The translations under genes and the position numbers were made by a program. The notes below the pieces were generated by a model, which searched no databases, was not told where the DNA came from, and was given only the letters and a program-made list of their open reading frames with translations. Shown here one piece after another: positions 1 through 64,000 of a stretch of 64,000 bases of DNA. How positions within the stretch are numbered: the first letter of the stretch is position 1; each line of letters opens with the position of its first letter. The stretch is from Isoetes taiwanensis (Eukaryota; Streptophyta; Lycopodiopsida; Isoetales; Isoetaceae), in contig JAJEKV010000010.1 in NCBI GenBank assembly GCA_021234155.1, positions 7,600,871 through 7,664,870 on the forward strand. Direction: 5' to 3'.

Positions 1-416
1 ATCTTTTCTCCCGCCGCATATCTAGCCATGGTACCTTCTGACACTTTCGTTTTAATGATATCTCACTTCGAGTTGCCAGCATTAAATGACATTCCTTCTT
101 TTCACGCCCGTCAAACATAAATGTGCGTCCTTTCACCAGCTGTCACATCCGATCATTCTCTTACGTCTCATCGTCACCGTTCATTGCTTCTTCCTTTACC
201 GTTTGGGGACTTAGCCAAACTTTTGCCTCTCAATCGCCTACTTCGCATCTGTCGCCACCTGGCATCATCAACGGTTGCCGGTTCGCCCTCATCATGCCCC
301 TTCGCCTACACTTGCGCGCCCTAAAACCTTTTCGTCTATCTGCGCCTTCGTCTTCTGTTCTCCGCTCTCCGCCTTCTCAAGATCATCCTTCCGGTTCCTC
401 TCCGATGCTTTTCGCC

Positions 417-3400
417 ATGGCTGCGCCCAAATTTCCTACCCTTCAAGCTTCTGCTCCAAGGGATCCGGCTCTTTTCGAGTCTGTATCTTTCTTGACGCCC
501 ACTTTTCGTGAAGCCCTCATTGGCCCAAATCGTGAAGTCGCGGAGCGCCAGAAGCTTTATGAATTCTCGCAAATGGAACTCCCGGCCCCAAATCCAGAAC
601 AATTGAAGCAGTTCATTGCTCACATCGTCAACAGCCCGAATGGATACGCTACTGTGGTCGATGGCACCACCATTTTGCTTACCCCGCCCCTGATTTCTGA
701 GGTATTCCGTATTCCTTTGCAAACACCTTGTTTATCTTGGGTTGCCTTACAGGATATAGATGTCACTGAATTCGGCGCTCCTGCTTATCAAGCAAACATG
801 CATCGCCTGACCAATATTGCCAAGTCCCATGACACTTTTGTTAAGTTTTTGTGGCAAAAGTTACTTGGGTATTCTATCAAGAACACCCACATCAATAAGC
901 CGTTCTATAATCTGGTGATCACAGCAATCCACTCCAACCACCACGTGGATTGGCCCCAGCTGTTGTTCTACCGCCTTCTTCAAGAAGTAGACCGTATTCG
1001 GGCTACCCCCTCCTCTGTTACTGAAGTTTCAGTGGGTGGCCATCTTCAAGCCATCATCCGTCGTTACCTTCCTCCATCAGCTTCTGTTTCTCATGCTTCC
1101 ACTCAGCAGTCATTTCATTCCCTTCCTCAAAATCAACCAGTTGGCACTTCCTGCCCTTCTTCTTCTGGTCATGTCCAGCATAACACCACGCATGTCACTG
1201 TCTCCTCTTCCTCTACAAAAACGAGGCCCTCCAGTTCTCATCATGTCTCACAAACGTCACAAACACGGCAACAGCAGGCCCCTCCGCCTCCACATCCTCG
1301 CCAGCTTCTGTATCAATACCAGCAGGATGTTCAAGCTGCTGCTCTAAAGTTACAAGAATCCCAGGATGCTCTCATGAATGGGGTTCAAGCGTCCCTGGAG
1401 GCCTCAGACGCAGTTCACCGAGACCTTCACGCAGCTACCACGCAAGTTCACACTCTGGAGACCAGCTCCAAGCCAAGCACGAGGCTCTTTTACAGGCCCG
1501 TGAGGATCTAAAGGCTGCCGAAGATCAGCATAGTCTGCTTGCTGATCAGCAGGCTCAATTGCAAACCACCATTCAGGAATTGTTGGAGCAGGTCTTGCAA
1601 GGCCAGGGAGACTCTCTTGGTTGACAAGGATAAGGACATTGCCAAGCTGGACACGCTGTATACAGAGCTCTCTCGGCATTACAACACTCAAGCCCAAGAC
1701 CTTACAGCGCGTGACGCTCAAATTGCCTCTTTAGAAGCCAGCCTTTCCCACGCCCCGACCTCTAAGCTCACGCCTCCAAGATCGCCTTTACGGAGGCTCG
1801 AAAACAGAAAATTATTGATGACGCCGAGATTGCCACGCTTCGACTCAATGTTCCCCGGCAATCTTCTTCACATGCCACGCCTTCTCGAAACGGGTCCGCG
1901 TGATCGATCACTATACATTAGAAAAGGAGAACCGGATCCGTGACCTTGAACAACAGCTACACCAAGCTATTCAGTCTGCTGATGAGGCCCAGACCAAACA
2001 GGAAGGCTACGTTACCATCGCCCTCAACATATCTGTTGACTTCCCTATTCCTTCCAGTTATCTCGATTATGTGGTTGCCCGCCGCCACCTCTTTCTTCTG
2101 AAGTGGTATGCGGCTGATGGTCCAGTTGATGTCCACATTGCAGCGAGGATTTTCTGCGGATCGGCGGACCTCTCCATTGAAGACAAAGGTTTACTCATTG
2201 CCCTTTTAGTCTTTGACCTCATTCCTTTGTGAAGATCCAATATGATCACCTTCCGCGTTGTTCGGTAGATGGCGTGCATTTTCCATGACTTCTATCCGGC
2301 GATACGGGATAAATTTGAGATGGGCCACATCAGAACTTTCAGGGTGACTCAACAGTTCAATGGTTGCTTTTGGATAGCAACCCCTACCTATCTGATCATG
2401 ATAAGACACACGCTCTTCATCAAGAGTACATGCCTGAGCTTGCTCATCATTTACCTCTATGGCAAGCTGAGGCGCTGCGCAGTGAATCTGGAAGAATCTT
2501 GGACATCCCGAGGATCTTCCCTTTGCCCAAGTCTATATGCGACACTTGGCGGGTTACAATCAATCTGCGTGCTCTTCTGGATAGCAAGACAGTTCCCACG
2601 GGTTGGGATAGCCCTCCTGTATACTCTCAGCTCCCCGCTTCTGCTTGGGACCATTGGTGCAAAGCTCTTGATCCCGACCTTGTCCATGACTTGAGGGGAG
2701 CGGGCTCGGCGCCCACGCCCACGGGCATGGCCCCCTCTCCATATGCTTCCCTGGGTGTCCCTCCACGCCCTCGGTTCCTCACCTCTGATTGGCGTCTCCC
2801 CTTTTGGACCAAGGTCCCGAATGGCCACGGCCCCGATCGACTCAGCCTCGGATCTCGGCCGGATCTCCCGTGGGGATCCCGATTTGTCGACGCCTTCCGG
2901 TTGGGAGGATAATGCCACCTTGGACACTATCGAAACTTGGATCTATATTGCCAATGAGCGTGGTTGGCAACGACCCGCTGATGCTATTCATGGCCTCGAC
3001 ACCTTCTTGCGAAATCTTTGCCACCTCACCCGGACCCTTGATTACCGTCGGGCTGGTTTTACGTGCTTGCTCTCAAATGCATCCTGGTCAGCTCCTTAAA
3101 TCGGCAGCATCCCATCTTTTACTGCAACCTGAATGCAAGCGTCAGTGCCTTCGGTCTCCAGACCTGCCTACTCATGGAGTGCCAGTTTGTTTCTTCTGAA
3201 GCCCATGCTGCCCTTGAAGACGTGGTGCGCTCTCATTTCCTCCTTGATGCCGATCCTGCCCTTGGGTTCAACACTCCTCCTGCTCTTCAAAAACGTCAGG
3301 ATCTCATAGGCACTTACCATAATGGTGCCCGTCCTCATTCCCGTGAGGATCACTTTCAGACTCCTGGGTTCCCGCCCTCAGAAACACTTCCTCCTTTTCT

Positions 3401-3437
3401 TCAGACTGAGTGTCGTTTGGTGGGGGGGGAGTGTTAG
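417..3437 (+). pseudogene. Family G copy 1: decayed large ORF of a non-autonomous LTR element
   Basis: I do not recognise the product. The start at 417 is chosen because copy 3 (28041) begins with a matching start (MAAPKFPTLQASAP here, MAASPKLTTLQATAP there). Frame 1 is open to 1511; homology then continues in shifted frames (about 1539-1943, 1900-2232, 2364-2912, 3063-3437), so the reading frame is broken several times. The first third is globular with the segment LISEVFRIPLQ, which recalls plant mobile-element proteins. The middle is Gln/Ala-rich and predicted coiled coil. The last part carries SLNRQHPIFYCNLNASV and CLLMECQFV, both conserved in copy 2. No protease, RT, RNase H or integrase motif is visible. 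The ORF runs up to a G-rich polypurine tract next to an LTR, which places it as the internal gene of a non-autonomous retroelement. Gag-like function is inference. Confidence 0.6.
3419..3431 (+). other. Polypurine tract, family G copy 1
   Basis: The purine run GGTGGGGGGGGAG ends exactly where TGTTAG begins. The same arrangement occurs at 13427-13438 in copy 2. This is the expected plus-strand priming site upstream of a 3' LTR. Confidence 0.65.
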
Positions 3438-3766
3438 TCCTCAGGACTATTCATGCATACGACGGACCAGGTCAAGTCCAAGGATCCACCGATCGAGCCG
3501 CGAAGTCGGTCGTCAAAGGCCCAGCCGAGAGACCAAGCGGCGTTGACCACGCATCCAAAGCTGCGTCGCGCAATAAGAGGCGCCCGCTCATACAAGTGGC
3601 GGCCCGTCACCGCACCGGCGTCGGCGTCAGCGGGATTTCGGAGGCTTTTCAAGAGGCACTGGGGCAAAGATCCTGCAAATCGGGCCTCCTTCCGTGAGTC
3701 ACGACCAAATCGATCCCGAGTGTCTATATTGCGCCAAAGGCCATTGTACTATATATATGAGTAGAG
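3432..3766 (+). mobile_element. Family G copy 1, truncated 3' LTR
   Basis: It begins TGTTAGTCC after the polypurine tract and shares GACTATTC and the promoter-like TTGTACTATATATA (about 3743-3756) with the LTR of copy 2 (13439-13868). The remaining third of the LTR (downstream of the TATA region) is missing: sequence from about 3767 on belongs to the H3-like ORF on the opposite strand. The exact junction is uncertain by some 15 bp. Confidence 0.55.
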
Positions 3767-4927
3767 CTAGCATATGAGTTTTAGATGAGTTAACGGGGCA
3801 CGGGAGATCAAGAACCCGAAGCTACGCTGAAAATGCCTGATCTCCCTCAGGGCTTTCCTCTCACTCTCCTTCCTGCCGGTTCTCTTTTTGCCTAGTGGTC
3901 TAGGAGGCTTGGGCTTCTTGGGTGGCGGCTTTAGGGTCTGGCTCTTCGTCGGATGTCCACCTTCGATGACCCGTACTCTGTTCTACTGATAATATGTGTT
4001 GTACGCCTCCCACTTTGCCATGAAGGCATTGTGCTCCCTTAGTTTCTTCTGATAGACCTTGACGGGGTCTATCACATACGCCTCTCGAGCCGGCCGCGGT
4101 GCTTTGTTTCGGTCCCACGTCGGGTATGGTGGGGGCTTCTGCACCTGCTCGGGCTGCTCCGGGTCGGGTATTGCCTGCTCATCAGCTGGGGGTTTAGAAC
4201 AGCTTCCCCCTTCGGTGTTGGGGATGAAGTCTTCATCTTCAGAGTCGTCGGAGGAGGGCGGGGGCTGGTCAGCTGATGGTTCGGTGATGACGACCTTGGG
4301 GTTGGGGGTCTTTATTCGTTTGACCTTCATGAGTTTTCTTTTGCCCACCACCACGAACTTCCCCTTCTTTTTCTTCAGCTCGTCGGCCGCTTTCGCCTCC
4401 TCGTCTTCCCTCTTTCTCTTCTTTTCTGCCTTCTTCTCCCGACGGCGTTCTTTGGCTTCATACTTCTTGATCCACACCGCGAGGTCTTGTTCCTCGCTTG
4501 GCTCGAGTGTTGGCTCTCTCTGCTCTTCTTGCTCCTCGGCCTCCTTCTCTCGAATCCAAGCTTCGAGTTGCTCCTCGATGGTTGGCTCAGGAGTCGGCTG
4601 CCTCTGCTCTTCCTTCTCTTCGGCCGCTCGATCTTGTTCCTGCTTCTTCTTCCTTTCCTCCTCCTCTACTTCTTCAAGAATCTTCTGCATGACGTCTGGT
4701 TCCTCATTGTCGAGGACCTCTGTCCCCGCGTTGGAGTGTACCTCGTCTTGATCGACCTGCTGGGATCCTTCGCTTTGGTGTTCATCTGAAGCCGCTCCCT
4801 CGCTCGATGAAGGCTGGCCATGTCTAAGAAGGCGCTCCTGAAGCATTCTCTGTATCAGGCTGGGATCATGGGCGCTGGGCGATTCGCCCGGTCGGGGAAC
4901 TCGAGCGGTCTGCTTGGTCCGGGCCAT
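3767..4927 (-). pseudogene. Retrotransposon ORF with histone H3 tail and H3/CENH3-like C-terminus (copy A)
   Basis: The frame is 386 codons with one internal TAG at 3983-3985 (codon 315). Residues 1-10 are MARTKQTARV: the H3 tail through R8 after Met removal, with Val at the K9 position. Residues 20-180 are Glu/Lys/Gln-rich predicted coiled coil with a tandem repeat (106-130 and 134-158, each EEQR-x-PT-x-EP followed by W-I). Residues 159-206 are Lys/Arg-rich, a likely nuclear signal; 225-233 is SSDDSEDED; 265-269 is PPPYP; 280-313 is a helix also found in copy B. Past the stop, ALREIRHFQRSFGFLISRAP (residues 359 on) matches H3 alpha-N/alpha-1; HF for KY and AP after the LLI-type core are CENH3-like. 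The frame ends where family G sequence begins. On this strand it follows an LTR, a primer site and a TATA box. Tail and fold matches are seen; a chromatin role is inferred. Confidence 0.85.
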
Positions 4928-5026
4928 GTTTGACGGCTCGTCAATCCAAGGTCGGCGCCGAAAAATCGCCTTAGCAAGGGGGAGCGATTTTTCTAAGGAA
5001 GAACGTGGAAATGGGGGGTCCTAGGT

Positions 5027-5036
5027 CTATTTATAG
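5027..5036 (-). promoter_or_regulatory. TATA box of the H3-like ORF, copy A
   Basis: On the minus strand CTATAAATAGACCTAGG lies about 100 bases before the ATG at 4927. Copy B has CTATAAATGGACCCTTAGGG at the same distance from its ATG. A TATA box well inside the element and apart from the LTR suggests the ORF has its own promoter. Confidence 0.6.
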
Positions 5037-5135
5037 ATGGGCAATTTTTAGGTCAAATTTCAAACTCCCTGTTTGGGTCATCTAAAACACTTATTATCTT
5101 ACTACATGGCTAAATTTAAGCATTTCCAACCTCAT

Positions 5136-5203
5136 GGTCTCATACATTGCGCCCAGACCAATAATGAAAGTTTCATTTTTGCTCCTGGCGCGACGTGTGA
5201 GAC
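5136..5203 (-). repeat. Leader hairpin repeat 1, copy A element
   Basis: The arms GTCTCATACATTGCGCC-type and GGCGCGACGTGTGAGAC are inverted copies separated by about 35 bases. A second, better-paired copy lies about 215 bp further towards the LTR (5351-5417). It sits in the untranslated leader between primer site and ORF. Confidence 0.6.
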
Positions 5204-5350
5204 ATGGTAGATTTTGATGCTAAATTTTATACTTTCTAAGCATGTTTTTGATAATGTAACATACTAATCTAGCTAGTTTTTAGCTTAAAATTCGAATTAC
5301 CATGTTGCTTTTCTAAAATTCATCACTTTTCAAGGTGTTTTGGTCTCAAT

Positions 5351-5417
5351 GTCTCACACGTTGCGCCCAGCCCGAAAATGAACTTTTCATTATTGGTCCT
5401 GGCGCGACGTGTGAGAC
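5351..5417 (-). repeat. Leader hairpin repeat 2, copy A element
   Basis: GTCTCACACGTTGCGCC pairs with GGCGCGACGTGTGAGAC with one mismatch, enclosing an AT-rich loop of about 33 bases. It is a near-duplicate of 5136-5203. A dimerisation, packaging or protein-binding role is possible but not shown. Confidence 0.65.
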
Positions 5418-5607
5418 CATCCTACTTTTGAAGAGTTTGGCTCACTAATTTTAGTCTTTTTATATTCTAATTCACTTAGCTGTTACTAGCTTAGCATATA
5501 CTACAAAAATGAGAAATTTTTTTTCCATTTTTCGAGGTTTGAGGATCCTATCAAGTTAGTACTACTGGGAGCATGGTCAGTGCTTTGCTCTTGGTCTCCA
5601 AGAATAT

Positions 5608-5620
5608 TGCTCTGATACCA
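5608..5620 (-). other. Primer binding site (initiator tRNA-Met type)
   Basis: Minus-strand TGGTATCAGAGCA, one base inside the LTR end. TGGTATCAGAGC complements the 3' end of plant initiator tRNA-Met and is the standard primer site of many plant LTR retrotransposons. Confidence 0.85.
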
Positions 5621-5621
5621 C

Positions 5622-7524
5622 TGTGACGTCCCCTACTCATATATGATGCCCGCACCGTATACAAACAGGAGTTCATCCCCCATACCAGCTCCATACTGAT
5701 ACATGGCCCTCCACATATCACTGTGACCGTACTGGGTCTCCAGTGGGAAGAATGAAGGGGTCATTTTACCCCGTCTCCCTCAGGGCCTACCTAGCTGCGG
5801 AAGCGTAAACATACATGTCAGTAACATAATCATCATATACCCACCTCAAAGGGTAGCACATCAACATCTGCATAGACAAAGATCAACACAGCACAAGGGG
5901 AGTTCCTACCCAAGGCTCAGACTCCAGGGGATGACTGACAAGCTTGGGTCTCCAGAGTTCATTGCAGACAGAATCATGACAATGGATTTGGCTGGCATAA
6001 GAACATGGCATTGGGTTGTCCACTCCATCTGCCCCTCCTGTGCACACTTTGCAGAGTAGGTTGAAAAGTGTTGGGACCTGACTGTAGCCCGCCGGATGCA
6101 TAGCCAAAGGGGCTACTCCTGGGTTGCATCTCCCCAGTTCCGATGGGGCAGGTAGGGATCACTCCCACCAGAGGTGTCCATGCTGACCAGTGATGACTTT
6201 AAGGTGTGAAACTTCGTAAAGTTGCTATATTTTACCATTTTTTAAAATCTGAATTCGATGGTTTACTAGGATGCGTACGCTAAAGAACTTCATAAAATCG
6301 CCAAAATTTGATAATATTGCATCCCAATTATAGTAAATTCGCCAAATTAATGGACATTTTACAGTAAAAACCTCAATTTTATGGTAAAACATCCAATTCT
6401 ACTAAATTCGTTTCTATAAAATTGTTGGAAAAATAGGAAACAATCGCCACCATTTCTATAGTTTAGAAGCAGCTAGAGGATGATAAAGTCATCACTGATG
6501 CTGACTCAAGGTGACTAGAGGGCCACTGCCCTTATTCGACTGAACCCACTGGAAAGTGAACACCACTCCACGGGTGTCGAGCCCATGCCATACCCGCGCT
6601 CAGTGGCAAGCCATTAGACCTAGTCACAATGATCCCCGGTAGGCCTTACACACCAGAGGGATCATTCAAGAGTCAGAACACGAACCTCCTTCTTAGCCAG
6701 TCTGGCCCCTTCACCTACAACCAGGTGTGGTTCCTGTACACAGGCCGAATCGACAGTGTGCTAGAGAGGCTACTCTAGGAGCATCAACTACTAAGTTTTA
6801 GGGTCTCTACCCCCCTTCCCAATACAATGAGTTCACAGAGATACATCATCCATATACATCAGAGAAGAACTAAAGAACTAGATCTAATCTATATCATAGA
6901 GTTAGGTTCTTTAGTTAGAGTTTGGTAACTGGGAATCTAAATGGCTGCTATGGGCAATTTAATAGGCTAAACCTACTGATACAAAGACTTGAGGATGGTT
7001 TATGCTATTAAATTGACTAAATACCTGATCCTTGGCTCGCTCCTCCTGCTCTGAACTCGACCATCCTGCTGGGCTGCTAGAAGATGGAGCTAAAAGGGGA
7101 AACTAATGAGTCAAATCGCTCAGACAGAGTCTGGGAGGCGGTTTTGACTCCTGGAGCAAGCAAAACAGAGCTCTAAAACCCTACGGACGAAAATGGCAAG
7201 TTAGGGTTTCTCCTACCTAAATAGACAAGGGTTTAGGGCTAGGGTTTCCAATTATCCCTTTTAAGCATGTGGGATAATTGGGTGTGGCCCACTTGCCTTT
7301 AATGACTAGGTGGCATAAAGTGTCCACATGGGAAAATGTGCACCTAGATAAATGTGCACATTGGAAAATGTGCACATTAATAAATGCACATACCTTGCAA
7401 GTTGCCCCCTAGGGGCTGCCCGCTTGGCTACCTGTCGGCGTACACGTCAGTCGAGGTGGCGTGTACGCGTGTCAAGGTAGTACAGTATACGTCCTGGGAC
7501 CGTATACTGTGCTGGAACGTCACA
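5622..7524 (-). mobile_element. 5' LTR of the H3-like-ORF retrotransposon (1.9 kb)
   Basis: On the minus strand it starts TGTGACGTTCC at 7524 and ends GACGTCACA at 5622, so the termini are TG...CA with an extended inverted TGTGACGT/ACGTCACA. A primer site follows at 5620. A related copy (1,999 bp, same termini and the same following primer-site region) occurs at 49928-51926. Short apparent ORFs inside it (about 5883-6168 minus) match the other copy only as shared LTR sequence, not as a gene. Confidence 0.8.
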
Positions 7525-9480
7525 ATCATCCTATTTGTCCCCACTTTTCCCGCCTTGGTCGTGCACTAACTTCTCCCTCCGACGAAGTTCTTCCTTCTTT
7601 CCTTCTGGCTATGGCGACTTCTTTCTTTTCCTCCTTTCCCTTCCGCTAGCTCTGGCAACCTCTTCATTTTCTTTGCTGGTGACCTCTTCATTTTCTTTTG
7701 GCTATGGCGAGGGCTGGCCTTAGTGACCTTGCATGTTTTTGGATATGATGGCGAATCCAACATCCTTATTACAGAAGAAAGTCTTCTTCTGGCCTGACCA
7801 TTGAGAGGTTTGATTCTTTGGTTGCGGAATTCACAAAAGCTAGAGGAATGGCATTAAGGTTTTTTAAGCCCATATTCTAGCGGCAGGGGCTGGCCGGATC
7901 TGCAAGCACCACCGGCAGCAACTGAAGATGGTGGCTTCGGCTGGTAGGGTTCTTATGTCTGTTGATTTTGGCCCTTATCATATGCTGTAGATTAGTCACC
8001 ATGTTTTGATTCCATAGCCGAGGTTCTAAATTGTCCCTTTGCCATGCAACTGAACAAGACTTGAATTTGGAAATGTGGTCCTCTTCCAGCTGCACTTTAG
8101 CAATTTTGAAATATTGTATGCTACTAGCTCAATTTGCATAGTCTGATTTCTACAAATAATGTTATGCAGCAAGTTTGGAGAAAACCACATCGAACATGCA
8201 GAAGTATCACATAAAGGAGCTGACTGACAAAATGAAATAGTTGCAAGCTCGTCCACGAAGCACTGTGGTTCTGACATGATTTTGCATGAGTTCTTATTGT
8301 TTTCGTTGTTTTTTGCATAGACAATGCGGACAAATGAACATGCAGCTTCTCTAACTGTGACAAAGGACTATGCGGCTGTGAGACGCAAGTAATGCAGCTT
8401 CTTGTAGATGAACCTTGATCTTTCTTTTCTCCTTCTCACTTATTTGTGTTTGTTTCTTTTCTCCTTCTCACTGATTTGTGTTCATCCTTTTCTTATCAGG
8501 ACTGCCAATAAAGCTGTTGCCAATTTTTGAGAAGCTCTGTTTTTAGTGCTTAGATTTCTCTAAGTCAGATTCAATTTGGAAGGCTTATTAATGCCTTTGT
8601 TTACTATCAAGAATTCAAAGTATGTTTCTTGCTGTGTATCTGTTTCTTTCATTCAATAATACCAAAACTGATCATATTATTTTTCTCAATGCCTTTGTTT
8701 TACTATCAAGAATTTAAAATATTCAAAATATACCTTTGTTTACAATAAAAAATTTGAAACATTCAAAATATATGAAGTTGTTTAACAACTAGAAAATGAA
8801 TGTATGGACTATTGGATAAGAGCTAAAGTAGCAATGAATACAATCCCCAAAGATAAAAAGAATAGGTCTGGTTGCTTCAAGGAAACAATGGTAGCATTAA
8901 AAGAAAAAAAAAATATCTTTTTTAAGAAAACGACGTTAGCAATTTAAAGAAACAACGTTAGATTGCTTAAAAGCATGTATGTTTTTGAAGGAAACAACGC
9001 TAGGTTGCTTAAAAACAACATATAGAAACCAAATTTTTACCCTAAAAAACTACACTTAAGAAAACTACACAAGTTTTATACCTGTAATAACTACACTTAA
9101 AAACTACACCTTTCTACATGTGGATATTTTGCTAAACCACCTGTTATTATTTAGTAAAAATAACGCTTGAAAACAACTACTATCCACGTGGATATTATGT
9201 TAAACCACATGTTGATTTTTTAGTAAAAACAACACTTAAAAACAACTACTATTACCACATGCGGATATTCTGTAAAACCACATGTTATTTTCTTAGTAAA
9301 AACAAAAAAAAACAACACCTAAAAACAACGCATTGAATTTTTTTCGAAAGGCTATCAATTTTCTATGCATAGACTTTTTAGCCAAAAACTACACGTTGTT
9401 TCTAGCATTTTCGGAACAAAACAACAGGTGGGCTTTAAGTGTTGTTTTTCTACAAAAAATACAGCAAAAAACTACACATA
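7525..9480. other. Intergenic, mostly unassigned
   Basis: 7560-7760 holds short C/T-rich direct repeats containing GGCTATGGCGA. 8850-9480 is AT-rich with many short AACAAC-type repeats and recurring CCACATG-containing segments (about 9110-9290). The only gene-like segment is at 8321-8530, listed separately. Confidence 0.4.
8321..8530 (+). pseudogene. Possible 3' exons of an unrecognised gene or gene fragment
   Basis: An acceptor (TTTTTGCATAG) precedes an open exon 8321-8388 ending before GTAATG. A second acceptor (CTTATCAG) precedes 8500-8530, and splicing keeps the frame to give KDYAAVRRKTANKAVANF then TGA. An upstream segment near 8168 encodes KYHIKELTDKMK in a helical pattern, but I found no clean splice linking it. 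I do not recognise the product. It may be a gene fragment captured by a transposon. Confidence 0.25.
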
Positions 9481-9646
9481 GAGCCAAATTTGGGGTTAGT
9501 GTGTATGCTCCTCCTCGAGCATCACAAACCATAGACTACACCATCCCATGGTGTCCAAGATCAAGTCATGACCTACCATCCAATGGTATTTCGAGTCATA
9601 CTTGCCTCCATGGGGACTCGAACTCGAGCACTGCTCTGATACTAAA

Positions 9647-9791
9647 TGTAACGTTCCTAACCGACATGCCCTTAACCAACTAGGCAAAATCGTCTAGATG
9701 TTTATGAGTAGTCGCTTCTACCCATTTATGCCGGTGTCTCGGGAATGCGACACCAAGATCCACTCGAGCGGTCTCCCATGGGTCCGTTACA
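9647..9791 (-). mobile_element. Short LTR of a TRIM-like element, copy 1
   Basis: Minus strand TGTAACGGACCC (9791) to AACGTTACA (9647), 145 bp, followed by a decayed primer site (TTTAGTATCAGAGCA, about 9632-9646). It matches the LTRs at 35768-35903 and 36029-36143, sharing CGAGACACCGGCATAAATGG and GAAGCGACTACTCATAAAC. Internal sequence with GATGCTCGAGGAGGAGCAT continues to about 9500; no second LTR is seen. Confidence 0.65.
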
Positions 9792-9849
9792 CTTTTTTAT
9801 ACACTCTTTCCACTTGTAATTTGTAGTGAATTCCAGTCCAAGATATTTG

Positions 9850-10687
9850 TCGCAATTAACCATTTCTAATGCCTCACCCTTGTAACTTTGGATCTACTAA
9901 TAGTACCGAACACCATAGTCTTAGACAGATAAATTCACATTCATCTTCTTCGACTCATAGAATGTGGCTAGATTATCCAGATGCATTTGTAACCTCAGGT
10001 GTATTGGAAATTAGTCCAACATCATCAGCATATCATAGAAGCTGAATCACTAAATCACCCAAAAGAGTACTTGCAACTCCTCTGTTTCTCAGCCACTCCT
10101 CGAGCTTGTCAATATACAATTTGAAAAGAGTGGGTGACAAAGGGCAACCCTGACGAACTCCAATAGTGTTCTTCACTGCAGCATCTAGACCCATGCATAG
10201 TTTTGCGATCACTTCCTCGTACAATCTTGAAACTGCAGCTCTATTGGGAAGTGGCACTCCAATGTGCTCCAATTTGTCACCTAGGCCCATCAAAAGCTTT
10301 TAAAAAATCTATAAAGGTAAGGTATAACAATTTCTTAGGACCTTTGGCCTTCCCAACGAACACTCTCAACATCAAAGCATGGTCCAATGTATTAAATTGC
10401 TTTCTAAAGCCAGCTTGACAGGTCGCTCTTTTGTCATTATCCTTAGCCCATGTATTAAGCTTCTGCTCCAGTGTGCTGCCCAATGATTTGGAAAAGACAC
10501 TCCCAATCATGATGGCTCGGAAGTTTCTGAGATCCGATTTAAAAGGTCTAGTGAACTGCCACAATCCTAGTCTTTTCAAGCTCTCCAAAGTCATTGTCTT
10601 CCTTGGCGCTTCAACCTTTTCGTCGACAAACATGGCTGTCTCTTTATGATTCAGCACTCTGCACACCAACACGCCAATGGAGATCAA
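9850..10687 (-). pseudogene. LINE reverse transcriptase fragment
   Basis: Reading leftwards, 10687-10277 encodes KKLLYLTFIDFLKAFD (RT motif A). 10293-10033 encodes GVRQGCPLSPTLFKLYIDKLEEWL, the conserved RT block of non-LTR elements; just below 10033 YADDVGLIS (motif C) appears in another frame. Frameshifts separate the pieces. No endonuclease domain or poly-A tail was found. It adjoins family G copy 2 at about 10690-10730, so it is probably an old insertion cut by that element. Confidence 0.75.
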
Positions 10688-10729
10688 TGCTTTTGCCTCC
10701 GTAAATTTTTCTACAACCCCACTTTCGGC

Positions 10730-13438
10730 ACCCTTACAAGGTCAGAATCGGGCTGCCATGGTTAGGGTGGGCTTTGATTATTTTGTTGATCAAGAACTTT
10801 CGGTCCCAAATCCTGGACAACTCAGGTAGTTTGTCGCCAACCTGGTTAGTACTCATGACAGCTTTCAAACTCTTGATGACACACCCCATCCCTCTTACAG
10901 CGTTGGTCTGACTGGTTTTTCACCTTGTCAGCCCGCCAAGATTATTAGGGTGGTCCGATTTGCAAGACTTTGATGTCATCCCCTACATTGATCACTCGTA
11001 TTCTGCCATTTCCACCAAGCTCACAACTTTTGCAAAGAGCCATGAGTCCTTTGTAAAATTCCTGTGGTGGAAATTCCTTGGACATGTCGTCAAGAATACT
11101 CACATCAACAAGTATTTCTTCAACACAGCTATAGCTGCCATTCATTCAGCCAAGTCATTGACTGGCCCCAACTTTTGATGCATCGCATGTTTGAAGAACT
11201 CGATCGTCTCAGGAAAGCTCCAGGCTCTGGCTCTGATTCTACTATGGGTGCACATTTTCAGCACTCATAAATCAAGCTCTTCCTGTTCCCAGCACTATGT
11301 TCACTTATGGCAGCACCTCTATGTCACGGGTCTCCAGTAGAGTTCCCTCCAAAATCCCTGCCATACGTGACCTTCTAGATGAGCACTCTTAGCAACAAAA
11401 TGTCAACATTCAAGAAGAAGTTCGCAGTCCATCCCCACGCAGTAAGTCTCCAATTCCTATCTTCTCTTCTCACCATTCAGAAAAGAATACTCTATCAGAC
11501 CCCCATCAACAGTCACAGGTTTCCATTTCCTAGGACATTCTGCACCCACCTCCACTGCCTTCCTGACAAGCTCTCTATGAATATGAGCATCAGGTTGCTA
11601 CATGCATCCTGCAATTATAGAAGTCTCAAGATAAGCTGATGAATGGCATCAAGGATCATCTGGATTCCTCTGATGCTCTCAAAAAGGATCTCCAGGACCT
11701 TTTCCCTCAAAAGCATCAAATTGACGAGCACTTGCAAGAAAAACGTTTCCATATGCGAAGAGTTACAATAATCTCAAAATGCTTTGGCTCAGTTAGAGGC
11801 CATACATGCTCTCTTACAGATCCAGATTCAAACACTCCAAGACCAGCTTACAGCAAAAGATCAGCTCTTACAGGACACCTTCGCACTCTAGCACAGTTTT
11901 CAAGAGGAATTTCAAGTATAGAAAGGTGTCACCATGCACAAACAAATACATATCACAGAACTGGAAGGTTGGTCACGGCTGCTCAACTCCAGGCCAAGTC
12001 CTTGGAAACCCAGCTGCATAATGCTGTCAAACAAAAGATCATCGATGATATAGAGCTGTCAAACAAAAGATCATCGATGATATAGAGCTCTCTGATCTCC
12101 AACTCCAATTATCCTCTATGGGTGTCACTTCTTCTCATAGCAATCAAGCTTAAGGAACTCGAGCGCCTGGTGGACGACAGGACGAATCAAATCCAGGATC
12201 TCAAACATCAGCTCCAACAAGGCGGAACAATCCATAGAGGATGCCCACATCAATATGGAACGATATTCTGTTCTTACTGAGCACACGTGCACGGATTATC
12301 CTCTCCTCTCGGATACCTTAGGCACAATGACATCTCTTCCTTATCCAATGGCTCAGTGCTTCAGGCTCAATTGAAGGTGCTCTTACGGTACAGGATTTTG
12401 TCCATCTTTGACCTGAACTTACCATTGAAGAACAGTGCACCTTGTACCTTTCTGATCCCACGCCAGTGGCCACGCTCCAGAACGAATATATGCCTGAGCT
12501 TCACTCCCATCTCACCCCTTGGGCATAGGAGGCTCTTAAATGTGCGCAAGACCACGTACAGCGCGAGTAGGGCACAGGCAACACACATTTATTTCTCCAG
12601 CATGTTGGCACACTCAATACTCTCCAGACATATCTGGAAAATAAGGTTGTTCTCTGGGACTGGGAACCCTCTCCTCTTGAGACCCTGATGCCACCATAAG
12701 ATTGGGACATGCTATGCAAATAGTTGGATCCTGACTTGGTCATGAAATTCCGCGCTCAGTCCCAGAATGAGCAGATGCATCCTCCTCCATAACCCAGTCC
12801 TTATGCCCCACTTGGCGCCCCGCCACGGCGTGAATACCTCACCGCAGACTGGCGCTCCTCTTTCTGGACGAGGACATTGGAAGTCCATGCTGAGTGGACT
12901 CCCAGGCACATCATTGTTGATCTTACATGGGATCCACGCTTTGTCCGATGACATGCATGGACGGATACTGACAGTCTGGACACCACCAACAATTGGATTT
13001 ACATCCCAAATGAGAAGATCTAGAAAACGCTCGCAAATACTAGTTGCAGGACTTTCTCAGTTGATGACCTGGACTGCTACTTCTCAAGACCCATCTGTTC
13101 ATCATCAAGCTAGTTTTTGTGCTGCCCTTTGTTGTATTCTCACGAGCTCCTTGAACAGGAAGCGAGCAATTTTTCATTGCAACCCCAATGCCAGTGTCTG
13201 TGCCTTTGGCCTTGAGACTCTTCTCATGATGGAATGCCAGTTTGTGCCAGCTGCTGCTCACCACGTTCTTACAGACCATGCCTGATGCTCTCCATCAATG
13301 CCAAAACCTGGTTGCTAGGTACCACAATCAAGTTCGGCCCCACAGTCGCCAAGATGATGCAGGGGGACTTGACAACTTCCCTCCCCCAGAAACTTTTCCT
13401 GCTTTTCTCTCCTCTGAGTGTTCTTTGGTGGGGGGGAG
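10730..13438 (+). pseudogene. Family G copy 2: decayed large ORF
   Basis: It follows the order of copy 1: HDSFVKFLW-type segment here as HESFVKFLWWKFLG (about 11040-11085), then NTHIN (about 11095); the MNGIKDHLDSSDALKKDL coiled coil (11639 on; copy 1 has MNGVQASLEASDAVHRDL); LDPDLV and PSPYAPLGAPP with the DWRSSFW segment (12720-12870); and SLNRKRAIFHCNPNASVCAF and MMECQFV (13150-13250). There are many stops and frameshifts. No pol motifs are visible. It ends at GGTGGGGGGGAG, directly before the LTR at 13439. Confidence 0.6.
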
Positions 13439-13868
13439 TGTTAGTCCCATGCCCCAAAGCAGAGACTATTCCTAAAGCAGAAAGCCAAAAGGCAAAGGGC
13501 AGGCATCCACATCAGGAGCTAAGGTCACGCCAACCAAGAAGAAGTGACCATGAGATTCCACGGCCTAAATGCTCCACGGCCTGCCAACTTTCACTACCAC
13601 TCATGGCAATAATGGTTCCACGAGTCATGGCAGGAATCACGAGATTAGGTGACGGAGGATTAGAGCCTTTGCTATTTTGGGGCAGAGATCATTGTACTAT
13701 ATATACCTGAGAATTAGACTTAAATCTTTAAACAAGTTCAAGTGTTTTTTTTTGTCTCATTTCCTCATGGAGCCTTTCATGTACTCTCTTTGAATCAAAG
13801 ATAGTTATTCTTATCTGTTGTTGTCTTGTTTTCTTCTTCTTCTTTTGTATTACAAAACCCGCGTGACA
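13439..13868 (+). mobile_element. Family G copy 2, 3' LTR (430 bp)
   Basis: It starts TGTTAGTCCC directly after the polypurine tract and ends GCGTGACA, giving TGT...ACA termini. It contains TTGTACTATATATACCTG (about 13691-13708), matching the TATA region of the copy 1 LTR, followed by a T/C-rich stretch suited to the R/U5 part. The right boundary is inferred from the terminal dinucleotide only, since LINE sequence starts soon after. Confidence 0.6.
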
Positions 13869-13875
13869 ATCTTTC

Positions 13876-16060
13876 TTCCTTAAGGAAGTTTGCAGGATAC
13901 AAGGGTTCTCACAGAGAACTGTCTCCAAACTCTCTCGAATCTGGACCGTAAACAAACTCCACCCCCAAATACATGTAGGTGGACGTTACCTTTACCTTTT
14001 CTAAGTATATAAGGGAGATCTTGGCACACAAGGATGAGATGAGCATCGGCCAAGTTAATGCGCATGTCAATGGCCCGGCAAAAAGTGTCTAAGGTATCCA
14101 GATGGCACTGCATATCATCTGCAACGTAAGCTAAGAGATCCACATCATCGGCGTATATAAGCTGCCTAATGATCTAGCTATCCAGTCATACAGTTCTGTT
14201 TTATGAATGTTGCTTAGCATTGCATACAATGCCTTCCAATCTGCTGTTACTTGCAACTGGATAGAAGTGTTCCAGTATGTGGTAGATCGAAACTCCACCC
14301 CCAAAATACATGTAGGTGGACGTCACCTCTACCTTTTGTCCCTGATAAGTGTATGAGGGAGACCTTGGCTGACGTGAGGATGAGATGAGCATCAGCTTAG
14401 TCTTGGCCAAGTTAATGCGCATGTCAGTGGCCCAGCAAAAAGTGTTTAAGGCATCCAGATGGTGCTGCATATCATCTGGAGTGTAAGCTAGGAGATCCAC
14501 GTCATTGGTGTATATGAATTGAGTCCCCCGGCCCCATGTTTAGCAAGCCAACCTTCCAATTGATTAATGTAAAGACCCAGTGTTAGAGAGAGTGGGAAAC
14601 CCTAGCGGATCCCAAATTGGCTTGGGCATATCTCACACAGTCTATAGATTCATAAAGGCCTTCAACTGTCTCAATCTTTTCCAACCCTTTTTTTAGGCAC
14701 AGTGTCAAAGGTGCAAAATCAACAAAGCAGCAATTCAAGTTGTGCCAACAATTCTTGCATCTTCAACCAAGGTTTATTGTCTAAAAATATGATCAATGGT
14801 TGAGTTTGGGGGCCTGAATCCTACCTATGTGAGGGCATGGACCTCTGCCTCCTCCGCCCATATCGTCAACTATTGCTCGAGAATGCTGGCTGACAGTTTT
14901 GAAAATAGTGAACTAACTATGATTGTTTGGTAATTAGTTGGACAGTGAGGGTCACCTACCTTGTAGATGGAAACAATCCTGCTAGTGGCCCACTGTGGAC
15001 AAAATCCTTCTTGTAATGCCATATTGAACTATGCAGTTTTGATGGACACTATGGGTGGCCCTCCCATTTAAGAGGCTTTGCCTATGCCGTTTAAATCTGC
15101 TGCCTTTTCATTGGCAAAAAGTTGTAAGCCATGTTTGACCTCTGCCCCTGTGATTACTACCGCTAGACCATCTGTGCGGGTATTATTGTTCGAACCCCTT
15201 GAGGATCTAAAGCTACTGCAATTATTGTACCCATTGGTCAGAAGTGATGTTCCTCGTAGGCTGCAAAGGCTGCCTTAGTACCCTTTGCCAGAAGGTCCTG
15301 GAATGATGATCCATGAAACATAATATTTCTCTTTGATGCTCTGCAATATACTTGGCTTTCTTTCCCTTGGAAAAAGTGCGATGTTGTCTGATCGCATGTG
15401 GGTGTAAATCGGGATCGGTGGTCTATAGAAGCCAACATTTCATTTCTGTACATTCAGCATCAAACCACTGATTACGAGGAAGATTGTTGCCCCTGAAGTC
15501 CTATGTGGGCAGCTTCTTCCAAAGCACCTTTCGGCAAAAGTCATAAACACATCAGCTGCAGAATTTCTCCCAGGTCATCTGTGAGCGTCTGGACATAAGC
15601 CTTTGCATGGTCATAATCCAAGTGTAGCTGCGGCATGCGAGGAATTGTAGTATAAGGGATCCGAACAGTCTGCCATGCCAGCTGCAAAAAAAGTGGTTGG
15701 TGATCTAAGTCTACTTTTTTATCCCTACTGTTTGTTCCAACATGAAGGTAGGTAACCAGGTGCATATCTTGCTTAGCACGAGCACATAATCCACAACAAT
15801 CGAGCCGCCCCTCATAGTGGTTCTCCATTCTACAAAGTGTAGTTGGCAGAGGATGACCATTGCGCTAAACTATTGCAGATAACCAAGTCAAAGATGTTGC
15901 ACATCTAAAGCAATTCTCTGCTATACGCGTGAACGGGTGTGGTTTTTCATCTGACACTCGCCAAACAATCTCTGCATGGTAGAGCTGTAATATATCCTCT
16001 GCCAAGGTGTCAAATTTCTATACCCATGCGTGCATAAAAGTCTCCAAATAACATGACCCG
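13876..16060 (-). pseudogene. Decayed LINE with endonuclease and RT segments, RT part duplicated
   Basis: Read right to left: about 16045-15840 encodes LFGDFYARMG, a decayed GDFNARVG of the LINE endonuclease, and CNIFDLVICNSL; 15828-15541 encodes DHQPLFLQLAW, the endonuclease C-terminal DH motif. About 14735-14690 gives CCFVDFA (RT motif A area) and 14590-14520 LYINQLEGWLAKHG. 14500-14201 encodes MDLLAYTPDDMQHHLDALNT and MRINLAKTKLMLI. A second copy of that last segment (AYVADDMQCHLDTLDTFC, MRINLA) sits at 14143-13880. Many stops; not functional. Confidence 0.7.
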
Positions 16061-16099
16061 ACCCAATTGTCTGTGATGTTATATGTCATCATATAGATC

Positions 16100-17630
16100 A
16101 ACATACGAATCCCATCTGAGTGGCAACAATAAAAGTTAGATTCTGCATTTGGAAGAAGCATGCTGCCATAAGAAGGGGATGGCCACTACAATGTTGTATT
16201 CATACCATGAGGAACGATTGTGTCTATCCATCTTGTGTAGGAAGACTGGCAGGCAAGGATTGTTCTATAGTAGCAGGCAATTATACTCCATGTCCCCACT
16301 TGCCTGTGCACTCATTAAACAATGAGTAGTGTTGATAGCCCGGTAGACCAGGTAGCCTATGCCTAACATGTTCCTAGGTCTTCACTATAGCTTCTCTCCA
16401 TCTTATAGAGATGATTTTTTAATTGAGACCAATATCTTTGTATTGCATGAAACTGCTTCACAAGAATCAAATGAATCCCAAAGTGACATGAAGAAGAGAA
16501 ACAATTGCGTGGGCTGTGAAATATGATGCTCTTCTCCAACTGCTGGAAGATGTTCCTTATGCGATAGAGAATTCATTGAAACTTTATTTAGCCTTTTAGT
16601 GCTGCCAAGCATGTGAAGCAACAATGTTCTTGGCATATGGTGCAAGTTCTTGATTACTAACAATTCACCAAACCCTTCCAGCATTGAGAATAAGAGTCAT
16701 TCTCCTCTTCCATTGTTAGGAACCTGTTGTCAAAGATTTGATCACAGAACTGCCAGGAAGATAATCTGGTTGTAGCACGCATCCTTTTCCATTGCAAATA
16801 TCGATCTTAAATCCATATTAGCAGCATCTAGTGCTTTGTTACCATGTCAAAGTCAAAGCTTTGATACCATGTCAAGAATGCAAGTGCCAAGGAAAGGGAA
16901 CATGATGCACAAGAAGTATCTGAGAGTTCAAGCTACCAAAACAAAGACAAATGGATTGTATTCAGCTATCTATCATTATCTGAAGTACAATGCATGGTAC
17001 CATACTAAGAACAATAATCTATTGTCAAATCACCACCCACTAATCACCTCGTAGCTAATTATGGTAGGTAGGTTTGGTGCTAGACAACACACTTATGTGC
17101 TTTTTAAGTGCTGGTTCATTACATCCATTTGCTTTAAATGCTAATGACGGAATGTTACAACACTTGTAACAAGTGATCTTGATATCACATATCTAGAAAA
17201 TACCACATGTCTGGAAAATACTGTCAAAAGACACATTGGAAAAGTCCCCACGGCTAAGGGTGGCAAATATCTGAATACAATATTCTTTCTGCACATAAAA
17301 ACAGTTTAGGTTGAATTCTACCTGCAGGTCCAATAACGCCACGCCATGTGGCAAACTTTCAAACTCTGAATGTTAACAATTTTTTAGGTTTCTTCCTGTG
17401 CCGCATTCTCAGCAAATACCGTTTCTTCTCCCGCTGATTTTACCTCATCGATCAGAGATCTATCCAGCCCCAGTGCTCATCCTACCTATCGATTATGAAG
17501 ATTTACCTATTTTCTCAAGATTTTACCTAACATTTCAAAGATTTTAGTGCCCACAGAATTCAACCTAAATTGTTTCCACGTTATAAAAATGTTGCTTTAG
17601 GCAACATTCTGGGATGTTCGGCATAGGTTT
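16100..17630. other. Intergenic, no supported gene
   Basis: Short open frames at 16403-16684 (minus) and 16836-17054 (plus) show no family motif. Sequence is of average composition. Nothing else recognised. Confidence 0.35.
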
Positions 17631-17635
17631 TCCCT

Positions 17636-18172
17636 TCGTAAACGTCCACAAGGACGAAATTTCTGGTTTTTTATGCTTTTGTTCAAAACAGTAAACAACC
17701 TGCTCGGAGCTCAGGCGGCGCTGCCAGAGCTCCGCCAGGAAACCTCTAAAAGGTTTTCTGATTTCAGTACCGCTCTGGCTATGGAGGTCGGCTATGGAGG
17801 TTTCACTTTGGAAAGCTCTGGCTATGGAGGTCGGCTATGGAGGTTCCGCTTTGCAAAGCTCTGGCTATGGAAGGCGGACTGTGTTTAAACCTCCATTAAT
17901 CGTGTTTTCAAGATGCCATAGCTTCGCCATACTATTGTTTCACAAACAGGGCTTCCTCTGCCATAGCTCCGCCACAATAGCTCCGCACAAAATCTGTCAC
18001 AAAACAAAAGAAACCACCGAATTTGTCACAAGCAAGCAAGCTTGAATTGCAACCGAATCTGTCACAAGCAAGCAAGTTTAAAAAAGCTCACTCCGTCGCT
18101 GCCGGAAGAGAACCAAAATTTTTCCTTCTTTTTTTCCCACGTAGCAAAAATTTTGTCCTTGTGGACATTTAC
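17636..18172. mobile_element. MITE-like element with long terminal inverted repeats
   Basis: CGTAAACGTCCACAAGGACG at 17636 is matched inverted by TGTCCTTGTGGACATTTACG ending at 18172, about 26 bp arms with two differences, some 540 bp apart. Inside, 17776-17870 carries a direct repeat of about 43 bp containing TCTGGCTATGGAGGTCGGC. No target-site duplication was resolved because inverted-repeat sequence continues outwards. It ends about 430 bp before the Hsp70 start. Confidence 0.5.
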
Positions 18173-18176
18173 GTGG

Positions 18177-18304
18177 CGAAACCGCATTAGCTCGGGGGTT
18201 TCCTGAAATAAACCCCCGACGACGCCGCTCCTGAAATAAACCCCCTGGCTAGCGGCGTCGCCAGGGGGTTTATTTCAGGAAACCCCCGAGCCAATGCTGT
18301 TTCC
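18177..18304. repeat. Foldback upstream of Hsp70
   Basis: Arms 18190-18217 and 18264-18291 are perfect 28-bp inverted repeats, with weaker pairing outside to about 18177 and 18304. An inner hairpin CGACGCCGCT / AGCGGCGTCG lies between them. Part of the arm (CTGAAATAAACCCCC) occurs a third time at about 18230-18245. A compact GC-rich foldback element, or the inner end of a larger one with 17636-18172. Confidence 0.6.
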
Positions 18305-18601
18305 TCCATCAAAAGCCTTCACATGATTGGTCGTGTGGTTGCGATTTTAAGTTCTAGCATAACAGTTCTAAATGTTGGCCAATTATTTGGAGAGCGACAA
18401 GTGGAAACAGAAGAATACATGATACACTTTCTATACAGCTCGAGAAACTTCGCTGCTTCGGAATCGACGAAAATGTCTGTACATGCATTCTCTCGAAATA
18501 TTCTATGTAACACGGCCTATATCCCATCTGTGACTCAGTGCCCTCCAACAAAGGGTTCTTACTCTTGATCCCCATCGATATCGAGTTTCTCGTGCGGAGA
18601 C

Positions 18602-21507
<2,906 letters not shown>

Positions 21508-23569
21508 GGAAATAATATAAATCATGGTTGTCATCTTAGTTAGGCATAATAGAAGAACATGGAGTGTCTGATTCCATTGTACAGGACTTAGCAGAGGTAT
21601 TGTGTAAGTTTTTTAAGTGCTGGTAAAGCGATGTCTCACTTCAATCATCCTCTCTTCATGACAACGTTTATTTTTATAAAAGTCTCATACATGGTCTACC
21701 TGTCATACAAAACAAATGTAGGGAACACAAGCCTCCACAAAAATGGGTTGGATCTAACGGATTGAAACAGAAGGTGGCGTTGGATGTAAAAATTGACAAA
21801 GTTAAGTCTAAAATCCTAGATTATAAAATTCTGTCACTGAGAATTTATGGGTCGAAAACCCATGCTACAGAGCCTTACAAGTATCATAGAGGTACTCTTG
21901 TTGTGCTTGGCAAGACTCATGCAAATTTGACTATCATTTCATGAAAATTGGATGCATCGCTTGTGTATTATTGTAGAGTGTATTATTTTTTGTAGGTCCT
22001 ATTGTGGCATAGTTCATGGAATATTCTCTCTCCATAGATCCTATTCGCCCTTCCCAATTCAATTTGGGGTCAAATCAACCCGTGTTAACCTATTGACCAG
22101 GCACCATTGCTTAGCATGGTATGTATACAATAGGATGTCATACCAATAAGGTTCCCAAAATGTGGATGGAGTATCGTGTACCCTATGATTTAGTGTGGTT
22201 TTGGAGTTGTATTCGTATACCTATACGTATAAATCCTACGCTGGAATATGGAGTTTGAGTCTGGGAGCATGTTCATTTTCTTCTGTATTTTCTATGTTAG
22301 GATGTTAGGGTTTAGAACACGTAGTTAGGGTTTAGAACACCTGGCGGGCATGCGGAGGCAGTCGATACAGCGGAGCGGAGAACTCGCTTCTAGCCAGATT
22401 TGAGCAATCGCTTCTGTTTGGAACCGAAGTTTCTGGCCATCTTTCTGAGACTTTTGAGTTTTAGCAAGGCTTTTGTTGCAGAAATGAAGCAGCTTTTGAA
22501 TTTTACCAGACATTTCTTGTTTTGGTAGCCTTGAGCTTCTTCCTGAGAGAGGTGTTTGTTCTGCCTCCTCCAGAGCTTTCATATATTAGCATTCCTGATT
22601 AACGGCTCCACTGAACAGTTGTCTTCTATGGCAATTTTGTTATTTACAACAAGTTATTTGTAGAAACAGCAGACCTCGCTATATCATAATTGGGTGTGGT
22701 CGCTGTGTACTGAAATATTTATTAGGCTTTTCAACAAAAGGGCGATTCTGATTGATACCAATTCTGGTTTCGTTTGGGCACAATGAATGAGTAATTATGA
22801 GTTGATCGATAGGAAATAACCATTCATATTTCAATTTCTTGAAGATAGGCTTCATCGAGAACTCATTTCTATTGGCAAGTAGGTAACAAAGGATGAGAAA
22901 TTTGTGATTATCTTGCAGATAAAGCATGGACCCGCTTCTACAAACGAGATTTTTTAATGTATCTATTCATCCAACTATTGGGTAATTTCTAAGATCTGTT
23001 GGATGTCCAATGGTGCCTTGTGTTGTGGATCTGTGATGGGAAAAGCACTAGTCTCCTATTGTTATATCTAATTGGATTGAAATTGCCTTATTCAAATTTT
23101 GATCCGTCTCTGCTTGCACCATCCAGTGCTTCCGGCATTTCGCTCGTGATTCCGTTAAGAATATGCGGCCTATGCAAGTTGTTGGGCGCTTGCTTGGAAG
23201 AATTCGGTATGATTGCTCGCTGGTTTGATGGCGCTGCCCAGTGGCATAGGGGTTTCAACTCCTCTTTTGAAGTATTGTCTGTGAGACATCTCTCCTTTCA
23301 AATTATTGTCTCTGAGACGTCTGTATTCTGGCTTAGATATTGACTTACATATTGACTTGCACGCAATGGTTCAGGAATCATATGCTGAGGTGGAAAAGGT
23401 CATTTGACCCCATCATGGATTCTGCAGACGGTGGAGAATGCACCAGAAGGAATATACTTGGGAATATTATAGAGATCAATGGGTATAATCAAACGATAAG
23501 GAATAACAAGCGATAATAACAGCAAATTGTAGACCTCTAATATAACAGCATCATACAAAGATTATGGAA
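21508..23569. other. Intergenic after Hsp70
   Basis: The Hsp70 3' UTR presumably lies in the first few hundred bases. An open frame at 22325-22582 (minus, starts MKALEEAEQTPLSG) has no recognised motif. The segment ACAATAGGATGTCATACCAA near 22127 recurs at about 23845, and TGTAGACCTCTAATATAACA at 23528 recurs at about 23877, flanking the foldback below. Confidence 0.35.
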
Positions 23570-23684
23570 GGCGAAATTTTTGTGAGCTGAAAATTTCGCT
23601 CTGAAATTTTCAGCTCAGCCGCTCGTGGCCCCGCCACGTCAGCTGAAAATTTCAGGCGAAATTTTCTGGTCACAAAAATTTGCC
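23570..23684. mobile_element. Small foldback (MITE-like) element
   Basis: GGCGAAATTTTTGTGA (23570) is matched inverted by TCACAAAAATTTGCC (to 23684). The interior is itself a chain of AAATTTC / GAAATTT inverted repeats around GAGCTGAAAATTTC and GTCAGCTGAAAATTTC. It is non-coding. Confidence 0.55.
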
Positions 23685-23999
23685 AACGAAAAAACAGGGA
23701 CCCTGAAATTTTGTCCCTTTTTTGCTTTTCCGGCAATTATCCGCCAAAAATATTGGCGGCGCCGGTTAGAAGGGGACAGCAGGGGCCGACGGAAGCAGGG
23801 GACGGAGGCAGGGGCCGACGGATTGAAGATCGTCGGTATGTTTACAATAGGATGTCATACCAATACAACACCAAATTGTAGACCTCTAATATAACAGCAG
23901 CGTCCCAATGTGACATGAGCCTGGGAATCGAACCCCAATTCAAGTCCAATGCTCACAGCTCACCTGTTCATGCTATGTTTCCTCACAATTACAATAAGC

Positions 24000-24089
24000 C
24001 TATGCATAGGGACGATCAGACACATGCCACTGACTGCCACTCCAAGTTGCAATGGTCAGTGGCATGCATCCGATGATCCCTATACATAG
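24000..24089. other. Long imperfect hairpin, miRNA-precursor-like
   Basis: Arms 24000-24034 and 24055-24089 (35 nt each) pair without gaps at 29 positions; the loop is 20 nt. Length, arm pairing and loop size are within the range of plant miRNA precursors, but degenerate MITEs give the same shape. No expression evidence is possible here. Confidence 0.3.
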
Positions 24090-24476
24090 TGGTTGCCATG
24101 ACGAAGGACAATACTTATAATACAATAAACGGAGACCATCAATGACCTTGAGGAATTGAACCCCAGCGCAATGCCAATGCTCATCCCGGCATCTCACGAG
24201 AGGGGATCACCCTTATGCCTAGGGGCTGGAGCCCACTAAAATTCTACAAGCCTTAGTAACCATGGCCACAAATGCACAATAAGAAAACTAGTCCAAAGCG
24301 GAAGACAAGGCATCAGAATAACAAGCATTACATATTCATCAAGTCAGTAAATGTACACCTGGCACAAATGCCACTAACACGGTACTGCACAATAACCTGA
24401 TTACACACAACATCAAGAAGATACAGCTCTAGTTCATAGGTTCCCCAGATGCAGCCCGCTCGATGACAACATCAAG

Positions 24477-24869
24477 CTAACGGATCTCCGGGGTCAACAG
24501 ACCTATAGCAAGGCTCATATGTGATCTTAGTGCGTACAACTCAGACATCGGAGCCCCAAGTTGCTTCCAAGCAACATTAGAAATCGCCGAATCAATAGCA
24601 GCATAAAAACCTGTCAACTGCCTCCTCGAGATCCTAAAGGAAGCTGCAATTCTGTGGGCCTCGGTACCAACATGCACAATGTTTGATATGAACTCCTCTG
24701 CACTAAAAACCTGTTCAGCCTCTGGAGGATACGCCTGAGGATCAGGCCAGGATGCATCAATTCTGGACCTTATTAAAGAGGGGTCGAAGCTCAAAATGGG
24801 GTGGCCCATCTTACCCTGGGAATTTGCATTGCTCTCCATTCCAACCCTGTAAGAAAGTGTCACCACCAT
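24477..24869 (-). CDS. Unrecognised ORF (130 aa)
   Basis: Encodes MVVTLSYRVG...LLTPEIR with a composition like a real globular protein (SAEEFISNIVHVGTEAHRIA; WKQLGAPMSELYALRSHM). I do not recognise it. A shorter start at the Met of MESNANSQGKMGHP is possible. It stands beside the palindrome array at 24878 and may be a fragment of the same mobile element. Not known to be expressed. Confidence 0.3.
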   Translation of the reverse strand: MVVTLSYRVGMESNANSQGKMGHPILSFDPSLIRSRIDASWPDPQAYPPEAEQVFSAEEFISNIVHVGTEAHRIAASFRISRRQLTGFYAAIDSAISNVAWKQLGAPMSELYALRSHMSLAIGLLTPEIR

Positions 24870-24877
24870 AAACCATG

Positions 24878-25215
24878 CTCAATATCTTGAATGCCATTAA
24901 AGTTTGACTTTCTCAGCGTCGCCACGGTGCGAAGATAGTTTCAAGAGAAGCGCCTTAGTAGTGGGTTGATTTACGAGAGCGAATAACACCTAGAACTACG
25001 CAACAAATAATGGACTGATTCGCGCCGTGGCTATGGTGCAAAAAAACAGTCGCATAATTTATGAACTCCATAATTTCGCACCGTGGCCACGGTGCGAAAA
25101 TGACACTTTGATATTATATGTTCGACATTAATTCGCACCGTGGCTACGGTGCGAAAACAACACTTGCATAATTTATGAGCTCTACAATTTTGCATTGTGG
25201 CTATGGTGCGAAGGC
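24878..25215. repeat. Palindrome array, left
   Basis: Four or five spaced copies of a palindrome with half-sites TTCGCACCGTGG and CCACGGTGCGAA (perfect at about 25075-25098), roughly 60 bp apart, with AATTTATGA(A/G)CTC between them. Copies deviate at a few positions. A related array lies at 26867-27210, and the left border segment (TATCTTGAATGCCATTAAAG) recurs at 30432. Confidence 0.7.
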
Positions 25216-25240
25216 ACCACTTGAGGCGCTGTCAACGGGA

Positions 25241-26703
25241 ATGGCGAAGAGCAAATTAGATAAGGCCTGGGAGATGTTTAGCACATGGTACGACACAATA
25301 GTTGAGAAAGAACGAGATTTTCGTCAGAAGCACTCAGAAGAGTTTGAGGAGAAGAGACAAGAGCCGGTAGATGCAACTAATATATATAATAACTTTTGTT
25401 TGACAATAGACATTATGGCAGTGTAAAAGGCATAATGCATATGGGAGCATTCTTCATAGCTTCACGAATAGAGCTAGACCTGACGTGAAACTATGTCCTG
25501 TTACTGGATTGCCTTCCATGAGCATACATGCTTGTTAAGATGTTTCTGAAGCCTGATCAAGACCAGATTAGGAGGTCTCTGAAAAGGCTACCTAAAGAAC
25601 TATGTATGCAAGAAGGCAAAGAAAGCTTTTACAGCCTAGAGATTATATTAAGCACACACATGATTTACAGTAGGACAAATCAAGTTGCAGAGTCTTCTTC
25701 AAGTGTGCATGACCCTTAGATAGAACGGCCTTCCTCACCAGTGGAGGAGCAAATAGATCCTGAGGAAGAGAGGCTCCTACTGGAGAATGAAGAGAATGAG
25801 GATCCATTGGAAGAAGAGGTCCCCAAGCATAAATTGTCTAGTTGGGGTCTATCGGAAGCATATCCCATCCACATATGTGGGAAACCTTGCTTATTGCTGC
25901 CTGATGTATCTCACGTGACTGGGATGAGAGAGGACGAGATACTAGGACAGATATATGTCTTTGTGGGCTTGGGAAGACTTATGGAGGCTGTGACTTATGA
26001 TGGATCTTCAATCCCTCCAAAGGACACATTTGATATAGTCCCGCAACAAGCTGAAGCAAGGTATGAGGCAGTGAACGATATCCAATTTGAAGCTCCTAGC
26101 TTTCCAAGCACTGCTTCCGTGTTCACAGAACCTGAGTTGTTGAGGTCCTATTTCTCGATAACAAAGCCAGCAGTACTCGAGTGTGACAAGAAAGAGGTAT
26201 TTATCTTATTTTCGTGCTTATTTGTTACTTCTATTCTGATGTTGCTTTTGTGTAGGAGTTGTTTATTGATGACTTCTGCGCAAGATATGAAAGAGTCACC
26301 CTACGTCGGGATGCTAGTATTGCACATTATATGGGCTACCTTCACAAGGGGCAAGTTGTTGTGTTTCACAATAAATGTAGTCCATCTGGAGCAGAAGAGA
26401 TCCTAAAGCTTGGCTGGAAACCATGTTTCCCTGGTCGAAAACTATAATAGAGTTGCAGCAGTAGATAGAGACATAACTATGTACGTCTTCGGACGCTTCA
26501 GCATGTACTCTATCCTTGCAAATAAAGCAGTACTAGGTTTGAGTGGAACGGATAAGGAAGCACTTTGGTTGTCCTGTGCTCAAAAGGACCCTGACATATT
26601 GTGGCTGTTAGATGCGATTGAAACTGGAGTAAAAGAACAGGACTTAGAAGCATTTCATGCTGGTACTCCAGGCCCGAATGCCAAGAAAAGGAAATGTATT
26701 TGA
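25241..26703 (+). pseudogene. Broken unrecognised gene between the palindrome arrays
   Basis: Frame pieces: 25241-25426 (MAKSKLDKAWEMFSTWYDTI), 25528-25719, then past an in-frame TAG 25741-26196. A GT-AG intron (26197-26255, 59 bp) leads to 26256-26430 (LFIDDFCARYERVTLRRD, HYMGYLHKGQVVVFHN). A frameshift near 26410-26440 leads to 26435-26703 (ENYNRVAAVDRDITMYVFG), ending KKRKCI then TGA. The acidic segment PEEERLLLENEENEDPLEEE is at 25753-25812. The C-terminal KKRK could be nuclear. I do not recognise a family. Position between two arrays of one palindrome suggests a transposon-borne protein that binds it, but no transposase motif is visible. Confidence 0.4.
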
Positions 26704-26866
26704 GAGGTTTTTGTATTAATAAAAGCTTTTGTTCAAATCTAGAAGTATGAATTTTATTTATATCATACAATCACCGTCGGCAAGTCTATACTATGGAAGT
26801 GCATTTTCGAGATCTATAATAATATCTTGGTCATATGTTATTTTATTTATTGCCTTCTGTATTTGG

Positions 26867-27210
26867 CCACTGTGTGAAAATACCCTATCTACACATTTTG
26901 GAAAGGCATTTTTCGCACCATGATGACGGTATGCCAAAATCCACTTTTTGACCACAGTGACCACGGTGCGAAAACACCATGTCCACAATTTTTGGGAAGG
27001 CCTTTTTCGCACCATGGCTACTATAAACTTTTTATGTTAAAGGGTTTATGGGATTGGGTCAGATCATACTGGTCATTTTTGAGGAGCGTGGCCACAGTGC
27101 GAAAACACCTTGTCTACACAATCTGAAATGGTCCTTTTCACACCGTGATGACAGTGCACAAAAATCTATTTTCTAACCGCAGTAACCATGGTGCAAAAAC
27201 ACCCGGTCCA
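26867..27210. repeat. Palindrome array, right
   Basis: Copies of the same GCACC(G/A)TG / CA(C/T)GGTGCGAAAA half-sites as at 24878-25215, here alternating with ACACCATGTCCACAATTTT-type spacers. Individual copies are more diverged than in the left array (for example TTTTCGCACCATGATGACGG). Confidence 0.6.
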
Positions 27211-27261
27211 CAATTTTGGACACCTTGCCCTTACTCTATACACAAAATCCTACTCTAAATT

Positions 27262-27720
27262 TTACGGCGACTCCGGGTTGGGAGCAGCACAGGCCTGCAG
27301 GATCACATAACCTTGCTCCAGATCATAGTGCAGGTGCAGAATCACGTCCTGATAGTTGAATACGGGGTCGAGATTATCCACAGCCCCAGCTAGCTAGCCA
27401 TCCATGGGAATTCCACAATTCTTCATCTTCCACAAATATAGATCATTCATCCGACAGGTAATCCACTCAAGGCAGTTCTTTGGCATAGTGTTCACCATGT
27501 CCATCGCTGCAACTGATAGTGTTCTCGCTTCATTCCTGATTCGTCTTATATAGCCCTATTGACTCTTGCATACCATGGTGGCCCAATCAATTTTTGCTGA
27601 CCTGTCAATATCTAGAGTATATTCCAATTCCAGATTCCCATATCTCGCCGCAAATCTAGTAGCGGTACCTTCTCTTTGGCCTGCTGCTTCTGCCCCCTCT
27701 TTCATTAAACCATTTGAACT
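27262..27720 (-). pseudogene. Unrecognised reading frame with two TAG stops
   Basis: One long minus-strand frame (MKEGAEAAGQREG... to AACAAPNPESP-like end, TAA at 27262-27264) is broken by only two stops, both TAG (CAA-TAG-GGC and GGC-TAG-CTA contexts). It contains RNEARTLSVAAMDMVN and NYQDVILHLHYDLEQGYVI. It converges on the broken gene at 25241-26703 with the right palindrome array between them. I do not recognise it. Confidence 0.35.
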
Positions 27721-28188
27721 CTCGAATTGCCCATCTTAATTATGCCCATTTAAACCATGGCTGTGTCAAATCATTATTCGTACATCACCACGACGCCGCA
27801 TCGCACCGTTTATTCCCGTCAATCTCAACCATTGATCTTCCTTCAGTTGGCTTTCTGAGGCCTAGCCAAAATTTTGCTTCTCGATCGTTCTCTTCTGCGA
27901 TGCTGCCATCTGGAAAAATTCACAGTTCTGATTCTGCTTTCTGGACTGCCTATAAAAATCTCTGCTGAACAGATGCGAACTTTAATGCTCCAACTTTTCT
28001 GTCTTCTGCCTTCAGCTCTGCAGCACTTTGCTCCAATCGATATGGCCGCTTCACCGAAATTGACAACTCTCCAGGCCACTGCACCCATGAATCCTGATCT
28101 TTGTTCATCCGTGATTTTCTCCACACCAAGTGTTCGGGAGGCTCTCGAAGGCGCCAACAGAGAGGTTGCAGAAAGGACAGGGTGATTG
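27690..28188 (+). pseudogene. Family G copy 3, 5' fragment
   Basis: The start at 28041 gives MAASPKLTTLQATAPMNPDL and VREALEGANREVAER, matching the start of copy 1 (REALIGPNREVAERQ). The upstream non-coding part also matches copy 1 (CCTAGCCAAAATTTTGCTTC here, CTTAGCCAAACTTTTGCCTC there). Homology stops abruptly near 28185. Confidence 0.6.
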
Positions 28189-28189
28189 T

Positions 28190-29470
28190 GAGATTGTTCT
28201 AAAGATGGGGTGATGGCAGGTGGTGGTGTGTTTGCCTTTTCATGTCTATCTCAAAGTTATTGAATGCTAATTATCAATTCCTATAAGTGCAAGAAATAAT
28301 CAGAACTAGCCCTTGATACATCTATTTACCATAGAGTGAGCTTGTGACAAACTTGAAGGTTCTTGCATAGGTGCTATTTTACAGCAACTGTTGTGGCTGT
28401 GCTCATGGCCGTCAGCACCATAGTTAATAACGAATTTTAGAAACCAATGAACATGTGAATTATTCAAATCCAACACTATTACAAATCTTTGGAGATAAGC
28501 ATTTACAATGTAAAAAAGCGCTGCTTAAATTCTAACCCAACTTGCTGCATTTAGGGTTCTGCACAAAGTGCAAATATCAAAATTATTGGGATGTTTTGGG
28601 TGCAGTACAGGCTTTCAACTCTTTGCCTAACAATTCTGTTGTTTTAAAGATGAATAGGCAGTTAATCAATTTTTTAGCTTGATTCCTTATCTGTTATTTA
28701 TTTTAACATTCTACTTAAGAATTCAGTAGATTTAAGGGTATTGAGTGTTGTTTTAGGGATCTGCAAAGCATCTGGAATATGTTTATTGTTTTGTATCCTT
28801 GAATGATTGTCATCTAACATCAGAGGTTTCCTGGGATCAGCTAAGGATGCCAGCGTGGAAAACATCGAGCCAATATCTAATCAGGCATGTACAGGCTTTT
28901 TTAAGCCAGGCTTGGAACTGTGTTCCAGGTGTCGTTCATCTGCAGGTTCGATAGGATTCGGACCTTTCTGAGTTTCAGATTTGGTGGGTGGGGGGTGATA
29001 ATTGCAAGTCCGTCCCGCCCTGATTTACCACCGAATATTTGTATTTTTCCCTTGTCTATAAAAACTGTGTCTTCCTCTCTCGCGCTTTTTCTTAGCACAT
29101 TCGCATTCTGCGCCCAGGTATTCTTCACAAGCGCCGGAATCATTTATCATTTGATGTTTTTCTAACCTCTTCTTCTAGCGATCAGTTCAATGACAATTGA
29201 AAACGATTGGGGATGTTTCAACGATGTCATTGGTAGCTTCATTACCATCTAGCTTGCTGCTAGGGGTGATTTATGGGTCAATCGAAGTAGAAGAATGATG
29301 TTTCTGCGCATTGGAGGGCTATAGTGATTGGCTTTGAGTCTAAAAAGGAAATCTATGTCCAAGTTAAACATGTATACATACCATCTGATATGGCAAAAGA
29401 GAAGATTAGATATGTATACATTAGAAGGTTAAACATGTATACATACCAATTTTTCCTGAGCTGCAGGTGA
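28190..29470. other. Intergenic, possible promoter
   Basis: CTATAAAAACTGTG at about 29057 followed by a pyrimidine-rich stretch and an AG-rich exon border (GCGCCCAGGTATTC) looks like a plant TATA promoter and 5' UTR for the frames at 29474-30375. Otherwise nothing seen. Confidence 0.3.
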
Positions 29471-29473
29471 ATT

Positions 29474-30375
29474 GTGGGTAGATTGACTGTTTTTCCTTTC
29501 TTTACTGTAATTTTTAGTTCTCTAATTGCTACTATGTTTGTTGTCGGGGTTTTGTATTTTCGATGTGCGGGACTTCGAGCCACAAGATCCATAACAAGCG
29601 TGTTCCATTCATTTCATTATGATCTCGATTCTTTATTATTTGAAGGTCACATCGCGGTGCAATTCAGAAAGAATGGAAGGTGGTTTTGGCGCTATGAATA
29701 CTATCCCTGGAAAAGCAAGATAGTCAAACTACCTCTGCCTCCTCTCTCTCAGCTTTACTCTCACCCTTTGGATAATACATCAATTATGTTGCCGAAAACC
29801 AAGCTGGCCCAGGAAATATCGACTGCATTAAGAGAAAAGGGTGGAGTTTGTGGGCATGTTAAGTAAATTATAGCTATAAACATCTTCATTGCATTATTTA
29901 AGGATGTTGAGGTTGTGAAGAAGACTGTCAAGATGTATACAGTGAATGCTTTTGAGGTATTTTGGACAAGATTTTCTGTGAAGGCTGATTCAGTAGATTG
30001 CACGAGTCTGTCGAGAATGTTGAATGCAGAATAAAGAAGGAGAGCCACGAATTAGGTACTGCATTTGAAAAAAAGCTCTCTACATCACCTTCAAGTATAG
30101 AAGATCGAGAAGGAACTAAGTGGATTTGGGTTCATGTGGAACAAGACGATGCAGATGGGATGCATCCAGAGGATATAGATATCAGTATTATGAAGGATGG
30201 TCAACCATACAAGACCTTTAGAGTTGAAGCAGAGTGGACCTTATTTGATGCTAGAACAATGTTGGAGGCAGAATGTGATCTGAATGTTTTTTATTTTTTT
30301 ATTAAATGGTATAAAAGTTGGGGAAAGACGAGAAGATTTACACAAGACAAAAGATTGTTTACCCCCAATACTTAA
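29474..30375 (+). pseudogene. Unrecognised coding segments
   Basis: 29474-29866 is open and ends in RFRKN-like QFRKNGRWFWRYEYYPWKSK and KLAQEISTALREKGGVCG. 29904-30033 (DVEVVKKTVKMYTVNAFEVF) and 30001-30375 (EGTKWIWVHVEQDDADGMHP; KTFRVEAEWTLFDARTMLEA) are open in other frames. Codon-like composition suggests former exons of one gene, but I could not splice them into one frame and do not recognise the family. They lie between two copies of the border repeat (24878 and 30432). Confidence 0.3.
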
Positions 30376-30427
30376 TTTCTGTGTTTGTTAATATATAAAA
30401 GAACACTTGGGTATGTTGGGTTCAAAT

Positions 30428-30490
30428 GCCTTAGTATCTTGAATGCCATTAAAGTTTGATTTTCTCAGCGTCGTCAAAGTGCGAATAAGT
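30428..30490 (+). repeat. Second copy of the palindrome-array border
   Basis: About 41 bp (TATCTTGAATGCCATTAAAG onward through TTCTCAGCGTCG) match 24879-24921 with one or two differences, followed by a decayed GTGCGAA half-site. Same orientation as the first copy; the array itself is missing here. Confidence 0.6.
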
Positions 30491-32198
30491 GTTGTTCACA
30501 AAATAAGAAAGTGATGCTTATTTGGGACCACCCCCAAAGGGAAACAGAAGAATGAGCGAGAGGGCACAATGGAGGCGGCACACGTAAGAAGGAGGTCCAA
30601 GAAGTGAAAACGAAGTGAGCAGATAGGAAACAACTGGGGTCAACATAGTAAAATGGCATGATGATGAGACACCACAAGGTGACATGTTCCAACGAAACAA
30701 GATGACATGTTTAAAACACGAAATTAAGGGACAAGCACCCCAACCTATGAAGATCCAGCAAAAAAAAGGGATGGACGGAGCAAGACCCCAGGCCAACATG
30801 CCAACCTTACGAGCATAAAACAAGAAGATCAACCAAAAAGCACTATGTTATAAAAGATCCATCTCTTAGCTACCAATTACAAATAAGCCTAAGCAACATA
30901 TCTTCACATAACCCACGCAAACACTAGGCATCCAAGGAATTGATGGTGTAACACCCAAGACTGACCCTAGACTCCAAGCTCATGCACATCAACGACAACT
31001 GAACAAAGGAGAACTATCAAACAAGAAAACTGTCATCGAAATGAATCTAATAAAAGGGGGCATATATTCCAACCTGACCAATACACGATCTCCAAAAAAC
31101 AAGGGATTGATAGGCATAAACTCTGACCGACACTCCGAGATAGAAAAGTTGAGGTGTTCGAATATTTACAACATAAAAAGTAGGTACTAGAGTTGTGGAA
31201 GCATGGGTAAACACAACTATACCTGGATGGACGAAACTAAGAAGGTTCAGAAACAACCCTAGACCAACAAAGCATCTAAAGACATCTCTAACAACCAAGT
31301 TTGGGTCAAAGCAAGATGTACAAGCAGAACAATGTACTCCACAAAAACAACTTGACAAAATAAACAAGGCCCAAACAGAACAACCTATGCAATAATTTGG
31401 CAGACTACAAGTGCAACAAAAATCTTGAAGGCATCTAGGCAAAGTTGCATCTGCAACAAAAAGTTTCTAAGGCATCAAGATCCAAAAAGATTAACAAACT
31501 TCCTCTCGATTCCAAGGTCCAAAAACATTGTCAACGGTTCACAAATTTCTCACCCATAAGTTGAAAGCTAAATGTTTATTGTATTGTGTTTATTCCTGCA
31601 GAAACCTAGCAAAAAGCATAAACCTGTACACAAATGCAGCCACCCACCCATAGATCTGATCTGCTCAAGGACGGTGGCCCACTTGCCCAAAGCAGTTTGA
31701 AAATCCAGGGAAGTCGTCCATATCCATCCATTTTTAAAATGGCATGACAAGTAAATCCGGTCCCAACACTAGTCACAAAGGGATTCGTTACCCTGCGTGA
31801 TCAGAGAAAGGGATCTACTCCAAGAGGAGCTCAAACATATACCAGGTTCCAAGTCAAAAACCGTCCTAGATAAATTCAAGCAAATAAAGCTGGGTCCTGA
31901 TTCATATGGCAAAAGCAGGAGATCATGCCAGGACCAGCTAGATATGCTAATGTTGGACCCCCAACTCCAGCCCAGCCGAACCCAAGCAACCGCCAAATGA
32001 GGAAGGAATTTAGAATTTTGTAAAAAACTGTCAACAAAGGTTATGAATCCGGTACAAGTGAGGATTGCAGATTGCTTGAATGCCAGAAAAGCTTGTGAAG
32101 TGATGCAGAATTAAGAGGAAGATGATCGAGTACTAAGTAGAAACTAAAGAAACTGCATAGAGAAGAAGGAGAAATCTAGCTAATTAGAATGACTGACA
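30491..32198. other. Intergenic
   Basis: A short open frame at 31797-31996 (RERDLLQEELKHIPGSKSK; CQDQLDMLMLDPQLQPSRT) looks like a coding remnant. 31047-31442 (minus) is Cys/Phe-rich and probably random. Nothing else recognised. Confidence 0.3.
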
Positions 32199-32520
32199 GG
32201 GTAAAAGCATGTTAGGGTGTACCACTTTTGGAACCTGCAAAAGTACATACACTAGGTACTTCAGAACTGGGTACTTTCTCATTTTTCTTTTCATTAAAAC
32301 TAATACAAAAATCCAAAATAAAAGTCAAGGACATGGTAATATTCAAAGTTAAGATAAAGATAATGCTATCGGAGACCAATATATATATAAAAAGTTCTAA
32401 AACATACCTTATATTGAGATATTATACAGGTACCCAGTACCCAGTCCTGGCTACCTTTTTAGGTACCTTTTTAGTCACTAAATAATACTTTTTAAGGGAC
32501 ACCCTAACATGCTTTTACCC
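32199..32520. mobile_element. MITE with perfect 22-bp terminal inverted repeats
   Basis: 32199-32220 and 32499-32520 are perfect inverted repeats (GGGTAAAAGCATGTTAGGG...). GACA flanks both sides (32195-32198 and 32521-32524), a plausible target-site duplication. The 322-bp AT-rich interior has no coding capacity. Identical arms point to recent origin. Confidence 0.8.
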
Positions 32521-32853
32521 GACACAGAAAAACTCTGTACAACAATAGATTCAGCTCAAAGGAAATGCCGATGAGGAATGCAGGAAGACACAAGGCTTTT
32601 AAGGGAGAAAGGGCCAAAGAAAGCTTGCGCTATGGCAGGCTTGTGCCAAAGAAAGCTTGGGTCTAAAAAGAGAGCTGGCGCTAAAACTGGCGTCCCGATC
32701 CCTAGAATGATAGCATTCATAAGGACAATCCCTTATATATCAGCACCTTTATTTTCTTCTCCTTGGCTTTATTTTTGTCCCTTTATCGTCCATTATAAAC
32801 CAATTCCTTATTTTTATCTCTTTATTATCCCTTTTTTTCATCCCTTTATTTTT

Positions 32854-35082
32854 TTTTTGAAGAACCGTGTCAGCAATATATTAAAAGAATGGTAATGTTA
32901 CAAAGCAAGTGAGGAGGAAGGAGAACTGCCCCAAAGAGACAGTGATACCTCGACACTCCACAACAACTGCAACTCTATTGCTGTACAAACTGGCCATCAC
33001 CATCTACCACACCCAAGAAGTCCCGCCAAATGGAAAACTTCCGCTCTACTAATCCCGGAACACCAAAAGCTTTGAAATAGCTTGTACCGAAGTCGAGGAA
33101 TCGAGAGGCCGCAGTCACTTCTGATCCCCGAAGATCCACAACCGCCCGCTTCCAAATCAACCACACCAACCAAGCCACGCGACAGATGCAAGGCTTGCTG
33201 CCGCACGAGCTGCCAAGCACCGGGATATACATGAAGCGGCAATTGTTGGCTATTCAATCTCACCAAACAGAGCCCCCGACCCAATCCTGTGCAACCTCGC
33301 AAGTAAGGGCATAAAACCGCATAATGCTCCACAAGTCTCACGATGAAGGCCACAACAAGGGCAAAGAGGGCTCACACCCGCCTAAACCGACTCACAAGGA
33401 CATTCACCCCCGATACGGGCACACCACCGCCACGTATACCCGAACCTTCGGTGGGGAAGTGAGCTCCATGTCCACGCCCAAACCGAAAGCCATCGAGAAC
33501 CCTGAAGCTGCAGAGACCACTTGCCCGAAGGGGCAGAGTGTCATGAATAGCCAACACCCGATAACAAGACCGCACAAAACAAGAAGATACAACATCCGGA
33601 TGAACCTTCCAAACCCGCACCACCACATCACCCCGAGGGACTATAGGTATGTGTAGCGAATACTCCCCGCCACTTGTTCCCGTGATAGCCCTGGCCACCG
33701 CCCTTCAGCGAAAAGCGAGCTCGAAAGAACTCCCACGGCTAGCCGACCATCCCAATACCAATCCTCCAAGGTGAGCACAAAGAGCTCGCCTCCAACGGGC
33801 CCTCAAGGCCCGAAGCATGCACAGGGCAGCCAAGGGCAAGTAATGCTAGGGGGTAGAGGAACCCACAAGAAAGGAGAAGAGTGGTGATAAACCGGGCATA
33901 ATCTAGCCGGAAGAGCACACGCGACGTGATCCCAAGCCCGCAAACACCCCGTGAGAAAAGGGGATGCATGTGGGAAAGGCCGGAGACCATACAACAAAGC
34001 GCCTGGGCAACTCTACATGCACGCACGACTTTCCAAATGCCACACAATGGCGAAGAGATTGCCACAATAGTGCCGCACCAGGAGAAGATGCTTCATCCTG
34101 CAGAATGCTCCAAATAAACTTAGAGACCAACACCTAAATAAACTTAGAGACCAACACCTTACTATGCAGTGCCAAATCCAGAATGGCCAAGCCCCCATCC
34201 TCCCGGGGGCGGAGACACTTCCACCAAGCCACTTTAACAACCGCCCTTTCATCATCCCCCCCACACAAAATTTCGAACAATCTTATCCAAAGCCCCAGAT
34301 CTTACCCTCGAGAGCTAACATCGCAGATGCTGTATACACATGAGTGCTACAAAGTACTGACTTGGCAATAGTGATCCTACCTACCATGGACAATTTGCTA
34401 CCCTTCCACCAATTGAGGTGTTTCTGCAACCCCTGCAAAATCTCATCCCACACCCTCCCCATGGAAACATCCCCTCCAAAGGGAATACCCAACAGCTTAG
34501 TACACACATTTACCCGGAAGCACCTTCCAAGGGAATAGAGCCAAACAAGGGGAGGCGGAGTCAATCGGGCCCATAATGCGGAGCATTTGCCCCAATTCAA
34601 GAATGCCCGAGGCCAAGGAGAAAGTATCCAAAGAAACCTTCACATTCCGCAAATTCCTCTCTTCTGCCACCAAGAAGAGAAAAGTGCCATCGGCGAACTG
34701 GTTAATAATCTGCTGACTACCATCCTGCATCCGAAGCCCATCCACCACCCCCTCCTCCACTGCAGCCAAAAACAATCGAGACAAAGGCTCTCCGCCACAA
34801 TCGTAAACAAAAATGGTGCCAAAGGGCACCCCTGCCGCACCCCTCTGCCTAAGGAGAAAAAGGCGGAGGGTTCACCCTGGCACACCACCGTAGCTCGTGC
34901 TGACCTATGCAGCTTCATGACTGTCTCTGTAAAGCGTGGACCACAGCCCAACGCTAACATCATGGCAGACAAGAACTCCCAACGGACACTATCATAAGCT
35001 TTGGCAAAGTCAAGCTTAAGATAGGCAATGCCTTGACCTGTTCTCCTGGCCCAATAAAGGCCCTCATAAGCTGCGGCAACAG
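32854..35082 (-). mobile_element. 5'-truncated LINE with target-site duplication
   Basis: TCATCCCTTTATTTTT flanks the insertion at 32838-32853 and 35083-35098. The left copy runs into a T-run on the plus strand, i.e. the poly-A tail of a minus-strand element. Reading right to left, the RT domain gives GIAYLKLDFAKAYDSVRW (motif A), GRGVRQGCPLAPFLFTIVAE, then after a frameshift NQFADGTFLFL where the usual FADD is FADG, then TKLLGIPFGG and WWKGSKLSMVGRITIAKSVL. Further left is the C-terminal region with WWKCLRPREDGGLAILD and a Cys/His-rich tail. The endonuclease is absent. Truncation, frameshifts and the lost catalytic Asp mean it is dead. Confidence 0.9.
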
Positions 35083-35098
35083 TCATCCCTTTATTTTT

Positions 35099-35767
35099 AT
35101 TCCCTCAGTTTTTTATTTTGGAAAATGGAATGGGGATTTCATGGCCAAAACTTGATTATCTTCATTCTTGACTGTCTTCTAGATTCTAGACTTGATAATA
35201 TGACAAAGGCTTCAGATCATTCGAAGGCCTTTATTCCTCCAAGGTGTGAGAAGAAATTTCAGCCAAGAAAACCAAAGAAAATGACTTGCTATTGAAAATA
35301 AGCCAAAGAGAACAAGAAGTAGACCAGATTTCACAACAATTTGTGCTAGAAGGACAAACTTTGAAGCAGGGCCAGTAAGTCAAAATTCTGTTTCTTGTGG
35401 AAAATCCCGAGCATTGGTGGTTATGGATCTGGATTCTGGCACAATGGTGCTGAAAGCTAAGCGAAAATCACCACTAGAATGGTCGGATAATGCCGTCAGT
35501 GATTATTAAGCCATATCATGGGATTCAAGGCCCATAAAAATGGTAATATCAATCTCTCCAATTCCCAGTGGAAAGAAATTTTAGAAAGAAACCTCCATAG
35601 TGCCAGGTTTGGTCGAATTCAATTCGACAATGAATTGTCCTCCTCAAGGGGGGAAATCCAAAAAGCTTTTGAATCCTCAAGCTACTCTAGACGTTCAACT
35701 TGATAATCATTGTGACATGGTATAGCCTTGGATGCTCGAGGACGAGCATAATTCTAGTGGGAGAGAC
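35099..35767 (+). pseudogene. 3' end of an LTR element, remnant
   Basis: An open frame at 35518-35703 (starts MGFKAHKNGNINLSNSQWKE) has no family motif. From 35700 the sequence reads LDARGRA-like and, in another frame, MLEDEHNSSGRD, then meets TGTAACGG of an LTR at 35768; AGTGGGAGAGAC just before it could be the polypurine tract. The GATGCTCGAGGACGAGCAT segment recurs inside the adjacent TRIM (36007) and at 9500. This looks like an element's 3' internal end. Confidence 0.4.
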
Positions 35768-36143
35768 TGTAACGGGTCCATGGTAGATCGCTCGAGTAAT
35801 CGAACCTTGCATGTGCCTGTGCGGCGTTCCCGAGACACCGACATAAATGGGTAGAAGCGACTACTCATAAACGTCTAGACGGTTTTGCCCAGTTGATATT
35901 ACAGTTGGTATCAGAGCAGGTCTCGAGTTCGAGTCTCCATGGGTGCCTATATGCATGGGTAATTTGCAAAGACTTGGTAATCATTGTGACATAGTATAGC
36001 CTTGGATGCTCGAGGACGAGCATAATTCTGTAACGGGCCCATGGTAGACCGCTCGAGTATTCGAACCTTGAATGTGCCTGTGGGGCGTTTCCGAGACACC
36101 GGCATAAATGGGTAGAAGCGACTACTCATAAACATCTAGACGG
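35768..36143 (+). mobile_element. TRIM-like element, two short LTRs
   Basis: Left LTR 35768-35903 (TGTAACGGGTCC to GATATTACA, 136 bp). Primer site TGGTATCAGAGCA at 35906-35918. Internal region about 110 bp. Right LTR 36029-36143 (TGTAACGGGCCC) is truncated before its last 20 bases or so. No coding capacity. Related to 9647-9791 (minus). Sequence before the left LTR repeats the end of the internal region, so unequal recombination between copies is likely. Confidence 0.75.
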
Positions 36144-39100
36144 AACACGGAATATACCATATTCGTATAAAAAATAAATAACCTAACTAGATTGCTATCC
36201 CCTTTTCACTTAACAATTAGGTTAAGTATGTTCTTAACCGAGTTAAGTGTACCTCTCCTAGGTCACTTAACTTTTAGTTTACAATAAGGGGTCCACTTAA
36301 AGTTTTAACTTAACTATTATCAGTATGAAAGTAGCCTAGTTAAGTTAAGCATAGTTAAAATTTAACAAAATCCTAACTTAACTGGTAGCAACTTAAGTGC
36401 TAGTGTGAAAGCAATTTTCCACATTTGCCCTATTTAACCTAACCTAACGTAACCGCTGGTGGGAATTGACCCTAAGGGCCTCAAAGAGGATCGAGCTCCA
36501 TAGAAATATTTTTACTTCCAGTTTGCAAATTGCTTTGTTTCGAGCAGCATGAAGGGTTTTAGGCAGCCAGAGGATCCGCGAAGAACCAGCAGTTGAAGAG
36601 GCAAGAGAATTGGAGGTGTGGATTGGGGGCGAGCTCCGGGAGTTGGAGTCTATCCGCCGCCGTCATGATCCCAAATGTGGCTTGCCCAAGCAAAAGGAAG
36701 GCTCTTTGGAAACTCTCGCAATTCCTGATGTGCCTCTTGTCTGTTGCATTGTACATGTTGTTCGGTATGGTGCTTGTTTTTGTGTTGTATGTAAACACAG
36801 ATAAAAGTATGTAGTTTATGAAATGGGAAAAGGGACGTTGTACATTCTGTCATTGTTATGGTTTTCTGGAAAATGTGTTTGTGGTCATGTTGCAATGTCG
36901 TAAAAGATGTCGGGCTTTTCTGGAGGATGTGTATGTGCTGACGTTGCAATTCCTTATTGCGATGTGCCATGTGAGAGAACCATGATAGCGTCGTTATTTT
37001 GATGCTGCATGAGGTTGGCTATGGTTTGATATCTTTTTTTTCACCATTGACTCGTGTGAGAGGATTAACTGTAAAAAAAACGGTGGCCTTTGATCAGGGA
37101 GATCCCTCAGAATCTCCCTCCATCCAATGGTCTGGAATTTAAGATGGAAAAGAAACCGATATAGTTTGCTAGTTCATGAAAGCGTATGTTTGTAACATAT
37201 GGTTTCAATGGTTTTAGGGTTGTATTGTATGTTTTTGAGTATGGATTTAGGGCAAAAACGAATCTTTTTCTTTCCTGTATTCTTGGAGTGGCGTGGCTGG
37301 GGTCGAGGAGCTTCGTTCCATGGTTTGATGCAGGCGCCAAGTTTAGAAGGTAGAGACTTCTGTTTATAGGAAGCTGATACTGCATTACATGGCGAATCCG
37401 CATCCAAAATTATGGTTGTTTCACTTGTATTTTTAAGTGAGTCCAAGAAACTGAAATACCTGACTGGTTAGAGTTTAATTGATCTTTACACTGAAAACAA
37501 CAAATATCTTCCAGAAAAGCTACGCTATTTATCTGTAAAATATGCAATGGAGTAAGTCTGAGAGGAAAAATGCTGGAAAGAAGAAAGAGAAAGATTTATT
37601 GGCATCGAGTTACCTCATACTAATGTGAGAGTTTTAACAGCTCTTCATCTGTCTGTAGTTACGGAACAACTACAATCGTATTTCATGAATTGGTTCACAG
37701 GCACATTCCAATATTTTTCCTTGCATTGTACATTCTTCTCTAAGCCATTTTGCAACAACGTATATGTACAGATGGAAGGATGTTGCCACTGCGCTATTGA
37801 AGTTTGTGGAAAGTAGAAGAGATGGAGATGGAATTGTACTCTTAGTTGCACATGACGTGCCCTTCATTATAAAAGAGTTTCAGGATTGTGCAATAGAGAT
37901 TCCATTTTTCTATACTCTATAGATACAAGAATATATTACGCCTTTGAGATCTAGCTTTAAATCTACATAACACAGAAATAAGAGGGTGTCAAAGTTGTTT
38001 GTGTTTATATGCAAGAATCTACTTTCAAAGAATATACAACAATGTCTTTTTAAACTAAAGGCCACCATCCCATTGTCTAGGTCATCTGAATTGCTAGTAG
38101 AAAGCATTATTGAAAGCATGCATGTATCAAATTTATGGCATCTTGTTCTCGCAGAAATTCTTGCAGGAAGAATAGTGGCAAGGATATGTCTTGGCAATGA
38201 ATGTTTGAACGTAGGTAACTGACATGGAACAACCAAATCTAATGTAACAAAGCAAATGTGCAACTCATCTCACTCTAGCATTATGAATGGCCAAATACAA
38301 GAATGATGAGCGATGACGACAAAATTAGCAATGGTTGCAAACTAACAAAATCGTATTTGGAACTTCGTATACGACCAACAAGATTCTACGTCAGAAGATT
38401 CATTTCCCATTGGACATTCTTGTGGACCAAACATGCATGGCTTCAGAAGACATTTTCCAACAACACTTTAATAGTTTACTCACTCACTGTCATAGATAAT
38501 TGCAGTGCCAGCAAATGTGAGGTTAAATTCCTAAACCATCACGTCACGTATTCAGAAAGAAGACAAAAATATTTCCATCACTATTAAGGTCTGAATCCGC
38601 CAAAGAAATACACACGATTGAATACACATTATATGGTAAGACAACTAAAATCAGATCCTTGTTGTGGAAGCTAAGAGGACATAACATTATCGTGGCAAGA
38701 CAACTTGAATCAGATCCCAGCATTGGGACTATCCTTGTTGATATGTATCGAACATGGAGTTGATTTTTTTAATGGTCAAATAACTTTATGATCACAAGCA
38801 ACGTTTCCTTTATTGTCTGCCTTATTTGTTCCACATACGGTGGCAGTTTACAAGTGTTAATACTACATGCACCATAAACAACCAATAGTTGATGTATAAC
38901 ATGATCAGGAAGTGTGTCATGCATCTTCCCAAAAGCTGATACACTAGAAGGTCCATGAAGCCTTGCATGATAAATGGTACTTTTAAGCAGGTTCATGGAA
39001 GGTTGGAAAGCTGCATCACCTTCAAATCCATATCTATTAACTCGACTAACAATGAATATATATTGTTCCAACCCATACAATGCATTGTATTTGTTGAGAA

Positions 39101-40029
39101 TAAAACTGGATTCAAGCATGTATTAGCTTTCTAGAAGATCCTTCCGCCGATCTTCGAATTACCACGGAAGAAAAACCAACGCGAACCCAACTGCCTAGCC
39201 TTCTTCTCAACCCTGCAGTTCTGCTAGTTACGTGTTTTGGTTTTTAAAGTTAGACCATTGATACATAGGCTACAAACCATTGGACATAGTAAATACATAA
39301 AATATGTTGGGTAGTAAATGCACAAACGAACAGCTGCTCCGGCACTACAGGGCATCCAATTAACAACAGGCATACCATTCACAACAATTAAAAGATCTTT
39401 GTGGAACCTTTTGGACATGGATTTGAATCACGAACTGACGAATTGGAACGTTATAATAAGTTGAAGCCCAGGCAGAGAAAATTCTATATGGATAAAGCAT
39501 CCGAGATGTTAGACGGAGATATTATTTATAGAGCTGATGGGGTTAGCAAAGGTATCCTTTCATCTCCTGAACTGAGGCAAGAATGCTTACAGAAGAAATC
39601 TGTATCATCTTTTCTTTTAAGGAAGCTGCTTGGAAATCTCTTACAAATAAATGGATCATAAAACGGACGTTAGTACCATAAACAGTTCATCTGTTGCAAC
39701 AAAACTACATTTTTCACTTTTGCAGTGAAAACTTTTGCCCATTGAATGCTGTGCTATTTCAACAAAGATAGAATACCAAATTTGACAGCCAAAAGCCCTC
39801 CAGTTTTTGTACATTTTAAAAGAATTGTCGGGCAAACTGAAGCGTTATTTTAATGTTATGAACACCATGTAGAGAAATAATTCTAAATTACTATTCCTTC
39901 AAACTGTCATAGACTTCACAGAAATTTCAGTCCTTTCTCAAATTCTTTTATCATTTGATGCATGACTGAGGACAAGGTTAGGTAGAAAACTGGTAAGATG
40001 GCCCAACAAGATGGATGAGAAAAAAGTTG
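36144..40029. other. Intergenic
   Basis: 36580-36805 holds an open frame rich in charged residues (EARELEVWIGGELRELESIR) without a known motif; 39401-39661 holds another (YNKLKPRQRKFYMDKASEML; SKGILSSPELRQECLQKKS). Neither is recognised. 36180-36440 contains repeated TTAACTTAA-type words. Nothing else found. Confidence 0.3.
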
Positions 40030-40037
40030 TATAAATA
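40030..40037 (+). promoter_or_regulatory. TATA box of the dirigent gene
   Basis: TATAAATA stands 49 bases before the ATG at 40086, a normal plant promoter spacing (start site about 30 bases downstream, short 5' UTR). Confidence 0.6.
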
Positions 40038-40085
40038 AAATAAGTTAGTGACAGAACCAAGAAAAAATTCATTACACAAGCAAAA

Positions 40086-40577
40086 ATGTTGGAAAGGAAA
40101 AGCTTAAAATGGACAGTGGTAATGCTAGTTTTAGCAATGAGATGCAGCAATGCAAGGATGGTGCATCTGGAATTCTATCTGCAAGGCGGCGGACCGAACA
40201 GCACAAGCAGTCTAGTGGCAGGTTCAATTTCAAACATTGGGCAATTTGGAGCAATGTATGTGTATGACAACATCATCACCCAAGAGCCATCAGATTCATC
40301 AAGTGTGGTAGGAAGAGCACAGGGAATTGCTGTGGTAGCTGATGCGAAATCGCGCAGCGCCTTCTACTCCTTTACTGTCATGTATGAGAGTGGCCAGTTG
40401 CATGGCAGACTTGCTTTGCTGGGTATGGATTATAGAGCAGGCAGTAGCCAGCTGGTTGTTGCTGGTGGTACTGGGGATTTTAAATTGGCCTCTGGCTATG
40501 CTACTTTCACTTACTTAACCTTTGGTGCCCTTTTCACTGCTCGTCTCTCTGTCACTATTTATCAGCCAGAAGGCTGA
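40086..40577 (+). CDS. Dirigent-family protein
   Basis: 163 aa, single exon. Dirigent proteins are secreted beta-barrel proteins that set the stereochemistry of phenoxy-radical coupling (lignans, related phenolics) in the apoplast. Residues 1 to about 23 form a hydrophobic signal peptide (KWTVVMLVLAMRC). Diagnostic strands follow: FGAMYVYDNIITQEPSDSSS with VVGRAQGIAVVAD (54-86), YSFTVMYESGQLHGRLAL (94-111), and the hallmark VVAGGTGDFKLASGYATF (124-141), then the final strand ARLSVTIY (152-159). The family is usually 180-190 aa, so this one is slightly short at the N-terminal linker and the C-terminus. The catalytic outcome cannot be read from sequence. No neighbouring pathway gene is visible. 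Confidence 0.9.
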   Translation: MLERKSLKWTVVMLVLAMRCSNARMVHLEFYLQGGGPNSTSSLVAGSISNIGQFGAMYVYDNIITQEPSDSSSVVGRAQGIAVVADAKSRSAFYSFTVMYESGQLHGRLALLGMDYRAGSSQLVVAGGTGDFKLASGYATFTYLTFGALFTARLSVTIYQPEG

Positions 40578-43243
40578 TGCTTTTCCTTTTCTTTTTCCTT
40601 TTTTATCTATACTTTGTATCACAATTATTAAACTAAGTAGATCATTGTGCCTGGAACATTGCAAATCCTTCAGAGTTTAGTTTTTCTTCTGTGTGCTTCT
40701 TTTTTCTTTTCTGTCTTTATAACGAGCGTAGTTTGGCATTGTTTTTCTGTTTTCAGCAGCTTTGTCATCCGAATTTTTTAAATCCATGATCTATCAGAAA
40801 TGCTGAACTGTGCTTATATTTTCCGTGCTTCTAGTTTTTGGAAATTACTCACTTCTAGTTTTTGGAAATTACTCAGGTTCGAATCAATGCCAGATGTTTT
40901 CTTAGTGAGTCGCTTGCTGCATAACGGAAACGAATCTAGCTGCTATAATCTAGCAAATGGATATCCTTATCATTTATCACCTTGAGAGCACTGTCTATGG
41001 CAAAATGGAGCTCCTTCTCATCAGTCTTATCTGAATCAATGCTGAGGATGATGCCAGAACGGCAAATGAAAGAGAAGAGGGGTGCATCATTGTAGAATCC
41101 AATCACCTTCAATATTCACCCATTCTATACCTGTAGAGTCCTGCAGGATTCTGGTTAGATTAGAACACTATATGGCTTTACATTAAGAAGATGTTACACG
41201 ATGTTGTAAGCAATCAGAGATCATATAATGTTCTTCAAAAAAGCTTTCCTTTTATGTTGTTTATAATTGTAGTGTCAAAGTTATCAGAATGGACATTTGA
41301 ATTTTTAAGAATTGATCGAACCAAAACTTGCATGAGTTGTAATGACAAGTTCATGCTCTTCCCCAAGCTCCACATTTGTAAGATCAACATGATTAGCCAG
41401 GCATGAATCCTCTGCATTTCTGGTAACCTTTAGAAAATCATAGTATGCAGAAGATAGCACAAACATGTATGATATATCTTCCACAAGACAAGGATGGATT
41501 GATATTCACTCCCATATAGCATTCTGATGATGCATATATTGTGCTAGCAATTTGCATTCGATCACTTAAATATTGATGTTAGAAACATACTGCTGCATTG
41601 ATCCTGTAACTACAGTGTCAACTACTTTCGGATTAGGCCATAATCTTCGAATTATTCCCTTTCAGGAAGCTCTGGAACATTCTCTTGAAATTGCATCTGC
41701 AAGCTCTGGCTTAGGCTTCAAAATCTTCTGAACAGCTTGTCTTACAATTGGATTTGGGATTGTGTCATTTAATGTCGTTGAAAATGCCATTGAAAGTTAA
41801 CTAAATCAGGGAGATGAAAAAACTAAAGAAAAATGTTACCTCTTAAAGGAATTTTTCTTGAATTTTCACAGCGCTTGATGATATCGGACGCTTGTAGGTG
41901 ATCCACGTGCACAACAAGTCCTAGTTGGCAGCAACGTGAACACTTTAAAATTTGTTTGTGCAAACGTGCAAATTACTAGACATAAGGAAGCACTTTGTAA
42001 TATACGCAATACGCATCTTATCTATCTATCCATCTTCTATTTAATATGTAGTTGTATCGACAGTAAGTTTTACATATCTTGTGTTGAGCGTTTATAGATT
42101 ATGGTAGTGTGTTTCTAACTTAAACTACATCTTGATTACATTAGTCTGTTGGGTTAGGTGCCACAAAACCTAGTCTTTTGCACCATTGAAAGTTGCACAT
42201 GGAACTCCAGTGAAAAAATCAAGGGTCGTTGATCTGGCACAATGGAAGGCATATTCGTCAGATCAATGTTCAACAAACAATATAAAAAACATCCCATTAA
42301 GTAGTTGATTTAGTAGATTATTATAGGTTGAAAATTTGAGAATTAAAATATGTGTAAAAAATTGCCCCATCAAATATTTAATGGTGAGAATAATGGTCCA
42401 GATTTGACGAAGATAAATGGACCAGATGGTGATCTTAGTACTATGATCTTATTGGCTCTATCTTTTAACGCTTCATATTTCCTGACAGTAGAGATGGATA
42501 GTGAAGATCGTGATCCTCGTCCTATGATCTTACTGGGTAAAAAATGAAGGGCTGAGATTGATGGATGAGATTTTTATTGCCGCCATTGCTTTCTTTCTCC
42601 AGCAATGGCGCTGCTTGTGCATGTCCGGTGATATGGCGCTATGGTGGATTCCAGCTATGACTATGGTGGATTTTCATTCGAGCTATGGTGCCATGGTGGA
42701 TCCGGACCAGCTGCATTTCAAGTTTCTTCATGGCCGGATCTGCATCTCTGTAATGCCATCTGCCTTCCTTCTTTCTTACAACTTCTTGAAATCCAGCTCT
42801 CTGTTTATTCTTTTCTATTCTTTTATCTCCTTCATTCTTTCTCACCTTGAGCGTTCTTCATATCTGCATTTTTTAGCTATGGAAAAATTGTTCCCCTAGC
42901 TCCTTTTCCTTTTTGTGGTTCGAAGCAGCTAGGGCCGCACTTGTTTCTTACAAAAGGTTCTTTTTATTTTTATTGCTATGTTTTTAAAAAGAAGTTTTTG
43001 CATGTTAAGTCCAAGGAAGAAATTACTAATCATATATTTCTTATTAGCCAGAATGACTTTAGCTAAACTTGCTCGATATTAATCCCAAAACGTTCTGTGG
43101 TTTAGCTAAACTATACACATTTTTCCTCTTATACTTTCTAGCATTTAGCTAAAGTAACCCAAACATCATCCCAAAAATTTCTATGGTGTGACCAACAGAA
43201 AATATTAAACCAAATTACTATACTTTTTTTCAATACATTCCAC
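40578..43243. other. Intergenic
   Basis: A 24-bp word (CTTCTAGTTTTTGGAAATTA...) is tandemly duplicated at about 40828-40876. 42630-42705 contains GCTATGGTGGAT-type repeats. No gene supported. Confidence 0.35.
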
Positions 43244-43587
43244 TTAGGGCGGGGTCACATGAAGATATCAACATCTTCCATTAGACGTGAAAAACTGAAA
43301 ACAGAGGGATCACATGGAGCTTTTTGACATCAATCCCTTCATGTTGACATCAATCTATCCCACCGGCTCTCTCGTTGGTTGGACGGATTCATGTCAACAT
43401 GAATCTCTTGGATATCAGCACGTGGCAGATCTCAGGGTACTTGGCAGCAATCCAGAAATCAGCGGGCAGAACAAGAACGGCAAGAACGGATGCTGCGTTT
43501 GGATCTTCATGTGACCCTGTTTCTATCGCTGCGTTCATGTTGACAGGAAAGAGTCCCTGTTGACATCTTCATGTGACCATACCCTTA
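43244..43587. mobile_element. MITE with terminal inverted repeats
   Basis: GGTCACATGAAGATATCAAC at 43253 is matched inverted by TGTTGACATCTTCATGTGACC ending 43578 (one mismatch in 21), with weaker pairing out to TTAGGG / CCCTTA. The interior repeats CATGTTGACATCAA / TTCATGTCAACATGAA words as further inverted repeats. The flanks (43040-43130 and 43675-43800) are direct repeats of each other. Confidence 0.65.
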
Positions 43588-46500
43588 TTTTAGTCATTTT
43601 CTTTGTGAAAACATTCTAAAATAATACTAACTAACAAAGTTTAGGACTCAAATTAATTCATAATGCTAGAAACTAAACTACTAATCATATATTTCATATA
43701 AACTAGAATGATGTTAGCTAAACTAGCCCAAAATTCTTTCTAAAAGTTTCTATACAAAATTTCACTCTCTTACTTTCTAGCGTTTGGCTAAGGAGCTCCA
43801 GGGTTGGTGCAGTCCCGAAAAAAGTTAAGCTAAAATTATTTTTTTTTCCTCAATTTTTTCCATTTACTTTGTTTTGATATTTTGGCTATGTTTGCTTGGA
43901 TTAAGTTGTCATTGTCTAGCACTGTACTCACATAGAATCTTTTATTTTGTCTTACGTCTTTGTGTCCAAGATTCTAGAGTATTTCCATGCATGCAGTGTC
44001 AACCAGGGATCCCCACTTAGTCACAAGGACACCCCCCAGTGGGTGCATGTGCAGTGAAAGAGCAAGGCGATGGTAGCAGTGCGGTTGAGGCTCATGGATG
44101 AGCGAGAAGCTTTCAGTGTTGATTTGCTAAAGATGGATGTTGTAACTATTGAGAATATGGATTTCTTTGGACAATAATGTTATGTGATTATTGAGATCAT
44201 CAGTATTTGCTCATTGAGTTTTGAGTGTGTTATTTCAACTGTGCAAGAGGAAGATTCAATCCTTCACCATATTCAATTGTTTGTCATACCAACCTAGCAA
44301 GAGTCTTCACAAGTTTTGACAAGATCCCGAGTTGCCAGGAAGGTCAACTCGGCAAGCTCGTCAGAGTTGGTATTAGAGCCAATGCGATAAATTTCTTGTA
44401 TATATAAGTTGGCTACATTAGGTCCATTTTTTATGTTTACAACATGCCACTTCTTGCTTATAAGAATATCAACAATAACTTTATGGATCTGGCCATTTTC
44501 TATGCAAATTAGCATGTTCAATCATTTATGATATGCCATTGCTTAGAGAATCTCTTTAGAAAATGTAAGCTTCTTCTCACATCTTTAATGTATAGTTTGA
44601 CTTTGGACATTAAGGTATTTGCTCCTATATCAAGTCGCATAGTCCTTATAATTCAGCTGTACACTTTGATAGTACTAAAGTCTTTATGTCTCTAGCCCCA
44701 CCAATTGGTATCTTTCATCCTAATTATGCTTTTTTTTTCCAAGAAAAAAGAAATCTTTTATAAAATGTATGCACAATAAAGTGTGCACTTTTGTCCTAGC
44801 CTCATCACACGTTTTCTTATGCATATAATTGAACTGAAGACCTGTTCGTTCTAGCAACTATAAATCGATTTGCACTTGCACGTGTTATTTGGAAGCCTTC
44901 TATAAAATATATGCACAATCAAAGTTTCTCTTTTGTTCTATCGTCATACACACATCATCTTATGCATATGATTCACTTGAGTCGTTCTAACGAATCGTTT
45001 TTCGTGTGTTACTTTCTACTTCTTCTAATATTACAATTTTAATGTACCTACAAGTCTAATGTCTACAAGGCATGCCTCCTTCCAACATTATTTTAGGCTT
45101 TTGTCTGGACTTAAATAACATCAAACACCCAAGGTGTGAGACCTTTTCAATGGTTTGAAAAGAGATGCATATGATGATGACAATGTCATGATGCTAATAG
45201 CCTACACTCAATTTGTTACTTTAATGTTCAACAATAAGTCTTTGTTAAAGAGTAGAAAACTGGTATATGAACTTGCAACTCATTATTCATCCTTTTAATC
45301 CAAGTGATATCTTCTATGTGTTCCCCAAACCACGTGTAAAAAATATAGTAAAGTTCATATTCACAACATAGAAAAGGCTGTCAAAATAGAAAATATGGTA
45401 ACACCCTATAGGTTGCCCTTGGAATTGCATTGTAGATGGGGGCTTCTTGTTTTTGTTTGTTATTCAGTGCAAGGGGGTTGCACATTTGTAGTGTGTAAAT
45501 AACATCAACGAATACTTCTAGGAGTTTTTTATTAGCATTTGCTTATGTATATGTACCAAAACAAACACGCAAGTATAGGCTTAGTTTCATGCAAAATACG
45601 CTAAGGGCATAAAATATGTATAAAACTATGTAAAAAAGTTGAATATGGGCATGGAATATTGTTTGTAGAAATGTTTTATAGGGTATACATATAGAGGGAT
45701 GGATAGGAGTATGAAAAGGGATTTTCTGCTAGGATTGGTAAATAAGGGGGTTTTACCTGACCCCATCTTCACAAATGCATATCCAATATACATATAGATG
45801 AATCCTCGGGGTTCAGCGATCTTTTTATCACCATCTCCTAGATTGTTGCCTTAAATTTCTTGATGTGCCTTGCGGTCGCCTTTGTTATGGAGGTTATGTT
45901 GTAGCACTTTTAAATCAAGCAATGAACCAAAGAATGAAGTTTTTTACCCCTTGGATGTAATCATTTGTGAGTGCTTATTTCATTTTTAACTTGCTATGTT
46001 TCTAAAATGCGTCCCTTCTCTTGCACACTCGAAGGATGAACACCACCTAGATTTAGAGATTATTTACGTTATTCAAGCAATTGGAAAATTTGTATGTTGA
46101 ATGCTTGGCAATTTCATTTGATATTACTAGGTCCTTAATTTTGGAATCCACGAAGTTCATATGAGAATCGTACATTACATTTCTGACAATTGTGGTTTGA
46201 ATTCATGCTAAAGTTGAGTTTTTACTATGAGTCTAAGTTTTTACCTCTGAATGCGGTGACAATGCAACTCCCCTTATGACATGACTTGTGAATTTGACTA
46301 CATCATTACTTCAAGGCATATGCTATGCAATGATATGAAGATTTTGATTATATCGTTTAACATGTTAGATGAATTGTGTCATAACAGTCTAAGGTATTTT
46401 GAATGTATGTACTGTAGTTTAATGTTTGATATTATCATGCATTGGAACAAGTAGGGCAGTGGAGAATGAAACAGATTATAGAAGGTTGTAAAGAAGGACG

Positions 46501-47747
46501 AGAGTATTGTTTATTGACATTCAGAGGAGTTAAAAGATGTAAAGGATGATCTAGTAGAGGAGTCTTGTCAATCATAGTTTTCCATATATCCCAATGATAA
46601 AAATGTAATGGTACTATAGTTCCATATTTGACCAATTATTTGTCAACAGGAACATGCCAGAAAGCACACATCCTTTTTCTTGTTTCTTTGCTTAAAGCTC
46701 AGAAGGTGGAGCTTTTTGAACAGAGCAGAATAGTTAGGATTAATTGGAGCACTAGATCCTTTTTATACTTTGGGTGGAGGTTGATCGCCATTTTGTAAGA
46801 ATCGAACCTGGTGTATTTTTTTTACATTGTGTTTGTTTGTTTGTTTAAGATGTAGAAAAACCTTGTGGATTTTAGGAGCTGGATGGTGATGCAATGAAGG
46901 GTCATCAAGAGGTTCTAGTTGTTGGCCCTAACAAGAAGCAGCATGCAATTTATATGGCTTGTGCTGAGAAGAAAATGTTTTTTTGGTAAAAGGTGGGACA
47001 CAGTCTTGCTTGAGACTAGTTGAAGGAGGACGATGTGCTTCTGTGTACGGTTTTTGAATGTGGACATATATGTCAGTTGTTGTTTATGATGGCTCCTACC
47101 GCATGGAGGGGCTTAAAAGAAATGAAATTCAAGCTAGCAACAACAATAGTGAGTGGAAGATAGATCATATTCAAGTTGCGAACAACAATATTGACTGAGA
47201 GGCTTACAGAGAAGCTACAGAAGAGCTGATCATCGATGATGAAGAGGAGGGGAATGGTCAATTTACAGGCAGGCTTGTTCAACAAAACTACAATTTAGGA
47301 TTGGTAGACTGAAATAGCTTGTGATTTCTTTTTGTATGCGTAGGATGTGATTGCATGTATTTTTGTTCAACTATTAGTCATATACATCAAGTTTGAATTC
47401 AAACCCTCAATTCCATATGTAACTCCTAAGTCATGACTTAGCCTTGTACATTTCTACTAGCTCATATTACTTCACAATGTAACAATGTCGTGATAATTGT
47501 CTAGGCTAATTATCATTAAACAAATAAGACCATTGAGCAAATACATTGTTCAAATCGTATTGACTCAGTTACTTACAGAACAAATACTCTTTGGATTATC
47601 TTCGATCCAGCACACCAGAGTGCCGTCGGTTGAGCCAAACCGAACAAATTTACAGTCGTTTCTGGCATGATTTCGTTAAGCCAGCTTTTCCTTCATTAGG
47701 TTTCCCCTTCATGCCAATTCTATTATAACTGTTATAACTGTACCACC
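43588..47747. other. Intergenic, AT-rich
   Basis: No coding region with a recognisable motif on either strand. TATAAAATGTATGCACAATAAA near 44758 is partly repeated near 44905. Confidence 0.4.
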
Positions 47748-49280
47748 TTATCTCTGATATATTATAAGAATGCAATGATCTCCTTTTCTATGTTGAATAT
47801 TCTGTAATCTGGCAAGCTTAGTTTTGAGAACAAATAAGTAGGTCTTGAATCTAGTAAACTTAGTCTGTGGTAGAGCCTTTGTTAATATATATGCCACCTG
47901 TTTTTTTGTACTTATGTATTCCACAGTTACATATCCTTTTGCCATAAGTTCTCTGATAAAATGCATATGAACCTCTATGTGTTTTGTCCTTTGATGCAAG
48001 ACAGGATTTCTGGTAATAGCTATGCAACTTGAACTGTCTGATAATAATATTGTAGGTCCTTCTTGAGGAATCCCTAGTTCACACAGCTAATGTTGTGGCT
48101 GCATATTCTGTTTCAGCAGTAGACATAGTTGTGCTTGCTTGTTTTTGGATTTCCAACTGATTGAACTTCCTCCTAGCATTAAGGTGAACGCTGAGGTGGA
48201 CTTTCTTTGATCCAAATCTGAAGCCCAATCTGCATCACAATAAGCTTTAAGATTTAAATCATTGCTTGAAAAACAAATGCCTTGTCTTTGAGTCCCCTTT
48301 AAATACCTCAGAATTCTTTTGGTTGCAATTCAGTGGAGCTTTCCTGGATTGTTTACATATCTACTGAGCAAACTGACTGAAAAAGCAATGTCTGGTCTTG
48401 TACAATATGTAACATATAACAAACAACCTATTAATTCCCTGTATCCTGTATTTTCCATTTCTGCAATTTCTTCCTCTGTGCTAAGTGACATATTTGCTGA
48501 TAATTTATGCTCTGGAACTAAAGGGGAATCAACTGGCTAACAATTCATCATCCCAAATCTGTTGAGCATACCCTGAATGTTTTCAGTTTGTGTGAGTACC
48601 ATGCTCTTGTTTATTCTGTCCCTAGTGACTTCGATTCCCAAAAACCTTTTAAGTTCACCCAAATCAGTCATTTTGAATCTTGCTCTGAGAATTCTTTTGC
48701 ATTCATTCAAATATTCTGTCCCATTTGTTACCATGATGCAGTCATCCATATATAATGCAATGTAGCAAAAATTTAAGTTGTCTTTCTTGACATATATGTT
48801 TCCATCACCATCAAATTTTCCAAAACCATTTTCTTCTAGAAAACTATCCATGCACGCATACCATTGTCTAGGAGATTGTTTTAGTCCATACACTGCTCTT
48901 TTCAATCTCCATACTTTATTTTCTCCCTGTTCATATCCAAGAGCCTGCCTCATAAATATTTCTTCATCTAATTTAGCATTTAGAAAAGCAGTGCTGACAT
49001 CCATGTGGTGAATTTCCAAATTGTTTGCATTTGCATAAGCCAAGAGTATTCTGACACTGGTCAATTTGACAATAGGAGAAATTGTTTCATCATAGTCTAT
49101 CCCTTTCTTCTGTGAATAGCCTCTAGGCACCAATCTTGCCTTATAAATATGAGATTTTCCATCAAAACCTGGTTTCAACTTGTAGATCCATTTGCTATCA
49201 ACAATACTTTTTCTTTGTGGTGTTTCTACAAGTTCAAATCTTCCTGTTCTTTTAAATGATAGGATCTCCTTCTCCTGTTG
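47748..49280 (-). pseudogene. Ty1/copia pol fragment (RT-RNase H)
   Basis: Read right to left: 49178-48537 is one open frame with the copia RT core: ARLVPRGYSQKKGIDYDETI, SPIVKLTSVRILLA, HHMDVSTAFLNAKLDEEIFM, GLKQSPRQWY and YMDDCIMV. It continues in other frames as PDIAFSVSLLSRYVNNPG, AYCDADWASD (RNase H Asp motif) and SDSSSCIAITRNPVLHQRTK followed by HIEVHMHFIREL at 47999-47940. Stops and frameshifts separate the parts. Integrase and gag are missing: only the last 100 bp before RT are visible upstream. No LTR identified. Confidence 0.85.
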
Positions 49281-49439
49281 ATATGTGGATCCAGCCTATC
49301 CACATCTCAGTGGGAGTGGTGGAAGTTATTGCTAAAGGAACCTGCTATGAAAGGGAAAAGAAGAAAAATAGAAGGTGAAAGATTAAAGGGCAAGTTCAGA
49401 ATGGAGTAAAAAAAGGAGATGACATAAATAGGTATTATA

Positions 49440-49927
49440 GCCATTCTGAAGGCCTAAAATACCAGCAAATTATGAAGAAGCCATCAAGGCATACGATTAT
49501 ATATCATGGCAAAATGCAATGCAAGATGAAATGAGCTCCTTTCAAAGGACAAAAATGTATGAGCTTCTAAAGAGACCAGAGAATTAAAATGTGGTAGGTA
49601 ATAAATGGATTTACAAACTCAAAATTGGCCCGGATGGTAAAAGAAAGAAGTACAAGGGAAGATTAGTCTCCCTATGCCTGCATTACCTTTTTTCTCTAGT
49701 CAAATTGCAAGTATTAGAATGCTTCTCACTATTGTAAATGCTTAAGATTTAAAAACACATCATATGGATGTTAATATCGCATTTCTAGATGCCAAATTAG
49801 ATGAAGAAATATACCTAAAATATATCTCTAGATTTGAGGTCGAAACAAACATGGTACGGAAGTCAAAACAAGTTGTTTATAGATTGAAGCAATCTTTTAG
49901 AAAATGGTTTCAATGCATGGACAAGTT
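49440..49927 (+). pseudogene. Ty1/copia RT fragment, opposite strand
   Basis: NAMQDEMSSFQRTKMYELL, then NVVGNKWIYKLKIGPDGKRK (the first RT block of copia), then MDVNIAFLDAKLDEEIYLKY and RLKQSFRKWFQCMDKF in shifted frames. The sequence is cut at 49927 by an LTR starting TGTGACG. It is a different subfamily from the minus-strand fragment next to it. Confidence 0.75.
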
Positions 49928-51926
49928 TGTGACGTTCCAGAATAATATACGGTATGAATACCTATATTATACTACCGCGTCACTCGTACATGTCGCTTTG
50001 ACGACATGTACTTGGAAACCGTAAAGGATTGCACCCTAGGGGGCAACTTCTTATGTTTCACATGCCTTTAAATATGTGCATATAACCCCCTTTTGCCACA
50101 TGCCAAAACCCCACATGAGCTTTTAGCTCTAACCCTAAAAGGGTCATGTAAAAGGAACCAAAGAGAAACCCTAAACCTTTCTCCTTTTTGCATTCCAGCT
50201 TCTAAGAGCCATTCCAGCCAATTGCTAGTGCCATTCCGCATTGCCAGATGTCGCCAAGCTAGCTTTGCATAACAGATCTTCCGGATTCAGCCGCCTTCGA
50301 CTCGAACAGGAGCATGGACACTTTTTGAGGAGCTAGAGTAGGCCAGGATCAGGTAAATAGCAATTCTGTTGTGCAATGCCAACTTCCAATCCGGCAATGA
50401 GCTGGGTTAGTATATTAGATTACCTTTAGAGGCCTTATAGATTTTGAGATCACAAGCCCTAACAAAGGAACCTAGCCATGTATGTTTAAGTAGATAGATT
50501 AGATGTTATTCTATATTTCAGTTCTATGAATGATGACATTCTATTCTATGTGCACTCCTGTGTATTGGGAAGGGGGGTAGAGACCCTGAAAGCCTTAGTA
50601 GTTGATGTACCTAGATAGCCTCATTAATCCCCAACTATTTCAGCCTGTGCATAAGAGCCCACCTGGATGTGGGTGGCGGGGCTAGGCTGGCATATAAGGA
50701 GGACATGTCCCATTACAGATTGATCCCTCTGGTGTGATAAAGCCTACCTGGGATCTTATGGACTAGGCCTGATGGTTTGACACTGAGTGTGGGCAAGGAA
50801 TGGGCTCGACACCTCTTGGGTGATGCGTCGCATTCAATGGGGTTCAAGTCGTGGACGAGCAATGGCTCTCTAGCCGCATGTAATAGGCATGCGTGCCTCT
50901 AGAGGGAGTGATCTCCTCCGGCCTCATCGGGATTGGGGAGATGCAACCCAGGAGAGCCCCCTTGGCTATGCACCCGGCAGGCTACGGTCAAGTCCCAAGA
51001 CTTATCAGCCTATTCTGCAAAGTATGCATAAGAGGGGCAGATGGAGAGGACTACCCAATGGCCATGTTCCTATGGTAGCCCAATCTATTTGCCATGAATT
51101 CCATCTGCATTGACTTCTAAAGACATAAGCCATCAATCAGACTTATCAGCCGGCAGGCTTCCGTCTGCATTGACTTCTAAAGACACAAAAATAATAAACA
51201 TCTATAGGTATAATTGAAGATTACTAAGCTTACAAGTTAGGGTTTAAACAACAAAATAGGGCTATGCATTAGGGTTTGTAGTGCAAATGGATGGCGATAT
51301 AGGCGATCATTTAATAGGCAGAAGCTCCGAATCAAGAATGCTGCAGTAGCAGCCAGATTGACGGCCTTTGTGGCCGGAGTTTATGTCTATACAATGAAGG
51401 CAGTTGGTGGCACTGATTAATTGCAAGCAGCCATTGAAGTTTTCGAGAAGGAACAAAAGCAGCAGGTAGAAACATCCAACTAGCCTCAGCTCCAGGTAGG
51501 CGCTTCTAAAGCTGCCTAAATTTTGCATGTTTTGCTATTCTATTTTACTACCATGATACCCCAATTGGAGAACCTTTGTTTTCATCTGTAACTATTTGGG
51601 TCCCCATGAGTCTGAGCCTTGGGTTGGATTTACTTTATGTTGATGTTATTGATGTTGTTACAGATGTATGTTATGGTGAGCCGCCCTTCGAGGTGGAACT
51701 ATGTGTATTTGATGTTATGTGCTCATGTTTATTTATGTTTCCACAGCTAGGATGATCCCGAGGGAGACGGGATGAATGACACGCCCATTCGTTTCCATCG
51801 ACCCCTTGTCAGATAGCAAGAGTTCGGTGCTAGGTGGACGGCCTCTGTCAGCTTGTGCGTTGATAGAGGGATGAACTTCGGCTTCTTATACGATAAGAGC
51901 ATCATATACGAGCAGAGGACGTCATA
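49928..51926 (+). mobile_element. Second LTR of the H3-ORF-associated family (2.0 kb)
   Basis: TGTGACGTTCC at 49928 to GACGTCATA at 51926, matching the inverted LTR at 5622-7524 along its length: both contain CCTAGGGGGCAACTT near the start, the segment around GGGGAGATGCAACCCAGGAG in the middle and the GACGTCA end. The left end lies inside copia RT sequence, giving a nested insertion. Confidence 0.8.
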
Positions 51927-51927
51927 G

Positions 51928-51940
51928 TGGTATCAAAGCA
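51928..51940 (+). other. Primer binding site, second LTR
   Basis: TGGTATCAAAGCA, one G-to-A change from the site beside copy A. The following 170 bases match the copy A leader (GTAGTACTAAC, AACCTCGAAAAATGG) to about 52110, so this is a 5' LTR with the start of an internal region, not a solo LTR. Confidence 0.75.
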
Positions 51941-52110
51941 ATGATCTTGTAGATCAAGATTGAGCACTGACCAGTTTCCTAGTAGTACTAACAGTTTAGA
52001 TCCTCACTCTTGAAGATGGCAACCCAAGCATGAACCTCGAAAAATGGGAAAATCGTTTTCTCATCTTAGAATCATAAGCTAAGCTAATAATAGTTAGATA
52101 AGTATAATTA

Positions 52111-55100
52111 ACTAGCAAAAAGGCACGCCGAGGCCATAGAAAATAAAGGCACAGGAAAATAAGGGCAAAATAATATACATTGAATTAAATTGGATGCCAA
52201 AAGATAATTGAAATGTCATTTTACATCTTTTTCAACTGATTTCGAAGTGATAAAAATTGAAACTTTCTACTTCAATGATATGATTTCCTTATTTAGATAA
52301 CAAATACAAAAATAGGAATTTTTAGTTTCTTTCACACACCTTATTTAATCCTTTTCATATCATAATGCATGTTCCTTGAACTTGGTTGTGTGTAGCTCTA
52401 AATTCAAGGAGATTTTTTCGTGTGCTTGGTTGTATAGGCATTATGTTATAGCTCAAGATTCTTTTGTGCTCAAAACTATTCATGGTTATAGTATAAAGGA
52501 TACTTACAAATTTAGTATGTTTAAACAGTACACTTACGAACAGTCTTTTTCAACATGGAAGACTATAAAGAGGCCTGGATTGGAAATGTAAGTTCAATCC
52601 TTACATAAATATGCCAACGAAGAGTTGGACACATAAATGACGAGTTTCAACCCGGCATTGAATTGATTTGTGTTGGTACAGTGGGTTTTAGATGACTTCT
52701 TAGATCTTGTCTTATTCTTTCTAGTTTTTTGCATGGGGCATGGGTTCTAATGGAGACATCAACCAAAAACCCAAGAGAGTGGAAACCGTCCTATTTGAAA
52801 CTGGAGACTGTCCATAGGTTTGCCACTGCTAGACTTACATTGTAGTAAAAGCACTACAAATTTAAAAATAGGCAGTTGGCTGAGGAAAATAGATAACATA
52901 TTACGAGAAGATGACAACAAAAATTTAGAAGAGCAAGCCACCATTCAAGCATTTGGTTCTGTAGACATGGTTGTTGACTCACTATCTACTAATTGTTTTA
53001 GTGGCGGAACAATTCTATACACTTTCCTCGGTACTATGAGAAGGATTCAGTAAAATCATTAGCATTTCAACATAGTTGGACTAACATAATAGAAAGAAAA
53101 TGCACATAGGCAAAAATGTTAAATTTATTCAAGGCACTACGTTTTATTAGAGGTTTAAGTTGGTTTAGTTAATTAAGGTTGTCGGCCATAATTTTTTAAT
53201 ATATAACACAATAATGTTACTGAACTTTATGGACTTTGACAACTTGCATTGTGTGGTGCATCTATTTGCCACAAGAATTGCACATTTCTTTGACCCACCA
53301 TTTGTTCTAGAATTGTTATTCTATGTTTTTTGGTTATAGCACTATGAACCTCAGATTTCGTAGATTTAATCATACATTGCTTCTTCATGGAATAACACTA
53401 TGACCTTTGAAGTTGCATGTTATAAGCAAGTATGTTTTGGACGAATCAAATGAGAATTGAAGGATCTAGAAACAATAAGCATATGAATACGAGAAGAATA
53501 CAAGTGGATGAAGGTTCATATCTATCGCAGTTCTCGCATGGAAATACAGATTTTTGCAAATCAACGTGTAGACTTTGTAGTCCTTGTCAGTATCTAGGCA
53601 TCCATGAATGAAAAGCTTTTAAGTAGAATAGATGTGTTGAGTTTCATTTGATCAATTCATCATGCATGACTATGATTATATGACTTGATGCATGCTATGC
53701 GTATGACATTTTACTCTTGGACTCCGGTGATTGATACAGCTGACTTGTCATGTGCTGACATAAGCCATTATAGGACACAATTATATGGGTTATATACACT
53801 TCTTATTACAGCAAAATAATATCAAAAACATGATAGGTTCTGACAATTGTTTTTGGCTTACATGATTAATGGGCCTCTTTTCTATTTGATACATTAGTTG
53901 CTGCTTTACTAAGGCCAGAGAACGCATATTGGTAAATTCTATGCACTGGTAAAATGCAGTCTACAATTATCCAAGTAGACTATCCTCTGCAAAGGGCAGC
54001 ATTACAAATGGAGCTGATTAGATAAGAGTATGATACTTTGCATGTTTCTTGGTACCACTGCAAATCCAATTGCTTTCCTACTTGTAGCAACATGTATTTC
54101 AACTCTAAGGCATGCATTCATGACTTCTTGCTATTCTTACTACACATGTATTAGGCATGTATACATGTCGCATCTCGTTTGGGCATGTTGTTTCCTAGGA
54201 GGAGAGAAAAATTTGGTGGCAAGGTGGAAGTTATCATGGATCAAGAGAAGACGCAGATCAGCGGGACGTGAAAATCTTTTAGCATAGTGAAAAACATCTC
54301 AAAGAATCATGTTGGCCACTTTAAAAGGTCACGGCTAATGCTAGAAACTTTACGCATTACATTTAGCAGCAGAATTATGCAGCTGGAGGAAATTTTAGAG
54401 AAGATCCATCCACTTGGTTTCGTCTTCATGCATATGACTTGCTTATAAAAAAATACGAGCTGCACATTATCCTCAAGCAAGCTATAGTCTCATCTTCCTA
54501 GTATAGGTTATCTTCTTATTGCTTACAGCCTGCCATGCATACAAATCCTAATCTAGCAGACCAGTCTTGATTAGCAAGAGTTTGAATGCTATTCTACCAG
54601 TGCCAAAAATTGACATATCATTACAGGCATATATGTTTTGGAAACATGCATGTGGAATGATGAAAAGAAACCCCTTAAAATACTGTCATATTATTTTACG
54701 TTACCTGCTGCAGGTGACAATGTTTTGTTCTTCTATAGAAGCAATACTATTTCAAGGAATGTGCCTCTCTAAGCTGAATAGAATCTTATATGCAATCATT
54801 TTCCCTGAGATAAAACTATGCTGAAGAAATTACAAAGTCAACGAAGTACAGGCGTTTTCAAAGGTTTATCATTTTGGAAGTCTAGAACCATTGTTGCATA
54901 CCTACATACAAAGTGACAAATCCATTGACTTGCCAAGACTAAAACATGTCAGCAAAATGCCATATATAAAGAGAAATGCTTATGCATTTATAACAATGAA
55001 GTTACTTACACAAGCATCAGATCCTCACATTTGCGGTAGGACCCAGTGAAAGCATAGTCAAGTTCGAATTATCTGAACAAAATACCAAATAGGACATGTG

Positions 55101-57190
55101 CCAAAAACATGCAGATGAAAGTCAAGAGGACAATAGGAATATATGCAAGAGTGCAGAAGGGCAGCAGGAGCAAAAGTTTGGAACACAATAAACTGCGCTT
55201 GCTCCATCAGCCGTACTTGTGAGTGAATTGCGAAGGTGAATTCAAAAAAAATTACAAAGGTGTTGTAATTAGAAAGTAGGTCCAAGAAACAAATCTAAAG
55301 GTGTACTATGCTTGTGATACAACAAACATGCATCGGCTTCATCCTTAAGAAATACTCCTGATAAAAGATGGAGAAAATAAGCTCCATTCATGCTAAATTG
55401 ATTAAAGGATGTAGATAATGTCGTGGCCCGAGGACGTTACTTAAAAATAATTTTGAGGGTCAATGAAAATGCTGAGGGCGTGCACAAAAATTTTTTTTAG
55501 TAACGTCCGAGGGCCAGGATGTTATCGCCCTTAATGCCCTAGTTCGAGGGTTTGCTCCAGGGCCGCATCCAGATCTTAGAAGAAGGAAGCAGAGGTGCCG
55601 GATCTAGATTTTAGAAGAGGGAAGGCTGGATATTAGAAGCAGGAACATAAAGATCTTAGAAGCAGAAGGCCGGATCTTAGAACAGAAGGGCCGGATCTTG
55701 GAACAGAAGGGCTGGAAGCAAGATTAAGCCATCATTGTGCCACGGCCCTGCAGATCTTAATAACAGGAGAAGACAGAGCAGCTTTTGCTCTGTTTTGCGA
55801 TGCAAACATCCTATGCTCTGTTTCTAGAAACTTCGGATTTATAGCAAACTCTGAATCAGCTCGGGCCTGCCCAAGAATCGTTGGAGTTCCCATCAGCTAT
55901 GAGAGATAAACGTTGTTCTTGATATTATCCTAAGATGTTATGAGGATCTCATGCTTAACACTCTAGGATGTTATGAGAAACATCATAAAATGTCTGCCGG
56001 TGAAGCTGTTACTAGCAGATAACATCACTCTAATCAACGGCTGAGATTGGATCTCAGCCTGTAAACCTGAGAACTAGGGCGTTAAGGAGTCAAAATGTCC
56101 AATATCAAATGCGTGTGTTCTTGCATCAAAGAACAGGCTAAGCAAAATGGAGTAAGACTAATGCAATTTATACCTGATTAAGATGCATTTTAAACTACCA
56201 TTGTTGGACATTTGTTTCAGAAGGCAAGTGAAAGCTCCATTCCTTTAGAAGAATCTAGCGAGTTGAGCACTTATAAGAGTGTAATAAATTTCTTGTTTTA
56301 TTTGTAGCAGAGGTATTACATTGGCCTCCTTTATGTATTCAAAGGCCTGCAACAAAATCATTATCAAGTGCCATCCATGAAGCCTTGAACTTTGAAGGAA
56401 AAGAGCAAAGCAGTTTCAGTTACCTCAAGGTAATAATAAAAGGATAGAATTAATAGGGACTGGTCTTTCCACCAAATTCATAGATTACCTTTGTTTGAAA
56501 GCTTCCATAATGCGGCCAAGAATGTTGTAACATGGTTTTGGAGACAATCAATATCAAAAGATTAGGTCTTCAGTCACTGTTTTTCCAATTACAACATGAA
56601 AATCTTACCGTAAAGATATCATTTAGACCTACATTTACCATAATGAGGTCGATGCATTCCAAAACTAGAAATCTGAAGAGGTATCCCTGTGATTGACCGA
56701 GAAAAAGAGCTCTCTAAACAAGGATTGGATCGAGGAAGTCACCTGCAGAGCAAGGTATCTACATCCAAAATATAGTCCAAGAAAATGAGGATAGAAAATG
56801 CAGAAAACCATCAGAATATGACCGATGGGGCTACCTTTTTGGATCTCAACAAATTTGACCTTTGATACCAAGCAAAAGGAAGTGCCAGAGGTAACAAGAA
56901 ACATAACTCAGAGCATGCCAAGGAGGGATATGGCTAAAAAAATTATAGAGTCTATGACAGCAGATGAGGAGAAGGCATGATTGCGGCTATCTCACAATCC
57001 ATTTTCTAACTCATTTTCTAATTTTCATAACAGTGGATTTAAGAAAATGATAATCCAATAGTTTCAAACAATGCCACGTCAAAATTGGTTGAGCTGGAGA
57101 TGATACATGGATAGCCTAGAATTGCAAGAAAAGCTGTAAGCTTGGTTGGGCTGGCGTGCTAAAAAAAAAAAGAAATCTTAAAAAAAATTG
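52111..57190. other. Unassigned sequence between LTR/primer site and H3-like copy B
   Basis: No coding region recognised. 55425-55515 is a foldback (GGCCCGAGGACGTTACT against AGTAACGTCCGAGGGCC), and TTAATGCCCTAGTTC at 55531 is matched inverted by GAACTAGGGCGTTAA at about 56068, so 55425-56085 may be one foldback element; within it 55560-55715 repeats CCGGATCTTAGAA-type units. Since 49928-52110 and 57211-58890 lie on one strand in the right order, this 5 kb may be later insertions splitting one element. Confidence 0.35.
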
Positions 57191-57210
57191 AAAATTTTGG
57201 CCATCATAGA

Positions 57211-57277
57211 GCGACCCCACACAGAGTGCACCTGGACCCTTAGCTAAAATTTAGCTCGAGGCTCTCGTGCACTGTGT
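57211..57277 (+). repeat. Leader hairpin repeat 1, copy B element
   Basis: GCGACCCC...ACACAGAGTGCA pairs with TGCACTGTGT at the far side, enclosing AGCTAAAATTTAGCT. It recurs at 57423-57490. Its sequence differs from the copy A hairpins but size, pairing and spacing (212 bp) correspond. Confidence 0.6.
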
Positions 57278-57422
57278 AAATGCTTGACCATGACTCACCC
57301 AAAAATATACATAATTAGAGTAATCTGATAGCATAAACAGCTTAAAATCCGATTTTAAGCTAGAAAACCATGTCATACCCCTAAGAAAGTGTCTAGAAAA
57401 CATAAAATAAAGTAAAAAAGAA

Positions 57423-57490
57423 GCGACCCCTCATAGAGTGCGTCTGGGCCCTTAGCTAAAAATTAGCTCGAGGCTCTCGCGCACTGTGTG
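57423..57490 (+). repeat. Leader hairpin repeat 2, copy B element
   Basis: Near-duplicate of 57211-57277 (shares TTAGCT, TAGCTCGAGGCTCTCG and GCACTGTGT). It ends 230 bp before the ATG of the H3-like ORF. Confidence 0.6.
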
Positions 57491-57607
57491 AGTGGTGGGA
57501 GTAAATTTTGTCTTAAGGAGCCAAATATTTTTATCCAGCAAACATTAATGTTCTAAATAATGGGATAACATGAAAATTGCAGGTTGAAACCCTAAAACTC
57601 CCAGACC

Positions 57608-57614
57608 TATAAAT
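57608..57614 (+). promoter_or_regulatory. TATA box of the H3-like ORF, copy B
   Basis: CTATAAATGGACCCTTAGGG lies about 110 bases before the ATG at 57720, matching the site and spacing of copy A although the leaders have diverged. Confidence 0.6.
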
Positions 57615-57719
57615 GGACCCTTAGGGTTGCTCATTCTTACCGTACTACTCCAAGTTACTGCGCTCCGACCAACAAGATGATTTTTAGGCGCTCGTAAGGC
57701 GATCAGACTATTTCAAAAC

Positions 57720-58890
57720 ATGGCCCGCACCAAACAAACTGCTAGGGTCATTATGGAAGATGGATCAACCAACGTCCAAGTCCTTGTCGCCGAACAGAAG
57801 GCGAGGGAGGCCCAAGAACAAGCACAAACACAAGAATCCCAAAAACCAAACCCACCCCAACAAAACCTGGAGCAATAGGAATAGGAGCAGGAAAAAGAAG
57901 ATCAAGGGTAGGAACCGGAGGACCAGAACCAATAAGATCAGCAGCAGAATCCCGACCAACAAGAGAATCCTGACACCTAGTAGAATGAGAAACAAGATGA
58001 CGAGGAGCAAGACCCCATAACTACAAAGAAGGAGGCTCGTTGCCAAATAAGGATTATCAAGAGAAAGAGAGAAGCAAAGAAAAGAAGATTAGCAGAGAAG
58101 GAGGAACTTCAAAGGCAAAGGGAAGAGAAGGGCAAGGATCCACTTCCTGCGAAAAAGCCTGCGAGGAAGATGAAGAAGACAGACACCCAACAAAGGGGTG
58201 AAGTTCACGGAGAGGGAGTTCGATAGACCTGCATCCTCCTCTTCAGATACGGACTCAGACAATGATGCTTGGAGGATACCCCACCACATAGAAGGAACAT
58301 GACCCTCCAACCGGAAGATCAAGAAGTAGCAACACCACCTCCCTACCCGGCCTGGCCTAAACTAAATGCAGACCCCAAAAAGGCTAACAAGCCGGCACGG
58401 GAGTCCTATGTACTCAAGCACGAGCGAGAGTACAAGAAGAAGATGGCGAAGTATAAAGAGTATATGAAGATGTACGAAGCTTATGCCAAGTACTATGAAG
58501 AGCACAAGGTTCAGTACGTCAAAGAAGGAAGGCCCACAAAGGAAAACACCTTGAAGCCACCCGTAGAAAGACCGGTACCACCAAAGAAGCCCATGAAGAG
58601 GAGCAAGGAATCATACTTTGCGAAAGCTGCTTGGGAGATTCGACACTTCTAGAGGAGCCACGGACTTCTAATACCAAGAGCCGCATTTGCAAGACTGACC
58701 AGCGAGATCTTGCAAGAATTTGACAGGAAGATGTATGGCTCTTCTCTTTGCAATTGGTGTATGTAATAACTACTAATTCGGCTTCTGAGTTATGCTTAAC
58801 TCTTTTTAAATTCTAGATTAACTCTAAGTTTACTTATCTTATTTCAGTGTACGGCCACAGTTTTTGGCCTACTTAAGAGGATCATGAACC
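57720..58890 (+). pseudogene. Retrotransposon ORF with histone H3 tail and H3/CENH3-like C-terminus (copy B)
   Basis: Starts MARTKQTARV, then a Gln/Glu-rich stretch with stops at 57876, 57882, 57909, 57933 (TAA), 57978 and 57981; all but one are TAG among CAG/CAA codons. A Lys-rich part follows (58045-58190). One frame then carries SSSSDTDSDND (about 58240) and, after a frameshift, 58269-58652 gives PPPYPAW, KPARESYV, YKKKMAKYKEYMKMYEAYAK and a Pro/Lys linker. AAWEIRHF, a TAG at 58650-58652 (CAG in copy A), then RSHGLLIPRAAFARLTSEI matches H3 alpha-N/alpha-1; HFQ and LLIPxAxF are CENH3-like. A possible 91-bp GT-AG intron (58757-58847) would lead to QFLAYLRG, in register with AYLVG of H3 alpha-2. 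Clearly a pseudogene of the copy A family. Confidence 0.85.
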
Positions 58891-58989
58891 TAAATAAGCC
58901 CGTTGTTTATATTGATCATTATAGTATCAAGCGCAGGTATGACAGGTGGGAAGAATTTTTATGGAAGCTTATTAACATAGTTTTGCAGC

Positions 58990-60832
58990 GTATATGCAAG
59001 AAAATTTGAATGCACCATGCAAAATATTGCAGATTTGCTTGGTAATGAATATGCTCGATGATTAATGTTTGGGCAACATGGTAATGCCAACGCCTTGAAC
59101 TTTATGCTTTCTTCCTGCATGGAGTTTTAGTGCATCTTAGATATAAGCAATGTTTGGACAATCATAAGACATTGAGAAATGTTGGCATTTTTATTTTGAT
59201 GAGACATGATCTATTAATTGATGTGCCTACATTTGCAGTGCTCATATTGAGTTTCTTTGTGAGCTCTACGACAATGTTCCATTTACATTGTCTTTCTTAG
59301 ATACTGGATGGATCTTTTTGGATATTATGCAGAATCCTTTGATCTCCACATCTTGAGGAGTCCATATTCCCAAGGTAATATGATTTGGTTATGTTTCTTT
59401 CTAAGATAGATGGATTAGAACATCTTCCATCAAGATCTTTAACGTGTTTTGTTTGTCCAAAACTTTTAACACCTTCGTTGGCAGATGGAAGGCAATCACA
59501 ATTATATTGGTTCTGGTCTACCATTTAATGTTGTGTTCCATCTGCCATGGAGGCACTTTGGATATTATTCGACAAAAGGTTCTTATCTAGAATTCCAAAA
59601 CCGTGCTACTCTCCGTTGTAACAATTACAAGTAGGCCAAGTTGATTTGGATAGGCATTCATACATGAGTCCTTCTATTGTAAAGAGAAATGAATGACTAG
59701 CAGAATGTGAGAGCAAAGAAATGCTTCAAATTGCTTGTTTAGAATTTGGAACAGAATTGGCAGCTATGGATGTGCAGGCTGCAGTATTTAAGGATTTTAA
59801 ATGCTTTGCAAATTTGCGTAGGTTCCCTTGCTAAGGACTCCGAAGTGCAACTTGAAGTTTTCGAGTTTTCACGGGAGAATGTTGCAGTATGCATTTTTGT
59901 GAGCTTAGATTCCTGATATTATTCTTTGGCATGCTTTGATGTGCTCAACTTAGGTTGATGGAAGTCTATTGACACAAGCTCAGAATATTATGGGTTGCTT
60001 ACCATCAAGATTTTGACATACAACAAAAGATGAAGATGCATCTAATTACACCTACAAATTACCTAAAGTAAGGGGCTACTTGTTGATAAATGGAAATGGA
60101 GGATAAGGAATTGTCAAAAGATTGCGACAGCAAGTATTCTAAGATAAGAAGAGGACAAGAAAGCATGGGGCAAGCATTTGCCATGACATAAGGAAACATT
60201 GCCTTGTGCTTGCTATTGCAACGTCTTCAATGGAATGTCCCCCAATTATTGACATGCCCTTGCATTTGGTATTTCCCTTCATCCAGCACATGGGATGCAA
60301 CTTGTTATCTCCTCCAGATGATTACCAGCATTACATTCATGTCATCTTCAACCAACATTACATTCATGTCATATTCAACATCTGCCCATATATATGTCTA
60401 TCTTGTGCAAATACAACCAAAGTAAAGCAAAACATAAAAAACAAAGATAGTTGTATAAAATTCATTTTTGACCATTATATAATTCATGGCATTTGCTTGT
60501 TATTTAATATTGCACATGGTAAAGCCTCTACATGCCATTTTTTCCTCAAACGTGGTCCATCTTATATAAGCTAAATTACGAGATGTGTGTTCAAGGTTCA
60601 TTTATCTTATACATATACGTCATGTAAGTTTGCAATTGGCAATTCTTAGACAACACAAGTTTTGCCCAAAAGAGCAGGTGATAGTTCTAAATATGCATTT
60701 CACAATGTGTGCATGTTCTACCCTATCATCCTATTTCCCCTTGTTCCTAACAAATTTCACTTTTCTAGCACAATTATTATAATCCTAAATGCTTCGGTAC
60801 GGCTATAGAGTGGATGCTTTGGTAGAAATGTA
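58990..60832. other. Intergenic
   Basis: Any 3' part of the copy B element and its 3' LTR would be expected here, but I find no TGTGACGT-type LTR start or pol motif. CATTACATTCATGTCAT is tandemly repeated at about 60330-60370. Nothing else seen. Confidence 0.35.
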
Positions 60833-61554
60833 TAGGGGAATGGAGGTTGGGACTCCATTCCCGGGTTTTGCAGGTGGGGTCCCGCGACCGGCGTTAGCCG
60901 GGAGCGGGTCACCTGCAAAACCGGGAATGGAGGACCAATCTCCATTCCCCTACAAAATAGAAATAGGGGAGGGATTTTTCGGATCTTCAATAGATTTAAC
61001 AGGCATTTCCCAGCAGATTCACATCGTTTTTGCAAGATCCACAAGCTTTTACCATTTGATGTAAAGTTTTTCGTCCTCTGAAAATATCCGGCGAAGAAAC
61101 TCGCTGCAATCTGCTAACCTGCGAACTAGAAATACCTGCGAACATGGCAAGCATTTCTTCTCACAAAATAGGGCGTTTGGTCGAAAACAGAGGAAGAACA
61201 TGCATGCCGATCTTCTCTGATACGCCGAGCTCTGATCTGCTCTGATGCTCTGATGCCGAGCTCTGATGCTCTGATGCTTGCTGAGCTCTTATGCTTGCTG
61301 ATGCTTGCTTGCTCTTAAGTCATCTGCTCTACTACGGCGAACTGCATCTCCATCTGCGTGAAGAAACGACGGCGGTGTGGAGACTACCCTAACCCAAAAC
61401 AAAGCAAAAAACCCTAACCTAAAAAAAACCTAACCAGCGCAGCCGGTCAGTCGGAATATAGCAACCCGACTTCCATTCCGCATTATTGGGCTATGCCACG
61501 TGGCGCCAGGAAAATGCACGCCAGCTAAAAATGCCGACCCTATTTCTATTTTGT
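60833..61554. mobile_element. Nested foldback element
   Basis: 60833-60952 is a near-perfect foldback: TAGGGGAATGGAGGTTGGGA and CCGGGTTTTGCAGGTGGGGT on one arm, their inverted counterparts on the other, around a GC-rich centre. ACAAAATAGAAATAGGG (60952-60968) is matched inverted at 61538-61554, enclosing a further 570 bp with CTGATGCTCTGATGC-type repeats (61240-61300). No coding capacity. Confidence 0.55.
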
Positions 61555-62047
61555 TGTCACAAGGGAAAAAGACAAGGTTGAAGAGATAACTAAGCAAGCC
61601 CATTTTGCAGTTCTTTAGAAGGATTATTGACAAAGGATATATGTGATTTTGCTACACGAAATGACTTATTTATCAGGCTATAGTGCTTTTGATTTTGTCT
61701 TCAATACGTAAAATAGGCCTTTGGTTGATTTCAATACCATGTATTTGCCAGACTTATAATACAAACACTTGTATAGAATTTTTCATGGAGTAGATTTATG
61801 ATAAATCCAAGTATCTTATTGCCATTTTGATGCTAACATAATTTTGATAGTCCAATTGGAATATGTAGCACAATAACAGGGGGTTACTTTTAGGTTTTTA
61901 TACGTTTTTTCACATGGTTTTTCTATGATTTCGTTGTTGTATTCGTTGAGGTGTACTAAATAGTATTTCTAGAGTGCACCTTTTATGGGCCGTTGATTTT
62001 CATTGGTTGGAACAATCCGAGGGTTGTTGTCTTCCTCTGCATGTGTT
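61555..62047. other. Intergenic
   Basis: AATATGTAGCACAATAACAG at about 61860 recurs with one change at about 62718, in direct orientation. No gene seen. Confidence 0.35.
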
Positions 62048-62215
62048 TATGCATGAACACTGCGCATGTGTATGCATGTGCATGTGCATGTGTGTGCATG
62101 TGCATGTTCATGTGCATGTGTATTGTGCATGTGCAAGTGCAAGTGCAAGTGCATGTGCATGTGCATGTGTGCATGTGTGTGCATGTACATGTGTGCATAT
62201 GCATGTGTACTTGCC
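62048..62215. repeat. Microsatellite, GCATGT-type
   Basis: About 165 bp of imperfect GCATGT units with a GCAAGT variant in the middle (about 62133-62150). The open frames it produces on both strands are artefacts of the repeat. Confidence 0.85.
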
Positions 62216-63080
62216 CTCTTTGGATTCTTATTGCCGGAGTGGATTTTACTACCACGAAATGGATTTTTTGCTCACACTTACAAAGGTATTTGTTTTTTAA
62301 TGTTTCTTCAGTTAGCATAATGTTTTGTTTTACAAGGTATTGGTTTCCTGATTCTACAATGTAGTGCCGCAAAATCCCCTTTTGTTTCCTTCCTAAGATT
62401 TGCTGCAGATTCAAGTTTAGGCCCTCTGTTTGCTTCCAACTCTTGGATATTCCTGGCTGCCGGATTGTTCATAGTAGCCAGCCTTTAGCTTCAATCAACA
62501 AGCGGATTCTTATGCACACAACAGGCGGATTATTCCACGCCCTTTTCTATGTCACGCAGATCAGTCAAACAGTGGCCACAAGAATGCATTTATATTGTAG
62601 GTTTGGAACTTTAATCGATCCATAAGCTGAATCATGCATTACCTTTAAGCTAGAGATGGAACAATTGATAAACAATGGTGTCATTGTGAAAGAGAAATAG
62701 TTGTAGCGGAAGTAACAATATGTAGCATAATAACAGGGGGTTTTCTTTGTGTTGCAAACTTTATGACTTTCAGAATAATGGGATCAATCTGCTCTATCTT
62801 TATGGTAACTTTTACTTATGTTCTATTTGTTTTATTGTGATCAAATTCAAAAGCTACAGGTGATGAAAGCCTAATTTTTGTCACGTCTGGGGGGGAGGGG
62901 ACGTCTCTAAGGCCCCGAAGGGGCCAAAAATTTTTTTTTGCAACACAGACCATTAACATCCAACATATAAAAATTAAATCCTCCAACACATAACAACCAA
63001 CACATAACAACCATTGATATTAAGAACCAACACATAACTATCATTGACATTAATTAACACAACCATTGCATTTAAATTAA
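62216..63080. other. Intergenic
   Basis: A G-run and GGCCCCGAAGGGGCC palindrome at about 62890-62925; AACCAACACATAACAACC-type repeats at 62985-63030. No gene seen. Confidence 0.35.
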
Positions 63081-63401
63081 AATTCCCCTTAAACCCCCTT
63101 TGGTTTGGGTGCATATTCACACAGGGGGTGACGTAGGGCAGCGAGAGCCCTCATAATTGTATTTTGCACGTACAAAATCAACACCATATAGTATTCTGCT
63201 TGAAATCTTATAGTATTTTGCGAATCTTGTTATACAGTAGAGCAAATTTTGTACTTGCATACCCCACAAACGAGGAATTTTATGTACGGTATAGATTAAG
63301 GAATAAGGGGTGAATATGCCTATCCAACAGCTCTCGTTGCCCGGAGTCACCCCCCGTGTGAATATGCACCCAAACCAAAGGGGGTTTAAGGGGGATTTAT
63401 T
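63081..63401. mobile_element. MITE with long (about 70 bp) terminal inverted repeats
   Basis: The segment CCTTAAACCCCCTTTGGTTT through GGGTGCATATTCACAC and on to CAGCGAGAGC (63087-63149) is matched inverted by 63331-63394 (GCTCTCGTTGCCCGGAGTCA ... AAGGGGGTTTAAGG) with few mismatches. The centre is about 180 bp and non-coding. Exact ends and target duplication are uncertain in the AT-rich flanks. Confidence 0.7.
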
Positions 63402-64000
63402 TCAAAGACAACAAAAAACAACAAAACAAGTGGATCCAATCATAAAATTCTTCATTTATAGTTAAAGTGACAAGACTTTGCTTGCGTAACTGCTTTTGTT
63501 TGAATTTCAACGACTTCTAATTCTTTCTCGAGTACTTGTTTTCATGTAGAGGGAAAACTAGCATGATCCTCATCTCCTTAGCACTTCAGGAGATGAAAAC
63601 AGACCCCAAAAATTAACAAATCAACTGGTTTTCAGAAACTTTGGACCACAAAACCACACAACTCAACTCAATCTATCCTTCTTTGTATCCTGCTTTTCCA
63701 AGCCTGCCCTATTGCTAGTTTATTTATGTATTTACTTACTTGCGTACTGAAAATTGTGTCATGCTAACTTTGTGGGCACTAAAAATACGTGCATGCTAGT
63801 TTTAGTATGTGAGAAATGAACCATAGTAATGGATCTCTTAAGATGTCAAGGAGAATAAAAGGCTTCAAATCTATCGAGAGTCCAAAGTCTTACCACACAA
63901 CATTAACGAGATAAGATCTCAAGGACTATAACACACTTCAAATCCATGACTTCATTAGTGACAGTTTAAGGCCTTATAGCAAGGTTGCAAAAGAATTAAC
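63402..64000. other. Intergenic to the window end
   Basis: No feature recognised. Confidence 0.3.

Follow-up and report, generated by a model that had tools for sequence, protein, structure and literature searches.

A histone H3 with a split tail is the first gene of a Ty3/Gypsy chromovirus in Isoetes taiwanensis

In the genome of Isoetes taiwanensis, an autonomous Ty3/Gypsy chromovirus has as its first gene an ORF, here called ORF1, that encodes a histone H3. It is composed of H3 residues 1-9 or so, an insertion of about 310 residues, and H3 from about G12 to the end. The window, that is the whole stretch of 64,000 nucleotides that was analysed (contig JAJEKV010000010.1, positions 7,600,871 to 7,664,870 of the forward strand), contains two decayed copies. 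Intact copies were found in the same genome. The features of the two window copies are as follows.

3770..4927, minus strand: ORF1 copy 1, 386 codons, one in-frame TAG (codon 315)
4898..4927, minus strand: H3 tail MARTKQTARV of copy 1, at the start of ORF1
3794..3853, minus strand: H3 alpha-N and start of alpha-1 of copy 1, truncated (ALREIRHFQRSFGFLISRAP), codons 359-378
3431..3787, plus strand: truncated LTR of an unrelated TGTTAG-type element, which cuts copy 1; right border approximate
57720..58766, plus strand: ORF1 copy 2, decayed, 43% identical to copy 1
58626..58730, plus strand: H3 alpha-N/alpha-1 of copy 2 (PDB 3.6e-5; Pfam Histone 2.3e-4)

Re-reading of copy 1 confirmed what the first-pass annotation had given for the minus-strand ORF: the MARTKQTARV start, the coordinates, the frame, the 386 codons and the single TAG. 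The match of ALREIRHFQRSFGFLISRAP to H3 alpha-N/alpha-1 also holds, but the end of the frame does not belong to ORF1. Codons below about 3790 are foreign sequence of the neighbouring LTR, whose start GGGGGGGAGTGTTAGTCC is, together with CATTGTACTATATATA, common with the region around 13440-13700. Copy 1 is dead, interrupted by this LTR of another family at about 3787; at that 3' position, the intact genomic copies carry a complete histone fold. The repetition of both ends in a second copy on the plus strand, from 57720, was borne out. Copy 2 has the same ten N-terminal residues and, near its end, AAWEIRHF*RSHGLLIPRAAFARLTSEILQEFDRK. It is dead as well, full of stops, with nine in frame before the terminating one (7 TAG, 1 TAA, 1 TGA) and further homology pieces in other reading frames. 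An intron after alpha-1 in copy 2 was considered and rejected, since intact copies read through without one. The predicted structure of the copy 2 block, with helices at 5-39, 74-91 and 98-118 (mean pLDDT 72, pTM 0.39), is superseded by the intact genomic copies.

The resemblance of both window copies to H3 exceeds chance. Their first ten codons differ at 7 bases and at no residue, and random placement of 7 changes left all of them silent in 4 of 200,000 cases. An aligned block of 100 codons (98 used, two with stops dropped) shows identity at 119 of 196 sites for codon positions 1 and 2, compared with 32 of 98 for position 3 (p=7e-6). These silent-only tail changes and the divergence at third positions indicate that selection kept the protein since the two lineages parted. 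Together with the database matches, they also rule out a chance resemblance, as had been claimed. Search of the PDB gave a best E of 0.0079 for the C-terminal piece of copy 1 (124 matched sequences) and of 3.6e-5 for that of copy 2 (167 matched sequences). The best 60 rows for each piece are H3 or CENP-A-type chains, 7on1_e (copy 2) bearing a locus name only; the top scores of both pieces taken alone go to yeast CENP-A chains. With Pfam Histone, the pieces reached 14.2 bits (E 0.053, copy 1) and 21.8 bits (E 2.3e-4, copy 2), both below the cut-off of 26.4. The histone-profile search proposed for the window frame therefore finds a match, but a sub-threshold one: on the window by itself the case is suggestive, and the intact copies decide it.

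A profile made from the two copies retrieved 25 matches in a protein database, 23 of them with Pfam Histone; the remaining two, P0009 and P0025, contain the same REIRHFQRS stretch. When the window was scanned in six frames with a profile of H3, which was built from these matches and is hence not independent, the two ORF1 places scored 36.8 and 28.3 bits and the next place 1.1 bits. Full-length copy 1 had no match at E<=10 among 7427 candidates in the protein database. The dirigent gene of the window likewise had none at 1e-10 among 88 candidates, and the database thus seems poor in Isoetes taiwanensis proteins. A search of viral contigs yielded nothing useful.

Search of the genome (1.66 Gb) revealed at least 142 matches in 126 scored of 23,371 candidates. 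We read 25 distinct copies, window copy 1 included (28 stretches, three of them repeats). These were picked mainly for open frames, so that the share of intact copies is not that of a random sample. An uninterrupted ORF from M-x-R-T-K through the histone core is present in 14 of the 25, with lengths of 424-467 aa; a continuous short-tailed H3 would have about 135 residues. Two of these 14 show local changes: the end of L017 is altered and L024 is without four residues of helix 2. The H3 fold is complete in intact ORF1. Two intact ORFs matched Pfam Histone at 2.5e-27 and 3e-27 (96 and 95.7 bits versus the cut-off of 26.4), and one of the intact ORFs, searched against the PDB, matched H3.3 at 2.4e-26 over H3 residues 9-133, with H3 chains filling the best 60 rows. 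The MARTK start was found in 20 of 25 copies and the full MARTKQTAR in 16. Thus, intact relatives with a histone match at the C-terminus, strong in both ORFs that were tested, and relatives with the H3 tail start, on which the first-pass annotation had made its reading depend, exist in the same genome.

The long segment reported between tail and fold is real, and the intact copies refine it. H3 similarity resumes at H3 residues 9-20, where GG.PTK.QTL aligns with GGKAPRKQL, so that the extra ~310 residues form a single insertion after residue 9. The order within the insertion is acidic/coiled-coil, Lys-rich, acidic-Ser, Pro-rich and a conserved helical block.

Median pairwise dN/dS was 0.071 for the histone core (45 of 91 pairs usable), 0.131 for residues 1-20, the tail (62 of 91), 0.179 for the linker (61 of 91) and 0.256 for the insert (73 of 91). 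These values were obtained by NG86 with only pairs of dS between 0.02 and 1.5 kept, and the pairs share ancestry and are not independent. Tail and fold of ORF1 are under purifying selection. That ORF1 is a functionless piece of host H3 which was copied together with the element is accordingly highly improbable. Gene capture by transposable elements is known, and the available part of PMC6710886 describes hAT-borne extra H3 copies as RIP-inactivated in six of seven fungi. However, the low dN/dS, the silent-only tail changes and the constant place before gag in many copies already contradict such a neutral passenger.

Compared with plant H3, the ORF1 core has 44-52 identical of 86-90 residues. 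In the H3-H3' bundle, C110, R116, D123 and L126 are kept in 14/14 ORFs and H113 in 12/14. R49, R63, K64, R69, R72, R83, K115 and T118 are what we take to be DNA-contact positions. R69, R72, R83 and K115 are kept in all 14 ORFs and T118 in 13, and V117 is also kept in all 14. At position 49, 8 ORFs have R and 6 have K; position 64 is R or H, and position 63 is Pro, in all 14. F84 and S86 differ in 14/14, K56 is never Lys, and R129 and K122 are kept in only 3 and 4 of the 14 ORFs, respectively. With R63, F84, S86, K56, R129 and K122 altered, nucleosome entry may be weak or changed.

CENH3 is marked by a lengthened loop 1 and a divergent tail. ORF1 shares with CENH3 the 'RHFQ' and 'LLIP' motifs of alpha-N/alpha-1 (soybean CENH3 is among the matches). 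In contrast, its tail is that of canonical H3 and its loop 1 is of H3 length and aligns to H3 without gaps, which rules out the capture of a CENH3. Judged from its sequence, the fold is H3-type rather than CENH3-type, with DNA contacts that appear altered. Of the H3 or CENH3 origin originally suggested, the H3 half stands, on loop 1 length and most interface residues, and the CENH3 half falls.

The conserved tail could also serve as a decoy. The ARTKQTAR(K/V) end and the fold would then titrate away the readers, writers or chaperones of H3 that act in silencing the element, and the protein would stay outside nucleosomes. In both window copies the position of the first ATG gives the protein the N-terminus of a natural H3, and the tail is under selection. 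Among the 25 copies, residue 9 (counted without Met) is K in 16, V in 8 and R in 1, and window copy 2 also has V; Val instead of K9 could give a pseudo-substrate. We nevertheless find a decoy unlikely, because it needs no fold, whereas the whole fold is kept in ORF1 with its H3-H3' and L2 residues and is under stronger selection than the tail.

The sequences upstream of the two window copies are as follows.

5622..7524, minus strand: 5' LTR of element 1 (TGTGACGTTCCAG...GGGGACGTCACA), aligned with LTR2
5609..5620, minus strand: primer-binding site of element 1, TGGTATCAGAGC, a motif directly after LTR1
5345..5417, no strand: distal leader palindrome of element 1, 85% direct match to 5131-5203, fold z -5.4
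5131..5203, no strand: proximal leader palindrome of element 1, RNA fold z -5.5
5027..5036, minus strand: TATA-like CTATAAATAG of element 1, 109 bases before the ATG
49928..51926, plus strand: 5' LTR of element 2, from the LTR alignment
51928..51939, plus strand: primer-binding site of element 2, TGGTATCAAAGC, from its motif
52125..57164, no strand: insert of about 5 kb in the leader of element 2, borders approximate
57210..57277, no strand: distal leader palindrome of element 2, fold z -3.1
57422..57489, no strand: proximal leader palindrome of element 2, fold z -6.0

Each ORF1 copy is preceded by an LTR and a primer site on its own strand. The two LTRs, of which that of element 1 is complete, align at their start, body and end (68-82% in pieces), and both primer sites are presumably of the initiator tRNA-Met type. 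The leader of element 1, between primer site and ORF1, measures 681 bases. Removing the 5 kb insert from the leader of element 2 and joining the flanks restores the alignment of the two leaders: its three parts score 54, 45 and 110, where the highest shuffles score 47, 33 and 50, and neither of two control pairs reaches its own shuffle maximum. The ends of the insert, GCACGCC/GGCGTGC, resemble short terminal inverted repeats, and no Pfam domain was found in 52.1-56.6 kb on either strand at E<=1.

The palindromes are spaced by 212-214 bases in both leaders. RNA folding of the four gives z < -5 in three and -3.1 in one, versus 0.4 and 1.0 for two control stretches. Across the four palindromes, 89 of 100 cells retain their pairing, a level that 0 of 500 shuffles reach, and slid versions give at most 47%. 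Pairs changed on both sides number 6 of 25, equally reached by 65 of 500 shuffles, and further pair types are no more numerous than in the shuffles. Scans with Rfam and for tRNAs found nothing useful. The TATA-like box lies 109 (copy 1) and 113 (copy 2) bases upstream of the ATG. In copy 1, 17 ATGs are located upstream of the box and none between box and start; in copy 2, one ATG is at the box and one after it. We infer that ORF1 has its own promoter, separate from the LTR.

The TATA-like box and the palindromes would also suit a family of host genes that happen to have LTRs next to them. Such a neighbourhood is exceedingly improbable: it is already contradicted by the LTR, primer site and leader that precede both window copies, and by the gag-pol and second LTR that follow in dispersed genomic copies. 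Carriage of ORF1 by a retrotransposon, as first proposed, is therefore upheld on both sides, with gag-pol and chromodomain following in relatives.

After ORF1 of the C1058 copy, Pfam search revealed Retrotrans_gag, Ty3_capsid, aspartyl protease, RVT_1, RNase H, Integrase_H2C2, rve, SH3_Tf2-1 and Chromo, spread across more than one frame; in the C907 copy, Chromo reached 41.5 bits. Six elements were traced downstream, and the motif order H3-gag-RT-INT-chromodomain was found on the same strand in four. In one of these four, C1099, gag and pol are separated by foreign DNA. No gag, pol or chromodomain motif follows H3 in C1025, and in C1038, a tandem array, gag lies near H3 with PR, RT and INT only farther on. 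The array has a period of about 6.1 kb comprising LTR, leader, ORF1 start and gag (L041-L043); our guess is that it arose through LTR-LTR recombination. A gag motif is present in 12 of 20 genomic stretches, in 11 of them about 3.1-3.3 kb beyond the H3 motif. A repeated LTR, 92.8-97.5% identical, was found in four of the six elements, C147 and C1025 being the exceptions; the repeat of C1038 also extends over the leader and the ORF1 start. The gag-pol-chromodomain order behind ORF1 assigns it to a Ty3/Gypsy chromovirus, whose full set of domains, LTR pairs and primer site is found in the relatives rather than within the window. A non-autonomous element is ruled out by the gag-pol of the relatives.

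A readable ORF2, starting MATSDFRRWY... or MATADFGRWY..., lies between ORF1 and gag in four of the six elements. It has no significant match in the PDB (best 0.17), and the ORF2 region of C1058 no Pfam match at E<=0.01. One or two palindromes occur again 3' of ORF1 in all six elements (L030, L033, L036, L039, L042, L045), and a TATA-like match in five.

The position of ORF1 as first gene, upstream of gag, its long basic and acidic stretches and the leader hairpins nearby would agree with a structural protein that condenses DNA or RNA, the fold binding H4 or DNA in the pre-integration complex. We regard such a packaging role as improbable, since a normal gag with a Ty3 capsid match follows in the scanned element and packaging has no need for a free H3 tail.

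In the available part of PMC3350952, group I chromodomains have aromatics at HP1 positions 24, 45 and 48 and read H3K9me, and group II chromodomains lack Y24 and usually Y48. By eye, only W45 of these three is kept in the element, whose chromodomain looks like group II. With two of three cage aromatics apparently missing, a direct link from the chromodomain to the element's own H3K9me is not supported.

An opposite-strand retroelement as owner of ORF1 was also rejected: the plus-strand element at 1-3440 belongs to another family, and its relative at 10.6-13.7 kb gave no H3 signal in the window scan. The neighbouring features of the window are as follows.

1-3440 and 10600-13720, plus strand: another retroelement, present twice, whose LTR is of the TGTTAG type; the 1-3440 element has a 462-codon ORF with no Pfam match at E<=0.01
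18569-21504, plus strand: HSP70 gene with several exons, chloroplast type judged from its leader
40086-40577, plus strand: dirigent-like gene
48540-49931: Copia reverse-transcriptase fragment (minus strand) and inverted piece (plus strand); LTR2 starts at the end of the inverted piece
60833-60952: imperfect palindrome, 81%, MITE-like
63080-63398: inverted pair of 69 bases, 91%, MITE-like

Host H3 is present and distinct from the H3 of ORF1. Search of the genome with canonical H3 (150 scored of 9,022 candidates) identified 15 full-length places at 96-98%, which we regard as host genes, and another 135 at 71-86%, three of which were read: L047 (C1044), L048 (C1065) and L049 (C1061). Their ORFs start with MAITKSAPDP and have an uncharacterised N-terminal part and a complete C-terminal H3 fold but no H3 tail; in L047, 77 of 90 core residues are as in canonical H3. 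One copy of this second family matches Pfam Histone at 3.3e-41 and has a primer site upstream. The LTR of this copy resembles that of the ORF1 family, with 82% identity across 158 bases and 73% across 101. The 9 kb that follow it revealed no gag or pol domain; the sole match was a B3 domain barely above its cut-off (31.7 versus 30.1 bits), and no match to the RT of the ORF1 family was found. ORF2 of the ORF1 family looks weakly collinear with that of the second family (E 0.015). Separately, P0001-P0005, P0007, P0008, P0011-P0013, P0017 and P0019-P0022 form a many-member family of diverged H3-like proteins, with starts such as MARTKKTLTAKQR (P0019) and, in several, ends such as IHHIAGINLWWN.

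H3 genes on mobile elements have a precedent. The available parts of PMC3538342 and PMC6710886 describe multi-copy H3L genes borne by hAT DNA transposons of Pyrenophora tritici-repentis (Ptr) and relatives, and Ptr H3L proteins with insertions in the N-terminal tail. As with ORF1, a mobile element carries a multi-copy H3-like gene, and in Ptr the tail is likewise interrupted. In contrast, the fungal carrier is a DNA transposon and ours an LTR retrotransposon of a plant, ORF1 differs from the fungal genes in having one ~310-aa insertion, and RIP inactivates the extra H3 copies of the six other fungi, whereas the ORF1 fold is under purifying selection. No hAT domain is among the Pfam matches (E<=0.01) downstream in C1058, and LTRs and a primer site mark the ORF1 family instead.

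Plant chromoviruses of the Ty3/Gypsy type, as covered by the available part of PMC3350952, share gag, PR, RT, RH, INT and chromodomain with this element, which differs by its H3 ORF1 and, in four of six cases, ORF2 ahead of gag. Extra sense ORFs with a host-derived domain are more often located after pol (PMC7264820, available part). The orchid Gypsy 2-ODD/AlkB ORF (PMC9289625, available part) resembles ORF1 as an extra sense ORF with a host-derived domain kept through diversification; section 12 of that paper (121 angiosperm genomes; supplement chart excluded) has no histone among the domains it names. Retrotransposon DNA methyltransferases (PMC5890265, available part) are also host chromatin- or DNA-marking proteins inside a retroelement, but they are enzymes and ORF1 is a histone. 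In the accessible text of the reviews PMC7264820 and PMC13317346, a word search for histone gave no occurrence. Search of titles and abstract starts in a collection with few subscription papers found no LTR retrotransposon encoding a histone. This suggests that H3 cargo, already known in fungal hAT transposons, is new here in having an LTR retrotransposon as its carrier.

We propose that the ORF1 protein acts on chromatin as an H3 variant owned by the element, and put the chances of this reading, drawn from sequence comparison, at about even. A host H3 gene would have been captured and its tail opened by the insertion. Once Met is removed, the protein would expose a natural H3 N-terminus. The Lys-rich block could mediate nuclear entry, and the protein may then pair with H4 and serve as an H3 variant. 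It might be deposited on the element's own DNA, either unintegrated cDNA or integrated copies. The coil would hold the tail off the nucleosome, so that host silencing could misread it or the integrase be aided in finding chromatin. In its fullest form, the proposal would be a chromovirus that builds its own nucleosomes from an H3 variant with a spring-like tail and has a chromodomain integrase, marking its own DNA or sites for its relatives and separating its chromatin from host silencing marks; this whole is decidedly unlikely.

Few host genes are as constrained as those of the core histones, and plants silence their retrotransposons via H3K9 methylation. An H3 borne by an element makes it directly testable whether the element uses chromatin of its own for silencing escape or for site choice. 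The interest of ORF1 lies in its purifying selection, in a natural tail end carried on a 310-residue stalk and in the Val9 of some copies. ORF1 is a natural experiment on how far the H3 tail can be opened.
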